64,000 nucleotides of DNA from Rhizobium sp. NFR03. GTDB lineage: Bacteria; Pseudomonadota; Alphaproteobacteria; Rhizobiales; Rhizobiaceae. Position 1 is the first letter of the stretch. The number at the start of each line of letters is the position of its first letter. Both the position numbers and the translations under genes were made by a program. The notes below the pieces were generated by a model. It had not been told where the DNA came from and ran no database searches. It saw only the letters and a program-made list of their open reading frames with translations. The stretch is from assembly GCF_900111275.1 (NCBI RefSeq), contig NZ_FOGR01000004.1, forward strand, positions 310,001 to 374,000, given 5' to 3'. Positions 1 to 64,000 of this stretch are shown here, piece after piece.

Positions 1-1
1 G

Positions 2-190
2 ATGGCCGAAGTGAACGATCAAGCCGATCGTGCTGCAAAGAACCCTGAAAAGATGCTTGACCGCACAAGACTTGCTCATGCCCTTCACGATGAGTTTCCC
101 GAGACGCCCATCATCGACATCATCGACAAGCTCAATATGGCATGGCGCAAGCGTGGGCTTTCCTTCGGTATCTCGCCTCGCCCTCTGTGA
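2..190 (+). CDS. small hypothetical protein (possibly 5'-truncated by the window edge)
   Basis: A 62-codon frame with alphaproteobacterial-looking codon use (GAC, ATC, AAG, CTC preferred) starts with ATG at base 2. The product is charged and helical, with a DIIDKLNMAWRKRG stretch near the C-terminus. I recognise no domain, signal peptide or membrane segment. Because the window begins at base 1, the ATG may be internal to a longer gene and no ribosome-binding site can be judged. It converges on aceA. The alternative is a chance frame; the tail after about residue 55 looks less protein-like. Confidence 0.4.
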   Translation: MAEVNDQADRAAKNPEKMLDRTRLAHALHDEFPETPIIDIIDKLNMAWRKRGLSFGISPRPL

Positions 191-274
191 GGACACGCCG
201 CCGGGTGACGGAAGACGGGGGTGACACTCCGAATGCCGTAGGGCGCGGTCGCCCGCGCTCCTTCGCTGCCCTCC

Positions 275-1867
275 TCAGGCCGCGAACTGGTTCATCGTGT
301 TGTGCGAACCGCCCGCTTTCAGGGCTGCGTCGCCAGCGAAGTATTCCTTGTGGTCGTCGCCGAGGTCGGAGCCGGCCATGTTCTGGTGCTTGACGCAGGC
401 GATGCCTTCCCGGATTTCCTTGCGCTGGACGCCCTTGACGTAGCCAAGCATGCCGGCGTCGCCGAAGTATTCCTTCGCCAGATTGTCCGTCGACAGGGCC
501 GCCGTGTGGTAGGTCGGCAGCGTGATCAGGTGGTGGAAGATGCCGGCGCGCTTGGCAGCATCGCGCTGGAACGTCCGGATCCACTCATCCGCTTCCCGGC
601 CCAGCGGCGTCGCGTCGTAATCGACGCTCATCAGGCGGGCGCGCTCGTAGGCCGAGACATCCTTGCCGTCCTTCGCCCAGGCGTCGAAGACCTGCTGGCG
701 GAAGTTGAGCGTCCAGTTGAACGATGGCGAGTTGTTGTAGACCAGCTTCGCATTCGGAATGACCTCGCGAACGCGATCGACCATGCCGGCGATCTGCTCG
801 ATATGCGGTTTTTCCGTTTCGATCCACAGCAGGTCGGCGCCGTTCTGGAGCGAGGTGATGCAGTCGAGAACGCAGCGGTCCGCACCGGTGCCTTCACGGA
901 ACTGGTAGAGGTTGGACGGCAGGCGCTTCGGGCGCATCAGCTTGCCGCCACGGTTGATGATGACATCGCCGTTGAGCGAGCTGATGTCGGCGACGTCCTC
1001 GCAATCCAGGAAGGAATTGTAGAGGTCGCCGATATCGCCGGCTTGCGTGCTGACGGCGATCTGCTTGGTGAGCCCGGCGCCGAGCGAGTCGGTGCGGGCG
1101 ACGATGATGCCGTTGTCGATGCCCATTTCGAGGAACGCATAGCGGCAGGCGCGGATCTTCGCGATGAAGTCCTCGTGGGGAACGGTGACCTTGCCGTCCT
1201 GATGGCCGCACTGCTTCTCGTCGGAAACCTGGTTTTCGATCTGAAGGGCGCAGGCACCGGCTTCGATCATCTTCTTGGCCAGAAGATAAGTCGCCTCCGC
1301 ATTGCCGAAACCGGCGTCAATATCGGCGATAACGGGGACGACATGCGTCTGGTAGGTCTCGATCGCCTGCTGGAGCTGGCGCTCCCGGGCGAAATTGCCG
1401 GCAGCGCGAGCCGCATCGATGTCGCGGAACAGCATGCCGAGTTCGCGGGCATCGGCCTGACGCAGGAAGGTGTAGAGCTCCTCGATCAGCGCGGGAACGC
1501 TGGTCTTCTCGTGCATGGACTGGTCGGGCAGCGGGCCGAATTCCGAGCGCAGCGCCGCGACCATCCAGCCGGAGAGGTAGAGATAACGACCCTTCGTCGT
1601 GCCGAAATGCTTCTTGATCGAGATCATCTTCTGCTGCGCGATGAATCCGTGCCAGCAGCCGAGCGACTGGGTGTAGCTGGCCGGATCGGCATCGTAGGCT
1701 GCCATGTCGGCGCGCATGATGTCGGCGGTGTAGCGGGCTATGTCGAGACCCGTCTTGAAGCGGTTCTGCAGCCGCATGCGGCTGACGGCTTCAGGCGTGA
1801 CGCCACTCCAGTTCGGATTGACGGCGATCAGGTCTTCGATGCCACGGTAATCTGTCTTGTAAGCCAT
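275..1867 (-). CDS. aceA: isocitrate lyase
   Basis: This 530-residue enzyme cleaves isocitrate to glyoxylate and succinate, the first step of the glyoxylate bypass, in the cytoplasm. The catalytic signature KQCGHQ is at residues 218-223 with Cys220 as the active-site cysteine; the VIADIDAGFGNAEATY metal/substrate loop lies at about 179-194. The length fits the long isocitrate lyase subfamily seen in pseudomonads and rhizobia rather than the roughly 430-residue enterobacterial form. ATG at 1867 is preceded by GAGGAG. It is divergent from the ScfR/RamB-like regulator with a 126-bp intergenic region, which suggests direct control by that regulator. Acetyl-CoA from aromatic or fatty-acid breakdown would require it. 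Confidence 0.97.
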   Translation of the reverse strand: MAYKTDYRGIEDLIAVNPNWSGVTPEAVSRMRLQNRFKTGLDIARYTADIMRADMAAYDADPASYTQSLGCWHGFIAQQKMISIKKHFGTTKGRYLYLSGWMVAALRSEFGPLPDQSMHEKTSVPALIEELYTFLRQADARELGMLFRDIDAARAAGNFARERQLQQAIETYQTHVVPVIADIDAGFGNAEATYLLAKKMIEAGACALQIENQVSDEKQCGHQDGKVTVPHEDFIAKIRACRYAFLEMGIDNGIIVARTDSLGAGLTKQIAVSTQAGDIGDLYNSFLDCEDVADISSLNGDVIINRGGKLMRPKRLPSNLYQFREGTGADRCVLDCITSLQNGADLLWIETEKPHIEQIAGMVDRVREVIPNAKLVYNNSPSFNWTLNFRQQVFDAWAKDGKDVSAYERARLMSVDYDATPLGREADEWIRTFQRDAAKRAGIFHHLITLPTYHTAALSTDNLAKEYFGDAGMLGYVKGVQRKEIREGIACVKHQNMAGSDLGDDHKEYFAGDAALKAGGSHNTMNQFAA

Positions 1868-1949
1868 CAGAACACTCCTCAGTTGTGATGACGCTCTGAT
1901 ATCGCCTGTTTTCGAGATGCGTCAGAGGCTTCGGTGTGCACTTGTCAAA

Positions 1950-1980
1950 CCTTACAAACTTTGCTTGTAATGTTGTAAGG
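1950..1980. promoter_or_regulatory. inverted repeat in the aceA/scfR divergent promoter (candidate operator)
   Basis: CCTTACAA (1950-1957) is mirrored by TTGTAAGG (1973-1980), and an inner TTGTAA (1965-1970) also pairs with TTACAA (1952-1957) across ACTTTGC. The centre read on the minus strand is GCAAAGTTTGTAA. From memory this resembles the AAAGTTTGCAA element bound by RamB in corynebacteria, whose targets include aceA. Binding by the adjacent regulator is an inference. Confidence 0.5.
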
Positions 1981-1993
1981 GTGGAGAAGCGTC

Positions 1994-3394
1994 GTGTCGG
2001 ACAAGCAGGGTGTGTATGTCGGCGCGCGCTTGAGACGGCTGCGGCGCAACCTCGGCCTGACACAGTCCGATATGGCCGCAGACCTTGAGATCTCGGCATC
2101 CTACATCGCCCTCATGGAGCGCAATCATCGGCCCGTGACGGCGGAGGTGCTGCTGCGGCTGGCCCGATCTTACAAGATCGACATGGCGGACCTTGCTGGC
2201 GATGGCGGCGCGGATCATTCCGCACGGCTGCAGACGGTGATGAAGGATCCGATCTTCGCCGATATCGACCTCTCCACCACCGAGATCTCGGAAGTGGCAA
2301 ACGGGTTTCCCGGCTTCAGCGAAGCTATGCTTCGGCTTTACACCGCCTATCGCGAGGAGCAGATCGCTCTTGCCGAACGCTTGCCGGATCAGGACGCCCA
2401 GAGACGGGAGACCGTCGATCCCGTGGCGGCGACGCGCCGGTTCCTTGCCGCCCGGCGAAACAGCTTTCCGATGCTCGATACGGTGGCCGAGAGACTGGCA
2501 GCAACCGTCAAGGACAAGGGCGGCATCGGCAATTATCTTTTGGAGCGGCACGGGCTTCGCATCCGCCGCCTCCCCTCGTCCATCATGTCGGACAGCCTGC
2601 GCCGGCACGATCTGCATCACAAGCAGATCCTGCTTGACGAGTCGCTGGATATGGCGAGCCAGCAGTTTCAGCTTGCTCAGCAACTCGCCTATCTCGAATT
2701 CGGCAAGGAGATTGCGGACGCCGTTCACGAGGGGAACTTCCAGACGGAAACGAGCTCCCGGCTCGCCCGCCGGTCGCTTGCCAGCTACGGCGCAGCAGCT
2801 CTGCTGATGCCCTACAGCGCGTTTGCCAAGGCGGTGGAAACGCGGCGATACGATCTGGCGGCCTTGTCGCGTCAGTTCACCACGAGTTTCGAGCAGACGG
2901 CCCATCGGCTGACGACGCTGCAAAAGCCGGGGCAGGAGCGCATCCCTTTCTTCTTCATCCGCCTGGATGCAGCCGGCAACGTGTCCAAGCGGCTCGATGG
3001 CGCGCATTTTCCCTTTTCCGCTTCGGGCGGCGGCTGCCCGCTCTGGAATGTCCATCAGGTCTTCCGCATGCCGGGCGAAATCGTGACGCAATGGCTGGAG
3101 TTTCCCGACGGGCAGCGCTTCTTCTCGATCGCCCGCACGGTCAGCGCCGGCGGCGGCGCCTATGGCGTCACGCGTGTTGATCGCGCCGTGGCGCTGGTTT
3201 GCGATGCGCAGCACGCCGATCGCCTGATCTACGTCCGGCCCGACAGCGACCGCACGCCGACGTTGGTCGGCATCGCCTGCCGCCTCTGCCAGCGCGCCAC
3301 CTGCACCTCGCGCGCCGAGCCCCCGATCGGCCGCCAGATCCTCATCGACGACTTCCGCCGCACGGCCGCACCGTTCGGTTTTGCGGATACGTGA
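1994..3394 (+). CDS. ScfR/RamB-type XRE-family regulator of short-chain acyl metabolism
   Basis: This 466-residue cytoplasmic transcription factor has an N-terminal XRE helix-turn-helix (about residues 10-65, LGLTQSDMAADLEIS and SYIALMERNHRPV), a central ImmA/IrrE-like domain and a C-terminal DUF2083-type domain with conserved cysteines (GGCPLW; CRLCQRATC). The zinc-protease HExxH motif expected in ImmA/IrrE is absent; the equivalent helix reads QQFQLAQQLAYLEF, so the domain is probably only a sensor. The start is GTG at 1994 after AAGGGTGGAG. Family members such as RamB and ScfR control aceA, malate synthase or propionate genes, and the divergent aceA supports that here. The effector is unknown, though an acyl-CoA is plausible. 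Confidence 0.85.
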   Translation: MSDKQGVYVGARLRRLRRNLGLTQSDMAADLEISASYIALMERNHRPVTAEVLLRLARSYKIDMADLAGDGGADHSARLQTVMKDPIFADIDLSTTEISEVANGFPGFSEAMLRLYTAYREEQIALAERLPDQDAQRRETVDPVAATRRFLAARRNSFPMLDTVAERLAATVKDKGGIGNYLLERHGLRIRRLPSSIMSDSLRRHDLHHKQILLDESLDMASQQFQLAQQLAYLEFGKEIADAVHEGNFQTETSSRLARRSLASYGAAALLMPYSAFAKAVETRRYDLAALSRQFTTSFEQTAHRLTTLQKPGQERIPFFFIRLDAAGNVSKRLDGAHFPFSASGGGCPLWNVHQVFRMPGEIVTQWLEFPDGQRFFSIARTVSAGGGAYGVTRVDRAVALVCDAQHADRLIYVRPDSDRTPTLVGIACRLCQRATCTSRAEPPIGRQILIDDFRRTAAPFGFADT

Positions 3395-3701
3395 GCGTCC
3401 AACGGGAGCCCTCGCCCGACCGGCCGCTCCGATACGTTGCTCTCTCATCACCCATGGTGCTGATATGATTGTCCTGTTCCGCACGTTTTAGGGCGGCGTT
3501 AAAAAGCATGCGAGCGCTTATATCTTGACCAAGGTAACGGGTGGAGCGCAAACTCCACCTGCCCATCAACATCCCATCCATCAGGTGCCGGGCCTGAACA
3601 CCTCGATTAACGTTATGCGAACCATGTCGGCGGTATCGGGAGCAGCGTAAAGAATCTGATAAACACCGCCCTGTAGGCTTTGACGTGAGGCAGGCAGAGC
3701 T
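3395..3701. other. intergenic region without a recognisable gene
   Basis: These 307 bases between the regulator and the diguanylate cyclase hold no frame with convincing codon use. The only structure I see is a short perfect hairpin, GGTGGAG (3540-3546) with CTCCACC (3553-3559) around a CGCAAA loop. It lacks a U-tract, so I do not call it a terminator. The promoter of the downstream gene presumably lies here. Confidence 0.5.
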
Positions 3702-4886
3702 ATGCAGATCGATTTACAAACTCTCTGGTATTTGACGGTCGGAACGCTGCTTGTGTCAGCTTCGCTGCTCCTCTGGGAACGGCAGGCTCATCCAGGTCGC
3801 GCGCGCGTGCTCGGCATTCTGGCCGCGGGACTCTTCGCTTTCGTTCTCGGCTGCGTCATTGCGATGAACCGCAGCCACTTCCCGGTCACGCTCGGCATGG
3901 GAGCGACCAACATCCTCATGGTGTTGGGCTACCTTCTGGTCCTCAACGCCATCGCCGGCCTCGACGGTCGTCGGTATGTCTGGTCGTCTGCCGGAGCGCT
4001 GGTCATCCTGGCTTTCGCCTGGGCGATCGCTGGCACACACTTCCCGGCCGCCTTCTGGAACCACGTCTCGTCTCTCCCCATCGCGCTGACCTGCGGCCTC
4101 ACCGCCTGGATTCTTCTGCGCAGCCGCACGGTTCAGGGACTGCGCTCACGTCCGATCGCAGTAGCGATCTCGGCCGTTCATGCCGTGTTCTACCTCGGCC
4201 GTGCGTTCGTCGCCCCTATCCTTCTTCAGCGGTACGGGCCGGACATTCTTTCCGCCATCGGGAAGGCTACGATGTACGAGGCCGTCTTGTACTCGGTGGC
4301 GATGCCGATGTCCTTTTTGATGATCGTTCGGGAGGAGGAGAAGCAGCACCTGCTCCGCATGTCGCAAACCGATCAGCTGACCGGGCTCGCGAACCGCCAC
4401 GCCTTTTTTGAGCAGGCAACGCGGATCCTCAGGGAGCGGCAAGGCCACCCCGTTTCCCTGCTTGCCTTCGACCTCGACCATTTCAAGGCGATCAACGACC
4501 GCTACGGCCACCCGGTCGGAGATAAGGTTCTCAAGCTGTTCGCAGAAACCGCCCGCGAGGAGGCGGGCCCAGACGCGCTTCTTGTCAGGCTCGGAGGTGA
4601 GGAATTCGCCGCGCTCCTGCCACGGTGTGATCATCATCAAGCTCTCCGTCGTGGCTCGGTGATCGCACGCCGGTTCGCCATGGCGGCCGCGCGGGCAGAG
4701 GGCCTCAACACCCAGGCTACCGTCAGCATCGGTCTCGCGGCACCGGGCTGCTATGACCTCGCCGGAATGCTCGCAAGCGCCGATGGCGCATTGTACCGGG
4801 CGAAAGCCCTTGGTCGCAATCGCGTCGAGACCGCCGGTCCACACGAATTGCCCGCTGCGGCCTTGAGCCGTTCTCTCGCATCTTGA
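3702..4886 (+). CDS. membrane-bound GGDEF diguanylate cyclase
   Basis: This 394-residue protein is predicted to make cyclic di-GMP from two GTP at the inner membrane. The N-terminal half (about 1-210) contains six or seven hydrophobic segments with no periplasmic loop of size, resembling an integral membrane sensory domain. The GGDEF domain starts at about residue 225 (QTDQLTGLANRHAF), has the metal/substrate loop FDLDHFKAINDRYGH and an active site RLGGEEF with GGEEF at residues 298-302. The upstream inhibitory I-site (RxxD) is not preserved: the aligned residues read AGPD, so classic product inhibition is unlikely. It is monocistronic, with nothing nearby that reveals the signal. Confidence 0.92.
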   Translation: MQIDLQTLWYLTVGTLLVSASLLLWERQAHPGRARVLGILAAGLFAFVLGCVIAMNRSHFPVTLGMGATNILMVLGYLLVLNAIAGLDGRRYVWSSAGALVILAFAWAIAGTHFPAAFWNHVSSLPIALTCGLTAWILLRSRTVQGLRSRPIAVAISAVHAVFYLGRAFVAPILLQRYGPDILSAIGKATMYEAVLYSVAMPMSFLMIVREEEKQHLLRMSQTDQLTGLANRHAFFEQATRILRERQGHPVSLLAFDLDHFKAINDRYGHPVGDKVLKLFAETAREEAGPDALLVRLGGEEFAALLPRCDHHQALRRGSVIARRFAMAAARAEGLNTQATVSIGLAAPGCYDLAGMLASADGALYRAKALGRNRVETAGPHELPAAALSRSLAS

Positions 4887-5109
4887 GTCGGGGGTAGCGG
4901 TGGCGGGTCCGCTCTCATCCGACGTCGCGCTTTCGGAGAAGAGCACCATCGCGTCAGCTTTTCAGACCAACATTCTCGCGTGGAAATGGGTTGAGGCGGC
5001 GCACAGGAGAAGCCAGACTGCGCTCTGCTGTCGTTGCCAATGAAGTGCCTATTCCGAAATCACGGCTTCACGCACTCTTCATGTCGACCAAATTCAGCTT
5101 CGTTTTTCG

Positions 5110-5868
5110 CTATCGCACCATCCAGCCGCCATCGACAGGCAAGACTGTGCCCGTGACATAGGGAGAGCCGGGCGCTGCGAAGAAGAGGATCGCGGTGGCG
5201 AGGTCAGCGGGCATGCCCCATCGTGCGGCGGGAATGCGCGCCGAGATCTGGGCGTGCCGGTCGGGGTCGTTACGCAAGGCTTCGGTATTGTCGGTTTCCA
5301 TGTAGCCGGGTGCGATCGCGTTCACCGTAATGCCCTTCGGCGCGAGTTCGTTGGCCATGGCTTTGGTCAGGCCGGCGACACCGTGTTTGGAGGCGGCATA
5401 GGCCGGCACGCGCACGCCGCCCTGAAAACTGAGCATGGAGGCAATGTTCACGATACGGCCGGCGCGACCGGTCGCAATCATATGGCGTGCCGCTGCCTGC
5501 GAGAGGAGAAACACCGATTTGAGGTTGACGTCGATCACGGCGTCCCAATCTTCCTCCAGAACATCGACGATATCGGCGCGACGGATGATCCCGGCATTGT
5601 TGACGAGGATATCGACACCGCCCATGGCCGAAATAGCAGCGTCGAGAACGGCCTGCGCGTTGAATGGCTTGGAGAGATCGATCTGCTGTGCGTGAAACCG
5701 CCTGCCCGTCGCCTTGATCAGCCGCTCCGTATCCGGCATCGGCGAGGAGCCGATGGTAGCGACGTCGGCCCCGGCTTCCGCCAGCGCAAGGGCGAGACCC
5801 TGGCCGAGGCCGGTTCGTGCGCCGGTTACGAGCGCGGTCTTGCCGGTGAGGTCAAACAGATGTTTCAA
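5110..5868 (-). CDS. kduD: 2-deoxy-D-gluconate 3-dehydrogenase / 2,5-diketo-3-deoxygluconate reductase-type SDR
   Basis: This 252-residue classical short-chain dehydrogenase is expected to reduce 5-keto-3-deoxyuronate (product of KduI) to 2-keto-3-deoxygluconate with NAD(P)H. Visible motifs are the Rossmann TGARTGLGQG near the N-terminus, NNAG, and the catalytic S...YAASK; it ends DGGWMVR as KduD proteins do. I choose TTG at 5868 (LKHLFDLTGKTALVTG) because it begins at the usual place before the Rossmann fold; upstream in-frame ATGs lie deep inside the ABC ATPase gene. This gives a 17-bp overlap with that gene, consistent with translational coupling. It is the last gene of the leftward uronate operon. 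The substrate is inferred from context and resemblance to KduD. Confidence 0.85.
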   Translation of the reverse strand: MKHLFDLTGKTALVTGARTGLGQGLALALAEAGADVATIGSSPMPDTERLIKATGRRFHAQQIDLSKPFNAQAVLDAAISAMGGVDILVNNAGIIRRADIVDVLEEDWDAVIDVNLKSVFLLSQAAARHMIATGRAGRIVNIASMLSFQGGVRVPAYAASKHGVAGLTKAMANELAPKGITVNAIAPGYMETDNTEALRNDPDRHAQISARIPAARWGMPADLATAILFFAAPGSPYVTGTVLPVDGGWMVR

Positions 5869-6937
5869 GGCGAAGACCCTTTTCGTCAAAGAAGTGAAGC
5901 GGTGCGGCATCGAGCGAGAGGTCGATCTCCGAGCCCGGTGAGAAGCGGTGCTGGCCGGGCAGGACCACGAGAAGCTTTTGCCCGCCAAGCTCGGTGTGCA
6001 GAACAGTTTCCGAACCGAGCGCCTCGATCATGCGGACAGTCGCCCGCAGGGACCGGTTGCCCTTGCCGAGCGTGAGATGTTGCGGGCGAACACCGAGCGT
6101 CAAGGCTGCGCCTTGCTGTAGAACCTGCCGACCGGCATCGACCTCCAGCCGAGAACCGTCGGGTAGAGACAGCACGGCATGTCCGGGCCGGGCATTCTCT
6201 ACTGCGGCTTGCAGGAAGTTCATGTGCGGGGCGCCGATGAAGCCGGCGACGAAGCGATTTCCGGGTGTGTTGTAGAGTTCCAGAGGCGTGCCGACCTGCT
6301 CGATGCGTCCGGAACGGAGCACGACGATGCGATCGGCAAGCGTCATCGCCTCCACCTGATCATGGGTCACGTAGATCATCGTGGCTTTCAGCCGCGCATG
6401 AAGCGCTGCGAGTTCTGCACGGGTCGAGACGCGAAGTTCGGCGTCGAGGTTGGACAGAGGTTCGTCGAGCAGAAAGCCGACGGGGCTGCGAACGATAGCC
6501 CGGCCGATAGCGACGCGTTGGCGCTGGCCGCCGGAAAGCTGTCCGGGCCGACGCTTGAGATAAGGTTCGATTTCCAGCATCCGCGCTGCTTCCATGATCC
6601 GTTTGTCGATCTCCGCCTTGGGCATCCGCGCGTTCTCCAGACCGAAGGCGAGGTTCTGCCGCACGCTCATATGCGGGTAGAGCGCATAGGACTGAAAGAC
6701 CATGGCGAGACCGCGATCGGCTGCCGTCACGCTATTGACGTTGCGGCCATCGATCTCGATATCGCCGCTCGTAATTTTTTCCAGTCCGGCGATAGCCCGC
6801 AGGAGCGTGGATTTTCCGCAGCCGGACGGTCCGACGAAGACGACGAGCTCGCCGTCCCTGATGTCGAGGTCGATACCATGCAGCACGTCGATCGCGCCGA
6901 ACGACTTCTTGACATTGGAGAGTTTGATCTGGCCCAT
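5852..6937 (-). CDS. CUT1 sugar ABC transporter ATP-binding protein (UgpC/MalK type)
   Basis: This 361-residue ATPase energises the CUT1 importer encoded just upstream. It has Walker A GPSGCGKST, Q-loop MVFQSYALYPHMSV, signature LSGGQRQRVAIGRAIV, Walker B FLLDEPLSNLDA and the H-loop in THDQVEAM, followed by a C-terminal MalK-like regulatory OB-fold from about residue 235. The ATG is 10 bp downstream of the preceding permease stop. The operon also has KduI, KduD and GH105, so the cargo is most likely an unsaturated galacturonide or related uronate oligosaccharide (compare TogMNAB/AguEFG). That assignment is by context, not from the ATPase itself. Confidence 0.93.
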   Translation of the reverse strand: MGQIKLSNVKKSFGAIDVLHGIDLDIRDGELVVFVGPSGCGKSTLLRAIAGLEKITSGDIEIDGRNVNSVTAADRGLAMVFQSYALYPHMSVRQNLAFGLENARMPKAEIDKRIMEAARMLEIEPYLKRRPGQLSGGQRQRVAIGRAIVRSPVGFLLDEPLSNLDAELRVSTRAELAALHARLKATMIYVTHDQVEAMTLADRIVVLRSGRIEQVGTPLELYNTPGNRFVAGFIGAPHMNFLQAAVENARPGHAVLSLPDGSRLEVDAGRQVLQQGAALTLGVRPQHLTLGKGNRSLRATVRMIEALGSETVLHTELGGQKLLVVLPGQHRFSPGSEIDLSLDAAPLHFFDEKGLRLETSV

Positions 6938-6947
6938 TGGCGTTTCC

Positions 6948-8015
6948 TTACTTGAGCCCGGTGCCGGCTATGCCGGTGGTGATGAAGCGCTGCAGGAAGA
7001 TGAAGACGAGCACGACCGGGATCATGGTGACCACCGTCATGGCGAGGATAAAGTGCCACTGCACGTTCAGCTCGCCGGAATAGATGCTGAGGCCGACCTG
7101 AAGCGTATAAAGCTCCTTGCGTGACAGGACGATCAGCGGCCAGAGAAAGTCGTTCCAGCGCCAGACGACCGAAAAGATGGCGAGAACCGCAAGCGCCGGC
7201 GCCGTGAGCGGCAGGACGATGCGCCAGTAGATCTGCCATTCCGAGGCCTTGTCCATGCGCGCCGCATCCAGAAGCTCGTCCGGAATGGTCAGCATGTATT
7301 GCCGCAGGATGAAGACGCCCGTGGGCGTCGCCACGGTCGGCAAGATCACACCCCAGAGATTGTTGAACAGCCCGAGCGACGAGATGATCGAGTAGAGCGG
7401 TACCATGATGACGGACAGCGGCACCATCAGCGTCGCGAGAATGATGAGCATGGCGAAGCTGCGGCCCCGAAACTCGTATTTCGAGAGCGCGAAAGCCGCC
7501 ATGGAATTGACGACCAGCGTTATGACGGTCGCCATGACCGTGACGAAGACGGAATTCCACAGGTAGCGGAAGAAGTCGAAGTGGACGAACGGCTCGGTGT
7601 AGTTTTCGGTGGCGAAGGACAGTTTACGCACCGGCTGGCGGTCGTCGATATTGATGCGGACGGGCGGCGCGCCGGGGTCCGCGGGATCGATCATCTGGCT
7701 GAAAAGCCCGATCCGGCGGATCTCGGCCATGCGTTTCGTGGTGCCGTCCGGCATTTTCGCGTCGTAAAGCGTCAGCGGCTGTTCATGGCCGGCGACCGTG
7801 ACCTGCTGGCTGGCGTAGGGAAGAATGGAGGGTGGGAACTCGGCAAGTGCTGCCGGGGTCTTGAAGGACGAAAAGATCAGCCAGAGAGCGGGGCCGAACA
7901 TCACGATCAGCCCGCCGATCAGCCACAGCCATGTGACGATATCGGTCCAGTGCCACCCCCGGCCATGCTTCTGGCTACCCCTGCGGCGAAAAATGAAGCT
8001 TGCGGCGCGGCTCAT
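6948..8015 (-). CDS. CUT1 sugar ABC transporter permease (MalG/TogN-like)
   Basis: This 355-residue inner-membrane subunit has a first membrane segment at about residues 28-50, a periplasmic insertion of about 100 residues (to about 135), then five more segments. The EAA loop that contacts the ATPase reads EWQIYWRIVLPLTAPALA (an E-A-A...G variant without the canonical glycine). The large insertion after the first helix is typical of MalG-like rather than UgpE-like permeases. Its ATG overlaps the stop of the preceding permease by 4 bp, so the two are probably coupled. Confidence 0.92.
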   Translation of the reverse strand: MSRAASFIFRRRGSQKHGRGWHWTDIVTWLWLIGGLIVMFGPALWLIFSSFKTPAALAEFPPSILPYASQQVTVAGHEQPLTLYDAKMPDGTTKRMAEIRRIGLFSQMIDPADPGAPPVRINIDDRQPVRKLSFATENYTEPFVHFDFFRYLWNSVFVTVMATVITLVVNSMAAFALSKYEFRGRSFAMLIILATLMVPLSVIMVPLYSIISSLGLFNNLWGVILPTVATPTGVFILRQYMLTIPDELLDAARMDKASEWQIYWRIVLPLTAPALAVLAIFSVVWRWNDFLWPLIVLSRKELYTLQVGLSIYSGELNVQWHFILAMTVVTMIPVVLVFIFLQRFITTGIAGTGLK

Positions 8016-9046
8016 CTGCGTTTCCCCTTGTTCTCGCCACGCTTGCCGAGCCCGAGCTGTAACAGCGTCAGCACCACCAGCACGAGCCCCATCAGGATGG
8101 AAGCAGCGGCGGCAAGGCCTGGATTTCTCGGCTGCGAAACGAAGCCGGTTTCGTAGATGTACTGGGTCAAGAACAGCGTGCTCGTTCCCGGCCCGCCGCC
8201 CGTGAGAATGTAGACCTCGTCGAAAACCTGCACCGCACGGATGAGCGCGAGGACGATGACGACGATGAGGTTGGGCGCCAGCAGCGGCAGCGTGATGCGC
8301 CAGAAGACCCGCCCCGGCCGGGTGCCGTCCATGGCCGCCGCCTCGTAAAGATCCTTCGGGATGGCCTGAAGGCCTGCCAGCAGGATCAAGGTGTAGAAGC
8401 CCATATGCGCCCAGAGCGAAACGCCGACCGCAGCCATGAACGACCAGTCGCGATCCGTCAGCCAGTTGTAGGGCTCCATGCCGAAGGGGTAGAGAATGAA
8501 GTTCAGCAAACCCTGCCGCTGCAGGATCCAGCGCCAGATGAGGCCGACGACCACGGGCGACAACAGCACCGGGAAGAAGAAAACCGCCCGCCAGAAGGAC
8601 CGGGCGGCAAGATTACGGTTGAGGATCAGCGCAGTGACGAGCGCTGCGAGAATCATGAACGTGACCTGCAACACCACGAACCAGAAGGTGTTACCGACGG
8701 CAGTCCAGAAAGCGTCTTCCTGGCAGGTCAGGGCATCGAGATAGTTGCCGCAGTCGAACAGGCGCGCATACTGATCGCCGCCGACATAGGTGCGCTCCGG
8801 TAGGAAAAGTGCGGATCCGCCCGTCACGGAATAGACGACGTTGATGCCGAGCGGCAGGAGAACGAAGATCCCGAAGATCAGCATGTTCGGCGCAAGGAAA
8901 AACAGCGCCATGCCGCTGAGGCCGGTCAGTCTCTGCAAGGCGCGCATGGGTGCATCGATCAGCCCCATCACAACGCCGACAGGTGTCTTGACGATGGTGC
9001 CAAGACGCTCCGGCAGGGTTGGCTTGTCGGCGTTGGATACGGTCAC
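8012..9046 (-). CDS. CUT1 sugar ABC transporter permease (MalF/TogM-like)
   Basis: This 344-residue inner-membrane permease is the partner of the MalG-like subunit. Six hydrophobic segments follow an amphipathic N-terminus; the first is MALFFLAPNMLIFGIFVLLP at about residue 41. The EAA loop reads YEAAAMDGTRPGRVFWRITL. I place the start at GTG 9046 because AGGAGA lies eight bases upstream and an in-frame extension further upstream has low-complexity basic composition unlike the family. The gene follows the binding-protein gene by 79 bp and overlaps the next permease by 4 bp. Confidence 0.9.
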   Translation of the reverse strand: MTVSNADKPTLPERLGTIVKTPVGVVMGLIDAPMRALQRLTGLSGMALFFLAPNMLIFGIFVLLPLGINVVYSVTGGSALFLPERTYVGGDQYARLFDCGNYLDALTCQEDAFWTAVGNTFWFVVLQVTFMILAALVTALILNRNLAARSFWRAVFFFPVLLSPVVVGLIWRWILQRQGLLNFILYPFGMEPYNWLTDRDWSFMAAVGVSLWAHMGFYTLILLAGLQAIPKDLYEAAAMDGTRPGRVFWRITLPLLAPNLIVVIVLALIRAVQVFDEVYILTGGGPGTSTLFLTQYIYETGFVSQPRNPGLAAAASILMGLVLVVLTLLQLGLGKRGENKGKRR

Positions 9047-9125
9047 GGGTCTCTCCTGTGCGCCCTTTTGTGCCGGAGAGCCCGAGCATGCTGCCCCGGC
9101 CCTTCCCGTTTCTCGATGACGAGCG

Positions 9126-10400
9126 TCAGAGCGCGGAGTCCTTGACCTTGGACGCCACGTCGGCGTCGATCCGGGCGAACGCATCATCGACCGGCAATTC
9201 GCCGGCAATCGCCTGACCGATACGGGCAACCAGCGCGCCATAGACCGTATCGGACCAGCGCCACCCCGGCATCTTCAAGGCTTGTTCGGACGTCGTCTTG
9301 GTCGCGTTCACGAAGATGTCGAGGGCCGCCTTGACCTGAGGATCCTGCGTCTTGAAGGCCAGATCGCCCTTGTCGATCACGCCTTTGTGGGCGGGAATGA
9401 ACAGCGTGCGCTCGGAGAACTCCTTCACGACCGCTTCGCTCGCGAGGTAGTCCATCACCTTGGCGACGTCTTTCGGGTTCTTGGTGTACTTGATCGCCAC
9501 CAGCCCTGCGCCGCCCGGCATGCCGGTGCAGGAGGCCGGGCCGCAAGGGCTTCCCGTCGCAACCCAGTCGAAGCCGTTACCGATCTTGGTCGAGAAGTTC
9601 GGGACCTGCCAGGATCCGGAATAATAGAAGGCAAGCTGGGCGTTGATGAAGTCGTCCGCCGCGGCGCGATAGGTCTGACCGGCAGCAGAGACCCAGACAT
9701 CCTTGCTGATGGTGCCGTCCTCCGCCCATCCGACGAACTTGCCGATGAAGTCCTTGGCGCCCTTGTCGAGCGGCGCTGGCTTGCCATCCTCGCCGATATA
9801 GTTTGCGCCATAGGCAATGTTCGGCGCGGAGATGCGGTGGCCGGAGCGGTCGAGCGCCATGGCGAAGGGAATCTTCTGGCTTTCGGCGACTTTCCGTGAC
9901 GCCGCAGCCCAGTCGTCCCAGGTGGCGTCCTTACCCGGAAGATCGACACCCGCCTGCTCGAACAAGGTCTTGTTGGCGAAACCGCCCGTCAGCGTAATCT
10001 GCGTCATGAAGCCGGAGATCTGGTTCGAGCCGTCGGGGCGCATCCAGTCCGCCTGCGCGCCGAAGTTCGTGTCCCAGTAAGCCGCGTCGGCAACGAGAGG
10101 GCGCAGGTCCAGCCAGTGGCGACTGAGGTCCTTCAGCGCGGTCACGCGGGCGATGTCAGGCCCGTTGCCGGCTTCGAGTTGAATGGGCAACTGCTCCTTG
10201 ACGACACCATAGGCAACGTTGTCGATGATCACGTTGATGTCGGGGTTGTCGGCCTTGAAACGGCTGATCAGATCGGCGAGAACCTCGCCTTCGATCCCGT
10301 CCGAATACCACATGATCCGCACGTCGCCGGCGTGAGCGGCGGTCGAGGTTAAAAGGGCGAGCGTGGCGCCCGCCAGAAGCGATCTCAGTGTCATGCGCAT
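9126..10400 (-). CDS. CUT1 sugar ABC transporter periplasmic substrate-binding protein
   Basis: This 424-residue extracellular solute-binding protein (family 1) captures the sugar for the importer. ATG at 10400 follows AAGGAGG and gives a clear Sec signal peptide (MRMTLRSLLAGATLALL...AHA, cleavage about residue 23). The mature chain opens with DVRIMWYSDGIEGEVL, typical of the fold, and carries aromatic residues such as GWRWSD near the C-terminus that could stack on sugars. Its position directly after the 830-residue protein and KduI suggests an unsaturated uronate oligomer as ligand. Confidence 0.92.
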   Translation of the reverse strand: MRMTLRSLLAGATLALLTSTAAHAGDVRIMWYSDGIEGEVLADLISRFKADNPDINVIIDNVAYGVVKEQLPIQLEAGNGPDIARVTALKDLSRHWLDLRPLVADAAYWDTNFGAQADWMRPDGSNQISGFMTQITLTGGFANKTLFEQAGVDLPGKDATWDDWAAASRKVAESQKIPFAMALDRSGHRISAPNIAYGANYIGEDGKPAPLDKGAKDFIGKFVGWAEDGTISKDVWVSAAGQTYRAAADDFINAQLAFYYSGSWQVPNFSTKIGNGFDWVATGSPCGPASCTGMPGGAGLVAIKYTKNPKDVAKVMDYLASEAVVKEFSERTLFIPAHKGVIDKGDLAFKTQDPQVKAALDIFVNATKTTSEQALKMPGWRWSDTVYGALVARIGQAIAGELPVDDAFARIDADVASKVKDSAL

Positions 10401-10449
10401 ATCCTCCTCCTTGTGAAGACGGGCCTCCACCCGTCTGTGATGACGCCGT

Positions 10450-12942
10450 CTAGGATGCGGTTTCGGATGAAAGCATCGTCGCCTCCCCCTTGACGGTATA
10501 GTCCGATCGGGCAAGGCGGCGGCCTTCCGCTTCGACGCTGCCGTCTGCATGAAAATGCACGGTGCCGTAATCGGGATCTTCGATCACAATGGTGCCGTCA
10601 CCCTCTTCGCTGGCTTCGAGCGCTGCAAATCTCGTCTCCACGGTCCTGAGATCTGCGGCACTGCTGACGCGCACGATCCATCGCGTTTTCGTACCGTACT
10701 GGCGAAGCTCAAGCCCGGCCGAGGGACCCTCGGTCACGGGAACGAGGGGCGAGGCCGCCTTCAGCATCACCGCGCCGGAGCCGGATCGCGCCAGAGCGAT
10801 GTGGCCGGAAACGGTGGATTCGTCGAACTCTGCGACGGGGAACCAGGCGTGCGTGAAGCCCGGTTGCTCCTCATTGACCGTGAACTCCAGAATGGCGAGA
10901 CCGCGATACTGCTGGGTGCGGGCAATCGTTCCGCAGCCGCCCCAGTAGGACGGGCGACCGTAGCCGAACTGGATCGTTTCACCGGGATGATTGATCCAGA
11001 TCGCGGCCTCGGGCGTCTCTCCGATGCGCAGATGCAGGATCGTCTCCTGATAGCCCCATTCGTTCCAGCGGTAATGCGCTGCGGAACCCATGGCGAAATC
11101 GGCGCTCTTGTAGTGGTAGAGCGCGGCGAAGGCGTTCTCGCCTTGCGCAAAGCGCCACTCCTGATGTTCCTCACGCCGATGGTTTGCGATGTCGGCCAGT
11201 TCTGGCGGTATGACCAGCCCGTGGTCGCGCAGGCAGACGGCGAGTTGCGGCAGAGCATGCACCCGTCGCCCATACCAGCCGCGGCCCCAGAGGAGACGGG
11301 CAACGCCCGAAAGCTCCAGCGAGCGTCCGGCGCACAGCGTGTGCTCGTAGGATCGCCCCTGAGCCGCGGTGACCATGCCGTGATGGGCGGAGCGGGCGAT
11401 GATCTCGCAGAGGCGCACGATGCCGGCCTTGGCGCGGTTTGCGATATCCTCGTGCGGTGAAAGCGCGGCCAGCGCCGTCAGCCCCTTGAGATCGATCGGG
11501 AAATACGGCGCCGAATTGAACTCAGCCATTTCCCAGTGTTCAAAATGATCGAGCCATGTGCGGACACGGGCAGCGCCGACGGCGCTCTGTTCCGCGCCTT
11601 TGCGGCCGGAGCGTGTAAAAGTCGCGTCCGGCAACAGCGCGCCACCCAGATAGGCACAGGTGTGAAAAAGCAGAGCGTGGTTCTCGGAGAAGTACCACTG
11701 CACGTCATTGCCCGGCTCGTCCATCCAGAAGCGGTAGTTGAGGATCGCGGCGTCGATACGGTCGCGAAGGCCCGCCTCGATATCGGCGCCCCAGACGGTT
11801 CGCGACCAGATCAGCGGCACGAGCGAGAAATCGGCGCAGTCGTGGCAATCCTCGATCGAGGGCAGGATCTCGGCGATCATGGCGTCAGTCTCCGCCCCGC
11901 CCCGACCGCTGGCAAGACGGGCAAAAGCGCGCACGGTGTCGCGTTCGGAGTCCTGCGAAATCGCGTCGAGTGTTTCCGTGATGCGGTCTTTCAGAGCAGC
12001 CGGTGCGTCGCCCTGCCGTTCGGCGTGGCAGATTTCGACGCCGAGCGAACGCGCCGCCACGAAGCCGCCGGCGTCGAGCGTGATGCGGAAGTGCCGGAAA
12101 TCGGCGGGCGCGCTTTCCGCCTGGCCGATCAGCAGCGTGGTTTCGCCGGCCTTCAGCTTGAAATCGAAGTCGAAGCGTTCGCGCGACATGAAATCGCCCT
12201 CGATGGCGACGTTCACATCGACATCCAGCGCGAGCGGTTCTGCCAGACACAAGGTGATGTCGCCGCCGAAATAGTGCGGGCGGTCGAGATGCATGCCGTC
12301 GAGAGCGGCCTCCAGGCTTTCGGCAACCACGCCCGGCACCGGAACAGGAACGCAGACACGGGCCGCCGGACCGGAGAGATAATCCATCTGATAGAAATAG
12401 CGGGCGTCGCGCTCGGCCAGATCGTCGAAGAACAGCGTGATCTCGTTACGGCCCTCGACCAGCGGCAAGGCGAAATCCTGTTTGACCTCCAGATTGCGGC
12501 TGTAGGGCGCCATCCAGCCGATTTCCTCGCCGTTCAGCCAGAGAACGGCGCCGCCGCAGGTGCCCAGCCGAATGCTCGCCATGCCCGCGACGTCTGCGTC
12601 GATGGTCGTTCTGGCCCATGTGGCAAGCCGGGTGGGCCGAAACCAGAAGCCGGAGAGATCGAGGCGCGGCGAGCCGAAAGGCAGCCACCAGCGCGTGCCG
12701 TCGAACGTACCGCGCACGTCTGGGCGCTTACCGCGATAGGTGTCAGCGAAGATGGTGCGGCAGGGATATTCATGCGGAATGAAGTTCTTGACCTTCGTCA
12801 GGAAGAAGAACGGATCCATCTCGCCCTTCATGGGCATGTCGGGAACGTCGAAACGCGCCTCTTCCGTCCTGCCGACCTGCCAGTAGCAAATGGCGGCACC
12901 CGGCTGAAGAGGCTTTTCAATCCAGTGGGTTTGCGTGCTCAT
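10450..12942 (-). CDS. uncharacterised 830-residue protein of the uronate operon, candidate carbohydrate-active enzyme
   Basis: I do not recognise this family. There is no signal peptide, so it is probably cytoplasmic. An N-terminal beta-rich part (to about residue 200) includes a galactose-binding-like stretch (GGAVLWLNGEEIGW) of the sort found ahead of rhamnosidases and GH2 enzymes. A helical middle (about 310-610) contains WYFSENHALLFHTCAYLGGAL and GRSYEHTLCAGRSLELSG, suggestive of an alpha/alpha toroid. A beta-sandwich-like C-terminal third begins with an aromatic-rich stretch (AHYRWNEWGYQET; PSYWGGCG). It overlaps kduI by 4 bp and sits 49 bp before the binding-protein gene, so it is co-transcribed with them. 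A lyase or hydrolase acting on imported unsaturated oligosaccharides is my inference; catalytic residues cannot be assigned. Confidence 0.85.
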   Translation of the reverse strand: MSTQTHWIEKPLQPGAAICYWQVGRTEEARFDVPDMPMKGEMDPFFFLTKVKNFIPHEYPCRTIFADTYRGKRPDVRGTFDGTRWWLPFGSPRLDLSGFWFRPTRLATWARTTIDADVAGMASIRLGTCGGAVLWLNGEEIGWMAPYSRNLEVKQDFALPLVEGRNEITLFFDDLAERDARYFYQMDYLSGPAARVCVPVPVPGVVAESLEAALDGMHLDRPHYFGGDITLCLAEPLALDVDVNVAIEGDFMSRERFDFDFKLKAGETTLLIGQAESAPADFRHFRITLDAGGFVAARSLGVEICHAERQGDAPAALKDRITETLDAISQDSERDTVRAFARLASGRGGAETDAMIAEILPSIEDCHDCADFSLVPLIWSRTVWGADIEAGLRDRIDAAILNYRFWMDEPGNDVQWYFSENHALLFHTCAYLGGALLPDATFTRSGRKGAEQSAVGAARVRTWLDHFEHWEMAEFNSAPYFPIDLKGLTALAALSPHEDIANRAKAGIVRLCEIIARSAHHGMVTAAQGRSYEHTLCAGRSLELSGVARLLWGRGWYGRRVHALPQLAVCLRDHGLVIPPELADIANHRREEHQEWRFAQGENAFAALYHYKSADFAMGSAAHYRWNEWGYQETILHLRIGETPEAAIWINHPGETIQFGYGRPSYWGGCGTIARTQQYRGLAILEFTVNEEQPGFTHAWFPVAEFDESTVSGHIALARSGSGAVMLKAASPLVPVTEGPSAGLELRQYGTKTRWIVRVSSAADLRTVETRFAALEASEEGDGTIVIEDPDYGTVHFHADGSVEAEGRRLARSDYTVKGEATMLSSETAS

Positions 12943-13775
12943 TTCAGATCCGCCAGTGCTACGGGGGAGACGTCGTTATATTCCTGATTTTCACCGGTCA
13001 TGCCCCAGACGAAGGCATAGGGACCCGTCCCCGCGCCCATATGAATGGACCAGGCGGGCGAGATGAGCGCCTGAAGATCGGCCACCACGAGATGGCGTGT
13101 TTCTTCCGGGCGGCCCATCAGGTGAATGACGCGGTCTTCAGGTGCAAGGTCGAAATAGCAGTAAGCCTCCATCCGCCGCTCGTGGAGATGCGGCGGCATG
13201 GTGTTCCAGACGCTGCCTTCGGCAAGATCCGTTATGCCCATGAGCAGCAGGCAGGATGGCGATACTTCCGGATGGATATACATCCTGAGCTGCCGCACAT
13301 TGGAGCGCTTTGCATCGCCAAGCGAAAGCAGCTTGGAGTCCGCGGCCCTGATCAGCCGGTGCGGCAGATCCGCACCCGCCGGAACCGAATTCATATAGAA
13401 GCGGGCCGGAGCATTCGGATCGCGACTTGCGACGACGATCTCGCGCGCGCCGCGCCCGATATAGAGCACGTCGCGATTATCGAGCGCGAAGCTCTCGCCG
13501 TCGACGGAGATCGTGCCGGAGCCGCCGAGATTGGCAACGCCCATTTCCCGCGCCGACAGGAGAAACGGCGTGCCGATCTCCTCGCCGGCGCCGAAGGCGA
13601 TCGGTTCACCGGTGGGAACCGCGCCGCCGACGATCAGGCGATCGACATGCGTGTAGGTCAACTGCATCTTGCCCGGCTGGAACAGGTCTTCCATCAGGAA
13701 CTCCGCCCGCAGCCGCGCGGTATCGTAGCTCTTCGTATCGGTTGGACCGGCTCCGTAGAGAATGTTCATCGTCAT
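12939..13775 (-). CDS. kduI: 5-dehydro-4-deoxy-D-glucuronate isomerase (4-deoxy-L-threo-5-hexosulose-uronate ketol-isomerase)
   Basis: This 278-residue cupin-like isomerase converts 4-deoxy-L-threo-5-hexosulose uronate, released from unsaturated uronides, to 3-deoxy-D-glycero-2,5-hexodiulosonate. Candidate zinc ligands are visible at His196 and His198 (PPHLHERRMEAY), Glu203 and His245, the same numbers I recall for Escherichia coli KduI, and the length matches. It overlaps the GH105 gene upstream and the 830-residue gene downstream by 4 bp each, indicating tight co-translation. The product is the substrate of KduD at the end of the operon. Confidence 0.97.
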   Translation of the reverse strand: MTMNILYGAGPTDTKSYDTARLRAEFLMEDLFQPGKMQLTYTHVDRLIVGGAVPTGEPIAFGAGEEIGTPFLLSAREMGVANLGGSGTISVDGESFALDNRDVLYIGRGAREIVVASRDPNAPARFYMNSVPAGADLPHRLIRAADSKLLSLGDAKRSNVRQLRMYIHPEVSPSCLLLMGITDLAEGSVWNTMPPHLHERRMEAYCYFDLAPEDRVIHLMGRPEETRHLVVADLQALISPAWSIHMGAGTGPYAFVWGMTGENQEYNDVSPVALADLK

Positions 13776-14872
13776 GACGTCTGGTCTCCGGTTTCGACGT
13801 GCCGCAGTGCCTCGGACAGGCAGAGAATGGCGAGCGCCTGCCCGTATCCCGTCGGCTGGATGGGAATATCCCGGTAAAATTGAAGGTCGTGGCCCATGCG
13901 GGTTCCGTAGGACACGTTGAGCACGGTGCCGCTCTCGTCGATATTGTCGAGGACCGCCTGCACCGCCCGCAGGCCGGCCTCCTTCCAGCCCGGCGTACCC
14001 AGTCCCAGTCGGTAGCCCTTGAGAAGGCCGTAGCCGATGCCGGCCGTGGCGGAGATCTCCTCATAGGAGCCTTCATCGTCGAGCAGCGTCCGCCAGGCGC
14101 CCGACCGCGCCTGCAACGGCAGGAGGGCATTCACCTGCGCAACGAGCACACCGAGCAGATACGTCTTCACCGGCTGCGGCATCTCGGCGAGATCGAAAAG
14201 GTCCAGCATGCCGGCCGTGATCCAGGCATTGCCCCGCGCCCAGCGTGCCTCCGCGAAGTTATGCCGTCCGTCGAACGTCCATCCATGGAACCAGAGCCCG
14301 GTTTTGGTGTCGGCGAGGTAGCGGGTGTGGACGAGAAATTGAAGGGCCGCCTCATCGGTCAGCTCCTTGCGGCCGCTTGCCTGTCCGTAGGAGGCAAGGA
14401 ACAAGGCGACCATGTAGAGCGTGTCGTCCCAGAGTTCGTTGTCGTTGACCTTATCGGAAACGTGATGCTCGAAGGCGCCTTCGGACGTCCGGCCCATTTC
14501 GGCAATCACGCGGCTTGCCCATTCGTCCAGCGGCTTTTCCCAGCGCGGATCGCGAGTCTCGTTCCAGAGCACGGAAAGCCCCAACATGGGCGCCGTGGTG
14601 TTGACGTTGAGAAGGGGCAGACCGGCAGCGAGCCGCTTTTCATACCATCCTTCGATGAGAAGCTTGAGATCGTCGCGGCCCGTGAACTGCCAGAGACGGA
14701 CGAGACCGTAAAGCCCGACGCCCTGCGGCCATTCCCAGCTGTCGAACGAGATGTAATCGCCAGCCGTGCCATCCAGGTTCGGCTCATCGAAGCGACCGTC
14801 GTGGCGCAGGCCGGTCATGCCCGCAACGATCAGGTCGAGCTTCGCACGGATCTCTCCTGCGGATAGCAGCAT
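13772..14872 (-). CDS. GH105/GH88-type unsaturated glucuronyl or rhamnogalacturonyl hydrolase
   Basis: This 366-residue (alpha/alpha)6-barrel enzyme is expected to remove the 4,5-unsaturated uronic acid from the non-reducing end of lyase-generated oligosaccharides by a hydration mechanism. Family features include SFDSWEWPQGVGLYG near residue 42, NDNELWDDTLYMV at 143-155 with the likely catalytic Asp at 149 or 150 (YteR uses Asp143), and ARWARGNAWITAG. ATG at 14872 follows GAGGAG; a longer frame upstream runs into the promoter. No signal peptide is present, so it acts in the cytoplasm after import. It is the first gene of the operon and divergent from the LacI regulator. Confidence 0.9.
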   Translation of the reverse strand: MLLSAGEIRAKLDLIVAGMTGLRHDGRFDEPNLDGTAGDYISFDSWEWPQGVGLYGLVRLWQFTGRDDLKLLIEGWYEKRLAAGLPLLNVNTTAPMLGLSVLWNETRDPRWEKPLDEWASRVIAEMGRTSEGAFEHHVSDKVNDNELWDDTLYMVALFLASYGQASGRKELTDEAALQFLVHTRYLADTKTGLWFHGWTFDGRHNFAEARWARGNAWITAGMLDLFDLAEMPQPVKTYLLGVLVAQVNALLPLQARSGAWRTLLDDEGSYEEISATAGIGYGLLKGYRLGLGTPGWKEAGLRAVQAVLDNIDESGTVLNVSYGTRMGHDLQFYRDIPIQPTGYGQALAILCLSEALRHVETGDQTS

Positions 14873-14955
14873 GGTGTTGTCTCCTCTCCCCCGGACGGTT
14901 TGGAACCGACCGGCCGTTCCGCTTCTCCCGAGCGGTGAGCTGATGAAATCACTCT

Positions 14956-14968
14956 CGCAAAGTTTGCG
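14956..14968. promoter_or_regulatory. candidate LacI-family operator between the GH105 and regulator genes
   Basis: CGCAAAGTTTGCG is a perfect 13-bp inverted repeat about a central G. It lies in the 143-bp divergent intergenic region, 84 bp from the GH105 start and 48 bp from the regulator start. Odd-centred palindromes of this size suit LacI-type dimers. Binding is inferred from position and symmetry. Confidence 0.5.
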
Positions 14969-15015
14969 CAATCTGAAAATTTTTTGCAGTATGCGGTCTC
15001 AAGGAGAACGCGCTC

Positions 15016-16098
15016 ATGGCTATATCGCCCCTGCCCGGTAAACGCGGAACCAGAAGCCGCCGTGTGCGGCTTGAGGATATCGCCGAAAAGGTAGGCGTCT
15101 CGCTCAGCACTGTTTCGCGCGCGCTATCCGGCGAAAAGGGCGTGCGCGCCGACATCCGCGAGCGCATTCTGGAGGCGGCGAGAACGGCGAATTACGTGGT
15201 CCCGACACCGATTGCTGGCAAGAAGGTCATTCTCGCGGCATCGAGTGCGGCGATGATCGACTATGTCCGCAACCAGTTCACGCTGTACGTTCTGGAAGGA
15301 CTGCGCGACCGGGCACAGGCACTTGGTCTGGAAATCGTCACGCGGTCGGTAGCCGGCCAGGCCGAGGAAAGAACGATGCTGGACGAGGCCGCAGCCGATC
15401 CGGATGTGCTGGGCCTTCTCTTCCTCACCGTCGATGACGAAGCCATGCTTGCCGCCACCCGCGCATTTGCCAAGCCTGTCGTGATGATCAACGGGGACGA
15501 TCCGCTGATGCGCCTGTCAAGCGTAACGCCGTGCAATCGCTCCGCAGCGCGACTTGCCGCCGAGCACCTGATTGGTCTCGGTCACGAACGCATTCTCTTC
15601 CTGATGCGGCCCGGCCGCCATACGATCGAGCGCCGTCGCGAAGGTTGGCGTGATGCGTTCCTTCACAGAAACCTTGCCTGTCCGGATGATCTCGTGGTGC
15701 TCGTGGACGACTGGCTCCCCAATCTCGCAGCCCAAGCTATCGCGGCGCGCATCAGGGAGAATGGGCTGGACTTCTCCGCAATTCTCGCGGCCGGGGACAG
15801 TCTTGCCGTTGGCGCCATGACAGGCCTTCAGGAACAAGGCTACTCGGTACCTGCGGATGTCTCCGTCATGGGCATAGACGATCTGCCCCAGGCAGCATTC
15901 GTCCATCCGCCGTTGACGACCATGCATATTCCCATGCGCGAACTCGGCTCCGTCGCGCTCGACCTCCTGCGCGACAGTATTACAGGCTCCCCCATGCCCG
16001 CCCGGCGGATCGAACTGGCCTGCCATCTCGTCGAACGCGCATCCGTGACAGGCAGGACATCTGTTTCCACTTCGTCGCTCGGCTCTCGCCGCGTCTAG
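15016..16098 (+). CDS. LacI-family regulator of the uronate operon
   Basis: This 360-residue transcription factor has the LacI helix-turn-helix at about residues 17-65 (LEDIAEKVGVSLSTVSRALS) and a periplasmic-binding-like effector domain from about 70. ATG at 15016 follows AAGGAG. The arrangement, head-to-head with GH105-KduI-ABC-KduD, implies that it controls that operon and itself, probably as a repressor released by a uronate intermediate. The hinge helix lacks the usual LAxxL pattern (TANYVVPTPIAGKK), as in several rhizobial LacI members. The effector is unknown. Confidence 0.9.
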   Translation: MAISPLPGKRGTRSRRVRLEDIAEKVGVSLSTVSRALSGEKGVRADIRERILEAARTANYVVPTPIAGKKVILAASSAAMIDYVRNQFTLYVLEGLRDRAQALGLEIVTRSVAGQAEERTMLDEAAADPDVLGLLFLTVDDEAMLAATRAFAKPVVMINGDDPLMRLSSVTPCNRSAARLAAEHLIGLGHERILFLMRPGRHTIERRREGWRDAFLHRNLACPDDLVVLVDDWLPNLAAQAIAARIRENGLDFSAILAAGDSLAVGAMTGLQEQGYSVPADVSVMGIDDLPQAAFVHPPLTTMHIPMRELGSVALDLLRDSITGSPMPARRIELACHLVERASVTGRTSVSTSSLGSRRV

Positions 16099-16208
16099 AT
16101 CGCCCTTTTCGGACCTTGGCATTATATCCAAAACCCGAGCTTGCGCCCGTCAACAACGACTAGGTCGCTCAACTTCAGTTCTTTTTCTGACATCCGCGAC
16201 ACAGCCGC

Positions 16209-16226
16209 ATAGACAGACCTGTATAT
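16209..16226. promoter_or_regulatory. candidate TetR operator upstream of the TetR gene
   Basis: ATAGACAGACCTGTATAT has two-fold symmetry (ATA-ACAG-NN-CTGT-TAT). It lies about 70 bp upstream of the TetR start. A second AGTCTGTCTAT half is at 16253-16263, so ATAGACAGAC (16209-16218) also pairs perfectly with GTCTGTCTAT (16254-16263). A near-identical palindrome occurs upstream of the dehydrogenase at 44375. Confidence 0.5.
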
Positions 16227-16291
16227 ATTTGAAATCCGAAGATATACGGAGTAGTCTGTCTATGTACATATGCTGAACTGAGGTGACGGAA

Positions 16292-16915
16292 ATGCAGAGG
16301 CGCAGCGAGCTTGTTTTTGCGGATGTGGATGGAAAGTCGCTCGATGCCCTCGCACCGCGAGAACGCATCCTGAAGACTGCATCGGACCTGTTTTACCGGC
16401 TCAGCATCAACTCTGTCGGGATAGACCGGATCATCGCCGAGAGCGGCGTGGCGAAGATGACTTTTTACAAGCACTTCCCCTCGAAGGCCACCCTCATCGC
16501 GAGCTACTTGCGTCACCAGAAAGCCATGTGGTTCCAGATGCTTGCGACCGCGACAGAAGAGCCTGGCCTATCATCGACCGGGCGCGTTCTGGCGATTTTC
16601 GATGCGATCGATGGACCGCTGCGGGCACCCACTTTCCGCGGGTGCTCAATCACGAGAGGACTGGCAGAATTCGGACCCGAGGCAAATACGCCGGAGGTGC
16701 AGGCGACGATTGCGGAGTATTTCGCGGAACTCCATGAATTCGTAGCATCGCTCATCAAGCCGCTCGACTTAGACAATCCCGAGCGAGCCGTCGTCCAGAT
16801 TCTATCGCTTGTTCAGGGTTCGTTTGTGATGGCCCAATCCCTTCCCGGTCTTGGAATTGTCGAGGCGAACCGTGAGGCAGCCGAACTGCTATTGGAGCAT
16901 GCCTTATCGGAATGA
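16292..16915 (+). CDS. TetR/AcrR-family transcriptional regulator
   Basis: This 207-residue regulator has an N-terminal TetR helix-turn-helix (about residues 20-60, GIDRIIAESGVAKMTFYKHF) and a C-terminal ligand domain containing GCSITRGLAEFG. I choose ATG 16292 over GTG 16283 because GAGG is eight bases upstream. Its 3' end overlaps the convergent malic enzyme gene by 12 bp. Neighbouring genes do not suggest a target, but the palindrome upstream recurs before the short-chain dehydrogenase at 44375, which makes that gene a candidate target. The ligand is unknown. Confidence 0.88.
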   Translation: MQRRSELVFADVDGKSLDALAPRERILKTASDLFYRLSINSVGIDRIIAESGVAKMTFYKHFPSKATLIASYLRHQKAMWFQMLATATEEPGLSSTGRVLAIFDAIDGPLRAPTFRGCSITRGLAEFGPEANTPEVQATIAEYFAELHEFVASLIKPLDLDNPERAVVQILSLVQGSFVMAQSLPGLGIVEANREAAELLLEHALSE

Positions 16916-19189
16916 TCCGTCAGGCAGGCGCCCGTAGGTCACCACGAGCGCTGTCATGTTGACGATGCCCCGGGTTGTGGTCGATGGCACAAGGACATGC
17001 AGCGGTTTCGACAAGCCAAGGAGCAGAGGACCGACCGCCACGCCCTTCGTGACCGAGGTCAGCAAGGTCAGGGAGATATTGGCCGCGTCGAGGGATGGCA
17101 TCACCAGAAGATTGGCCGCGCCATCAAGGGTACTCTTGGAAATCGCCCTTGCACGAATGGCGGGATTGATCGCGGCATCCGCATGCATTTCGCCATCGAT
17201 GTCGAGATCCGGCGCGCGGTTCCTCAGGATCTCGAGGGCATCGCGCATCTTCCGGGCGCTCGGGGATTTCGACGCCCCGAAATTCGAATGCGAGGTTAGC
17301 GCGACGGTGGGGGTGAGGCCAAAGCGGCGGATCTGCTCGGCTGCCATCATCGTCAGTTCCGCTATCTGCTCGGCATCCGGTTCCACATTGAGGTGGGTGT
17401 CGGCGAAGAACAGCGTGCCCTGGCTGTGGATCAGGGCCGTCAAAGCCGACACGCGCCCGACGCCGGGAGCCTTGGGTATGATCTCCAGCGCCAGCCGCGT
17501 TTCCTGCGACCAGTCGGCAGGCGTTCCGCAGAGTGCACCATCGACAAGACCTGCCTGAAGCAGCATGGCGGCGACGACGGTTGGCTGCTGGCGCAGGCGA
17601 CGCCGTGCGGCCAACGGCGTGACGCCCCTGCGCTCGACGATATCCACATATCGATCCTGAAGCATGACGAGGGTCTCGGTTTCAACCGTTGGATCGAAAA
17701 CCTCGATATGCTCGCCTACCCGTACCCGCAGACCAAGCCTGCCGATAGCCGCTTCGATCACGGACGTGCGGCCGACGAGGACCGGGCGGGCGAGCTTCTC
17801 ATCCACGATGATCTGGGCTGCGCGCAGAACTGGGTCCGTCTCCCCCGCAGCGTAGGCCACGCGTTTCGGCGCGCGCCGTGCCGCCTCGAAGACGGGCATC
17901 ATCAGCTGCGTGGAGTTGAAGGCATGCCGTTCCAGCCGACTGCGATAGGCTGGAAGATCCGCGATCGGACTGAGTGCCACGCCTGTATCCTCCGCTGCCT
18001 TGGCGACGGCGGGTGCGACTTCGAGGATCAGGCGGGGATCGAAGGGCTTGGGAATGATGTGTTCGGGGCCGAACAACAGCGCCTCTCCGCCATAGGCGTT
18101 TGCGACGGTCTCATCCGGTTCGACGCGAGCCAGCGCTGCGATGGCCGACACCGCCGCCATCTTCATCGCTTCATTGATCTCGGTTGCCTGACAATCGAGC
18201 GCGCCGCGGAAGATGTAGGGAAAGCACAGAAGATTGTTGACCTGATTGGGGAAGTCGGAGCGTCCGGTGGCGATGATGGCATCGGGGCGCGCGTCTTTTA
18301 CCAGATGCGGCATGATTTCCGGATTGGGATTGGCCATCGCCAGAATAAGCGGTTTGGGGGCTAGCAGCGGCAGCCATTCCGGCTTGAAGACGCCGGGGGC
18401 AGACAGGCCGAGAAAGATATCGGCACCGGCGATCACATCGGCCAGCTTGCGCGCATCGGTCCGGTGGGCGAACCGGCGCATGTTGGGCAGCATCGGGGTC
18501 GTGCGGTCGGCATGCACGACGCCGTCGATATCGGTCAGCGTGATGTTTTCGTGCTTCATTCCCATCGCGGTCAAGAGTTCCACGCAGGCGATGGCGGCCG
18601 CCCCCGCGCCGGATGTGACGAGCTGGACGTCCTCGATCCGCTTGCCCTGTAGCAGCAGCGCATTGGTCACGGCCGCTGCGCAGACGATGGCGGTTCCGTG
18701 CTGGTCGTCGTGGAAGACCGGGATCTTCATCCGCGATCGAAGGTTGGCTTCGATCAGGAAGCATTCCGGCGCCTTGATATCTTCAAGATTGATGCCGCCG
18801 AATGTCGGTTCCAGCAGGGCGACCGCATCGCAGAAGGCATCGACGTCCGTCGTATCCACCTCGATGTCGAAGGAGTCGATGCCCGCGAATTTCTTGAAGA
18901 GGACAGCTTTGCCCTCCATGACCGGTTTGGCGGCGAGGGGTCCAATGTTGCCGAGGCCCAGGACCGCCGTTCCATTGGTGATGACGCCGACGAGATTGCC
19001 GCGTGCGGTATAATCACGAGCGGCGGCTGGATCTGCGACGATGGCCTCGCATGGAGCCGCGACGCCGGGCGAATAGGCAAGCGCCAGATCGCGCTGCGTT
19101 TCCATCCGCTTGGTCGTCTGAATACCGAGTGTCCCCGGTTCCGGATGACGATGATAGTCAAGAGCGGCTTGGCGCACGTCATCGATCAT
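16904..19189 (-). CDS. maeB: NADP-dependent malic enzyme with phosphotransacetylase-like C-terminal domain
   Basis: This 761-residue enzyme oxidatively decarboxylates malate to pyruvate. The N-terminal malic domain shows SPGVAAPCEAI and the DDQHGTAIV motif, followed by an NAD(P)-binding domain (LVTSGAGAAAIACVELL; AMANPNPEI). From about residue 430 a phosphotransacetylase-like domain follows (ADTHLNVEPDAEQIAE; LTSHSNFGASKS), usually regulatory rather than catalytic in this family. The NADP preference is assigned from the long MaeB-type architecture, although rhizobial NAD-type Dme shares it. The position downstream of tartrate genes suits a role in channelling the resulting C4 acids to pyruvate. 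Confidence 0.93.
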   Translation of the reverse strand: MIDDVRQAALDYHRHPEPGTLGIQTTKRMETQRDLALAYSPGVAAPCEAIVADPAAARDYTARGNLVGVITNGTAVLGLGNIGPLAAKPVMEGKAVLFKKFAGIDSFDIEVDTTDVDAFCDAVALLEPTFGGINLEDIKAPECFLIEANLRSRMKIPVFHDDQHGTAIVCAAAVTNALLLQGKRIEDVQLVTSGAGAAAIACVELLTAMGMKHENITLTDIDGVVHADRTTPMLPNMRRFAHRTDARKLADVIAGADIFLGLSAPGVFKPEWLPLLAPKPLILAMANPNPEIMPHLVKDARPDAIIATGRSDFPNQVNNLLCFPYIFRGALDCQATEINEAMKMAAVSAIAALARVEPDETVANAYGGEALLFGPEHIIPKPFDPRLILEVAPAVAKAAEDTGVALSPIADLPAYRSRLERHAFNSTQLMMPVFEAARRAPKRVAYAAGETDPVLRAAQIIVDEKLARPVLVGRTSVIEAAIGRLGLRVRVGEHIEVFDPTVETETLVMLQDRYVDIVERRGVTPLAARRRLRQQPTVVAAMLLQAGLVDGALCGTPADWSQETRLALEIIPKAPGVGRVSALTALIHSQGTLFFADTHLNVEPDAEQIAELTMMAAEQIRRFGLTPTVALTSHSNFGASKSPSARKMRDALEILRNRAPDLDIDGEMHADAAINPAIRARAISKSTLDGAANLLVMPSLDAANISLTLLTSVTKGVAVGPLLLGLSKPLHVLVPSTTTRGIVNMTALVVTYGRLPDGSFR

Positions 19190-19250
19190 GGCGAGGTTAT
19201 CCTTGATATGAAAGCGCGGGGAGCGGCGTCCCCTCCCCGCGCCGTCTCCG

Positions 19251-20414
19251 TTACTCGGCGAGTTCGCGCATGACCTTGATCAGGTCAGACTTGCCTTCGA
19301 AGCCGATACCCGGCAGTTCCGGCATGGTGATGTGGCCGTCGATGACCTTGACGCCGTCCGGAAAGCCGCCATAGGGCTGGAACAGATCGGGATAGCTCTC
19401 ATTCCCGCCGAGCCCGAGGCCGGCAGCGATGTTGAGGGACATCTGGTGACCGCCGTGCGGGATGCAGCGCGACGGCGACCAGCCGAACTGGCGCAAGACA
19501 TCCAGAGTGCGCAGGTATTCGACGAGACCGTAGGACAGGGCGCAGTCGAACTGCAGGAAGTCGCGGTCAGGCCGCATGCCGCCGTAGCGCAGCAGGTTGC
19601 GGGCGTCCTGGTGCGAGAACAGGTTTTCGCCTGTGGCCATCGGGCCATCGTAGAATTCCGAAATCGCGGCCTGAAGCGCGTAGTCCAGCGGATCGCCGAT
19701 TTCCTCGTACCAGAAGAGCGGATAATCGCGCAGCATCTTGGCGTAGGCGATACCAGTTTCCAGGTCGAAGCGGCCGTTCGCGTCCACCGCGAGCTTTGCC
19801 TCGGACCCGATTTCCTCCAGTACGGACTCGATCCGGCCTCGGTCTTCATCGACAGAAGCGCCGCCGATCTTCATCTTCACGACATTGTAGCCGCGGTCGA
19901 GGTAGCCGCGCATTTCCTTGCGGAGCGCGCTGTTGTCCTTGCCGGGATAGTAGTAGCCGCCGGCGGCGTAGACGAAGACCTTCGGGTTGGCTTCCCGGCC
20001 CTTCATGTCGGCGAGATGGCGGAACAGCGGCTTGCCCTCGATCTTGGCGACGGCATCCCAGATCGCCATGTCGATGGTGCCGACGGCGACCGAGCGCTCG
20101 CCGTGACCGCCGGGCTTCTCGTTCATCATCATCTTCGCCCAGATCTTGTGCGGGTCGAGATTTGTGCCGGCGTCGTTGATCAGTTCTGCCGGGTCTGCTT
20201 CGAGAATACGGTCCTTGAACCGCTCGCGGATCAGGCCGCCCTGACCATACCGGCCGTTCGAATTGAAGCCGTAGCCGACGACGCGCCGGCCGTCCTTCAC
20301 GACATCCGTCACGACGGCGACAAGGCTCGCCGTCATCTTCGAGAAGTCGATATAGGCGTTGCGGATGGGCGAAGCGATGGGCTTTGTGACTTCGCAGACG
20401 TCGATGATACGCAT
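19251..20414 (-). CDS. tarD: D-tartrate dehydratase (enolase superfamily)
   Basis: This 387-residue enzyme dehydrates D-tartrate to oxaloacetate. The enolase-superfamily groups are visible: KMK at 180-182, metal ligands Asp211, Glu237 and Glu263, and His320 in CIPHGGHQMSLNIAAG. These correspond with a constant two-residue offset to Lys184, Asp213, Glu239, Glu265 and His322 that I recall for Bradyrhizobium TarD. The flanking DctA, tartrate dehydrogenase and TctABC genes agree. ATG 20414 follows GGAGA. Other dehydratases of the mandelate racemase subgroup are less likely given the full residue match. Confidence 0.9.
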   Translation of the reverse strand: MRIIDVCEVTKPIASPIRNAYIDFSKMTASLVAVVTDVVKDGRRVVGYGFNSNGRYGQGGLIRERFKDRILEADPAELINDAGTNLDPHKIWAKMMMNEKPGGHGERSVAVGTIDMAIWDAVAKIEGKPLFRHLADMKGREANPKVFVYAAGGYYYPGKDNSALRKEMRGYLDRGYNVVKMKIGGASVDEDRGRIESVLEEIGSEAKLAVDANGRFDLETGIAYAKMLRDYPLFWYEEIGDPLDYALQAAISEFYDGPMATGENLFSHQDARNLLRYGGMRPDRDFLQFDCALSYGLVEYLRTLDVLRQFGWSPSRCIPHGGHQMSLNIAAGLGLGGNESYPDLFQPYGGFPDGVKVIDGHITMPELPGIGFEGKSDLIKVMRELAE

Positions 20415-20478
20415 TGTAATCTCCGGTTCAGGTTAAAGACGGTGTTCGGTAATGGGCAGGCAAGGCTGGAACGGCAAG

Positions 20479-21786
20479 CTAGTGCGTCGCCTCGTGTGCG
20501 ACAGCCGTGATACGGCGAGGGATCTCTCCGCGTTGTTCGGCGATGACGGCTTCGACGGTCTCCCGATCGAGCGCGCCTTCCCATTTGGCGATGGCGATGG
20601 TCGCCACGCCGTTGCCGATGAGATTAACGACCGCCCGCGCCTCGTTCATGAAGCGATCGACGCCGAGCAGCAGCACGAGGCCGGCAATTGGAATGGCGTG
20701 GAAGCTCGAAAGCGTGGCGGCAAGCGTCACGAAGCCAGCGCCCGCAACGCCGGCCGAGCCCTTCGACGTCAGCAGGAGAACGCCGAGGATGAGCAACTGG
20801 CCCTCGATGCCGAGCGGCGTGTTGGTGGCCTGTGCGACGAAGACGGCGGCCATTGTCAGGTAGATGCAGGTCCCGTCGGCATTGAACGTGTACCCTGTGG
20901 GCAGGACCAGACCGACGACCGACTTCTTGCAGCCGAGGCGCTCGAGCTTCGTCATCATGCGCGGCAGCACGGCTTCCGAGGAGCAGGTGGCAAGGACGAT
21001 CAGGATCTCGTCCTTGAAGTAGCGGAAGAAATGCAGCAGCGGAAAGCCCGACCAGCGCGCGACCGTGCCGAGAACGAAGACGACGAACAGCGCCGAGGTC
21101 AGGTAGACGGCGAGCATCAGGTGGCCCAGCGACCAGAGCGTGCCGATGCCGTGTTTGCCGATGGTGTAGGCGACGCCGGCGCCGGCACCGATGGGCGCAA
21201 GCCGCATCACCATTCCGACGATGCGGAACAGGGCCAGGAGAAACGCATCGAGCACATCGACGACAGGCTTGCCGCGCTCGCCGATCTGCACGAGGGCGAT
21301 ACCGACCAGCACGGCCAGAAGAATGACCTGCAGCATCGCGCCCTTGGCGAAAGCGTCCACCATCGTGGTCGGGATGATGTTCATCACGAACTCGACGAAG
21401 CCGCCCTGCGTCTGCGCGGTCTGCTGGTATTGGGAGATCGCGCCGGCATCGAGCGTGCTGGCGTCGATGTTCATGCCAACGCCCGGCTGCATGATATTGA
21501 CGACGATCAGGCCGAGCACGAGAGCTATGGTCGAGACGACCTCGAAATAGAGCAGCGCGAGAGCGCCGGTCTTGCCGACCTCCTTGATATCGCCCATCTT
21601 GGCGATGCCGAGCACTACCGTCGCGAAGATAACGGGCGCCAGAAGCATCTTGATGAGTTTGATGAAGCCATCCGCAAGCGGCTGGAGCTTCGTGGCCACG
21701 TCCGGGAATGCAAGCCCTACCGCGATGCCGATGGCGATCCCGATGAGAACCTGTACATATAGCTGACCTAGCAACCTTCGTGCCAT
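20479..21786 (-). CDS. dctA: C4-dicarboxylate/proton (sodium) symporter
   Basis: This 435-residue inner-membrane carrier of the DAACS family imports C4-dicarboxylates. Family hallmarks are the serine-rich reentrant loop (ATCSSEAVLPRMM), the substrate/cation loop TGYTFNADGTCIYLTMA, and GSAGVAGAGFVTLAATL in the second hairpin. ATG 21786 follows AGGAGGAGG. It lies 64 bp upstream of tarD, so a tartrate or malate uptake role is likely. No -24/-12 sigma-54 promoter like that of rhizobial dctA under DctBD control is apparent; instead a motif shared with the tctC/LysR intergenic region lies upstream. Confidence 0.93.
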   Translation of the reverse strand: MARRLLGQLYVQVLIGIAIGIAVGLAFPDVATKLQPLADGFIKLIKMLLAPVIFATVVLGIAKMGDIKEVGKTGALALLYFEVVSTIALVLGLIVVNIMQPGVGMNIDASTLDAGAISQYQQTAQTQGGFVEFVMNIIPTTMVDAFAKGAMLQVILLAVLVGIALVQIGERGKPVVDVLDAFLLALFRIVGMVMRLAPIGAGAGVAYTIGKHGIGTLWSLGHLMLAVYLTSALFVVFVLGTVARWSGFPLLHFFRYFKDEILIVLATCSSEAVLPRMMTKLERLGCKKSVVGLVLPTGYTFNADGTCIYLTMAAVFVAQATNTPLGIEGQLLILGVLLLTSKGSAGVAGAGFVTLAATLSSFHAIPIAGLVLLLGVDRFMNEARAVVNLIGNGVATIAIAKWEGALDRETVEAVIAEQRGEIPRRITAVAHEATH

Positions 21787-21900
21787 GGCGACCTCCTCCT
21801 GGATATTCTTTGCTGACCTCCGCAGCGCAGCGCCGGACCAGCCGGCTGAGGTCGAAATTATCGGAAGGCGGCGCAAATCCCCAATGCCTAAATGATTTGT

Positions 21901-21923
21901 ATTGATGCCATTTCGGCACTAAT
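21901..21923. promoter_or_regulatory. candidate LysR-type binding site upstream of dctA
   Basis: ATTGATGCCATTTCGGCACTAAT is an imperfect inverted repeat (ATTGATGCC / GGCACTAAT) containing the core ATGCCATTTCGGC. The same core with one change is in the tctC/LysR divergent region at 26244-26256. Its position 115-137 bp upstream of dctA suits an activator site. Confidence 0.45.
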
Positions 21924-22079
21924 ATTCGGACTTTCCCTGTTGAAGTGGGTCGCCTTCACGGCAAAAAGGATTTACTTTTCATGGTTATGCCCGCTGCCGC
22001 TTTGCATCGCGGCTAGCATGCGATGCCGATCCGGCTTCAAGGTGCACCGCGCAGGCAGATGGCCCGCGCGGGTTGGCAC

Positions 22080-23168
22080 CTACCGAAGCGTCTCCGCAAC
22101 AGCCTTCCCGCACGTGACAGTGTCGGCGCTGCCGCCCAGGTCGCGTGTTCGAAGCCTGCCATCAGCAAGCACTGTCTCGATTCCTGCCATCACGGCCGCG
22201 CTGGCCTCATGTTCTCCGAGATGATCCAGCATCATCGCAGCCGACCAGATCTGGCCGATCGGGTTCGCAATCCCCTGCCCGGCAATGTCAGGCGCCGATC
22301 CGTGAACGGGTTCGAACAAGGAGGGAAATTTCCGCTCCGGGTTGATGTTTCCCGACGGCGCGATGCCGATCGTGCCGGTGCAGGCAGGCCCGAGGTCCGA
22401 CAGGATGTCACCGAACAGGTTCGAAGCGACGACGACGTCGAAGCGGTCCGGGTTGAGAACGAAATGGGCGCAGAGAATGTCGATGTGATATTTGTCCCAG
22501 GCGATATCCGGATAGGCTTTCGCCATCTCCTCGACCCTCTCGTCCCAATAGGGCATCGAAATAGAGATACCGTTCGATTTGGTTGCTGACGTCAGCCGCT
22601 TGCGAGGGCGGGTCTGGGCAAGATCGAAGGCGAACTTGAGGATCCGATCGACGCCGATGCGCGTCATGACCGTTTCCTGCAGGACCGTTTCCCGCTCCGT
22701 CCCCGGAAAGATGCGCCCGCCGACCGAGGAATATTCTCCTTCGGTGTTCTCGCGCACGACGTAGAAGTCGATATCGCCGGGTCCTCTGCCGGCGAGCGGC
22801 GAGGTTACGCCCGGCATCAGCCGCACGGGCCGCAGGCTCACATACTGGTCGAACTCGCGCCGGAACTGAATGAGTGAGCCCCAGAGCGAGATATGATCGG
22901 GCACGACATCCGGCCAGCCAACCGCGCCGAAGAAGATCGCGTCATGGCTGCCGATCTGCGCCTTCCAGTCATCCGGCATCATCTGCCCGTGCTTGACGTA
23001 GTAGTCGCAGGAGGCAAAGTCGAATGTGTCGATCCGGAGTTCGAAGCCGAATTTCTTCGATGCCGCTTCGAGAACCCGCAGCCCTTCCGGTACGACTTCC
23101 TTACCGATGCCGTCTCCGGCAATAGAAGCGATTTTGTGGATGCGGTTGGTTCTGTTTTCCAAAGTCAT
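22080..23168 (-). CDS. ttuC: tartrate dehydrogenase/decarboxylase (D-malate dehydrogenase family)
   Basis: This 362-residue enzyme of the isocitrate/isopropylmalate dehydrogenase superfamily oxidises tartrate to oxaloglycolate and often also decarboxylates D-malate. Visible are IAGDGIGKEVVPEG at the N-terminus, RENTEGEYSSVGGR for substrate binding, NLFGDILSDLG with metal-ligand aspartates, and FEPVHGSAPDIAG. The length fits Pseudomonas and Agrobacterium tartrate dehydrogenases. I prefer ATG 23168; a TTG at 23180 would abut the tctA stop. It is the promoter-distal gene of the tctCBA-ttuC group. Confidence 0.88.
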   Translation of the reverse strand: MTLENRTNRIHKIASIAGDGIGKEVVPEGLRVLEAASKKFGFELRIDTFDFASCDYYVKHGQMMPDDWKAQIGSHDAIFFGAVGWPDVVPDHISLWGSLIQFRREFDQYVSLRPVRLMPGVTSPLAGRGPGDIDFYVVRENTEGEYSSVGGRIFPGTERETVLQETVMTRIGVDRILKFAFDLAQTRPRKRLTSATKSNGISISMPYWDERVEEMAKAYPDIAWDKYHIDILCAHFVLNPDRFDVVVASNLFGDILSDLGPACTGTIGIAPSGNINPERKFPSLFEPVHGSAPDIAGQGIANPIGQIWSAAMMLDHLGEHEASAAVMAGIETVLADGRLRTRDLGGSADTVTCGKAVAETLR

Positions 23169-23180
23169 GCTCCAATTCAA

Positions 23181-24689
23181 TCAGTCTTCCTCGACGAAGA
23201 CCTCGTTGCGACGTCTCGCGATGTTGGGGAGAAAGGCGACGATCAGCACGATGACGGCAACCGTCAGAAGTCCTGCGCTGATGGGCCGGGTAAAGAAGAC
23301 GGAGATGTCGCCGTGCGAAATCGTCATCGCCCTGCGCAGATGCTCCTCCAGCAGGGGGCCGAGCACAAAGCCCAGCAGCATGGGCGCAGGCTCGAAATCA
23401 AGTTTCGACAAGGCATAGCCGAAGATGCCGAACGCCGCCATCACATAGAGATCGAAGGTGTTGGAGTTCACACTATAGACACCAATCGACGCGAAGGCGA
23501 GGATTGCCGGAAACAGCACCGTGTAGGGAACGGTCAGAAGCTTAACCCACAGGCCGATCAATGGCAGATTGAGGATGACGAGCAGCAGATTGCCGATCCA
23601 CATCGAGGCGATCAATCCCCAGAAAAGGACGGGTTGCTCGGTTGCCACCTGCGGGCCCGGCACGATGCCCTGGATGATCATCGCGCCGATCATCAGCGCC
23701 ATGACGGGATTGGCTGGCACGCCGAGGGTCAGCATCGGAATGAAGGATGTCTGAGCCCCGGCATTGTTGGCGGCCTCCGGTCCGGCGACGCCCTCGATCG
23801 CGCCATTGCCGAAGCGTTCCGGCGTTTTGGAGATTTTCTTCTCCAGCGCGTAGGAAGCGAAGGACGCAAGGATCGCGCCGCCACCCGGAAGGACGCCGAG
23901 TGCGGAGCCGAGCACCGTTCCACGGAAGGCCGGCCCGATCATGGCCTTCAGATCCGCGCGGCTGGGCCAGAGGCCCGCTACGCGTTTGACGACGGCGGTT
24001 CGCTCCATCGTCGTTTCCAGGTTCCGCAGGATTTCGGCGATGCCGAACAGCCCCACGGCAACGGCGACGAAATTCAGGCCATCCGCCAGCTCGGGCCGAC
24101 CGAGTGTGAAACGCATTGCGCCGGTGTTGATGTCTGTTCCCACGAGCCCGAAGACGAGGCCCATCGAGACCATGGCGATCGTCTTCAGCACCGAGCCGCG
24201 AGCAAGAACGATGGAGGCGGCAAGGCCGAGCACCATCAGCCCGAAATATTCCGGCGAGCCGAATTTCAGCGCGATCGAGGTCAGTGGCGGTGCGAGAGCG
24301 GCAACGACGATGGTCGCGATGGTGCCGGCAAAGAAGGAACTGAGTGCGGCGGCTGCAAGCGCCGGCCCTGCCCTGCCCTGCCGTGCCATCTGGTATCCAT
24401 CCAGAGCCGTTACGGCCGACGAGGACTCGCCGGGCAGATTGATCAGGATCGCCGTGGTGGAGCCACCGTATTGTGCGCCGTAATAGATGCCGGCAAGCAT
24501 GATCAGCGATGTTTCGGGCGAAAGCGACAGCGTGATCGGCAGAAGCATCGCAATCGTCGCGGTCGGGCCGATGCCGGGGAGAACGCCGACCAGCGTTCCG
24601 AGCAGCGTGCCCACGAAGCAAAAGAGAATATTGTAAGGCGTCAGGGCCGCGCTCAGGCCCATCCCCAGATTTCCGATGAGGTCCATCAT
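23181..24689 (-). CDS. tctA: tripartite tricarboxylate transporter large membrane subunit (TctA family)
   Basis: This 502-residue inner-membrane protein is the large subunit of a TctABC secondary transporter driven by a binding protein. It has about 11-12 hydrophobic segments and family signatures such as GVLPGIGPTATIAMLLP near residue 38, YYGAQYGGSTTAILINLPGE at about 68-87, and the second-half repeat VLPGGGAILASFASYALEK. The start ATGATG at 24689/24686 follows the tctB stop by 3 bp. Context (ttuC, tarD) suggests tartrate as cargo; citrate or malate cannot be excluded. Confidence 0.93.
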   Translation of the reverse strand: MMDLIGNLGMGLSAALTPYNILFCFVGTLLGTLVGVLPGIGPTATIAMLLPITLSLSPETSLIMLAGIYYGAQYGGSTTAILINLPGESSSAVTALDGYQMARQGRAGPALAAAALSSFFAGTIATIVVAALAPPLTSIALKFGSPEYFGLMVLGLAASIVLARGSVLKTIAMVSMGLVFGLVGTDINTGAMRFTLGRPELADGLNFVAVAVGLFGIAEILRNLETTMERTAVVKRVAGLWPSRADLKAMIGPAFRGTVLGSALGVLPGGGAILASFASYALEKKISKTPERFGNGAIEGVAGPEAANNAGAQTSFIPMLTLGVPANPVMALMIGAMIIQGIVPGPQVATEQPVLFWGLIASMWIGNLLLVILNLPLIGLWVKLLTVPYTVLFPAILAFASIGVYSVNSNTFDLYVMAAFGIFGYALSKLDFEPAPMLLGFVLGPLLEEHLRRAMTISHGDISVFFTRPISAGLLTVAVIVLIVAFLPNIARRRNEVFVEED

Positions 24690-24692
24690 GGC

Positions 24693-25145
24693 CTAAACTC
24701 CAAACCAGGGGCCAATGAGACGGACGGGAAGCCCGAGGCCGTAGTAGAAAACGCCGAGACAGAAGACGGTGATGCCGAGCGTGATCGCCATGACGATGAG
24801 CGGCTTCTGCCCTTTGGCGGCGGATGCGGCAGACAGAGTGGTGAGTGCCACTGCCGGAATGAAGCCAAATCCACGAACCGTCAGGCCGAACAGGATCGGC
24901 GCGACGATGAGGGCAGCGAGAGCGCGCAAGGGCGCGATCTGCGGGCGGAAGGCCTCGGTATCGCGAAGGGCCTTTACGCCGATCACGGCCCCGATCACCG
25001 TGATGACGATCGACAGGATCAGGGGAAAATAACCAGGGCCCATCCGGAGCGCCGATCCGACGTCCATCGTGAAGACCGACGATATGCCGAAGCCTAGGCC
25101 GACAGCCAGAAGCGTGCCGGAGGCGGCCATATTCTTGATATCCAT
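24693..25145 (-). CDS. tctB: tripartite tricarboxylate transporter small membrane subunit (TctB family)
   Basis: This 150-residue protein has four hydrophobic helices (about 10-28, 38-57, 76-105 and 115-140), matching the small membrane subunit of TctABC systems. The first half carries MGPGYFPLILSIVITVIGA, a typical TctB stretch. GGAGG is eight bases before ATG 25145. It is sandwiched between tctC and tctA in the usual gene order. Confidence 0.88.
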   Translation of the reverse strand: MDIKNMAASGTLLAVGLGFGISSVFTMDVGSALRMGPGYFPLILSIVITVIGAVIGVKALRDTEAFRPQIAPLRALAALIVAPILFGLTVRGFGFIPAVALTTLSAASAAKGQKPLIVMAITLGITVFCLGVFYYGLGLPVRLIGPWFGV

Positions 25146-25197
25146 GGAAGACCTCCGTTCAGCCGGGGGACGTCATCCCCCAGCCGAACCATCACCG

Positions 25198-26163
25198 TTA
25201 ATCTGCGAACTGACCGGCCGCCTTGATGATGGGATCCCAGCGCTTGATTTCGCTGTCGAGCTTGGAGCGGAGCGCGTCCTGCGTCGCCTGCTCCTTCGTT
25301 GCCGGAAGGGTAGCGATCTGTGCGAAGCGCTCCTTCAGAACGGCGTCGTCCATCGCGGCCTGAAGAGCCGAGGTCAGCTTGTCCGTGATCTCCTTCGGGG
25401 TGCCCTTGGGCGCATAGAGGCCATGCCAGACACCGAGCTTGAATTCGGGCATTCCAGCCTCGGTCGTCGTGGGCACGTCAGGCAGCGTGGCGGCCCGTGT
25501 TTCTCCCGTCATCGCATAGGCCTTGACCTGTTTCTGCGTGATCGGGCCGACGGTGTTCGTCGCCTGGTCGCAGGTCATGTCGATCTGGCCGCCCAGCAGG
25601 TCGGTCATGATCGGGCCATTTCCCTTATAGGGAACGGTGGTCATCTGCGTGCCCATCAGGGACATGAACAGCGTTCCGCAGAGGTGGGACGCAGCCCCGA
25701 TCCCGGCATGAGCATAGGTGATCTGGGTGCTGTTCTGCTTGATGTAGGCGACGAGTTCCTGAAAGGTCCCGGCCGGAAAATCGTTGCGCGCGACGACGGT
25801 CATCGGGGCGTCGCTCACGAGGCCGATGGGCTCGAAGGCCTCCATCGGCTTGTAGGGCAGCTGCCTGTAAAGGGCTGGAGCCGTGGCCATGCCGATGTGA
25901 TGGACGAGGATCGTATAGCCGTCCGGGTCGGCATCCGCGACACGGCGCGCGCCGATCGTTCCGCCCGCTCCTGCGACGTTCTCCACGAGTATCTGCTGGC
26001 CGAGGGACTTCGACATCGCATCGGCGGTCAGGCGGGCAATGGTATCGGTCGGCCCGCCCGCGGCGTATGGGACCACCATGAAGATATTGCGTTCCGGGTA
26101 ATCGGCCGCAAAAACCGGGGTGACGGATAGCGTCAATGCAGCTATGATTGGTATTAGTTTCAT
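25198..26163 (-). CDS. tctC: tripartite tricarboxylate transporter substrate-binding protein (TctC/Bug family)
   Basis: This 321-residue periplasmic protein delivers a carboxylate to TctAB. ATG 26163 follows GGAGGAAG and gives a Sec signal peptide (MKLIPIIAALTLSVTPVFA). Bug-family features follow: MVVPYAAGGPTDTIAR in the first binding loop, YKGNGPIMTDLLGGQIDM in the second, and GAGGTIGA. The operon with ttuC implies tartrate as ligand, although close Bug proteins bind many di- and tricarboxylates. The longer upstream frame is rejected because it runs antisense through the LysR gene. Confidence 0.93.
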   Translation of the reverse strand: MKLIPIIAALTLSVTPVFAADYPERNIFMVVPYAAGGPTDTIARLTADAMSKSLGQQILVENVAGAGGTIGARRVADADPDGYTILVHHIGMATAPALYRQLPYKPMEAFEPIGLVSDAPMTVVARNDFPAGTFQELVAYIKQNSTQITYAHAGIGAASHLCGTLFMSLMGTQMTTVPYKGNGPIMTDLLGGQIDMTCDQATNTVGPITQKQVKAYAMTGETRAATLPDVPTTTEAGMPEFKLGVWHGLYAPKGTPKEITDKLTSALQAAMDDAVLKERFAQIATLPATKEQATQDALRSKLDSEIKRWDPIIKAAGQFAD

Positions 26164-26243
26164 TTTCTTCCTCCATTTGCCGTCGTCTCCAACAACGGCA
26201 CTCCTCAATGCAACACAGTCGCGAACAAGCGATTGACGGTCCA

Positions 26244-26256
26244 ATGCCGTTTCGGC
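26244..26256. promoter_or_regulatory. candidate LysR-type binding core between tctC and the LysR gene
   Basis: ATGCCGTTTCGGC, followed by TTCAAT, sits in the 124-bp divergent region. It matches ATGCCATTTCGGC upstream of dctA (21905-21917) at 12 of 13 positions. The position between the regulator and its presumed target is typical of LysR autoregulation. Confidence 0.45.
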
Positions 26257-26287
26257 TTCAATTGGTGCCGTAAGTGAGGGGATGAGG

Positions 26288-27205
26288 ATGGATACTGCCT
26301 GGCTTCTGGATTTGCGCGCGCTTGCCGACACCCTCAACTTTTCGAGGGCCGCAGAGGCGCGCAACATTACCCAGCCCGCTTTTGGTCGCCGGATAAAGGC
26401 CCTTGAAGATTGGAGCGGATCGGTCCTGGTCGACCGGTCGACGCACCGCATCAGGATTACGCCTGCAGGCGAAATCATGCTGGATGCCGCAAACGACATT
26501 CTCCAGAGGATCGAGAGGGCAACCCAGGAATTAAGTCAGGAACGCTCCGCAACCGCCACCCTGACATTCGCGGCAACGCACGCCTTGTCGTTCACCTTCT
26601 TCCCCGGTTGGGTTCAAAGTCTGGGCTCATCGGTCGCGACTGTCCCGATCCGGCTGCTCTCGGACAATATGAACGCGTGTGAGAAGATGATGGCCGAAGG
26701 GCGAGCCCAGTTTCTTCTCTGCCACTTTCATCCAAACAGCGAAATTCGCCTGCACGACACGGATTTCAAATATCTGGAACTAGCCAGCGACGTTCTTCTC
26801 CCGGTGGCGCAAAAAGATAAGCATGGAGCGCCAATCCACAGGCTGCCCGGCACGCCATCAGATCCTGTCGCGCATATATCGTTCGACGAGAAGTCTGGAA
26901 TGGGCAGAATCCTGGCCGCGAACCTGCCGCATGTCGGGAGCGAACTGCATCTCGCCCGTGTGTTCACATCTCACCTGGCGATGGTCTTGAAAGCACTGGC
27001 GCTGGAAGGGAAAGGCGTCGCCTGGATACCACGCAGCCTGGCCATTTCCGAGCTGGAACCGGAGGGAAAGCTTACGGTTGCCGGCGACGAAAAGTGGAAC
27101 GTGCCGGTCAAGATCGTGCTGATCCGATCCCGGTCACGCATGACGGAGTTGGCCGAAAAATTCTGGACGACGGTCGAAAGTGCATCCAGGCGGAAGACGG
27201 TCTGA
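26288..27205 (+). CDS. LysR-family regulator of the tartrate/Tct genes
   Basis: This 305-residue transcription factor has the LysR helix-turn-helix at about residues 5-62 (LNFSRAAEARNITQPAFGRR) and a substrate-binding domain. The HTH resembles the HypT/YjiE branch more than CbbR- or BenM-like ones, a judgement from motif appearance only. ATG 26288 is preferred because GAGGGG is six bases upstream; ATG 26282 directly abuts that element. It is divergent from tctCBA-ttuC. The shared motif upstream of dctA suggests it could coordinate both transporters. Confidence 0.88.
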   Translation: MDTAWLLDLRALADTLNFSRAAEARNITQPAFGRRIKALEDWSGSVLVDRSTHRIRITPAGEIMLDAANDILQRIERATQELSQERSATATLTFAATHALSFTFFPGWVQSLGSSVATVPIRLLSDNMNACEKMMAEGRAQFLLCHFHPNSEIRLHDTDFKYLELASDVLLPVAQKDKHGAPIHRLPGTPSDPVAHISFDEKSGMGRILAANLPHVGSELHLARVFTSHLAMVLKALALEGKGVAWIPRSLAISELEPEGKLTVAGDEKWNVPVKIVLIRSRSRMTELAEKFWTTVESASRRKTV

Positions 27206-27341
27206 CGCCTGTTTCACGATAGCCCTTGATGAGCCGAATGGTCGTGCGATCTCAATACGCAGTAGCGGAGGTAACACGCATTTGCATGATGCTGCGGTCG
27301 ATGATGGACAGGCAAACCCGTGTCAACGGCAGTGCGTCCGT

Positions 27342-27815
27342 TCATTCGGCGTTCTTCCAGTATTGACCCAGCAAGTCCGTCAGCAACTGGCGCGACTGGG
27401 GGGATATTGCCCCGAAGAATTCGCGGTCATGCTCCAGCATCACGCGCTCGGCATCCTCCGCTGCCTGCCTGCCGCTCGGCGTCACCGTGAGCCCGAAGGC
27501 TTTTCCGCCGATCGCCTGCCTTTCGACCAGGCCGCGTCTCTCGAGAGATGCCGTAAGCGGCGCCATATTGGCCCGTTTGATGCCGAGGATCCGGCCGATC
27601 TCGCTCTGGATAATGCGCTCATTGCCGGCGATCAGGATGATGACGGACCCTTCGCTCGGTGTCAGATTGATCTGCGCGAGCCTCTGGGCAAGCACGCCCA
27701 TCAAATAACTCGAAGCCCTGCGAAGCTGGTAGCCGAGATGGTCTTCGAGCGTATTGCTCGGGGTGGCTGAGGTGGGCGTGTTTTTTGTAGGCGTATCGGC
27801 GTCGTTGGCTGTCAT
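27342..27815 (-). CDS. MarR-family regulator of hydroxycinnamate catabolism
   Basis: This 157-residue regulator has a winged-helix MarR domain (about residues 30-145): NERIIQSEIGRILGIKRANMA forms the recognition region and GKAFGLTVTPSGRQ the wing. A Thr/Pro-rich N-terminal tail precedes it. It is divergent from vdh-ech-ferA with an 87-bp gap that contains a palindrome. MarR proteins FerC, FerR and CouR regulate ferulate or coumarate genes and respond to the hydroxycinnamoyl-CoA thioester; the same is likely here but not shown by sequence. Confidence 0.87.
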   Translation of the reverse strand: MTANDADTPTKNTPTSATPSNTLEDHLGYQLRRASSYLMGVLAQRLAQINLTPSEGSVIILIAGNERIIQSEIGRILGIKRANMAPLTASLERRGLVERQAIGGKAFGLTVTPSGRQAAEDAERVMLEHDREFFGAISPQSRQLLTDLLGQYWKNAE

Positions 27816-27850
27816 CTTTCGATTTTAGAAAATTTCTCTTGCCAACTCAA

Positions 27851-27879
27851 ACAAATTTGTCATGCTATATAACATAGCA
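27851..27879. promoter_or_regulatory. candidate MarR operator upstream of vdh
   Basis: Two adjacent symmetric elements occupy the divergent region: ACAAATTTGT (27851-27860, a perfect palindrome) and TGCTAT-ATAAC-ATAGCA (27863-27879, 6-bp arms). They sit about 25-50 bp upstream of the vdh start and would overlap its promoter, suiting repression. Confidence 0.5.
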
Positions 27880-27902
27880 ATGAGGCGGGAGGCTCAAAGG
27901 TT

Positions 27903-29366
27903 ATGACCATCGTTCAAATTCCGGCTCAGTCCCATCGGCCGGCTCAACCGGACCAGCAGGATCGTCAGGCCACATTCGAGCGGATCAACCCGCTCGACGG
28001 CACGGTGGCGACTGTCGCAAGCGCCTTCCGGGTCGACGATATCAGCGGGATTGCCGAGAAGGCAGAGGCGGCGTTTGCCGTCTGGAGCAGCTTCGGGCCG
28101 AATGCCCGGCGCGCGGCCCTATCCAAAGCGGCGGCGGCATTGGAGGCGAGGGCCGCCGATTTTATCGATGCCATGATGTCGGAGATCGGCGCGACCGAGG
28201 GCTGGGCGCGGTTCAACATCATGCTGGCCGCCGGAATGATCCGCGAGGCCGCGGCCATGACCACGCAGATCGGCGGCGAGGTCATCCCCTCGGACAAGCC
28301 CGGATGCCTCGCCATGACCATCCGCGAACCGGTTGGCGTCATTCTCGGCATCGCACCGTGGAACGCGCCCATCATCCTCGGCGTCCGGGCAATCGCCATG
28401 CCGCTTGCCTGCGGCAACACGGTCATTCTCAAGGCGTCCGAGCTTTGCCCCCGAACGCACAGCCTCATCGTCTCGTCCTTCATGGATGCCGGGCTGCCGG
28501 ACGGCGCGGTCAACATCGTCACCCATGCGGCGGCAGATGCCGGCGCGGTCGTCGGAGCGCTGATCGACCATCCCGCCATCCGCCGTATCAACTTTACCGG
28601 ATCGACCGCGGTCGGCCGGATCATCGCGAAGCGGGCTGCCGAACATCTCAAGCCGGTTCTGCTGGAACTGGGCGGCAAGGCGCCGTTTATCGTCCTCGAC
28701 GATGCGGATCTGGACCAAGCGGTCAGGGCTGCGGCCTTCGGCGCCTTCATGAACCAGGGCCAGATCTGCATGTCGACCGAGCGGATCATCGTGGTGGATG
28801 CCGTTGCGGACGCCTTCATCGCCCGCTTCCAGGCAAAGGTCGCAACGCTCGATGTCGGCGATCCCCGCACGGGTGCCGCGCCGCTCGGCGCCGTCGCGGA
28901 CATGAAGACCGTCCATCATGTGCAATCGCTGGTCGACGATGCTGTCGCCGCCGGGGCCACGCTCGTCAATGGCGGCCCCGCAGAAGGCGTCCTCATGCCG
29001 GCCCATGTCGTGGACCGCGTGACGCCGGCCATGCGGCTGTTTCGCGACGAGAGCTTCGGTCCCGTTGTTGCCGTCGTCAGGGCGCGGGACGAGGAGCACG
29101 CCATCGAACTGGCGAACGATACCGAATACGGCCTGTCGTCCGCCGTGTTCACCCGCGATACCGCGCGGGGTTTGCGTGTCGCCCGGCGGATCAAATCCGG
29201 GATCTGCCACATCAACGGACCGACCGTCCATGACGAGGCGCAGATGCCGTTCGGCGGTGTCAAGAACTCGGGCTACGGCCGTTTCGGCGGCAAGGCCGGC
29301 ATCGACGCCTTCACGGAACTGCGCTGGATCACCATCGAGACCCAGAACGGTCACTTCCCGATCTGA
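27903..29366 (+). CDS. vdh: vanillin/aromatic aldehyde dehydrogenase
   Basis: This 487-residue NAD(P)-dependent aldehyde dehydrogenase is expected to oxidise vanillin (or 4-hydroxybenzaldehyde) to vanillate. It has the PWNAPIILG cofactor-side motif, the nucleotide-binding FTGSTAVGR, the general base in LELGGKAPF and the catalytic cysteine in NQGQICMSTERI. The ICMSTER form is typical of the salicylaldehyde/vanillin dehydrogenase clade. ATG 27903 follows GGGAGG. The next gene, a hydroxycinnamoyl-CoA hydratase-lyase, would supply the aldehyde. Confidence 0.88.
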   Translation: MTIVQIPAQSHRPAQPDQQDRQATFERINPLDGTVATVASAFRVDDISGIAEKAEAAFAVWSSFGPNARRAALSKAAAALEARAADFIDAMMSEIGATEGWARFNIMLAAGMIREAAAMTTQIGGEVIPSDKPGCLAMTIREPVGVILGIAPWNAPIILGVRAIAMPLACGNTVILKASELCPRTHSLIVSSFMDAGLPDGAVNIVTHAAADAGAVVGALIDHPAIRRINFTGSTAVGRIIAKRAAEHLKPVLLELGGKAPFIVLDDADLDQAVRAAAFGAFMNQGQICMSTERIIVVDAVADAFIARFQAKVATLDVGDPRTGAAPLGAVADMKTVHHVQSLVDDAVAAGATLVNGGPAEGVLMPAHVVDRVTPAMRLFRDESFGPVVAVVRARDEEHAIELANDTEYGLSSAVFTRDTARGLRVARRIKSGICHINGPTVHDEAQMPFGGVKNSGYGRFGGKAGIDAFTELRWITIETQNGHFPI

Positions 29367-29497
29367 CGCCTCCTGCAAAAAAGCAAACGACATCCACGGG
29401 GTGCGTGTCCGGTTGAGAACCGGCCGGCCTTGAGGAGGTCGACTGTCTTCACGAGACTTCATCAAACCACCGACATTCGTCAACAAGGAGATAAGCC

Positions 29498-30337
29498 ATG
29501 GATCTGCATCGCCAGGATCAGGACACCGTCACATTCGAGATCGTCGATCGGGTCGCGTGGGTCAGTTTCAATCGTCCCGACAAGCGTAACGCCATGAACC
29601 CGGCGCTCAACCGCCGGATGATGGAGGTTCTGGACGAACTCGAATTTTCCGAGGATGTTGGCGTTCTCGTGCTCACCGGGCAAGGCACCGCATGGTCCGC
29701 CGGCATGGATCTCAAGGAGTATTTCCGCGAGACCGAGAGCCAGGGCCTGCGCGGCACACGCAAGGCGCAGCGCGAAAGCTACGGCTGGTGGCGCCGCCTG
29801 CGGTGGTACCAGAAGCCCACCATCGCCATGGTCAACGGCTGGTGCTTCGGCGGAGGATACGGCCCGCTGTTTGCTTGCGACCTCGCCTTTGCCGCCGAAG
29901 AGGCCCGGTTCGGGCTTTCCGAGATCAACTGGGGCATCCTTCCGGGCGGCGGGGCCACCAAGGTCGCGCTCGAACTGACCAATTTCCGCAACGCGATGTA
30001 CCACGCGCTGACCGGCGAGAACATCGACGGCAGGAAGGCGGCCGAATGGGGCTTCGTCAACGAGGCTCTGCCGCTCGACCAGCTGAAAGCCCGCGTCGGC
30101 GAGGTCGCTCAGGTGCTGCTGAAGAAGAACCCGGTTGCCCTGAAGGCCACCAAGGATGCCGTGCGACGGGTCGGCACCATGACCTACGAGGAAGCGGAAG
30201 ACTATCTGGTCCGCGCGCAGGAAGCCGCCAACAGCTACGACAACGAGGGCCGCAAGGAAGGCATCCGGCAGTTCATCGACGAGAAGAGCTACAAGCCGGG
30301 TCTTGGCGCCTACGACCGGTCGAAGTCGCAAGCGTAA
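29498..30337 (+). CDS. ech: hydroxycinnamoyl-CoA hydratase-lyase (feruloyl-CoA hydratase/vanillin-forming)
   Basis: This 279-residue crotonase-fold enzyme hydrates feruloyl- or coumaroyl-CoA and cleaves the product to aromatic aldehyde and acetyl-CoA. Residues known to matter in the Pseudomonas enzyme are conserved at nearly identical numbers: Met70 and Gly120 (oxyanion hole), Tyr75, Glu142 (Glu143 there) and Tyr236 (Tyr239 there). GWCFGGGYGPLFACDLA is characteristic of the group. AAGGAG precedes ATG 29498, 131 bp after vdh. The acetyl-CoA produced would draw on the glyoxylate bypass when it is a main carbon source. Confidence 0.95.
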   Translation: MDLHRQDQDTVTFEIVDRVAWVSFNRPDKRNAMNPALNRRMMEVLDELEFSEDVGVLVLTGQGTAWSAGMDLKEYFRETESQGLRGTRKAQRESYGWWRRLRWYQKPTIAMVNGWCFGGGYGPLFACDLAFAAEEARFGLSEINWGILPGGGATKVALELTNFRNAMYHALTGENIDGRKAAEWGFVNEALPLDQLKARVGEVAQVLLKKNPVALKATKDAVRRVGTMTYEEAEDYLVRAQEAANSYDNEGRKEGIRQFIDEKSYKPGLGAYDRSKSQA

Positions 30338-30443
30338 GCCGTATCGGAACCGCATCGCACCGGGAGGCGATGCGGCCCCATCAATCGCATGCAGCAAAAG
30401 CCGCCATCCCATGGACGCGCGGCCCCGTGGAGGAGAGACGACT

Positions 30444-32570
30444 ATGGACCAAGACATCCGGTTCCTGCCTGCCCATGCCATCGGCCGCCTGCTTCGTCCG
30501 GCCTCCGTGGCGATCATCGGCGCATCCGACAAGCCCGGCGCCCTCGGGGCTTCCGTTCTTGCCAATCTCGACCGTCTGCGGTTTCCCGGCGAGGTCTTTC
30601 TCGTCAACCCCAACCGGGCGGAGATCGGCGGCCGTGCCTGCCTGAAGGCCATCGCCGACCTGCCGGAGGGTGTCGACGTGGCGATCCTCGCCATACCGCG
30701 CGCCTCCGTCCTGGAGGCCGTGAACGCGCTCGCCTTGCGCAAGACCGGCGCGGCGGTGATCTTCTCGGCCGGCTTTGCCGAGGGCGGCCCGGAAGGGCTG
30801 GCGGAACAGCGCGAGATCGCCGCCATCGCCGCGCGCAGCGGCATGATCGTGGAAGGGCCGAACTGCCTCGGCCTCGTCAACTTCGTCGATGGCATTCCCC
30901 TGACATTCATCGAGACGCCCGACATCAGGCTTAACGGCCGTCCGGGCATCGGCATCGTCTCCCAATCGGGCGCGATCGCTGCCGTCGTTGATACCACACT
31001 GCTTGCGCGCGGCCTCGGCCTGTCCTTCTCGATCTCGACCGGAAACGAAGCGGCAAGCGGCGTCGAGGACTATGTGGACTATCTGATCGACGATCCCCAT
31101 ACCCGCGTCATCGGCATGGTCGTCGAGCAGTTCCGCAAGCCGGCGCGCTTCCTGAAAGCCGCGCGGCGCTGCATCGCGACGGGCAAGCCCATCGTTCTCC
31201 TGCATCCCGGCCGCAGCAGCGCCGCGCGGGAATCGGCCGCCACCCACACCGGCGCCATGGCTGGCGACTATCAGGTCATGAAGACCAGTGTCGAGCGGGT
31301 GGGCGTCATACTCGTGGAGACGCTCGAGGAGTTCGGCGACTGCCTGGAGCTTACCGCCCGCTACGGCAGGATCGGCGGCGGCGGCACTGCGGTGGTCGGC
31401 GAATCCGGCGCCTTCAAGGCCTTGACGCTCGATCTGGCGGAAGCACTCGCTTTGCCCCTGCCGCCGATGACCGACGAGGACAGCCCGAACCTTCGCGCCG
31501 CCCTGCCGCCCTTCGTGCCGGTCAGCAACCCGGTCGATCTCACGGCGCAATCGCTGGTCGATCCGGACCTCTACCGGCGCACGCTCGCGGCCCTTCTCGG
31601 CGACGATCGCGTCGAAACCATCGTGCTCGGCATCATCCAGACGGACGCTGCCACCTGCACCCTGAAATTCCCTTCCATCCTCAGCGCCATCGCGGACCTG
31701 AAGCCCAAAAAGCCCATCATCATTGCCGGCCTGGACGAGGGTGCGCCGATCCCGTCCGCCTATGTGGATGGCCTTCGCGCCCTTGGCATCGCCTATTTCC
31801 CCTCCACCGACCGGGTGATGCGGGCCGTCTCAAGACTGGACGAGCGCGCGCGCCGTAACCTTGCGGTAAGCGGCGTCGAGCCGGCGACACTGGCGGGATT
31901 GCCCGGCGGCCCGGCGGTCGTTCCGGAATACCGGGCCAAGGACCTTCTGCGGCAGGCCGGTTTCACTTTCCCGGATGGTGCGCTGGCCACAACGCCGGAA
32001 GATGCCTGCCGCATCGCGCGCGAGATCGGCTACCCAGTCGTTCTCAAGGCCCAGTCCCCTGATCTCTCGCACAAGAGCGATGCGGGCGGGGTTGTCGTCG
32101 GCCTGTCCGACGACGTCGCCGTCGCAAAGGGCTGGGCCGAACTGTCGGCCAATATCGCCCGCCACAGGCCGGGGATCGTGCTCGACGGCGTTCTGGTGGA
32201 GACGATGAGCCCGCGCGGCATCGAACTGATCGTCGGCGCGCGAAACGATCCGGAATGGGGTCCGGTCATTCTCCTCGGCTTCGGCGGCGTCCAGGCGGAA
32301 ATTTTGAAAGACGTCCGCCTGCTCGCACCGGACCTGACACCGGAGGCCATCATCGGGGAAATCGGACGGCTGAAATGCGCCGCTCTTCTTGGCGGCTTTC
32401 GCGGGGCCGCCCCCTGCGATGTCGGAGCTGTGGCCGACATCGTCGGCCATCTCGGCCGGATTCTCCGAGCGGAACCGTCGATCCGCGAGATCGACCTTAA
32501 TCCCGTCGTCGTCCATCCCGGACGCCAAGGCGCCATCATTCTCGACGCGCTGATGACGGTCGGCGACTGA
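30444..32570 (+). CDS. ferA: ADP-forming acyl-CoA synthetase, probable feruloyl-CoA synthetase (FerA-like)
   Basis: This 708-residue enzyme belongs to the ADP/NDP-forming acyl-CoA synthetases, not the AMP-forming ANL family. Domain order is CoA-binding (PASVAIIGASDKPGALG), two succinyl-CoA-ligase-like domains with the likely phospho-His268 in AATHTGAMAGDY, and a C-terminal ATP-grasp domain (from about residue 490, EYRAKDLLRQAGF). FerA of Sphingobium SYK-6 has the same architecture and activates ferulate, and the preceding ech and vdh genes complete ferulate to vanillate. ATG 30444 follows GGAGAG; an earlier ATG within the ech end is unlikely. Other hydroxycinnamates could be the substrate. 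Confidence 0.85.
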   Translation: MDQDIRFLPAHAIGRLLRPASVAIIGASDKPGALGASVLANLDRLRFPGEVFLVNPNRAEIGGRACLKAIADLPEGVDVAILAIPRASVLEAVNALALRKTGAAVIFSAGFAEGGPEGLAEQREIAAIAARSGMIVEGPNCLGLVNFVDGIPLTFIETPDIRLNGRPGIGIVSQSGAIAAVVDTTLLARGLGLSFSISTGNEAASGVEDYVDYLIDDPHTRVIGMVVEQFRKPARFLKAARRCIATGKPIVLLHPGRSSAARESAATHTGAMAGDYQVMKTSVERVGVILVETLEEFGDCLELTARYGRIGGGGTAVVGESGAFKALTLDLAEALALPLPPMTDEDSPNLRAALPPFVPVSNPVDLTAQSLVDPDLYRRTLAALLGDDRVETIVLGIIQTDAATCTLKFPSILSAIADLKPKKPIIIAGLDEGAPIPSAYVDGLRALGIAYFPSTDRVMRAVSRLDERARRNLAVSGVEPATLAGLPGGPAVVPEYRAKDLLRQAGFTFPDGALATTPEDACRIAREIGYPVVLKAQSPDLSHKSDAGGVVVGLSDDVAVAKGWAELSANIARHRPGIVLDGVLVETMSPRGIELIVGARNDPEWGPVILLGFGGVQAEILKDVRLLAPDLTPEAIIGEIGRLKCAALLGGFRGAAPCDVGAVADIVGHLGRILRAEPSIREIDLNPVVVHPGRQGAIILDALMTVGD

Positions 32571-32584
32571 GACGGACGCGACGG

Positions 32585-32621
32585 CAGGGTCCTGCATCCG
32601 CGCCGCGCGGGCAGGACCCTG
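32585..32621 (+). terminator. hairpin after ferA (terminator or attenuator)
   Basis: CAGGGTCCTGC (32585-32595) pairs perfectly with GCAGGACCCTG (32611-32621) around a GC-rich 15-base loop. A short T-containing stretch (GATTTCATTTC) follows but no true U-tract. It lies between ferA and the transporter gene and could reduce read-through. Confidence 0.5.
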
Positions 32622-32653
32622 GATTTCATTTCAACCTTGAGGGAGGAGCAGCC

Positions 32654-33979
32654 ATGAACGAGGATCCGAAACACATTATTGCGCAGACGCCGATGAGCCC
32701 GATGCAGATCTGGGCCGTCGGTCTTTGCGTTCTTCTGAACGCGCTCGACGGGTTCGACGTTCTGTCGATCAGCTTCGCGTCACCCGGCATCGCCAAGGAC
32801 TGGGGCATCGACCGGGCGGCGCTCGGCATCGTGCTGTCGATGGAACTCATCGGCATGGCTATCGGCTCCGTCTGGCTCGGGGGCTTGTGCGACCGCATCG
32901 GCCGGCGCGCCGCCGTCCTCGTCAGTCTCGTGCTGATGGCCAGCGGCATGTCGCTGGCGGCAACGGCATCCGGCATCCTGCCACTGTCGGCCTTCCGTCT
33001 GCTGACCGGTCTCGGCATCGGCGGCATGCTGGCGGCGACCAATGCGCTTGCAGCCGAGCACGCCAATGCGAAACGCCGCAACGTCTCGATTGCACTGATG
33101 GCGACCGGCTATCCGCTCGGGGCCGTGATCGGCGGCGCGCTCGTGTCCCATTTTCTCGTCGATTACAGCTGGAGAGCCGTGTTCGCCAGCGGCGCGATGG
33201 TGACGGCCTGCTGCATCCCGCTCGTCTACTTCACCCTGCCGGAAACCGTGCCATGGCTTATCCAGCGACGCCCCGCAGGCGCGCTCGATCGTGTCAACGA
33301 CGTCCTGAAGCGCATGGGCCGCGCAAGCATTGCCGCCCTGCCGGAACGGGATGCCGCACGCCTCAAGCCCGGCATCCTGCAACTGTTCACGCCATCGCTG
33401 ATCGCGGCGACCGTGTGCCTGACGCTTGCCTACTTCTTCCACATCATGACCTTCTATTTCATCCTGAAATGGGCGCCGAAGATCGTCGCGGATATGGGCT
33501 TCATGCCGTCCGCCGCCGGCAACGTGCTGGTCTGGGCCAATATCGGCGGCATCGCCGGCTCCATCGCCATCAGCCTGCTCAGCCAGCGCTTCGCCGTGCG
33601 CCCCCTGACGATCGGCGTCATGGTGCTCGCAACGGCTCTCGTGGCGTTGTTCGGGCGCAGCGCTCCCGATTTGGTGCAACTATCGCTTCTCGCAGCCGTT
33701 GCCGGATGCGCCACGAACGCCGCCGTGGTCGGACTCTATGCCATCTTCGCCGAGGCGTTTCCGACCGAAGTCCGCGCAAGCGGCACCGGTTTCGTCATCG
33801 GCATCGGCCGGGGTGGCGCAGCCCTCAGCCCGATCATTGCCGGCATGCTGTTTGCAAACGGCGCGTCGCTCCCGAGCGTCGCCCTCATGATGGGATTGGG
33901 TTCGACCGTTGCGGCCGCCGCCATCCTGGCACTGGGACTCCGATCCATCGGGGCGGCAGCGCCGAAGCAGGCGATGTGA
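32654..33979 (+). CDS. MFS aromatic acid:H+ symporter (AAHS family)
   Basis: This 441-residue inner-membrane transporter has 12 predicted segments. The AAHS signature LNALDGFDVLSISFASPGI in the first helix carries the conserved DGFD acidic pair, and the loop motif GLCDRIGRRA follows the second helix. The position as the last gene after vdh-ech-ferA suggests uptake of ferulate or another hydroxycinnamate. GGGAGGAG precedes ATG 32654. Substrate cannot be set from sequence within AAHS. Confidence 0.9.
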   Translation: MNEDPKHIIAQTPMSPMQIWAVGLCVLLNALDGFDVLSISFASPGIAKDWGIDRAALGIVLSMELIGMAIGSVWLGGLCDRIGRRAAVLVSLVLMASGMSLAATASGILPLSAFRLLTGLGIGGMLAATNALAAEHANAKRRNVSIALMATGYPLGAVIGGALVSHFLVDYSWRAVFASGAMVTACCIPLVYFTLPETVPWLIQRRPAGALDRVNDVLKRMGRASIAALPERDAARLKPGILQLFTPSLIAATVCLTLAYFFHIMTFYFILKWAPKIVADMGFMPSAAGNVLVWANIGGIAGSIAISLLSQRFAVRPLTIGVMVLATALVALFGRSAPDLVQLSLLAAVAGCATNAAVVGLYAIFAEAFPTEVRASGTGFVIGIGRGGAALSPIIAGMLFANGASLPSVALMMGLGSTVAAAAILALGLRSIGAAAPKQAM

Positions 33980-34259
33980 TCGTTGACCTCAGCCGAGAGG
34001 ACGGCAGCCATGTCACTGCAACTCCGGACTGTCTGATGTGAGGCTTGAACAAATTTCGGTCGGGTTAAATGAAGCACCTTTAATTTTACGCTTTGCCGAA
34101 ATTCGGTTACGAGAAGAAAGATATTTTTCGGAGCCGCGATGCCTGCATCCCAAACAGCAAGAGCCGCAATCCGCGGCCATCGTGTCACAGGACGAAGCGC
34201 ATTGTCCCTTCCTGTGTTTGAACTTTCAGCAATCCAGGACGTATTCAGGAGATATCGAC

Positions 34260-35303
34260 ATGAAGCCTCTACCTCTGCGCCTTTTCGGCGCGCTATTTTT
34301 CGGAGCAGCCATGGTGACCGCCAACCTTGCCCAAGCTGACGACAAGACGTCTCTGCCCGGCTACGCGGAAGGCGCCGAGGTCGTTCGCGTGGAAAAGACG
34401 CAAGGGCAGATCGATCAGATCAGCGGTGTGATCTTTTCGCAGATCAAGCAGGTTCGGGCCGTCACCCAGCTAGAGATGTCGCTGCTTGTACCCCGGACCA
34501 AAGATCTGAAGCCGGCGATCGTCTACTTCCCGGGCGGCGGCTTCACCTCTGCGGATCATGAGAAGTTCATCGATTTGCGGATCGAGCTCGCCAAGGCGGG
34601 CTTCGTGGTGGCGGCTGCACAATATCGCACGGTTCCGAACAAGTATCCCGCACTGGTCGAGGACGGAAAGGCGGCGATCCGTTACCTGCGGGAACATGCC
34701 GATGAGTACGGCATCGACCCTGCCCGTATCGGCGTGCTGGGAGATTCAGCCGGCGGCTACGTTTCACAGATGATGGGCATGACGAATGGCGAGAAGCAAT
34801 TCGACAAGGGCCAGTTTCTGGACAAATCCTCCGATGTTCAGGCGGCTGTGACGATGTACGGGATCTCCAACCTTCTGGAAATCGGCGACGGATTTCCAGA
34901 AGCAATCGCGAAGGTGCATCAATCGCCGGCGGTTACCGAAGCCCTGCTGGTGAACGGAACGGCCTTTGCGGATTTCCCAGGGGCATCGATCGACAGCAAT
35001 CCGGAGAAGGCCTTGAAGGCGAGCCCCATGGGTCATGTCGACGGCGCCAAGCCGCCCTTCCTCATCCTGCATGGAAGTGCCGATACGCTCGTGTCGCCGA
35101 AGCAAAGCGTTCAGCTCTACGAGGCCTTGAAGAAGAAGGGCGACAAGGTGGAGTACGTTCTCGTTGAGGGGGCCGGTCACGGCGATCTCACCTGGTACCA
35201 GCCACCCGTCATCAACCGCGTGGTCGATTGGTTCAAGGATACGCTTGGCGGACCGATCAAGGGAGCCGCCAGCGCGCCGGGTTCCGCTACGGGCAACCTT
35301 TGA
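34260..35303 (+). CDS. exported alpha/beta hydrolase, feruloyl-esterase-like
   Basis: This 347-residue hydrolase has a Sec signal peptide (MKPLPLRLFGALFFGAAMVT...AQA) and an alpha/beta fold: oxyanion loop YFPGGGF near residue 90, nucleophile Ser163 in GDSAGG, and likely Asp275 (HGSADTLVSP) and His307 (EGAGHGD). It resembles the BD-FAE/esterase-lipase group with the carboxylesterase-like GGGF element. AGGAG precedes ATG 34260. Lying 280 bp after the aromatic acid transporter on the same strand, it may release ferulate from esters in the periplasm or outside, but it could be an unrelated carboxylesterase. Confidence 0.8.
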   Translation: MKPLPLRLFGALFFGAAMVTANLAQADDKTSLPGYAEGAEVVRVEKTQGQIDQISGVIFSQIKQVRAVTQLEMSLLVPRTKDLKPAIVYFPGGGFTSADHEKFIDLRIELAKAGFVVAAAQYRTVPNKYPALVEDGKAAIRYLREHADEYGIDPARIGVLGDSAGGYVSQMMGMTNGEKQFDKGQFLDKSSDVQAAVTMYGISNLLEIGDGFPEAIAKVHQSPAVTEALLVNGTAFADFPGASIDSNPEKALKASPMGHVDGAKPPFLILHGSADTLVSPKQSVQLYEALKKKGDKVEYVLVEGAGHGDLTWYQPPVINRVVDWFKDTLGGPIKGAASAPGSATGNL

Positions 35304-35430
35304 GGAAACAGGAAAACGCTTTGCAAGCAAGGCGTTGCTGGCATGGCAAAATTCGTGGCGATTATCTGCTGGTGACTCTTGCGACCGGCGTTATGATGGG
35401 CGTGCGTAACGTCGGCTAACGCCGCAACAG

Positions 35431-35464
35431 CATCGGCGAAGGGGAACTCTACCCTTCGCCGATG
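35431..35464. terminator. 13-bp stem hairpin between convergent genes
   Basis: CATCGGCGAAGGG (35431-35443) is perfectly complementary to CCCTTCGCCGATG (35452-35464) with an 8-base loop. It sits between the rightward esterase gene and the leftward metallohydrolase gene, as expected for a bidirectional terminator. There is no U-tract on either side, so efficiency is uncertain. Confidence 0.6.
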
Positions 35465-35506
35465 TCTTACAGAAGCGTGCTATCTCACCCGACATGCCCG
35501 GTCAGC

Positions 35507-36520
35507 CTAATTCGCCTTCGATGCCACGCGCGCGGCTTGCGCCAGCGCGCATTGCTCGAACACCGAAAATGCCTTCAGTGCTGTCGCGCCCATGACAAAC
35601 GGATTGGGTTCGTCGGAACCGCGTTGGCCAAGCTCGGCCATCTTCTCGATCCCGCTGTCCCTGTTCGGATGATTGGACAGAAAGACGTCCACGCCTTGCT
35701 CCGACGCAATCTTGCCGAAGCGTGAGGCGGAGTCTGCGTACTGTCGCAGTCTGGCCTCATCCGGACCGAAATTGAATCCCGTTCCGCCCCACAGGGCAGC
35801 CTTGTGCGGCTTGCCTTTGTCGAACACGTCAAAGATCAGCGAGATCGTGCCGGGTGTGTGGCCTGGGGTCGTCCATGTCTGGATCTCTGTCCCGGGGATC
35901 GAAAGGGTCTCGCCGTTTCCGACGATCACATCCCGTTGGGGCCGTGGTCCCCAGCGCGGATTCTCGATCCGCTGCTTGGGATCTTCGAGCACGTTCCAGT
36001 CGGCGTCGCTCATCGCAACGCGGGAGCCATAGGTCGTCGCAATGTAATTCTGACCGCCGTAATGATCGCCGTGCGCGTGGGTAACCACGATGTACATGAT
36101 TTTCTTCGGATCGAGACCGAGCTTCAGGATGCCCGCTTCGATGATCGTCTTTGCCTGTTTGTCGTTGTTCATGGCGTCGATCAGGAAATATCCCTTCTCC
36201 GTGCCCAGCAACCAGGCCGAAACCTGGCGATTGCCGACAAAGTAGAGATTGTCGAAAACCTGCATCGGCTGCAACGGGGCCAGGGACTCGCGCTTCGGAC
36301 GGTCGGGGCGCGTTGCCGCAGAGCCGGGCTCACGTTTCCCTGCGACGAGCAAGCGCCTTGAGATGTCGCAGAGATCGACCAGCCCGGGAAAGTCCCTTCC
36401 AGCGAGAACGCCCGCCGCCGCATAGTCCGCAGCCGTTCGATCACGGGTTTCATCGGCATACGCATTCGTTGCCAGCGTGGACATCAGGCAAAACGATATG
36501 AACAATTTATGAAGTGTCAC
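35507..36520 (-). CDS. exported metallo-beta-lactamase-fold hydrolase (B3-like)
   Basis: This 337-residue protein has a signal peptide (MTLHKLFISFCLMSTLATNA) and a dinuclear-metal MBL fold. THAHGDHYGG gives His148, His150, Asp152 and His153; TPGHTPG gives His221; and SNHPNRDSG supplies a further histidine, a ligand pattern like subclass B3 beta-lactamases. I place the start at GTG 36520, eight bases after AAGGAG; a longer frame upstream overlaps the next gene and lacks a signal peptide. Substrate is unknown; lactonase or other esterase activities are as possible as beta-lactamase. It lies 74 bp downstream of the HTH/TrpD2 fusion on the same strand. Confidence 0.85.
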   Translation of the reverse strand: MTLHKLFISFCLMSTLATNAYADETRDRTAADYAAAGVLAGRDFPGLVDLCDISRRLLVAGKREPGSAATRPDRPKRESLAPLQPMQVFDNLYFVGNRQVSAWLLGTEKGYFLIDAMNNDKQAKTIIEAGILKLGLDPKKIMYIVVTHAHGDHYGGQNYIATTYGSRVAMSDADWNVLEDPKQRIENPRWGPRPQRDVIVGNGETLSIPGTEIQTWTTPGHTPGTISLIFDVFDKGKPHKAALWGGTGFNFGPDEARLRQYADSASRFGKIASEQGVDVFLSNHPNRDSGIEKMAELGQRGSDEPNPFVMGATALKAFSVFEQCALAQAARVASKAN

Positions 36521-36594
36521 CTTCGGCTCCTTGTGTGGAAGTGGAGTGATCGGGAGCTTGCGGATGCCGGCCCCGTCGGTGTCGATCCCGCCCG

Positions 36595-38067
36595 TCATCC
36601 CGGCGATATCTGCCGCGCGGACCACAGGTCTCGTGCGATCTCGCAAGCCTTTGCAAAGTCCAGGCGCTCGCGCGCCCGGATCGTCATGAGCGCGATGGCG
36701 GCCGTCGTCACGATGATGGTTTCGGCTGTCTCGTCACGCGCCGCCCCGGTCCAGACGGCTTGCCAGTATTCGCGGCTGGTCAGGCCCGTCGGGGGATGGG
36801 TGGCGGGTGCTGGAAGTCCGGGCAGGTGCAGATCGTCCGGTTCGCCGTCGACGAGACGCAGGACCGTGGTTGCCTTGAATGGCGTGAACTGGGCGAAGTC
36901 CCGGTTGTTTCCCAGAATGGAAAGGTTCGCCAGGCCCAGAAGACCGCCAATGTGACGATGGAGATCGCGCTGCATGGGATTTGCAACGCCGAGAAGGCTG
37001 GTCGGCGCGTTCAGCGGGTTGAGCATGTGCACGACGATATTGACCGGCCCGCGCATTTCGAAGAGCCCATGCAGGCCGATCAGTCGGTGGATCTGGGCCG
37101 AGAGCGATAGCAGCGGAAGATAGGCGATGCCGCAGGCGGCGACATCTCGCCGTGCAGCGGTCACCGAAGTGGAAATCGGTATGCCGGCCATCTCGCAAGC
37201 CATCGGTAGTTTTTCGGCCTGCTCTTCCCGCCCGGAATGGCCGTGCAGCAGGACTTTATGGCCAGCCTGCGCCACGAGGCGCGCGGCGTGGAGAAACCAG
37301 GGCGGGCTGCGCAGCTTCGGGGACATGTAGCAGGGCCAGTCGAGGTCTGCGCCGATCTCCGGCTCGTCCAGAACCGTGCAGTGACGGCGCGCTGCGGTGA
37401 CGAAACCGGCGAGTTCGGCAGCGGTCGCGCCCCGATAATGGGTCAGCGACAGAAAGGCGCCGATCTGGATCGGGTCGCCCTGCCCTTCGAGGATCACGGA
37501 AAGCGCATCGTCTGCCTCGGTTCGGGTCAAAGGGCGGCTGCGACCAGGCCCGCCGCCGATGGTCGCGATATACTTGGCGAGCCTTAACTGAGGATCCGCA
37601 TTGGAGCCGATCCGCGCCAGGCGTCTGGCGACATCGCCCGGCGTTGGCTGTCCGTCGAGAAGATTGGCAGGGCGAACGGCGAGCGGCGGTATCTCCATCA
37701 GGGGAGGACGTTCCCATCCGGTTGGCAGGCCGGAGCGAGGTGCCCGGGCCGCCGTCTCACGCGACACCAGGCTCTCGCTTTCCTCGATGAGCGCCCGGAT
37801 ACGCGGTCGCAGCGTTTCGGCAAGCTGCGTGGGCACGAGGCCCTTGACGGTGCGGGTAAAGAGCGGGTCGTCGTAGAGATCGCGCAGTTGAGCGAGAAGC
37901 CGGCTCACCGCAGACGATTGCAGACCGAGGGTGCGGGCCGCGCCACCCACGCTTCCTTCCCGAAGCAGGGCATCGAACGCCATCAGCAGGCGCAACCGGC
38001 CGAGATCGTCGCGTGGGTTCCTGTCTTCTTTCAACGCTTCTGTCGATCCTGTTTCCGTCGTTCGCAT
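36595..38067 (-). CDS. LysR-type HTH fused to a TrpD2/YbiB-like glycosyltransferase-fold domain
   Basis: This 490-residue protein joins two modules. Residues about 18-90 form a LysR winged HTH (LMAFDALLREGSVGGAARTLG; SSAVSRLLAQLRDLYDDPLF). From about 140 to the end it resembles the anthranilate phosphoribosyltransferase-like TrpD2/YbiB fold: LAKYIATIGGGPGRSRPLT, LVAQAGHKVLLHGHSG, MRGPVNIVVHMLNPLNAP and ANPMQRDL. YbiB-type proteins bind nucleic acid and lack TrpD activity. The start ATG 38067 is uncertain (weak ribosome site). The gene diverges from the TonB receptor, suggesting a DNA-binding sensor for the adjacent iron genes, but this is inference. Confidence 0.8.
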   Translation of the reverse strand: MRTTETGSTEALKEDRNPRDDLGRLRLLMAFDALLREGSVGGAARTLGLQSSAVSRLLAQLRDLYDDPLFTRTVKGLVPTQLAETLRPRIRALIEESESLVSRETAARAPRSGLPTGWERPPLMEIPPLAVRPANLLDGQPTPGDVARRLARIGSNADPQLRLAKYIATIGGGPGRSRPLTRTEADDALSVILEGQGDPIQIGAFLSLTHYRGATAAELAGFVTAARRHCTVLDEPEIGADLDWPCYMSPKLRSPPWFLHAARLVAQAGHKVLLHGHSGREEQAEKLPMACEMAGIPISTSVTAARRDVAACGIAYLPLLSLSAQIHRLIGLHGLFEMRGPVNIVVHMLNPLNAPTSLLGVANPMQRDLHRHIGGLLGLANLSILGNNRDFAQFTPFKATTVLRLVDGEPDDLHLPGLPAPATHPPTGLTSREYWQAVWTGAARDETAETIIVTTAAIALMTIRARERLDFAKACEIARDLWSARQISPG

Positions 38068-38122
38068 GTTTCGTCGGGCTTGGCCGCTTTGATGGGAGGT
38101 AGACGTCCGTTCCGCCCGTTGC

Positions 38123-38152
38123 GTTTTTTCGAACTTGGAATGGTTCAAAAAC
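38123..38152. promoter_or_regulatory. inverted repeat in the divergent promoter of the TonB receptor
   Basis: GTTTTTTCGAAC (38123-38134) faces GTTCAAAAAC (38143-38152), giving an A/T-rich imperfect palindrome with an 8-base centre. It lies between the HTH/TrpD2 gene and the receptor gene and is the most symmetric element there. It matches neither a classic Fur box nor an Irr element that I know. Confidence 0.35.
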
Positions 38153-38207
38153 AACGGCGTTGACGTCCCGAACCCGCCTTACATAAGTAGACATAAATAA
38201 TCAAGTT

Positions 38208-40331
38208 ATGGTGGGGCAAATGAGTATGGACAGGCATCGGGCCGGATTTGCATATCCAGAGGCGCGACGACGCAAGAGAATGATCGCTCTCGCGATGGCT
38301 GGTACGGCACTGGGGCTGCCGTCGACAGCTCTGGCGCAGGAAGCGGAAGAGGCCACAGTTCTCGAGCAGATCGTGGTCACGGCGTCGGGCTTCGAGCAGA
38401 CGGTAAAGAACGCACCTGCCAGCATCACGGTCGTGACCCGTGAAGATCTCGAAATGGGTTCCTATCGCGATCTCACGGATGCGCTTCGCGAGGTTCAGGG
38501 CGTCTCGGTCACCGGCGGCGAAAACGACGAGGACATCTATATCCGGGGCCTTCCCGGTGCCTACACGCTGATCCTGGTGGACGGGAAGCGACAAAGCACG
38601 CGCGATGCGCGCATCAACGGCAATGCGGGTTTCGAGCAGAACTTCCTGCCTCCGGTTGCGGCCATCGAGCGGATCGAGGTGGTGCGCGGGCCGATGTCGT
38701 CGCTCTATGGCTCGGATGCAATGGGCGGCGTCATCAACATCATCACCCGCAAGGTCTCCGACGCGTGGTCAGGCAGCATCACGACGGATGCGACCTTGCA
38801 GCAGCACTCGCGCCACGGCGATAGCGGACAGATTTCCATGTATGCCAGCGGCCCGATCCTGCAGGATACGGTCGGCATGCAGGTCTGGGGACGCGGTCTT
38901 CGTCGGAGCGAGGATACGATCATCAGCGGCGTCACCAGCGCGGGTGAATTCGACCTCACCGGCCGCGTGACGCTGACGCCAAATGCCGAGCACGATATCG
39001 TGTTCGAAGGAGGCCGCCAGAACGTCCGGCGCGAGGCGTCGGCGCTGCGGACCCTTGAAGAGGGCGCAAACGGCACATCCAACGACAATGATCGCGATCA
39101 TTGGTCCCTGTCGCACACCGGACGCTGGGGCCCGACCACATCGGAATTCTCTATCCAGCAGGAATGGGCGCAGCGGAAGAGCTACAGCTTTTCTCCGGCG
39201 GTCGATGATTTCGTCAAGAACGACCGCTCTCCGGAGATCCGGAACACGGTGATCGACGGGAAGTTCACCACGCCGTTCGATCTCCTGGGTGAGCACAAGG
39301 TCGTCACCGGCGGGCAATATTTCGAGGCGCGCCTGACGGACCAGAACCCCGGCCGGGGCACGGGCCTCGACGAGCGCTTCTCGGCGACCCAATGGGCGTT
39401 GTTTGCCGAAGACGAGTGGCAGATCCTCGACAGTTTCGCGCTGACGACAGGGGTCCGCACCAATCATCACGAGGAGTATGGTTACAATCTTACGCCGCGT
39501 ATCTATGGCGTATGGAACGCCACGAGCGAACTGACGGTGAAGGGCGGTGTTTCCACAGGCTTCCGCGCGCCGGACATTCGCTCTGTCGCTCCCGGCTATG
39601 CCTATACGACGGGCGGCGGCAATTGCTCCTACGGCCCGAACGGCACCTGCGGCGTCATCATCGGCGACCCCGACCTGAAAGCCGAGACCAGCACAAGCGT
39701 CGAGATCGGTGCCGTGTGGGACCATGGCGATATCATTCTCGGCGCCACCTACTTCCACACCGACTTCAAGGACAAGATTTCCAACGCCCTCGTTCTCGAC
39801 GCCAACGGCCGGCCCGTGCGGTGGAGCGAGGATCCGAACTATCGTCTCTGGTACAACTACAATATCGACGACGCCGTGATCCAGGGTGTCGAGTTGACCG
39901 CGACATGGCATGCGACTGCGCACATCTCGCTGCGCGGTTCCTACACCTATACCGACTCCGAGCAGAAAACCGGCACATATGAAGGTTTTCCGCTGGCCCG
40001 TACGCCCGCCCATGCCGCCAATCTGCGTGCCGACTGGGAAACGCCCGTGGAAGGGCTGACCGCGTGGACCTCTGCGAACTACCATGGCAAGGAGATCAAC
40101 TCCGGCGCGCGGATCGGCACGAACGGAACGCCCGTGACCATCAACGGGCAAGTAGGGCGCGAATACGATGCCTATACGACGATCGATCTCGGCGGGAAGT
40201 ACGCCTTCAATGACAGCCTCGTCATGAGCGCGGCGATTTACAATGTCCTCGACAAGGAGGTCGAGCGGACGGATTTCAACACCGTGCTGGAAGGTCGCCG
40301 TGTCTGGGTGAGCCTCACCAAGACATTCTGA
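38208..40331 (+). CDS. TonB-dependent outer-membrane siderophore receptor (FepA/CirA/VctA-like)
   Basis: This 707-residue receptor has an extended N-terminus ending in a signal peptide (MIALAMAGTALGLPSTALA), a TonB box (EQIVVTASG), a plug domain (about residues 60-170, IRGLPGAYTLILVDGKRQ; VVRGPMSSLYGSDAMGGVIN) and a 22-stranded barrel ending RRVWVSLTKTF with terminal Phe. Motifs such as GYAYTTGGGNCSYGPNGTCG form a Cys-containing extracellular loop as in FepA/PfeA/IrgA catecholate receptors. The following VctPDGC-like ABC operon supports siderophore uptake. ATG 38220 is an alternative start. Confidence 0.92.
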   Translation: MVGQMSMDRHRAGFAYPEARRRKRMIALAMAGTALGLPSTALAQEAEEATVLEQIVVTASGFEQTVKNAPASITVVTREDLEMGSYRDLTDALREVQGVSVTGGENDEDIYIRGLPGAYTLILVDGKRQSTRDARINGNAGFEQNFLPPVAAIERIEVVRGPMSSLYGSDAMGGVINIITRKVSDAWSGSITTDATLQQHSRHGDSGQISMYASGPILQDTVGMQVWGRGLRRSEDTIISGVTSAGEFDLTGRVTLTPNAEHDIVFEGGRQNVRREASALRTLEEGANGTSNDNDRDHWSLSHTGRWGPTTSEFSIQQEWAQRKSYSFSPAVDDFVKNDRSPEIRNTVIDGKFTTPFDLLGEHKVVTGGQYFEARLTDQNPGRGTGLDERFSATQWALFAEDEWQILDSFALTTGVRTNHHEEYGYNLTPRIYGVWNATSELTVKGGVSTGFRAPDIRSVAPGYAYTTGGGNCSYGPNGTCGVIIGDPDLKAETSTSVEIGAVWDHGDIILGATYFHTDFKDKISNALVLDANGRPVRWSEDPNYRLWYNYNIDDAVIQGVELTATWHATAHISLRGSYTYTDSEQKTGTYEGFPLARTPAHAANLRADWETPVEGLTAWTSANYHGKEINSGARIGTNGTPVTINGQVGREYDAYTTIDLGGKYAFNDSLVMSAAIYNVLDKEVERTDFNTVLEGRRVWVSLTKTF

Positions 40332-40337
40332 CCCTCT

Positions 40338-40368
40338 GGGGCCGCCTCTGTCCGGCAGAGGCGGCCCC
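40338..40368 (+). terminator. strong hairpin between the receptor and the siderophore ABC operon
   Basis: GGGGCCGCCTCTG (40338-40350) pairs perfectly with CAGAGGCGGCCCC (40356-40368) across a 5-base loop. It starts six bases after the receptor stop. Without a U-tract it may act as a partial terminator or 3' stabiliser that sets different levels of receptor and ABC transporter. Confidence 0.55.
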
Positions 40369-40396
40369 GCAAGCAACGACAATCGGAGCAGACCAA

Positions 40397-41335
40397 ATGA
40401 CCATCGGCCGAATGACCATCGGAAAAATACGGACGCTCATCGTCGCCCTGGCGACCACAGCCATTGCGGCGTTCAGTGGGCTTGCCCATGCGGACGAGAT
40501 CGTCGTCAAGCACCGGCAGGGCGCGCTGACGCTCGCCAAGGCCCCGACCAGGATTCTCACCTTCGATCTCGGCAGCCTCGACACGCTCGATGCTCTGGGC
40601 ATCGAAGTGACCGGCGTACCCGGTGGCAACAAGCCCGACTATCTGGCCGACTACAATGCGGAGAAATACATCAAGATCGGAACGCTGTTCGAGCCTGATT
40701 ACGAAGCCGTCAATGCGGCTGCCCCGGACCTGATCATCGTTGCCGGCCGGTCGTCCGCGAAATATGCCGACCTCGCGAAAATCGCGCCGACCATCGACCT
40801 GACGATCGATCCGGCCAACTATCTCGCCAGCGCCAAGGGCAATGTGCGCTCGCTCGCCGCGATCTTCGGGAAGACGACAGAGGCCGATGCCTTGATCGAA
40901 AAGCTCGAAAGTTCGACCGCGACACTGAAGGCGAAGACGGCTCAGGCCGGCAAGGGGCTTCTGGTGCTCACGACCGGCGGCAAGTTGAGTGCCTACGGTC
41001 CCGGCTCCCGCTTCGGCGTTCTGTTCAGCGATTACGGCGTCGTTCCCGCCGCAACGGAGCTGAAGACCGGCAATCACGGGCAAGCCGCGTCCTTCGAGTT
41101 CGTTCTCGAAACCAACCCCGATTGGCTCTATGTGATCGACCGCGATTCCGCCGTCCAGCGCAGCGGCACGTCGGCGCGGCAGTATCTCGACAACGAGATC
41201 GTGCGCCAGACCAAGGCGTGGAAGGACGGCCATGTCGTCTATCTGGATCCGGTCGGCTGGTATCTCGTCAGCGGCGGCATCCGGTCCATGCAGAACACGG
41301 TCGACCAGTTGAACACGGCGCTTGCCGGCAGCTGA
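40397..41335 (+). CDS. siderophore ABC transporter periplasmic binding protein (VctP/FatB/CeuE-like)
   Basis: This 312-residue class III binding protein has a signal peptide (cleavage after GLAHA near residue 32) and the two-lobe helix-linked fold: APTRILTFDLGSLDTLDALGI at the first lobe and GHVVYLDPVGWYLVSGGI near the C-terminus. The last motif is typical of FatB/CeuE/VctP proteins that bind catecholate siderophores. GGAG precedes ATG 40397. The gene begins an operon with two permeases and an ATPase. Confidence 0.9.
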   Translation: MTIGRMTIGKIRTLIVALATTAIAAFSGLAHADEIVVKHRQGALTLAKAPTRILTFDLGSLDTLDALGIEVTGVPGGNKPDYLADYNAEKYIKIGTLFEPDYEAVNAAAPDLIIVAGRSSAKYADLAKIAPTIDLTIDPANYLASAKGNVRSLAAIFGKTTEADALIEKLESSTATLKAKTAQAGKGLLVLTTGGKLSAYGPGSRFGVLFSDYGVVPAATELKTGNHGQAASFEFVLETNPDWLYVIDRDSAVQRSGTSARQYLDNEIVRQTKAWKDGHVVYLDPVGWYLVSGGIRSMQNTVDQLNTALAGS

Positions 41336-41435
41336 TCGCCTTGAGGCGTCCTCCTGGACAAGCACCGATCGTCTCCACGTCGCCGCCCTTGAAATGGGGC
41401 GGCGACGTCCCTCGTATGAAGATGACCACTGTTCG

Positions 41436-42389
41436 ATGAAATTCCTCGGCCCGCTTCTCGTCCTCATAGCGCTCGGTATCGCCAGCCTTTTTGCCGGCGT
41501 CAGCGATCTGTCGCTTGTCACGGTCCTGTCCGGAGACGAGAGGGCGTTGCTGATCCTCATGGAAAGCCGGGTGCCGCGAACGCTGGCGCTGGTGCTTGCG
41601 GGTGCCGGAATGGCAGTCTCCGGCACAATCATGCAGATGCTCGCGCGCAATCGCTTCGTGGAGCCCTCGACGGCCGGCACGGTCGAATCGGCGGGTCTCG
41701 GCATTCTGGTCGCGCTTCTCTTTGCCCCGGACCTGCCCGTCTTCGGCAAAATGCTGGTCGCGACCGGCTTTGCGCTCCTGGGCACCAGCCTGTTCCTTCT
41801 CATTCTCAGGCAGGTGCCGCTGCGCACGCCCTTGATGGTGCCCCTGATCGGCATCATGCTCGGCGGCGTTATCAGCGCCATGACGACCTTCATCGCCTAT
41901 CGGGCGGATATGCTGCAATCGCTCGGCGCCGTGATGACGGGCGACTTCTCCTCCGTCCTGCGCGGGCGCTACGAACTCCTGTGGATGTCGCTGGGTCTGA
42001 CGCTTGCGGCGCTGTGGACCGCCGACCGGTTTACCGTCATGGGCCTCGGCCAGGAATTCGCCACCAATCTGGGTCTTGCCTATGGGCGCATTCTCACGCT
42101 CGGTCTCGTGATCGTCTCCGTCGTGACGGCCTGCGTCGTCGTGACGGTGGGCATGGTGCCGTTCGTCGGCCTGATGGTGCCGAACATCGTTTCCATTGCG
42201 GTCGGCGACAACCTGCGCCGGTCGCTTCCGCTGGTTGCCTGTCTCGGGGCGGGGCTGGTGCTCGCCTGCGATATCGTCGGGCGGATCGTCATTCCACCGT
42301 TCGAAATTCCGGTCGGAGCCATTCTCGGTGTCGTCGGCAGCGTGTTCTTTCTTTTCCTCATTCTGCGGAAGCGATCCCGTGTTGCCTGA
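41436..42389 (+). CDS. siderophore ABC transporter permease 1 (VctD/FatD/CeuB-like)
   Basis: This 317-residue FecCD-family permease has nine or ten hydrophobic segments. Family motifs are ESRVPRTLALVLAGAGMAVSGTIMQ at residues about 42-66 (quoted in part by its RVPRTLALVLAG core) and VGMVPFVGLMVPNIVS, the loop that contacts the ATPase. ATG 41436 gives the expected N-terminus MKFLGPLLVLIAL; earlier frames read through the intergenic sequence. It overlaps the second permease gene by 11 bp. Confidence 0.9.
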   Translation: MKFLGPLLVLIALGIASLFAGVSDLSLVTVLSGDERALLILMESRVPRTLALVLAGAGMAVSGTIMQMLARNRFVEPSTAGTVESAGLGILVALLFAPDLPVFGKMLVATGFALLGTSLFLLILRQVPLRTPLMVPLIGIMLGGVISAMTTFIAYRADMLQSLGAVMTGDFSSVLRGRYELLWMSLGLTLAALWTADRFTVMGLGQEFATNLGLAYGRILTLGLVIVSVVTACVVVTVGMVPFVGLMVPNIVSIAVGDNLRRSLPLVACLGAGLVLACDIVGRIVIPPFEIPVGAILGVVGSVFFLFLILRKRSRVA

Positions 42390-43347
42390 GATCCGCAAGC
42401 TGACCGCCGGTCGGAGCCTCGTCGTCATGGGGATCGTCGTTCTCCTGGTCTCCATCCTGTTCATGACATGGGGCGCCCGCGGCAACTGGAGCTTCGTCCT
42501 GCCGTTTCGCGGAGCGAAGCTTGCCGCGATGCTTCTCGTGGGAACGGCCATCGCTGTTTCCACGGTGCTTTTCCAGACAATCACCAACAACCGCATTCTC
42601 ACCCCCTCGATCATGGGTTTCGATGCGCTTTACGGTCTGATCCAGACGACACTCGTGTTCACTCTCGGCGCCGCCCGCGTCTCCACGCTCGATCCGCGCC
42701 TGATGTTCGTCGCGGAATGCGGGATCATGATCCTGTTTTCCTGCCTGCTCTACCGCTGGCTTTTCTCAGGCGCCATGCGCAGCCTTCATTTGCTGATGCT
42801 GGTCGGCATCATCTTCGGCGTCCTGTTCCGCAGCCTGTCCGGGTTTCTCCAGCGCATCATCGATCCGAACGAGTTCATCGTGCTCCAGGACCGGCTGTTT
42901 GCCAGTTTCAACACCGTCGATGCCGGTCTCCTCGGCATTTCCACCCTGCTGGTCGCACTGGCCCTTCTCCTCGTCTTCAGGCTTTTTTCCACTTTCGACG
43001 TGCTGGCGCTCGGCCGCGAAACGGCCATCGGGCTCGGCGTCGACCATCGCCGCGTGACAACGACCATTCTCGTCGCCATCGCCGTGCTGGTCTCCGTCTC
43101 GACGGCGCTGGTCGGGCCGGTGACCTTCTTCGGACTGCTGGTCGCAAGCCTCGCCCATCGCCTGATGCCGGTCGATCGCCATCGCTGGATACTTCCCGCC
43201 GCCGCGCTCCTCGCGATCATCGCGCTTGTCGGCGGTCAACTCATTCTGGAACGTCTGCTGGCCCTCGACACGGCGCTCGGTGTTGTCATCGAGTTTGTCG
43301 GCGGGCTCTTCTTTCTCTTCCTTCTTCTCAGAAAGACTGTGCGATGA
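42379..43347 (+). CDS. siderophore ABC transporter permease 2 (VctG/FatC/CeuC-like)
   Basis: This 322-residue FecCD-family permease pairs with permease 1. Its signatures are FRGAKLAAMLLVGTAIAVST near residue 40, QTITNNRILTPSIMGFDALY, and GPVTFFGLLVASLAHRLM for ATPase contact. The start is GTG 42379 (or TTG 42382), inside the end of permease 1, which indicates coupling. Its stop overlaps the ATPase start in an ATGA. Confidence 0.88.
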   Translation: MLPEIRKLTAGRSLVVMGIVVLLVSILFMTWGARGNWSFVLPFRGAKLAAMLLVGTAIAVSTVLFQTITNNRILTPSIMGFDALYGLIQTTLVFTLGAARVSTLDPRLMFVAECGIMILFSCLLYRWLFSGAMRSLHLLMLVGIIFGVLFRSLSGFLQRIIDPNEFIVLQDRLFASFNTVDAGLLGISTLLVALALLLVFRLFSTFDVLALGRETAIGLGVDHRRVTTTILVAIAVLVSVSTALVGPVTFFGLLVASLAHRLMPVDRHRWILPAAALLAIIALVGGQLILERLLALDTALGVVIEFVGGLFFLFLLLRKTVR

Positions 43348-44102
43348 TCGAGATCCGCGATGTCAGCAAACGCTACGATACCGCGCTCGTGGTTGACGGC
43401 GTCTCCCTGACGCTGCCCAAGGGTGGCGTGACGTCCATTATCGGGCCGAACGGAGCCGGTAAGTCGACGTTGCTGTCGATGATAAGCCGCCTGCTCCCGA
43501 TCGATACGGGTTCGGTGACCATCGACGGTCTTGATGTCACCAGAACGCCCGGTGATGTGCTGGCCCGTCGTCTCTCCATTCTTCGGCAGGACAATGCAAT
43601 GACCGTGCGGCTGACGGTGCGTGATCTCGTCGCCTTTGGCCGCTACCCTCATTCAAAGGGGCGAATGACCGTCGTGGACAGGCAAAAGATCGAGGAAGCG
43701 CTTGCCTATCTCGCACTTGAGCCGCTTGCGGACAGCTTTCTCGACGAGATTTCGGGCGGTCAGCGGCAACGGGCGTTCGTGGCGATGGTGTTGGCGCAGG
43801 ACACGGACGTGATGCTGTTCGACGAGCCGCTGAACAATCTCGACATCCGCCACGCTGCCGGCATGATGCGGCTGATCCGCAAGGCCACCGCAGACCTCGA
43901 CAAGACCGTGATGGTCGTCCTCCACGACATCAATTTCGCCTCCTGCCACTCCGATCGCATCATCGCCATGAAGGATGGAAAGGTTTTCGCGGAAGGTCCT
44001 CCAGCGCAGATCGTTACCCGTAAGGTGTTGGAGCCGCTCTACGAAACGACGTTCGACGTCCGCACGATCGACGGCAAAGCCATCGCGTTCTATTTCGCAT
44101 GA
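43344..44102 (+). CDS. siderophore ABC transporter ATP-binding protein (VctC/CeuD-like)
   Basis: This 252-residue ATPase has Walker A GPNGAGKST, the Q-loop in ILRQDNAMTVRLTV, signature ISGGQRQRAFVAMVLAQ, Walker B VMLFDEPLNNLDIRH and H-loop LHDINFASCHSD. It matches FepC/CeuD-type siderophore ATPases in length. ATG overlaps the preceding permease stop by 4 bp. The complete receptor-binding protein-permease-ATPase set is present, but no siderophore biosynthesis gene is in the window. Confidence 0.93.
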   Translation: MIEIRDVSKRYDTALVVDGVSLTLPKGGVTSIIGPNGAGKSTLLSMISRLLPIDTGSVTIDGLDVTRTPGDVLARRLSILRQDNAMTVRLTVRDLVAFGRYPHSKGRMTVVDRQKIEEALAYLALEPLADSFLDEISGGQRQRAFVAMVLAQDTDVMLFDEPLNNLDIRHAAGMMRLIRKATADLDKTVMVVLHDINFASCHSDRIIAMKDGKVFAEGPPAQIVTRKVLEPLYETTFDVRTIDGKAIAFYFA

Positions 44103-44317
44103 CAGTGCCCGGCGATTGTTCCTGTCACGGTTAGTCTCCATCGTGCCGTAACGGATCGAGTGGCAGCGCCGTCTTGTGCTTCTCTGACTTCAGGGCGAAG
44201 CGCGACCGGATGTTTGCGAAGCCGGGTATTTCGTTGATCGTCAAAGACAAATTGCGTAGGCGCACCCGTGCATCGCGCGGCGATACGCAGCCGTTGCGAG
44301 TTTCCGATTGCCAATAC

Positions 44318-44331
44318 ATACAGGTCTGTAT
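44318..44331. promoter_or_regulatory. candidate TetR operator upstream of the short-chain dehydrogenase
   Basis: ATACAGGTCTGTAT is symmetric except for its GT centre and lies 44-57 bp upstream of the dehydrogenase start. It shares ACAG-NN-CTGT with outer T/A symmetry with the palindrome before the TetR gene (16209-16226). Its position over a likely promoter suits repression. Confidence 0.5.
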
Positions 44332-44374
44332 ACATATGAATGCCGATACGTTTTCTAATAAAGGAAGTTTGGCG

Positions 44375-45253
44375 ATGAGCGGTAAAGTTGTGCTTGTGAC
44401 GGGTGCGAGCAGCGGCTTTGGTAACCTTACGGTGCTGGAGCTGGCGAGACGAGGGCATACGGTGGTTGCGACCATGCGGGACGTGGAGGGAAGGAAGGCT
44501 CAGGTTCGCAAGGATCTCATCGACGCTGCAACAGCTGGAGGGCATGTGCTGCATGTTCTTGAAATGGACGTCGCCGACGAGGCTTCCGTCAATTCAACGA
44601 TCGGCAAGGTCGTAAAAGAGCACGGAAAGATCGATGTGCTTGTCAACAATGCCGGATTGATGCCGATCGGCGTGACGGAAGCCTATACGACCGCCGATGT
44701 CGAACGGCTGTTCGCAGTCAACGTTTTCGGAACCATCCGAACAAATCGCGCCGTTCTGCCGCACATGCGCACCGCCGGGAGTGGGCTCCTCATTCAGGTG
44801 ACGTCGCTGATGGGGCGGTTTACCATCCCGTTCTTCGGCGTCTATGCCGCGAGCAAGTTTGCGCTCGAAGCGCTGGCTGAAACGTACCGCTACGAACTGG
44901 CAAGCTTCGGGGTCGACTCTGTCATTGTTGAGCCAGGCCCGTTCCCGAGCAACCTGATCTCGTCCAGCCCTCAGCCGTCCGATACGGGCGTCCTCGCATC
45001 CTACGGTGACGTGGCGGCAATACCCGGCCAGATCAAGGCGAACGCCGAGATGTCGCACGATCCCGCAAATCCGCCCCGTCCGCAACTGGTTGCCGATGCG
45101 ATCGCAAAGCTGATCGACGCGACCGAGCGGCGTCCGTTGAGAACAGTCGTCATGCCGGAGGGGCTCGATTATGGCGTCGGGCAGATCAACGAGGCCGTCG
45201 CGCCCATCCAGAACGGCATTCTCAAGTCCATGGGTATGGAACACCTGATCTGA
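44375..45253 (+). CDS. short-chain dehydrogenase/reductase
   Basis: This 292-residue classical SDR has the Rossmann motif TGASSGFGN near residue 10, NNAGLMPIG, and a catalytic Ser plus YAASKFALE. The substrate is unknown; the C-terminal region (FPSNLISSSPQPSD) resembles oxidoreductases annotated as SDR family NAD(P)-binding proteins under TetR control. ATG 44375 follows AAGGAAG; ATG 44336 would add 13 residues. It stands alone between the siderophore operon and the chemoreceptor. Control by the TetR regulator at 16.3 kb is suggested by the operator-like sequence. Confidence 0.88.
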   Translation: MSGKVVLVTGASSGFGNLTVLELARRGHTVVATMRDVEGRKAQVRKDLIDAATAGGHVLHVLEMDVADEASVNSTIGKVVKEHGKIDVLVNNAGLMPIGVTEAYTTADVERLFAVNVFGTIRTNRAVLPHMRTAGSGLLIQVTSLMGRFTIPFFGVYAASKFALEALAETYRYELASFGVDSVIVEPGPFPSNLISSSPQPSDTGVLASYGDVAAIPGQIKANAEMSHDPANPPRPQLVADAIAKLIDATERRPLRTVVMPEGLDYGVGQINEAVAPIQNGILKSMGMEHLI

Positions 45254-45263
45254 CAACCGGAAC

Positions 45264-45299
45264 GGATCGGCGGGCGGGTGACTGCTCACCTGCCGATCC
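45264..45299 (+). terminator. hairpin after the short-chain dehydrogenase gene
   Basis: GGATCGGC...GGTGA (45264-45281) pairs with TCACCTGCCGATCC (45286-45299), with a small bulge. It begins 11 bases after the stop codon. No U-tract follows, so it is a modest terminator candidate. Confidence 0.45.
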
Positions 45300-45487
45300 T
45301 CACACTCTTGGCTGGGCCTTGAACGTGTCCCCGATGAGCCTTGACTGCATGGCCATGTTAAGTTTTTGATGAGCAGCAGGGTGAGTACAAAGCCCGATAG
45401 GGCCAACCTACCGCTCAAGAGGATACCATCGAAGAACATCTTGCGGTTAGTGACGCACTCTATTCTTCGATGGCAATGCTGACCATA

Positions 45488-47632
45488 TCAAGACGCCATC
45501 GCGTAGTAGGATTGTTCTGACCTGCGGCCGCTCACTGTCTTGAATCCGCGTAGCAGTTCGGCAAGCCCTTCGGTCTCCTGCGATAGGCTCTGGGCAGCAG
45601 CCGTGGTTTCCTCAACCATCGCAGCGTTCTGCTGCGTGACCTTGTCCATCTCGTCACCCGCGGCCGACACTTCACGCAGGCTGTGGGCCTGATCGCGGGA
45701 CGATACGGCAATCTCGGTGATGGTTGCATTCATGGCGCTGACTTGGCTGACGATCTGCTGAAGCGAGACCCCGGACTCGCCCACCAGCCGCACGCCCGTG
45801 TCAACTTCCTTCGCCGACGTCGAAATCAGATCCTTGATCTCCCGGGCCGCCTTCGCGGAACGCTGGGCAAGCTCGCGAACTTCCTGTGCGACAACTGCAA
45901 AGCCCCTGCCGGCTTCCCCGGCGCGCGCAGCTTCCACGCCGGCATTCAGCGCAAGAAGGTTCGTCTGGAAAGCGATCTCATCGATAACATTGATGATATT
46001 GCCGATCTTCAACGATGACCCCTGAATTTCCGTCATCGCGGCGATAGCACGAGCGACAATTTCGCCACCCTTCTCGGCGGTGGTCCGCGCTGTCGCCACC
46101 ACGCTCTGGGCACGGCTTGCGCCTTCGGCAGTTCCGTTCACACCACGCGTCACATCGCCCAGTGCTGCAACGGTTTCCTCGAGTGAGGCTGCCTGCTGTT
46201 CGGTACGGCGGGCCAGATCGTTGGAGGCGGTGGAGATCTCGGTGAGGCCTGAACGGATGGTGCCGACGGCGCGAATGACAGAGTCTATGACGTCCTGGAG
46301 ACTTTCCACCGAGCTGTTGAAGTGGTCGCGGATCTTGACGTAGCGTTGATCGACGGCGCCCACCCGGATCGTCAGGTCGCCCTTCGATAGAGCGTCGAGC
46401 CCCAACGAGATCTGCCGGAAAGCATGTTCCATCACATCGGCATCGCTCAAGCGCTCGGCCTCCTGGCGCAGGCGCTCTTCCTCGACGGCCAGACGGGCAC
46501 GTTCGGCGTTGGATTCTGCGATCAGCTTGGCGCGTCCCGTCTCCTGGAAGACTTTCAACGAGCGTGCCATCGCACCCAATTCATGCTTGTAGTCAGTGCC
46601 GGTTATCGTGAACTGATCGTCGCCCCGGGCCAGTCGCTCCATGGACTGGGCCATCTTGCTCACGGCGGAGGATATCAGCTTGCCGATGAAATAGGACAGG
46701 ACGAGGCCGATGACGATCAGGAGGCCACTGATGACGAGCGTCGTGTTGCTGGCGGAAGCCACCGTATCGTCCACCGAACCGTCGAGCGCCTTTTGCGCGC
46801 CGGCGATGTTGGCTTGCAGTTTGTCGAATTCGGCGGAGATCTTCGGCGCGAGCACGCTGAGTTGTGTCTGACGAATGGTATCGCTGGCCCTGAGAACCGT
46901 TCTCAGGTCTGCGAGGCGGGCCGTGTAGTTCTGCATGAGCTGGTTGGCACCGAGAACGCGCTTTTTCTGCAGCTCGTTCCTCGCAGCCTTCACCGCGTCC
47001 TCATTCAGGGACACGGCTTCGGCAAGTGCTGCCTGCGCTGTATCGTAGGCAGCAAAATCTCCCGCGTGCACGAAACGCTCGGAGTAGTATAGGCTGCGGT
47101 TCAGCGCCTCAAGTGTCGCCGCTGTCTTTTGCAGCAGCGGTACGTCGCCCTGACGCCCCGCGCTGGTCATGACATCGTTCAGCGCGACGCTTGTCCACGG
47201 GCCGAACTCGGTGACTTTGGATAACAAGCTATCTCGCTTCGCCTGAAGCACGACGATTTGCTCGAAAGCCTGGCTGTAGGACGCGATGTCCGTACGGATC
47301 GTCGCAAGACCGGCAGCGAGGTCACTATTGCCGCCAAAGCGTTGGTCGGCGTCTTCGAAACCCTTCACACCTGCACGAAAGCGTTCCACGATCGCCTCGC
47401 CAGGCGTTGCGCGGAACGCCTCGACTGACATCTGAATGTCGTTCAGGCGGTCGCTGTAATCCGAAATAGCCAGACTTTGACCCGTTGTGGCGCGATAGGA
47501 CGTGAAGATGGACGCCAGCCCGTTCAATCCGGATATAGCGGTTGCCGTCAGCAAGCTCATCAGGAGAATCAAGGGTACGAAGCCGGCGGTGATCTGTGCG
47601 CGAATACCGCGCTTATTCCATAACGAAAGCAT
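45488..47632 (-). CDS. methyl-accepting chemotaxis protein
   Basis: This 714-residue chemoreceptor has an N-terminal membrane segment (about 12-36), a large helical periplasmic domain of about 250 residues, a second membrane segment (about 298-320), HAMP regions, and a cytoplasmic signalling hairpin whose tip reads [20 protein letters not shown]. The periplasmic part resembles a four-helix-bundle (HBM/TarH type) sensor rather than a Cache domain. It begins 16 bp after the stop of a periplasmic binding protein gene, so the two are probably co-expressed, and the binding protein may present its ligand to this receptor. No CheB/CheR-binding pentapeptide is evident at the C-terminus. Confidence 0.93.
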
Positions 47633-47648
47633 CTCAGACCTCTTCTAT

Positions 47649-48578
47649 TCACTGGCTCTTCGGCAGATATTTTGCGGCGGTCTGTGGCGTGACGAGTTCG
47701 AACGGAATGTCGTTCTCCCGTGGCACGGTCTGCTTCTGGGCGAGCTTTATGGCTGCATCCAGCGCGCCGGCGCCCTGTCCCGTCGCACTTTGAAGCACGG
47801 TCACATCGAGTTCGCCGGCGACCATCGCAGCCAGCGCATCGTCGGTCGCATCGATACCAGCGACCACAACGTCCTTCATCGGCACGTTGGCCTTCTTCAA
47901 GGCCCGGATCGCGCCAAGCGCCATCTCGTCATTGTTGGCGATGACGGCGTCGAACTTCACACCGGCGGCCAGCCATTCCTGCATCTGCTGGTCGGCATAG
48001 TCTCGCGACCAGTAGGCGGCCTGTCGCTCGACGATTTCGAGCCCCTTGCACTCTGGCGTGGCGATCACGTCGACAATATCCTGGGTCCGCATGCGCGCGG
48101 CGGGGCTGAATGGTTCGCCCATCAAAACGACGACGCGGCCCTTGCCGTTAAGGCGAGCGCAGACTTCCTTCGTCTGCATCGTGCCCGACTCTTTTTCATT
48201 GGACGCGACGACGGCCTGAGTAGCTGGCAAGTCTTCGAGATTGGAGGGGACATTGTTGAGATAGACCAACGGCACCCCGCCATCGACCGCAATCTTCGTC
48301 AGCTGAGGGCCGAGATCGCCGTCGGCGACCGTGACGATGATGGCATCGACCTTGTCGGCAACGAATTTCTGCATCTGCTTCTTCTGAAGCTCTGCGTCGC
48401 CTTTGGCGTTCTCCGTCAGAAGCTTGGTGCCGGATATTGTCTTTGCATGCGCCGTGATGCCGTCAAGCAGCGCTGTTCTGAATTTGTCCAGATCGGACAT
48501 TGAGACACCAATCGTCTGCGCGTGTGCCGCAGACATAGAGAGTGCCAGAGCGATAGAAGCGAGCGCGCTGCGTTTCAT
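47649..48578 (-). CDS. orphan periplasmic sugar-binding protein (RbsB-like) paired with the chemoreceptor
   Basis: This 309-residue type I periplasmic binding protein has a signal peptide (MKRSALASIALALSMSAAHA) and the ribose-binding-like fold: IGVSMSDLDKFRTALLDGI, IIVTVADGDLG, and the ligand-side NNDEMALGAIRALK. It has no permease or ATPase next to it; the only close downstream gene is the chemoreceptor 16 bp away. That suggests a sensory role, though it might also serve the CUT2 transporter at 51-54 kb. The ligand is unknown, with a pentose, hexose or polyol most likely. Confidence 0.9.
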   Translation of the reverse strand: MKRSALASIALALSMSAAHAQTIGVSMSDLDKFRTALLDGITAHAKTISGTKLLTENAKGDAELQKKQMQKFVADKVDAIIVTVADGDLGPQLTKIAVDGGVPLVYLNNVPSNLEDLPATQAVVASNEKESGTMQTKEVCARLNGKGRVVVLMGEPFSPAARMRTQDIVDVIATPECKGLEIVERQAAYWSRDYADQQMQEWLAAGVKFDAVIANNDEMALGAIRALKKANVPMKDVVVAGIDATDDALAAMVAGELDVTVLQSATGQGAGALDAAIKLAQKQTVPRENDIPFELVTPQTAAKYLPKSQ

Positions 48579-48760
48579 GGTTCCCGTCCGGTTTCAGGTC
48601 TTACGGGAGTATTTCAGATATGCGTTAATTCTTGCTTGATGAGGTAACGTTCTAATTAATATTATTTTTTTCTAAATAAAAGAAAACGTTGCAGATCTCT
48701 TGTCTCGCGAGACTACAGGTTCGTCCTGACAACAAGACGACGATCGAACCATTGGGTCAT

Positions 48761-49042
48761 TCAAAGATGCTGTTCTGAACGGATACGGATTTCATCTTGG
48801 AAAATTCGACGCGCGGATTTGATATCGCTGAACCCGATGAGAATAGCGAACCGAAGGACTGTCGAACGCGAGACTCCTGCGCGTCTTGCAATGACCGTCG
48901 TCGTTTCGAAAGCAAGGCGTTCCGGGTCGTCAAAACACAGCCTTGCAACATTCTCGACACGAGCCGGGAACCGGAGGTTCCGCTTGACGATCTCGTCTTT
49001 CAGGCTCCGGAAGCTGACCGGAGCCTGTCTCGCTTGAGGCAT
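48761..49042 (-). CDS. stand-alone RpiR/MurR-type HTH protein (truncated regulator)
   Basis: This 93-residue product contains only the HTH_6 domain of RpiR regulators: FDDPERLAFETTTVIARRAG then VSRSTVLRFAILIGFSDIK. The SIS sugar-phosphate domain that normally follows (total about 280 residues) is missing; translation stops soon after the HTH and I see no SIS remnant in the other frames downstream. ATG 49042 lies 14 bp after the iolG-like stop, so it could be co-transcribed. It may be a decayed gene or a small DNA-binding protein. Confidence 0.6.
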   Translation of the reverse strand: MPQARQAPVSFRSLKDEIVKRNLRFPARVENVARLCFDDPERLAFETTTVIARRAGVSRSTVLRFAILIGFSDIKSARRIFQDEIRIRSEQHL

Positions 49043-49056
49043 CGAAACCCCACTTG

Positions 49057-50055
49057 TTACAGGATCTCGGAAAGCCTGACCGTCTGACCTGTCTTCAGCG
49101 ACAATGTCGCCGCCTCTGCAAGTGCCAGCGCGTTGACACCGTCCTGCAACGAAACCGGCAGGGTCGAGCCTGACGTGATGGCATCGACGAAGGCGTTCCA
49201 CTCGATCGAATAGGCGCGCATGTAGCGCTCGAGGAAGAAGAACTCCGGCTTGGCACCGGTCACGCCATCCTTCGTCGACTTTGTCACCGTGTTCTCAAGG
49301 ATGTTTCCGGCCGAAAGAAGACCCTCGGAGCCGAGAAGCTCGATGCGCTGGTCGTAGCCATAGACGGCTCGACGGCTATTCTTGATGACGGCGATACGTC
49401 CATCGTCAAACTTCAGCGTGACGGCAGCGGTATCGACGTCACCGGCGGCACCGATCTCGGGATCGACGATCGAGCTTCCGGTGGCCGTGACGGTTTCAGG
49501 AGCGCCGCCGAAGATCCAGCATGCCATGTCGAAGTCGTGGATCATCATGTCCCGGAACAGACCGCCGGACACCTTGATGTAGGAAACCGGCGGCGGTGCC
49601 GGATCGAACGAGGTGATCGACAGAAGCTCGGTCTTGCCGATGTCGCCACGGTCGGCGGCGGTCTTGAGGGCCGCGAAGTTCGGATCGAAGCGACGATTGA
49701 AGCCGATCATCACGGGTTTGCCGGTGGCATCTGCGACCACCTGGCAGGCGCGTGCCCGCTCCAGGCTGAGGTCGACCGGCTTTTCGCACAGCACAGCCTT
49801 GCCGGCCTTCGTCGCCGCTTCGATGAGATCGGAATGCGTGTCGGTCGATGTTGCGATCAGCACGGCGTCGATGGAGGCATCGTTGATGATGTCGGCGCTG
49901 GAACGTGCTTCGGCGCCATACTGGGCGGCGAGCTTTCCGGCGGCATCCGTGTTGACGTCGGAAACCGCGATCAGTGCGCTTCCGGGATTGGAGGTAATCG
50001 CTTTGGCGTGGACGTTACCAATTCGTCCGGCACCGAGAAGACCGATTTTCAGCAT
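49057..50055 (-). CDS. iolG: Gfo/Idh/MocA-family dehydrogenase, inositol 2-dehydrogenase-like
   Basis: This 332-residue NAD(P)-dependent oxidoreductase has the Rossmann motif GLLGAGRIGNVHA, the family signature CEKPVDLS with its catalytic lysine, and a GGLFRDMMIHDFDMACW stretch with the conserved Asp/His pair typical of IolG. It probably oxidises myo-inositol or a related polyol or sugar at C2/C3. ATG 50055 is seven bases after GGAAGGA; ATG 50061 is an alternative, and longer frames upstream run into the hairpin repeats. It belongs with the TIM-barrel isomerase and CUT2 transporter upstream. The gene name is by resemblance only. Confidence 0.82.
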   Translation of the reverse strand: MLKIGLLGAGRIGNVHAKAITSNPGSALIAVSDVNTDAAGKLAAQYGAEARSSADIINDASIDAVLIATSTDTHSDLIEAATKAGKAVLCEKPVDLSLERARACQVVADATGKPVMIGFNRRFDPNFAALKTAADRGDIGKTELLSITSFDPAPPPVSYIKVSGGLFRDMMIHDFDMACWIFGGAPETVTATGSSIVDPEIGAAGDVDTAAVTLKFDDGRIAVIKNSRRAVYGYDQRIELLGSEGLLSAGNILENTVTKSTKDGVTGAKPEFFFLERYMRAYSIEWNAFVDAITSGSTLPVSLQDGVNALALAEAATLSLKTGQTVRLSEIL

Positions 50056-50123
50056 TTTCATTCCTTCCGACATATGGATGCGCGTGCCATGCAGGCGATT
50101 GCGCAGAGACGAAGAGTGCTTGA

Positions 50124-50224
50124 GCATTTCCAGCCGAAGCGGGATCGCTTCGGCGTTGGACAATGCGGAGAAAACAAGAGGATAGAGCATTTTCGGTGAA
50201 CCCTTGTTCGCCGGAAATGCTCTA
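50124..50224. repeat. pair of palindromic units starting with GAGCATTT
   Basis: Two hairpins lie side by side. The first spans about 50124-50167 with a perfect inner stem GCCGAAGCG/CGCTTCGGC (50133-50154) and outer GCATT/AATGC and TCCA/TGGA pairing. The second, 50183-50224, is a 19-bp stem (TAGAGCATTTTCGGTGAAC with GTTCGCCGGAAATGCTCTA) and a 4-base loop. GAGCATTTCC-type palindromes are common interspersed repeats in Rhizobiales. The second contains the stop codon of the TIM-barrel gene. Confidence 0.7.
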
Positions 50225-51025
50225 GAGGGTGAACGCCTGGCGGAAGCGGCTAAGCGCAAGCTCGTCATCTTCGGACGGCCACGCTTCAAGACCGATGACA
50301 CCCGAATAGCCCATGGCATGCAGCGCACGCGCAATTGCGGGGTAGTTGATCTCGCCGGTACCTGGCTCCTTGCGTCCGGGCACGTCCGCCACCTGGATTT
50401 CACCAATATAGGGAAGCGCCTGACGGCAAAGCTCGATGAGGTTCCCCTCGCCGATCTGCGCATGGTAGAGATCGAGATTGAGCTTCAGCGACGGCCTGTT
50501 GACGGCTGAGACGAGTGCAATCGTATCCGCTGCCTTGGCAAAAGGCGTCTTCGGGTGGTCGACAGCCTCGTTGAGGTTTTCCAAGACGAAGGTCACGCCC
50601 TCTTCCTCGCCGAGATCCGCGATCCGCTCCAGGGTATCGCGCGCCTTGAGCCACATGGCGGGGCTCACAGTATGCGCCTTGACGACCGGCAAGCCGTCGC
50701 CGTCGAGGCCCGTTCCGTGCAGGTTCAGGCGCGGGCAGCCGATGTCCTTTGCAACGGGAATGGAGAGGCGCGCGGTGCGCAGCAGTTCCTTCGCACCATC
50801 GTCATCGGCCAGCGTTCCCGTGACATAACCCGTCATGGACGAGAAGGTCGCGCCCGAACTGGCAAGCGCCGGAATATCGTGCTTGGTCCAGTCCCAGATT
50901 TCAGCGACGAAGCCAAGCTCGGTAATTCTCTTCAGGCGCTCGGTGACGGGCAGCGAGCGGAAGACCATCTCCGCGCAGACCGCCAGTGTGAAAGCTCCAG
51001 CCGGTGCCGGTGTTTCCGTCATCAT
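50222..51025 (-). CDS. xylose-isomerase-like TIM-barrel protein (sugar isomerase/epimerase or hydroxypyruvate-isomerase family)
   Basis: This 267-residue cytoplasmic protein shows the AP-endonuclease-2/xylose-isomerase TIM-barrel pattern: metal-ligand candidates in FVLENLNE (Glu), LNLDLYHAQI (Asp, His), and IGLEAWPSEDD near the end. The order resembles hydroxypyruvate isomerase Hyi and inosose-type isomerases. ATG 51025 is six bases after AAGAGG. It is in the operon after the CUT2 ATPase and before the iolG-like gene, implying conversion of an imported sugar or of the dehydrogenase product. The stop codon TAG is inside a palindromic repeat. Confidence 0.82.
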   Translation of the reverse strand: MMTETPAPAGAFTLAVCAEMVFRSLPVTERLKRITELGFVAEIWDWTKHDIPALASSGATFSSMTGYVTGTLADDDGAKELLRTARLSIPVAKDIGCPRLNLHGTGLDGDGLPVVKAHTVSPAMWLKARDTLERIADLGEEEGVTFVLENLNEAVDHPKTPFAKAADTIALVSAVNRPSLKLNLDLYHAQIGEGNLIELCRQALPYIGEIQVADVPGRKEPGTGEINYPAIARALHAMGYSGVIGLEAWPSEDDELALSRFRQAFTL

Positions 51026-51065
51026 GTTCATCCTCTTCATTTGGTCTCGGTTCACGCGACGTGGT

Positions 51066-51866
51066 CTAGATCATGCCGCCGAGTTCGTTCGACAGTGCCT
51101 GCAGCTCTTTGCCGCCGGCCATCATGTTCTGCAGTTCCTCGATCGAGATCTCGCTCTTGGCATAGGTCCCCAGCGTCTTGCCGCGATTGAGAATCGTAAA
51201 GCGGTTACCGACGGCGAAGGCATGGCGCACATTGTGCGTGATGAAGATCACGCCGAGGCCCTTTTGCTGCACATGATGGATGTATTTCAGGACCATGGAC
51301 GTCTGCGCGACGCCGAGTGCCGATGTCGGTTCGTCAAGGATGAGCACCTTGGCGCCGAAGTAGACGGCCCTTGCGATGGCGACGCACTGCCGCTCGCCAC
51401 CGGACAAGGTTCCCACGGCCTGATTGGGGTCGCGAACGTCGATCCCGATCTTTTGCATCTCCTCGCGCGTCACGGCATCGCAATGCTTGAAGTCGATGTA
51501 GCGGAAGGGCGGAATGCCCTTGCGCGGCTCGCGGCCCATGAAGAAATTGCGCGTGACCGACATCAGCGGGATCATTGCGAGGTCCTGGTAGACGGTCGCG
51601 ATACCCGCATCCAGCGCGTCACGCGGGCTCGAAAAGGCGACAGGCTTTCCATTCACCAGCAGTTCGCCGCCCGAAGGCTTGACGACACCCGAGAGCGTCT
51701 TGATGAGCGTGGATTTACCTGCGCCATTGTCTCCGAGAAGGCAGAGGACTTCGCCTTCCAGAACCTTCATCGAGATGCCGGACAGGGCGATGACCGAGCC
51801 GTAATGCTTGACGATCTCCCGGGCTTCGATGATCGGCGCTGCCGATCCGTTTGTTGCGTCAGCCAT
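51066..51866 (-). CDS. CUT2 sugar ABC transporter ATP-binding protein (single-domain, FrcA-like)
   Basis: This 266-residue ATPase has one nucleotide-binding domain, unlike the duplicated RbsA/AraG type: Walker [11 protein letters not shown]-loop [14 protein letters not shown], signature [16 protein letters not shown], Walker [13 protein letters not shown] and the H-loop in THNVRHAFA. This form is like rhizobial FrcA of the fructose/mannose/ribose system. ATG 51866 follows GGGGAG and overlaps nothing; it trails the permease by 2 bp. Substrate is undetermined. Confidence 0.92.
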
Positions 51867-51868
51867 GA

Positions 51869-52990
51869 TCAACGCTCCCCTGTAACCTTGCGGCGGATGA
51901 AATTGTTGAAGAGGACGGCAAGCAGCAGCATCGAGCCGAGGAAGACCTGGAACCAGTCGGAGTCGAACTTGGTGTAGGTGAGGCCGATGGAGACAAGGCC
52001 GAAGATGATGGCACCGAAGAATGCGCCGATGGCCGAACCGTAACCGCCAGTCAGAAGGCTTCCGCCGATGACGGCCGCAATGATGGCCTCGAATTCCTTC
52101 TGAAAACCGCGACGGGCATCCGTAGAGCCGGCATCCAGCACGGTGATGATGGCGACAAGAGCAGCGGCGCAGGCCGTGAGGGCGAAGAGGCCGGTCTTGA
52201 CGCGATCGACGGGCACACCGGAATTCCGGGCTGCATTCGGATCGCCGCCAACAGCGAAGATCCAGTTGCCGACGCGTGTCCGCAGCAGAACCCATGTGGC
52301 GATGCCGGCAAGGGCGACGAACCAGACCACCGAGACGGGAACCCCCGCAACCTTGGGAACGCCGTTGTCGAACTTGTCGATCAGGTTGTTCTCGGCAAGC
52401 CAGGCGAAGAAATTCTGGAACGCGAGACCGGAGAAGAGCTTGGCGATGGACGCATCGCCGACAGCCTGGCCGATGCCGCGAAGCTGCGTCGAGCCGCCAG
52501 TCGCCCATTTCAGCCCGACGAGGGTGAGGCCCCGGAGAATAAACAGGAAAGCGAGCGTCACGATGAAGGATGGCAGACGCGTCCGGATGACGATCTGACC
52601 GTTGACGGCGCCGAGAACGGCTGCAAACAGCAGCGTGAACAGAATGGCGATCCAGAGTGGCTGGGCGAAGTTGACCAGCAGGCCGCCGAAGATCAGGCCT
52701 GCAAACGCGACCATGGAGCCGATCGAAAGGTCGAATTCGCCGCCGATCATGAGAAGCGAGGCTGCGATGGCGAGAATGCCAAGCTGCGAGGCCGGCGCAA
52801 GGACGGTCATCATGCCCGCGAGGGAGAACATGGACGCGTCTGCGGTGAAGAAGAAGAAGATGATCACCATCAGCAGGCCCGCGACGGCGCCGAGTTCGGG
52901 ACGCCGCATCAGGCTCGTCAGCAGGCTGACCTTCTTGATGCGTTCGTCGGCTTTCACCGATGTAGCTGGAATAGTGGTGTTTTCGGTCAT
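51869..52990 (-). CDS. CUT2 sugar ABC transporter permease (RbsC/FrcC family)
   Basis: This 373-residue permease has about ten membrane segments. Family stretches include [20 protein letters not shown] (loop after the third helix), [20 protein letters not shown], and [18 protein letters not shown] with the ATPase-contacting region near it. ATG 52990 follows GGGAGGAACC. An unusually long insertion (about residues 175-225) between segments is shared with FrcC-like proteins. It lies between the binding protein and the ATPase gene. Confidence 0.92.
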
Positions 52991-53117
52991 GGTTCCTCCC
53001 GGGGCGTCTAGGCCACAGCCATGCAGGACAAGGCTAAGGGTGGGCAAAAGATGGGCAGAGGACGGCCGGCAGCTCACCATCGAGCGGGAGCTGCCGGAAC
53101 GTGCTAGCGGAGTTCGA

Positions 53118-54065
53118 TCAGCGGATGCCCTGTGCCGAAAGTTCGACGACCTGCTCTGCCTTTTCCTTCGTGATCAGGTTCGGACCCGAGGGAACGTTGC
53201 CGCCGGGAATGAGACCGTACTTCGCATTGTTTGCCAGAAAGACCGTGGGAAGGTAACCCTGCAGGAACTGCTGCTGGTCGATCGCAAAGGCGGCTTCGCC
53301 CGCGGCGACGGCCTTCAGGAAGTCAGCGGAGAGGTCGAACGTGGCAACATTGATCTTGCCGGTCTTGCCGGCATCCTTGACGGCAGACAGAGCCGGCTCG
53401 CCGGCCGTGCTGGCGCCGAGCGCCATGATGGTATCGATCGCGTCGTTGGAGCTCAGTGCCGCCTTGACCTTTGCTGCCACTTCCGCCGGGTCGTTCGATA
53501 CGGGCAGGACGGTGACGCTGCCGCCGAAGCCATCCGAGAAGCCCTTGCAACGCAGGTCGAGCGAGACGTTGCCGACTTCCTGGTTGATGCAGATACCGGT
53601 CTTGCCGCCCATCTGGTTCAGCTTCTCGCCGGCAGCCTTGCCGGCACCATATTCGTCCTGACCGACATGCAGCAGTGCGCCGAGTTTCTTGGAAACGTCG
53701 GATCCCGCATTGATGGAGATAACGGGAATGCCCGCGGCAACGGCCTTCTGGATCGACGGACCGAGTGCGGACTCGTCAGGGATCGAAACGATCAGCCCGT
53801 CCGGCTTCTGATTGACAGCGGCGTCGATCAGCTGGCTCATCGCCACCATATCGAACGTTTCAGGCGCGCGGTAATCCACCTCGATGCCAGCATCCTTGGC
53901 GCCTGCGGTCACACCGTTCTTGACCACCGACCAGAAGGGGTCGTTGGCCTGACCGTGGGTTACGGCGATAATCTTGATGTCCTTGGCGCTGGCCATGGTT
54001 CCTGCACCGGCAACGGCTGCAACGACCGAAACGCCGAGCGCGAGCTTCTTCATAAGCGATGTCAT
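53118..54065 (-). CDS. CUT2 sugar ABC transporter periplasmic binding protein
   Basis: This 315-residue RbsB/IbpA-like protein has a signal peptide (MTSLMKKLALGVSVVAAVAG...ASA) and type I fold motifs: AVTHGQANDPFWSVVKNGV, IVSIPDESALGPSIQKA and TFDLSADFLKAVAAG. The opening DPFWSVVKNG resembles binding proteins for inositol and fructose. ATG 54065 is seven bases after GGGAGG. It is the first gene of the leftward operon, facing the LacI regulator across a 210-bp region with a perfect palindrome. Confidence 0.92.
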   Translation of the reverse strand: MTSLMKKLALGVSVVAAVAGAGTMASAKDIKIIAVTHGQANDPFWSVVKNGVTAGAKDAGIEVDYRAPETFDMVAMSQLIDAAVNQKPDGLIVSIPDESALGPSIQKAVAAGIPVISINAGSDVSKKLGALLHVGQDEYGAGKAAGEKLNQMGGKTGICINQEVGNVSLDLRCKGFSDGFGGSVTVLPVSNDPAEVAAKVKAALSSNDAIDTIMALGASTAGEPALSAVKDAGKTGKINVATFDLSADFLKAVAAGEAAFAIDQQQFLQGYLPTVFLANNAKYGLIPGGNVPSGPNLITKEKAEQVVELSAQGIR

Positions 54066-54156
54066 GTTCATTCCTCCCATTGACGCGGCACAGCCAGCGT
54101 CGTTCCTCACCCGCGACCCGGACCTCCCCTGGTCGCTCACATCGTCAACGGCAGCG

Positions 54157-54170
54157 TGCTACCGGTAGCA
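54157..54170. promoter_or_regulatory. candidate LacI operator for the CUT2 sugar operon
   Basis: TGCTACCGGTAGCA is a perfect 14-bp even palindrome with the central CG found in many LacI operators. It lies 92 bp upstream of the binding-protein start and 106 bp upstream of the regulator start, in the only divergent region of the cluster. Confidence 0.6.
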
Positions 54171-54225
54171 ATGCTGCAATTCATATTGTTTACGGCTAAC
54201 ATGTCAACTCAATAATTCTATTTGG

Positions 54226-54252
54226 ATACGAAATGGAATATTCATTCCGTAT
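54226..54252. promoter_or_regulatory. imperfect palindrome before the LacI gene
   Basis: ATACGAAATGGAATATTCATTCCGTAT shares ATACG/CGTAT arms and inner AATG/CATT symmetry. It ends 23 bp before the regulator start, overlapping the likely promoter. It may be an autoregulatory site or simply A/T-rich promoter DNA. Confidence 0.3.
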
Positions 54253-54275
54253 GATGCGCAGGAGGTGAGGCCGAT

Positions 54276-55268
54276 ATGGCGAAACGGGCAACAGCGGAAG
54301 ATGTAGCAAGAGCAGCCGGCGTCTCGAAGTGGACCGTGATCCGCGCGTTCACACCAGGCGCTTCGATCTCGGAGAAAAGCCGGGTAAAGGTCTTGGGAGC
54401 TGCTGAACAGGTCAACTATCGCCCGAACCTTCTAGCCCGCAGTCTGGCAACGAACTTAACGCACCAGATCGCTATCCTCGTCGACGACTTCAAAAATCCC
54501 CACAAGCTGCCCGTTCTCGAGCTCTTGACAGGCAAGCTTCAATCGGAAGGCATGCTAGCTGTTCTGATCAATATCAACGAACATTTCGACCACGTGCAGG
54601 CTTTGCTGGAAGCGGGTCAGCGGCAGGTCGATGCCGTCATTCTGTTTGGCACGGCGTTCCGTCCGGAAATGCTGGCAGATGACCGCCTGAAGGGTGGCGC
54701 ACCGCTTTATGTTCTCGCCCGAGACAGCCAGATTCCCAACGTCCCAGCGGTAACGTGCAACTCGGCATTGGCAATGCAGGAAATGTGCGAGCACTTTCAT
54801 GCGAAGGGATATCGGCGACCTGCTTTCCTTTCAGGTGCGCGGACAGTCTCGACGGCCTTGGGCCGGCGACGCACTTTCCAAGACTTCTGGGAGGCGCAAG
54901 GCGCGGATCCCGTGCAAGATCTCTTCGCTGCCTCTTATGGTTCAGACGAGGGGTTTGCCGCTGTGAGGCACGCCTTCGAAGCAACCCCACGCAAAGGTTG
55001 GCCAGACCTTCTGATGTGCGAAAACGATGCCTTGGCATTCGGCGCTATCGACTACGTCCGAAGCGTCCTAAACCTTCGTCTACCTCAGGACATTGCGATT
55101 GCCGGCTTTGACAACACGCCGCTCTCGGCGTCCCCAGCCTACGACCTCACGACCTACGAACAGCCGGCAGCCGAGATGGTCGCCGTCATCGTAGAAATGA
55201 TCCTTGGCAGAGTGCCTAGGGAAAGGAGAGCCCTGAAGGGGAAGTTTATCGCTCGTTCAACGGCTTGA
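54276..55268 (+). CDS. LacI-family regulator of the CUT2 sugar operon
   Basis: This 330-residue transcription factor has an N-terminal LacI HTH (residues 5-50, TAEDVARAAGVSKWTVIRAF) and a sugar-binding core. The recognition helix reads SKWTVIRAF rather than the common xxTVSRxL, which predicts an unusual half-site. The hinge YRPNLLARSLATN is canonical. ATG 54276 follows AGGAGG. Its divergent position from the binding protein gene implies that it controls the transporter operon. Confidence 0.9.
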   Translation: MAKRATAEDVARAAGVSKWTVIRAFTPGASISEKSRVKVLGAAEQVNYRPNLLARSLATNLTHQIAILVDDFKNPHKLPVLELLTGKLQSEGMLAVLININEHFDHVQALLEAGQRQVDAVILFGTAFRPEMLADDRLKGGAPLYVLARDSQIPNVPAVTCNSALAMQEMCEHFHAKGYRRPAFLSGARTVSTALGRRRTFQDFWEAQGADPVQDLFAASYGSDEGFAAVRHAFEATPRKGWPDLLMCENDALAFGAIDYVRSVLNLRLPQDIAIAGFDNTPLSASPAYDLTTYEQPAAEMVAVIVEMILGRVPRERRALKGKFIARSTA

Positions 55269-55385
55269 GCAACATGAGGAACGCATCGCCGTCATGTGTT
55301 TTCGCAAGAGAGCACCATGCGCAAATCGCTCGGGAAATTCGATAATCTCCCCATTAACCCTGCCCTGATTCGATCCCACACTTCA

Positions 55386-55532
55386 TCATGCCGCCGCCGA
55401 CTGAAGTCTTGCCACCTTCTCCAACATGCACTCCAGATTGAGGAAGCAGATCAAGCCCTCCGGTTGGGCGATGATGCCGTCGGCGTAGTGCGTGCCCGCG
55501 GAGGCAAAGCGAGGTCCCGTCAAGGTCAAGTG
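55386..55532 (-). pseudogene. CheW-like C-terminal fragment
   Basis: On the minus strand a frame ending at TGA 55386-55388 encodes a segment that reads YADGIIAQPEGLICFLNLE followed by CML. This aligns by eye with the last strand/helix of CheW (pattern: hydrophobic-G-I...D-G-hydrophobic x4-L-D-h-E-x-M-L). Nothing upstream in the same frame continues the domain. I read it as a decayed coupling-protein gene; a chance resemblance is possible because only about 30 residues match. Confidence 0.35.
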
Positions 55533-55540
55533 ACAATCCG

Positions 55541-55756
55541 TTGGCGATGGCGGTCATCCTGATCGACCTCGACGGGTTCAAGCCGGTCAATGATCAACTG
55601 AGCCACGAAGCTGGCGACCAGTTCTTAAAACGTTCGGGGGTCAGTGTTTATCCTCAGGATGGCCAGAACCTGCAAGCGCTCATGCGACATGTCGATGAGG
55701 CTCTCGCCCAGCTCGGTATCGAACTCTGCGATTTCGATTACAGCCTGGCAACTTGA
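55541..55756 (+). pseudogene. GGDEF-domain remnant with internal deletion
   Basis: The 71-codon frame begins ILIDLDGFKPVNDQLSHEAG, the strongly conserved first metal-binding region of GGDEF domains, then passes directly to VSVYPQDGQNLQALMRHVDE, the near-C-terminal region. The 70 or so residues normally between them, including the GGEEF active site, are gone. The protein cannot be a cyclase. No upstream sensory domain is present. Confidence 0.65.
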
Positions 55757-55893
55757 GTGCGGCGACCGAACTCGCCTCACCAATGCGACGGGCTTTCGCA
55801 AGATCACGGCACGGACGATGGATGTTAAGGCCAAGTTCTATATATCTGCCGCATTCGCCACTTCGGCCTTAAGAATGAAAGCTCGAAAACGAG

Positions 55894-57072
55894 ATGCTTC
55901 TGAACGATCTGAACAGCTTCATCGACACCCGTTCGCGCGATCATGAGCCTCAACTTGTCGCCATCCGGCGCGATCTGCACATGCATCCCGAAGTCGGCTT
56001 CGACGTCGAGAGAACGGCAGGTGTGGTGGCGCGGGAACTGTCGCGGCTCGACATCCCGCATGTGACCGGCGTCGGGCGAACCGGTGTGGTCGGTTTCATC
56101 GAAGGGGGCGCGCCGGGTCCAACCCTTCTCATCCGTGCCGACATGGATGCTCTGCCGATCCGGGAGCAGACAGGCTTACCTTTCGCGAGCGTGATCGACG
56201 GCCGGATGCATGCCTGTGGCCACGATCTTCATACGGCGACGCTGATCGGGGTCGGCGCTGTCCTGAAGGAAATCGCGCCGCAGCTTCGTGGAAATATCAA
56301 GCTGATGTTCCAGCCGGCCGAGGAAACGCAGGAGAGCGGTGCCGCGGCGATGATCGCCGATTGTGTCCTCGACGATGTGGACTTCGCGCTTGGCTTCCAC
56401 AATCATCCAGACGAGCCGGTGGGCACGTTCAGCTTCGTGGAAGGCATCGCGAACGGCTCCTCCGATGAGTTCGATATCACGCTTTACGCCGCATCCGGCC
56501 ATGCCGCCCGTCCGCATCTGGCGATCGACCCGGTCGTTGCGACCGCGCAGCTGATCACGCAGATGCAGACCATCGTCTCCCGCGAGATCGACCCCATGCA
56601 GCCGGCCGTTCTGACAATCGGCTCCATCCACGGCGGTCATACCCACAACATCATTCCCGACAGCGTCACCATCATGGGAACCGTGCGCTGCCAGGATCCG
56701 GTATCCCGCGATGTCATCGAGGCCGCCATCCGCCGTATCTGCGCGGGTCTGGAAGCATCGATGCGGGTGCGCTGCGCTATCAACTTCGTGCGCGGGGTCC
56801 CCTCTCTGGTGTCCGACGACCGGCTCCTGAAGGTGACGATGTCGGCAATCCGCGATCATTTCGGCGATGTCGTTCGCGGGCGGGCTTCCAGTCTGGGCGC
56901 GGAAGACTTTGCACTTGTCGGCGCAAGGATACCCGCTTTCCAACTCGGCGTGGGCGCAGCACAGGATGGCCGGAACGATCAGCTTCACAATTCGGACTAC
57001 CAGCCCGACGAAGGCTGCATCGTCAATGGCGTGGTAGCGCTATCGCTGACAGCGGCGAAACTGCTGTCCTGA
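55894..57072 (+). CDS. M20-family amidohydrolase (hippurate hydrolase/N-acyl amino acid deacylase type)
   Basis: This 392-residue metallohydrolase removes an acyl group from an N-acyl amino acid or similar amide. Metal-site motifs are RRDLHMHPEVGF, RADMDALPI, DGRMHACGHDLHTA with the ligand cysteine and histidine, QPAEETQESGAAAM with the catalytic Glu, and a dimerisation domain in the middle (about 190-300). It has no signal peptide. It precedes a dipeptide-type ABC operon, suggesting that the transported compound is an N-acylated or peptide-like substrate hydrolysed after uptake. The ribosome site before ATG 55894 is weak. Confidence 0.9.
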   Translation: MLLNDLNSFIDTRSRDHEPQLVAIRRDLHMHPEVGFDVERTAGVVARELSRLDIPHVTGVGRTGVVGFIEGGAPGPTLLIRADMDALPIREQTGLPFASVIDGRMHACGHDLHTATLIGVGAVLKEIAPQLRGNIKLMFQPAEETQESGAAAMIADCVLDDVDFALGFHNHPDEPVGTFSFVEGIANGSSDEFDITLYAASGHAARPHLAIDPVVATAQLITQMQTIVSREIDPMQPAVLTIGSIHGGHTHNIIPDSVTIMGTVRCQDPVSRDVIEAAIRRICAGLEASMRVRCAINFVRGVPSLVSDDRLLKVTMSAIRDHFGDVVRGRASSLGAEDFALVGARIPAFQLGVGAAQDGRNDQLHNSDYQPDEGCIVNGVVALSLTAAKLLS

Positions 57073-57239
57073 ACGCGCTTCTTCGGTGCGAAACACGGCA
57101 ATCTGCATTTTCTTCTCTTCTAAAGGGCAAGTTTTAGAACGATATTGCGGGATCGTACCGAGAGAAACCTCTAATGACCGTGAGATGCCGGAGCTTTCAG
57201 CTCTCGATCACAAAACGCTTTTGCCAGAACGGATGACCG

Positions 57240-58823
57240 ATGCCGGACCATACGACACCTTCCAGCTTCCTGCAGCCAACGCGTCGCCGTCTCCTACAAA
57301 ATGCTGGACTGTTGTCCGCAACGTTGTCGGCTGGCGGGCTTTTGCTGCCCGGTGCAGCACGTGCCCAGCAGCCCGCGCCGGTCAAGGGCGGGCACCTCGT
57401 TCTCGGTCTCGATACCGCGTCGAGTTCCGACCGTCTCGACCCGGCCTTCTATACGGAGGCCTATATGTACACCGTCGGGTTCCAGCTCTTCAACACGGTG
57501 CTGGAGCTTGGACCTGATGGCAAGCTGATCGGCGCTCTGGCCGAAAGCTGGGAAGCGACTGCGCCGGATGCCAGCACCTGGGTGTTCAAGCTGAAGAAGG
57601 GCATCCAGTTCCACAACGGCAAGGAGCTCGTGGCGCAGGACGTCGTCTACTCGCTCAATCACCACCGCGGCGAAAAGAGCAATTCCGGCGGCAAGGGCCA
57701 GCTTCTGGCCGTGACCGACATCAAGGCGACAGATACGCATGAGGTGACGGTAACGCTGAGCGCCGGCAACGCCGATTTCCCGGCGGCTCTGGTGGATTAT
57801 CACATGGGCATCGGCCCGGATGGCGGCGATTTCGACAAGGGCGTCGGCACCGGCGCTTTCGTTCTCGAAGACTTCCAGCCCGGCGTTCGCGCGCTGACCA
57901 AGCGCAACCCGAACTACTGGGCCTCCGACCGCGCCTATGTCGATTCGGTCGAGACGATCGCGATGAGCGATGCGACGGCGCGCATGGCCGCGCTGCTCAG
58001 CGGGCAGGTGCACATCATCAACCGTGTCGAGCCCCGCGCGTTGAGCCGCCTGAGCGCACGCCCCGGCGTGCAGATCCTGCGCTCGCAAGAGAACACGATG
58101 TTCTGCTTCCCCATGCGGGTGGACACGGCGCCTTACGACAATGTCGATCTCCGGCTCGCGCTTAAATACGCGATCGATCGCGAGGAACTGCAAAAGAGCC
58201 TTCTGGTCGGCACCGGTGCCATTGGCAACGACAACCCGATCGCGTCCTGGAACCCCTATTTCGCCAAGGACATTCCCCAACGCCCTTACGATGCCGACAA
58301 GGCCGCCTTCCACTTCAAGAAGGCCGGTTCGCCCGGTGGCATCCAGCTGAGCGTGTCCGATAACGGCTTTCCGGGTTCGGTCGATGCGGCCCAGCTGTTC
58401 CAGGCCTCGGCGGCGAAGTCCGGTATCACCATCGATGTCGAGCGCGTACCCTCCGACGGTTATTGGGACGAGGTCTGGCTTAAGAAGCCGTTCGTCGCCT
58501 CCAACTGGTCCGTTCGGCCGACGGCCGATGCCATGCTGTCGCTGATCCTCCAGTCCGACGCGCCCTGGAACGAGACGGCATGGAAGGACGAAGCCTTCGA
58601 CAAGCTGCTGGCGGCTGCCCGCGTCGAACTGGATGAGACGAAGCGCAAGCAGATCTACCACGATCTGCAGGTGAAACTGGTCGATGAGGGTGGCGAGCTG
58701 ATCCCCCTCTTCGTCGATAACATCGCAGCCGCCTCCGACAAGATCGGCGGTTACGTGCCGGTCCCCGGCGGTGGCGACCTTAGCGGCTATCGCATTGCCG
58801 AGCGTGTCTGGCTCAACGCCTGA
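57240..58823 (+). CDS. dipeptide/oligopeptide-type ABC transporter substrate-binding protein (family 5)
   Basis: This 527-residue periplasmic protein has a probable twin-arginine signal (TRRRLLQNAGLL, cleavage after ARA near residue 42), then family 5 signatures: KGGHLVLGLDTASSSDRLDP, LAESWEATAPDASTWVFKLK, GIQFHNGKELVAQDVVYSL. Export via Tat would imply folding before export, as seen in some relatives. It begins the ABC operon, followed by two permeases and a double ATPase. Ligand cannot be read from sequence; the adjacent amidohydrolase and methyltransferase hint at an N-acyl or sulfur-methyl amino acid. Confidence 0.92.
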   Translation: MPDHTTPSSFLQPTRRRLLQNAGLLSATLSAGGLLLPGAARAQQPAPVKGGHLVLGLDTASSSDRLDPAFYTEAYMYTVGFQLFNTVLELGPDGKLIGALAESWEATAPDASTWVFKLKKGIQFHNGKELVAQDVVYSLNHHRGEKSNSGGKGQLLAVTDIKATDTHEVTVTLSAGNADFPAALVDYHMGIGPDGGDFDKGVGTGAFVLEDFQPGVRALTKRNPNYWASDRAYVDSVETIAMSDATARMAALLSGQVHIINRVEPRALSRLSARPGVQILRSQENTMFCFPMRVDTAPYDNVDLRLALKYAIDREELQKSLLVGTGAIGNDNPIASWNPYFAKDIPQRPYDADKAAFHFKKAGSPGGIQLSVSDNGFPGSVDAAQLFQASAAKSGITIDVERVPSDGYWDEVWLKKPFVASNWSVRPTADAMLSLILQSDAPWNETAWKDEAFDKLLAAARVELDETKRKQIYHDLQVKLVDEGGELIPLFVDNIAAASDKIGGYVPVPGGGDLSGYRIAERVWLNA

Positions 58824-58845
58824 GCGCAAGCCGATGCCGAGGCGT

Positions 58846-58868
58846 CCACCCGGAGCATGGCCGGGTGG
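58846..58868 (+). terminator. hairpin after the binding-protein gene
   Basis: CCACCCGG (58846-58853) pairs with CCGGGTGG (58861-58868) around AGCATGG. It lies 22 bases after the stop and before the permease genes. Such intra-operon hairpins often stabilise the binding-protein transcript; no U-tract follows. Confidence 0.45.
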
Positions 58869-58999
58869 CGTCACGGTCAAAACGACCATCCCTCATTGCG
58901 TCGCGCACCGGATCGGGTTAGCGGCAATGCCTCAATTCTTGCAACATGGAAACAGGCCCCCCCTCCTTGGCTGACGGAACCGAAACAGACATCAAGGTC

Positions 59000-59986
59000 A
59001 TGTCCGTCCTTGCGGCACCAAAGGCTGCGGGTCTCAGCCTCTGGGCGATGCTCGCAAGGCGGCTTGCGCTCGGTCTTGTGCTGCTCTGGGCGGTATCGCT
59101 CGTCATCTTTGCGGGCACGCAGATCCTGCCCGGGGATGTCGCAAGTGCCATGCTGGGACAGCAGGCAACGCCGGAGGCTGTTGCGAGCATTCGGCAGGAA
59201 CTGGGTCTTGAGCAGCCGGCGGCCGTTCGTTACGTCAAGTGGCTGGGCGGAGCCGTCACGGGGGACTTCGGCCGCAGCTACAGCAACCGGCAGGACATAG
59301 CGAAGAGCATTGCCCCACGGCTCAAGAATACGCTGCTGCTTGCGGCGATGGCGGCCGTGATCGCCGTGCCCCTGTCGATCGGACTCGGCATTCTGTCCGC
59401 TCTTCACGCGGGAAGCTGGATCGATCGCACGATCGGCCTCGTGACGCTCGCCGCCGTTTCCCTTCCGGAGTTCTTCGCGGGCTACCTGTTGATCGCCTAC
59501 TTCTCGGTGACGCATTTCTGGCTGCCGAGCAGCGCAGCCGTTTCGGACAGCATGTCCCTCGGGCAGCGGCTTGTCGTCATGCTTCTCCCCTGCCTGACGC
59601 TGGTTCTTGCCGTGGTCGGCCATATGATGCGGATGACGCGCGTAGCGCTCCTTAACGTCATGGCATCGCCCTACATCGAGACAGCGCTTCTCAAGGGGTT
59701 GCCCCGGTCACGCATTGTCTGGAAGCATGCGCTGCCCAATGCGGTGTCGCCGATCGTCAACGTCGTCGCGCTCAATATTGCCTATCTCGTCGTGGGCGTC
59801 GTCGTGGTCGAGGTGATCTTCGTCTATCCCGGCATGGGGCAGTACCTCGTCGATCATGTCGCCAAGCGCGACGTACCGGTGGTGCAGGCGGCGGGCCTTG
59901 TGTTCGCGGCGATCTACATCGTTCTCAACATCGTTGCGGACATGATTTCCGTCATCGCAAATCCCCGCCTGAGGCATCCGCGATGA
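59000..59986 (+). CDS. dipeptide-type ABC transporter permease (DppB/OppB-like)
   Basis: This 328-residue inner-membrane permease has six segments. Family motifs are LVIFAGTQILPGDVASAMLG after the first helix and the EAA-type loop SPYIETALLKGLPRSRIVWKH. ATG 59000 follows AAGG and gives the standard short cytoplasmic N-terminus; ATG 58946 would add 18 residues without a ribosome site. It overlaps the second permease by 4 bp. Confidence 0.9.
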   Translation: MSVLAAPKAAGLSLWAMLARRLALGLVLLWAVSLVIFAGTQILPGDVASAMLGQQATPEAVASIRQELGLEQPAAVRYVKWLGGAVTGDFGRSYSNRQDIAKSIAPRLKNTLLLAAMAAVIAVPLSIGLGILSALHAGSWIDRTIGLVTLAAVSLPEFFAGYLLIAYFSVTHFWLPSSAAVSDSMSLGQRLVVMLLPCLTLVLAVVGHMMRMTRVALLNVMASPYIETALLKGLPRSRIVWKHALPNAVSPIVNVVALNIAYLVVGVVVVEVIFVYPGMGQYLVDHVAKRDVPVVQAAGLVFAAIYIVLNIVADMISVIANPRLRHPR

Positions 59987-60813
59987 ACCGCCTGCCGCCC
60001 CTGACGCCACTGGCGCTGATCGGTCTTTTCGGCGCTGCGGCCTTCGTCCTGCTCGCAGCCTTCGCGCCGTGGCTCGCGCCGCACCCCGTCTCCGCTGTCG
60101 TGGGCGGCGTCTGGGACCCGCCTTCGGCCGATGCGCTGCTCGGCACCGATAATATCGGACGCGATCTCTTCTCCCGTCTCGTCTGGGGCGCGCGGGTCAC
60201 CTTTACCATCGCCGCGCTGTCGACCGCTCTTGCCTTTCTTCTCGGCATTTTCCTCGGATTTTATGCCGCCGTTCGCGGCGGGTGGATCGATCAGCTTCTT
60301 TCGCGCCTGAACGATCTCATGATGGCGATACCAACGCTGATCTTTGCCCTCGTCGTGCTCGCTGTGCTGCCGAAGACCATGGTGGTGCTGGTTCTCGTCA
60401 TGGCAACGCTCGAGTCAACGCGGGTGTTTCGCGTCAGCCGCGCCATCGCGGCGGATCTCGTCGTGCTGGACTATGTCGAGGTCGCGCTGCTGCGCGGCGA
60501 GAGCTGGCGCTGGGTGATCCTGCGCGAAATCCTTCCCAATGCGCTTTCCCCACTTTTGGCGGAGCTCGGCCTCCGCTTCGCGTTTGCGATCCTGTTCCTG
60601 TCGACGCTGTCGTTCCTCGGTCTCGGTGTCCAGCCGCCGATCGCCGACTGGGGCAGCCTCGTGAAGGAAAACAAGGACGGCCTGCTGTTTGGCGTGTTTG
60701 CCGCGCTCATTCCCGGCGCCGCCATCGCCGTGCTCGTGATCTGCATCAATCTCGTCGTCGACTGGATGCTCCAGAAGACGACCAGCCTGAAGGGGACGCG
60801 CCGCAATGGCTGA
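59983..60813 (+). CDS. dipeptide-type ABC transporter permease (DppC/OppC-like)
   Basis: This 276-residue permease has six membrane segments, the OppC N-terminal motif LLGTDNIGRDLFSRLVWGAR in the first periplasmic loop, and the ATPase-contact loop LDYVEVALLRGESWRWVILR. It overlaps the DppB-like gene in ATGA and the ATPase gene by 8 bp, showing a tightly coupled operon. Confidence 0.92.
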   Translation: MNRLPPLTPLALIGLFGAAAFVLLAAFAPWLAPHPVSAVVGGVWDPPSADALLGTDNIGRDLFSRLVWGARVTFTIAALSTALAFLLGIFLGFYAAVRGGWIDQLLSRLNDLMMAIPTLIFALVVLAVLPKTMVVLVLVMATLESTRVFRVSRAIAADLVVLDYVEVALLRGESWRWVILREILPNALSPLLAELGLRFAFAILFLSTLSFLGLGVQPPIADWGSLVKENKDGLLFGVFAALIPGAAIAVLVICINLVVDWMLQKTTSLKGTRRNG

Positions 60814-62419
60814 ACTCCTGCTGAACGTGACAGACCTTGAAATCAAGGCCGGCGCGGAGACGATCGTCCACACGGTGTCGTTTGCGCTGGAGAAGGGGCG
60901 CGTGCTCGGACTGATCGGTGAGTCCGGCGCGGGCAAGTCCACCATCGGACTGGCATCTCTCGGCCATGTTCGCCAAGGTCTGCGGATCACGGGTGGCCGG
61001 GCCGAACTGAATGGCCGCGATATCCTGAAGCCAATGCAGCGGGATTCTCTCCACCTGCCGGGTGCCTCCGTGACATATGTGGCGCAATCGGCAGCGGCGG
61101 CATTCAACCCCGCGCATCGGCTGATCGATCAGGTCATCGAAGCCACGCTCTGGCACAGGCTCATGCCGCGTGCCGAGGCGGTCGAACGTGCCATCTCGCT
61201 GTTTGCCTTGCTCGGGCTGCCGGACCCGGCCCGGTTCGGTGATCGTTATCCGCATCAGGCTTCCGGCGGGCAGCTGCAACGTGCCATGACCGCCATGGCC
61301 CTTTGCCCGAAACCGGAACTGATCGTCTTCGACGAGCCGACGACGGCGCTCGACGTAACGACCCAGATCGGCGTTCTCGCGGCCATCAAGCATGCGATTT
61401 CCCAGACCGGCACCGCCGCCCTCTACATTTCGCACGACCTCGCCGTCGTTGCGCAGGTTGCCGACGAGATCCTCGTCTTGCGCAATGGCCGGATGGTCGA
61501 GCGCGGGCCTGTCGAGCGGATTTTCCAGGCTCCGCAGGAAAGCTATACGAAGCGCCTTGTGTCCCTTCGCCGGGCGGAGAAGACCGTGCAGGCGGGCGGT
61601 GACGAAACCCTTCTTCGCGTTACAGGCATTACGGCGGGTTACAACAAGGGCGCCTCGGTCCTTCAAGACGTCAGTCTCGACGTCATCCGCGGGGAAACGC
61701 TGGCCGTGGTCGGAGAGTCCGGATCCGGAAAATCAACGCTTGCACGCGTGTTGACGGGGCTGTTGCCCGCTTGGTCCGGCCAGTTGGTGTTCGACGGCAA
61801 AGCGCTCGCCCCGGACCTCGCCGCCCGCGACGCGGACACCCGTCGCAACATCCAGATCGTCAACCAGATTCCCGATCTCGCGCTCAATCCGCGTCAGACG
61901 GTTGATGCGATCCTGTCGCGGCCCCTCGCCTTCTACTTCGGGCTGAAGGGGGCCGCTCTCCGACAGCGCGTGTCACTGTTGCTGGATCAGATCGAACTGC
62001 CGGCGACCCTTGCGGATCGATACCCCGCCGAGCTTTCCGGTGGCCAGAAGCAGCGGATCTGCATCGCCCGCGCGCTGGCGGCCGACCCGAAGCTGATCAT
62101 CTGCGACGAGCCGACATCGGCGCTCGATCCGCTGGTGGCTGACGGTATTCTCGACCTGCTGATGCGCTTGCAAAGGGAGGTGGGAACCTCCTATCTCTTC
62201 ATAACGCACGATCTCGCAATCGTGCGATCCATCGCGGACAGTGTCGTTGTGATGCTGGGTGGCGCGGTCGTGCGCAGCGGTCGGAAGGCCGATGTGCTCG
62301 CACCGCCGTTCGATCCATACACGGAAAGGCTGATCGCATCGGTTCCTGAAATGCGCCTCGGCTGGCTGGACGAGGCCATCGAGGGACGAACGCGATTCCA
62401 GACGCCTGAACCGCAATGA
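60806..62419 (+). CDS. dipeptide-type ABC transporter double ATPase (DppD-DppF fusion)
   Basis: This 537-residue protein carries two nucleotide-binding domains in one chain. The first has Walker A GESGAGKST, signature ASGGQLQRAMTAMAL and Walker B IVFDEPTTALD; the second has GESGSGKST, LSGGQKQRICIARALA and IICDEPTSALD. Both have H-loops (ISHDLAVV and ITHDLAIV). Fused DppDF forms are frequent in alphaproteobacterial importers. It powers the DppBC-like pair upstream. Confidence 0.93.
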   Translation: MAELLLNVTDLEIKAGAETIVHTVSFALEKGRVLGLIGESGAGKSTIGLASLGHVRQGLRITGGRAELNGRDILKPMQRDSLHLPGASVTYVAQSAAAAFNPAHRLIDQVIEATLWHRLMPRAEAVERAISLFALLGLPDPARFGDRYPHQASGGQLQRAMTAMALCPKPELIVFDEPTTALDVTTQIGVLAAIKHAISQTGTAALYISHDLAVVAQVADEILVLRNGRMVERGPVERIFQAPQESYTKRLVSLRRAEKTVQAGGDETLLRVTGITAGYNKGASVLQDVSLDVIRGETLAVVGESGSGKSTLARVLTGLLPAWSGQLVFDGKALAPDLAARDADTRRNIQIVNQIPDLALNPRQTVDAILSRPLAFYFGLKGAALRQRVSLLLDQIELPATLADRYPAELSGGQKQRICIARALAADPKLIICDEPTSALDPLVADGILDLLMRLQREVGTSYLFITHDLAIVRSIADSVVVMLGGAVVRSGRKADVLAPPFDPYTERLIASVPEMRLGWLDEAIEGRTRFQTPEPQ

Positions 62420-62453
62420 GCCCGAACAAAAATGAGAATAAAGGAATGACGGC

Positions 62454-63368
62454 ATGACGAAGCAGGGTCTGGTTCTGGACGGCGGCACGGGCCGCGAACT
62501 CGAGCGCATCGGCGCGCCGTTCCGGCAGCCGGAATGGTCGGCGCTCGCGCTGATGGAAGCGCCGGAATACGTGCGCACGGTCCACGACAACTATATTGCC
62601 GCCGGCGCCGATGTCATCACCACCAACAGCTATGCCGTGGTCCCCTTCCATATCGGGGATGCCCGTTTCGAGGCTGACGGCGCCATGCTGGCTGCCCGCG
62701 CCGGCCGTCTTGCACGCGATGCTGCAGACGCGAGCCGTGATCGCAAGATCCTCGTTGCAGGCTCACTTCCTCCGGTTTTCGGCTCCTACCAGCCGGATCG
62801 CTTTGATCCCGAGCTTGCCGGCCGTTACCTCGACGTGCTGGTGGATGGCATGGCGCCATCGGTGGACCTCTGGCTCGCCGAAACGCAGAGCAGCCTTGCC
62901 GAAGCCCGGGCTGCACATGCGGCGACACAGGCGTCGGGCAAGCCGCTCTGGCTGTCCTTCACGCTCCGCGACGATATCCCCGTTTCCGATATGCCCGAAC
63001 CGCTTCTGCGCTCCAACGAAACCGTGAAGGCTGCAGCGGAACTGGCGGCATCCGTCGGTGCACAGGCAATGCTGTTCAACTGCAGCATGCCCGAGGTCAT
63101 GGAGGCAGCAATCGAGACCGCACGCTCGACCTTCGCAGACCTGGATGTCGATATCCGCGTCGGCGTCTATGCCAATGCTTTTCCTTCGCAACAGGGCGAC
63201 GAGGAGGCCAACGCCACTCTCACCGAGGTCCGTGAAGATCTTGACCCCACGGCCTATGGCGAATGGGCCAAACGTTGGGCAGCATCGGGCGCCAGCATTA
63301 TCGGCGGTTGCTGCGGGATCGGGGCAGATCATATCCACAGACTGGCCAAGGACTATCGCTGCTTTTGA
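62454..63368 (+). CDS. homocysteine S-methyltransferase family protein
   Basis: This 304-residue cytoplasmic enzyme belongs to the zinc/thiol methyltransferase barrel family (MmuM/BhmT/MetH N-domain). The start LVLDGGTGRELERIG, the ITTNSYAVVP stretch, one zinc cysteine in LFNCSMPE and the two-cysteine motif IIGGCCGIG near the C-terminus are all present. It would transfer a methyl group to homocysteine from S-methylmethionine, a betaine or a related donor. It is 34 bp after the double ATPase and has AAGGA before ATG 62454, so it is likely co-transcribed with the importer. Confidence 0.9.
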   Translation: MTKQGLVLDGGTGRELERIGAPFRQPEWSALALMEAPEYVRTVHDNYIAAGADVITTNSYAVVPFHIGDARFEADGAMLAARAGRLARDAADASRDRKILVAGSLPPVFGSYQPDRFDPELAGRYLDVLVDGMAPSVDLWLAETQSSLAEARAAHAATQASGKPLWLSFTLRDDIPVSDMPEPLLRSNETVKAAAELAASVGAQAMLFNCSMPEVMEAAIETARSTFADLDVDIRVGVYANAFPSQQGDEEANATLTEVREDLDPTAYGEWAKRWAASGASIIGGCCGIGADHIHRLAKDYRCF

Positions 63369-63471
63369 CCGCAGTCTCGGCAATTCTGCCAACACGACCG
63401 CCCGGGAACAATCCGTCAACCGGTGGTCGGCAGCAACGATCCGCCCGGCGCTGAGAGAAGCGCGAGAACAG

Positions 63472-64000
63472 TCAGTTTCTCTGCGTCCCGAACACACCAA
63501 ACATATCGAAGGCCACGGGGCGTCGGCGATCGAGTGCCAGCCCGTCCCGGATTTCGATGATGTGTTCGCGCATGAGCAAGACGGCTTTTTCGACCTCGCC
63601 GGAAGCACAATGCTCAACAAGGTCGTCATGATGATCATGCCATCCCGCAAGCCCTGCCTGATTGTCGAACAGATGTACGATAAGGCTGGTCCGGGCGACC
63701 AGCAGCCGAACCTGCTCGGCCAGGATCCGGTTTCCCGAGAGTTCAGCCATGAGCACATGGAAACCACCCGAGAGATGGATCGCTTCGCGTATGTAGCCCT
63801 GCTGTCTCAGCCTGTCCTCCTGCTCGATATTGTCGCGAAGTCTGGCGATGGCTGCGGGGTCGGCAGCCCGCGCCACGGCTTCGGTCGTTCCGGCCTCGAT
63901 GGCCACGCGGGCGGCAAAGACCTCGACCGCCTCGACGGCATCCGGTGCCGCCACGAACGCTCCACGCTTGGGGAAGAACACGACGAGCTTTTCCCAGGTC
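63472..64000 (-). CDS. GntR-family (FCD) transcriptional regulator, 5' end beyond window
   Basis: The C-terminal part of a GntR/FadR-type regulator reads leftwards from the window end. The frame continues past 64000, where WEKLVVFFPKRGAFVAAP is the wing of the HTH, followed by an FCD ligand domain with metal-binding-type residues (DNIEQEDRL; FHVLMAELSGN; HDDLVEHCASGE). About 176 residues are visible of an expected 220-240. It converges on the methyltransferase gene, so it may or may not regulate this operon. Confidence 0.88.
   Translation of the reverse strand, partial: TWEKLVVFFPKRGAFVAAPDAVEAVEVFAARVAIEAGTTEAVARAADPAAIARLRDNIEQEDRLRQQGYIREAIHLSGGFHVLMAELSGNRILAEQVRLLVARTSLIVHLFDNQAGLAGWHDHHDDLVEHCASGEVEKAVLLMREHIIEIRDGLALDRRRPVAFDMFGVFGTQRN

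Follow-up and report, generated by a model that had tools for sequence, protein, structure and literature searches.

A conserved, unnamed protein family with a predicted polysaccharide-lyase-type fold in a rhizobial uronate operon

The stretch of DNA analysed here (the window) covers 64,000 nucleotides of Rhizobium sp. NFR03 and contains a group of minus-strand genes in the order GH105, KduI, X830, solute-binding protein, two permeases, ATPase and KduD, next to a divergent LacI-type regulator (15016-16098, plus strand; Pfam). X830 is the name used here for the product of an unnamed frame that runs from an ATG at 12942 to 10450 on the minus strand and encodes 830 amino acids; the plus-strand reading of 10450-12942 is interrupted by stops. 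The first gene of the group (13772-14872, minus strand) encodes a GH105-type unsaturated uronyl hydrolase (Pfam GH88, 6.4e-81; PDB GH105 relatives 3qwt, at 1.5e-91, 3pmm and 4xuv), with a likely start at ATG 14872, the ORF as listed beginning at TTG 14971. It is the only GH88/105 gene of the genome. KduI, 5-dehydro-4-deoxy-D-glucuronate isomerase (12939-13775, minus strand; NCBIfam PRK00924, 374.7 bits with a cut-off of 250), overlaps X830 by 4 bp at an ATGA junction, and the junction between the GH105 gene and kduI overlaps likewise. The importer genes, all on the minus strand and assigned by Pfam, encode an extracellular solute-binding protein of the SBP_bac_1 type (9126-10400, likely start ATG 10400), ABC permease 1 (8012-9241, start uncertain), ABC permease 2 (6948-8015) and an ABC ATPase with a TOBE domain (5852-6937), and are followed by the gene for KduD, 2-dehydro-3-deoxy-D-gluconate 5-dehydrogenase (5110-5856, minus strand, start approximate; TIGR01832, 370 bits with a cut-off of 338.85). 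The initial annotation, which gave no strand but described an 830-residue frame overlapping kduI by 4 bp with importer genes next to it, agrees with the ORF, the junction and the Pfam calls; its remark that a signal peptide is lacking is in line with inspection of the N-terminus by eye, at which none was seen. A promoter scan gave no more than expected by chance, and a terminator scan found none.

The NCBIfam name of the GH105 neighbour (13772-14971, minus strand) is 'beta-galactosidase BglB' (537 bits, cut-off 420). This label may be misleading, as both the family and the operon context agree with an unsaturated uronyl hydrolase; no paper that plainly explains the name was found in the literature search, and the GH154 structure 8oi4 likewise carries a beta-galactosidase title. 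Elsewhere in the window, the minus-strand genes at 19251-24689 include those for a tartrate dehydrogenase (TIGR02089, 585 bits) and DctA (607 bits) and likely form a tartrate/C4-dicarboxylate cluster, together with an enolase-superfamily-like dehydratase and a TctA-like membrane protein that were named by eye and had no NCBIfam match at 1e-30. At 275-3394, an isocitrate lyase gene (PRK06498, 1047 bits) is divergent from the gene for a regulator resembling RamB (376 bits, short of the 700 required).

X830 gave no significant match in Pfam, where the only hit was BetaGal_gal-bd at an E-value of 0.16 (residues 108-147), no match in NCBIfam at E<=1, and no relative among PDB sequences (best E-value 0.27). 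Pfam also failed to match its relatives down to 26% identity, including L134, L094 and L086, profile searches of PDB sequences with three alignments of the family gave no worthwhile match, and no paper on the family was found in a literature search covering few subscription journals. A scan with one genome per species yielded 93 relatives, with matches that span almost the full extent of each protein, and because of these relatives and the long invariant motifs described below the frame is not a product of chance. The best 80 of the 93 (58-82% identical to X830), nearly all titled as kinds that we take to be Rhizobiales or Rhodobacterales, provided the loci for neighbourhood analysis; more distant relatives were taken from plasmid records and further genomes. 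These comprise a rhizobial paralogue clade (29-30% identity), proteins of Catenovulum (26%) and of Subdoligranulum, one of the Bacillota (30%), a relative from another class of the same phylum (L086, 29%), and a protein of the archaeon Haladaptatus (26%) that lacks the beta domains at the N-terminus; a reciprocal search from it recovers the same X proteins with E-values down to 2e-24. Thus, the X family ranges over Pseudomonadota and Bacillota, with shorter kin in a haloarchaeon, and is not recognised by Pfam, nor is X830 by NCBIfam. Since X is present in only 9 of the 398 genomes of the phylum sample (12 places), it is uncommon. The family may already have a CAZy number, as it is set apart here by Pfam, NCBIfam and PDB sequences and not by CAZy profiles.

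The AlphaFold model of X830 is confident and has a GH2-type, galactose-binding-like jelly roll (residues 13-192; 12367-12906, minus strand, as for the other domains), a second beta domain, of unassigned fold and read from the DSSP of the model (residues about 225-304; 12031-12270), an alpha/alpha toroid (residues 307-586; 11185-12024) with invariant E420-N421-H422, E474/S477/Y480 and G529-R530-x-Y532, and an antiparallel beta-sandwich (residues 590-830; 10453-11175) with invariant Q632, W667 and H698. The domain sketch of the initial annotation, with a beta N-terminus, a helical toroid and a beta-sandwich end, is matched by these predictions. A toroid followed by a large antiparallel beta-sandwich is the architecture of the fold group that includes PL8, PL12, PL15, PL17, PL21, PL35 and PL39, and it is present in the predicted model. 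In a Foldseek search with residues 306-830, all 23 chains at E<=1e-3 were toroid polysaccharide lyases or dermatan sulfate epimerase, with TM-scores of 0.48 or less; lyase-fold chains lead at about 1e-7, the top match being human dermatan sulfate epimerase 1 (6hzn, 2.6e-7), and the first glycoside hydrolase, a GH81 enzyme, appears at 8e-3. With the full model the list is led by GH2 chains, via the jelly roll, and was therefore not used for the catalytic part. By its predicted fold, the region 306-830 is of the toroid/beta-sandwich polysaccharide-lyase type, and a sequence link to known families was not found. The earlier statement that X830 fits no known family thus stands for sequence (Pfam, NCBIfam, PDB) and falls for fold, since the predicted lyase-type fold has counterparts among known enzymes.

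As a fold for the whole protein, GH2 was rejected: in the models the jelly roll is followed by a helical toroid, not a TIM-barrel, and GH2 matches lie mainly in residues 13-192. GH78 is an unlikely fold for the whole protein, as it gave no Pfam match and was absent among the 50 Foldseek and 50 VIA rows listed for residues 306-830.

Conservation was assessed with 18 sequences from Pseudomonadota, Bacillota and one archaeon, the others being 26-82% identical to X830. Invariant residues include D368, D371, W406, D408, W416, E420, N421, H422, F426 and H427, as well as E474, S477, Y480, D484, G529, R530, Y532, Q632, P653, W667 and H698; R320 is kept in 17 of the 18, with a gap in the archaeon. The polar residues E420, N421, H422, Y480, R530, Y532 and Q632 are located in loops and at helix starts. 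In its predicted fold, X shares a toroid and an antiparallel beta-sandwich with the PL35 glycosaminoglycan lyases (BcPL35, 9o3q; GAGase II/VII, 8khv/8khw) and with lyases of families PL12, PL15, PL17, PL21, PL8 and PL39, and the spacing of toroid His, Tyr and beta-sandwich position is similar. The H422-Y480 spacing of 58 compares with H202-Y257 in HepII and H202-Y258 in Alg17c (mutant names in PDB titles), that of Y480-Q632 (152) with 155 for Y232-H387 in BcPL35, and that of R320-Y480 (160) with 156 for R76-Y232 in the same enzyme, so that, as judged from sequence positions, the distances appear to agree roughly with those in the lyases. N421, H422 and Y480 are thus invariant at fitting spacing, but X has a Gln (Q632) where the lyases, by spacing, have the beta-sandwich His. 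It also differs from these enzymes in that a jelly roll and another beta domain precede its toroid, in that no signal peptide is seen, and in the lack of a detectable sequence relation (Pfam models, PDB sequences, hhalign with PF07940).

Toroid motifs of DUF2264, with active-site residues as given in PMC12269599, may have counterparts in X: N-N-W and E-N-H, H-Y-x-P-F and A-P-Y-F-P-I, G-R-S-x-T-Y and G-R-S-Y. However, hhalign comparison of the X family (22 sequences) with DUF2264 (8) and heparinase-like PF07940 (30) gave no significant score, and among the X-family pairs a GH105 control (9 sequences) scored best, itself not significantly. Due to the low family depth (Neff about 3 to 5) this result is weak evidence of absence; it lends no support to homology with lyases or DUF2264, and the roles of X830 residues are therefore something we infer.

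In the survey of the 80 loci, the flanks of X, to a maximum of 8 kb either way, were searched by tblastn with the window proteins (1e-10, over half of the query). LacI was found at 79 loci, GH105 and the solute-binding protein each at 78, and KduI, both permeases and the ATPase each at 77; KduD was near X at 29, the match at L070 (32%) lying on the opposite strand. Two loci lack GH105: L049, whose sequence begins with X at the edge of a contig, and L055, from Rhizobium johnstonii 3841. In the phylum sample, 10 of the 12 places with X also have GH105 in the cluster, no more than about 6 kb away (the window itself, G265:C39 and eight further regions), the remaining two, L158 and L159, belonging to genomes of the window's family. 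GH105 is likewise in the cluster at L091, L092, L093, L095 and L134, five of the six relatives that are named and are distant or come from plasmids; at the sixth, the Haladaptatus locus (L094), there was no GH105 among 21 annotated features around X. The homologues therefore occur mainly with uronate genes, as the initial annotation had expected of such a survey; its claim that X830 must function with GH105, KduI and KduD goes too far, in view of the KduD count and of L055, L158 and L159. At these three loci the order is LacI-X-SBP-permeases-ATPase, with GH105 and KduI not there (the L159 contig ends just beyond LacI), and all three genomes have a GH88 gene elsewhere. This arrangement fits an X protein that takes the first step on the incoming sugar while GH105 comes from elsewhere, and it is also compatible with X making something that is no substrate of GH105. 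GH88 occurs in 37 of the 398 genomes and all nine X genomes are among them (p = 2e-10, kinship uncorrected). Proximity to GH88/GH105, a trait of the GH154/DUF2264 dehydratases, thus holds for X, with L055, L158, L159, L094 and, at its contig edge, L049 as exceptions. The type of transporter beside X varies, being ABC, TRAP (L093, L149, L150) or MFS (L091), and clade II relatives adjoin GH28 (L092, L152, L153, L154). In a plasmid record of Subdoligranulum (L134, 9038-18088), in a region without annotated features, a full-length X is followed directly by GH105, with a second GH105 downstream.

The site of action of GH105 enzymes is a non-reducing end with a 4,5-unsaturated uronyl residue (PMC8511951). 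Among the lyase families sought, the genome of strain NFR03 has no PL1, PL22 or PL8 gene; it has one PF07940 gene, on another contig, and no PF10022 (DUF2264) match at 1e-6. The PF07940 gene lies just upstream of an ORF that resembles purH. PL8 was rejected as close kin of X, with PF02278 in 1 of 249 phylum genomes and not in this one. In the sister rhizobial operon L133, DUF2264 holds the position next to the importer and GH88, and the arrangements KduI-GH88-DUF2264 and GH88-DUF2264 occur in Asticcacaulis and Halorhabdus, respectively; one of these DUF2264 proteins matches a solved glucuronate dehydratase. GH154/DUF2264 glucuronate dehydratases prime saturated ends for GH88 (PMC12269599). By analogy, X, with its predicted lyase fold and in the slot that DUF2264 holds in the sister operons, would most readily be given the same function, although X differs from GH154/DUF2264 (9o4u, 9nwf, 8oi4) in giving no PF10022 match and no profile similarity and in having N-terminal beta domains of its own. 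Both kinds stand side by side in L153 (608-18524), where two uronate groups, ATPase-YesL-DUF2264-KduI and SBP-X-GH105-GH28-ABC-LacI, provide a natural setting for comparing two presumed ways of making unsaturated ends.

Among PDB chains, where PL27 would appear (we take this family to have PDB entries), X had no sequence match at E<=0.3. The PL27 L-rhamnose-alpha-1,4-D-glucuronate lyases combine a beta-sandwich with an (alpha/alpha)6 barrel and desaturate GlcA (PMC8377490), but their beta-sandwich is N-terminal and precedes the barrel, unlike in X. The ulvan oligosaccharide dehydratase P29_PDnc would share with X the making of an unsaturated end for a GH105 and differs from it in being described with D248, R230 (also written R300) and K303 (PMC8511951).

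X830 is therefore probably a cytoplasmic beta-elimination enzyme that makes the 4,5-unsaturated uronyl end needed by GH105, a chemistry and substrate that we infer from the operon, the predicted fold, the conservation and the linkage to GH105. The slot between uptake and GH105 that was proposed initially is retained, given the operon content and the absence of a visible signal peptide. Trimming of oligosaccharides that are already unsaturated, as then suggested, is less likely, since a lyase-type enzyme would itself make the unsaturated end and, of the lyase families sought, PL1, PL22 and PL8 are absent. X830 would receive an oligosaccharide or disaccharide from the importer, take the proton from C5 of a uronosyl residue and expel the C4 group. 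The 4,5-unsaturated uronyl residue formed in this way would stay attached to the aglycone sugar until GH105 hydrolyses it to 5-dehydro-4-deoxyuronate, which KduI and KduD would convert to 2-keto-3-deoxygluconate. Conservation and spacing suggest that N421/H422 and R530 might surround the carboxylate, that Y480 and/or Y532 could act as base and acid, that Q632 might be contributed from the beta-sandwich, and that the jelly roll may narrow the cleft to an exo pocket. The expelled group could possibly be water, as with GH154, which would make X830 a dehydratase; a cap sugar at O4, in an exo-lyase reaction, is almost as likely. Water is slightly preferred. The TRAP variants hint that a uronyl disaccharide might be imported, in which case GH105 would receive a glycoside only after dehydration; the lyase reading would fit import of a capped trisaccharide.

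A toroid-type glycoside hydrolase, for instance one similar to GH78 alpha-L-rhamnosidases, might instead remove neutral sugars from the imported oligosaccharides before or after GH105, in line with the trimming idea of the initial annotation. GH78 enzymes also have the order beta-sandwich, alpha/alpha toroid, beta-sandwich, the full model matches 3w5n (GH78; 7e-7, probability 1.00, TM 0.19), and clade II relatives sit with GH28. Such a function is nevertheless unlikely, as the domain-only search ranks lyase folds ahead of the first glycoside hydrolase and has no GH78 among the rows listed, no GH profile matches above cut-off, and the beta-sandwich of X830, at about 240 residues, is larger than that of GH78. 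The rank of human dermatan sulfate epimerase 1 as top Foldseek match could point to a uronyl C5-epimerase, in which the same proton abstraction is followed by reprotonation and the epimer is passed to another enzyme; we consider this very improbable, because the usual neighbour GH105 needs an unsaturated residue and not an epimer, and the epimerase is just one of several lyase-fold matches of similar standing.

It is also conceivable that X830 is not an enzyme at this step, being a binding, regulatory or degenerate lyase-fold protein. No activity is known for X, a Gln occurs at the spacing where lyases carry the beta-sandwich His, and at three loci X is accompanied only by LacI and importer genes. 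Still, E420, N421, H422, Y480, R530, Y532 and Q632, an active-site-like set, are invariant in 18 sequences down to 26% identity, which makes a non-catalytic role quite unlikely, though less so than epimerisation.

The X family is thus real, conserved and unnamed, with a lyase fold as predicted by modelling, in an otherwise ordinary uronate operon. If X830 is the beta-elimination enzyme proposed above, the family would tentatively represent a further, sequence-unrelated way, beside GH154 and P29_PDnc, of making GH105 substrates inside the cell, the enzyme being a toroid/beta-sandwich dehydratase of oligosaccharide uronates, or a cap lyase, whose lid is a GH2-like jelly roll. GH88 and GH105 hydrolases serve as markers for the use of pectin, ulvan or glycosaminoglycans, yet these enzymes need an unsaturated substrate made by something else. 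A conserved unnamed gene would then explain how rhizobia, and others, use uronate oligosaccharides that arrive saturated, and the pathway could be predicted wherever X adjoins GH105. The lyase fold would likewise gain an unclassified family, and there would be a test of dehydration as a widespread route to uronate removal, which the GH154 work proposes (PMC12269599).
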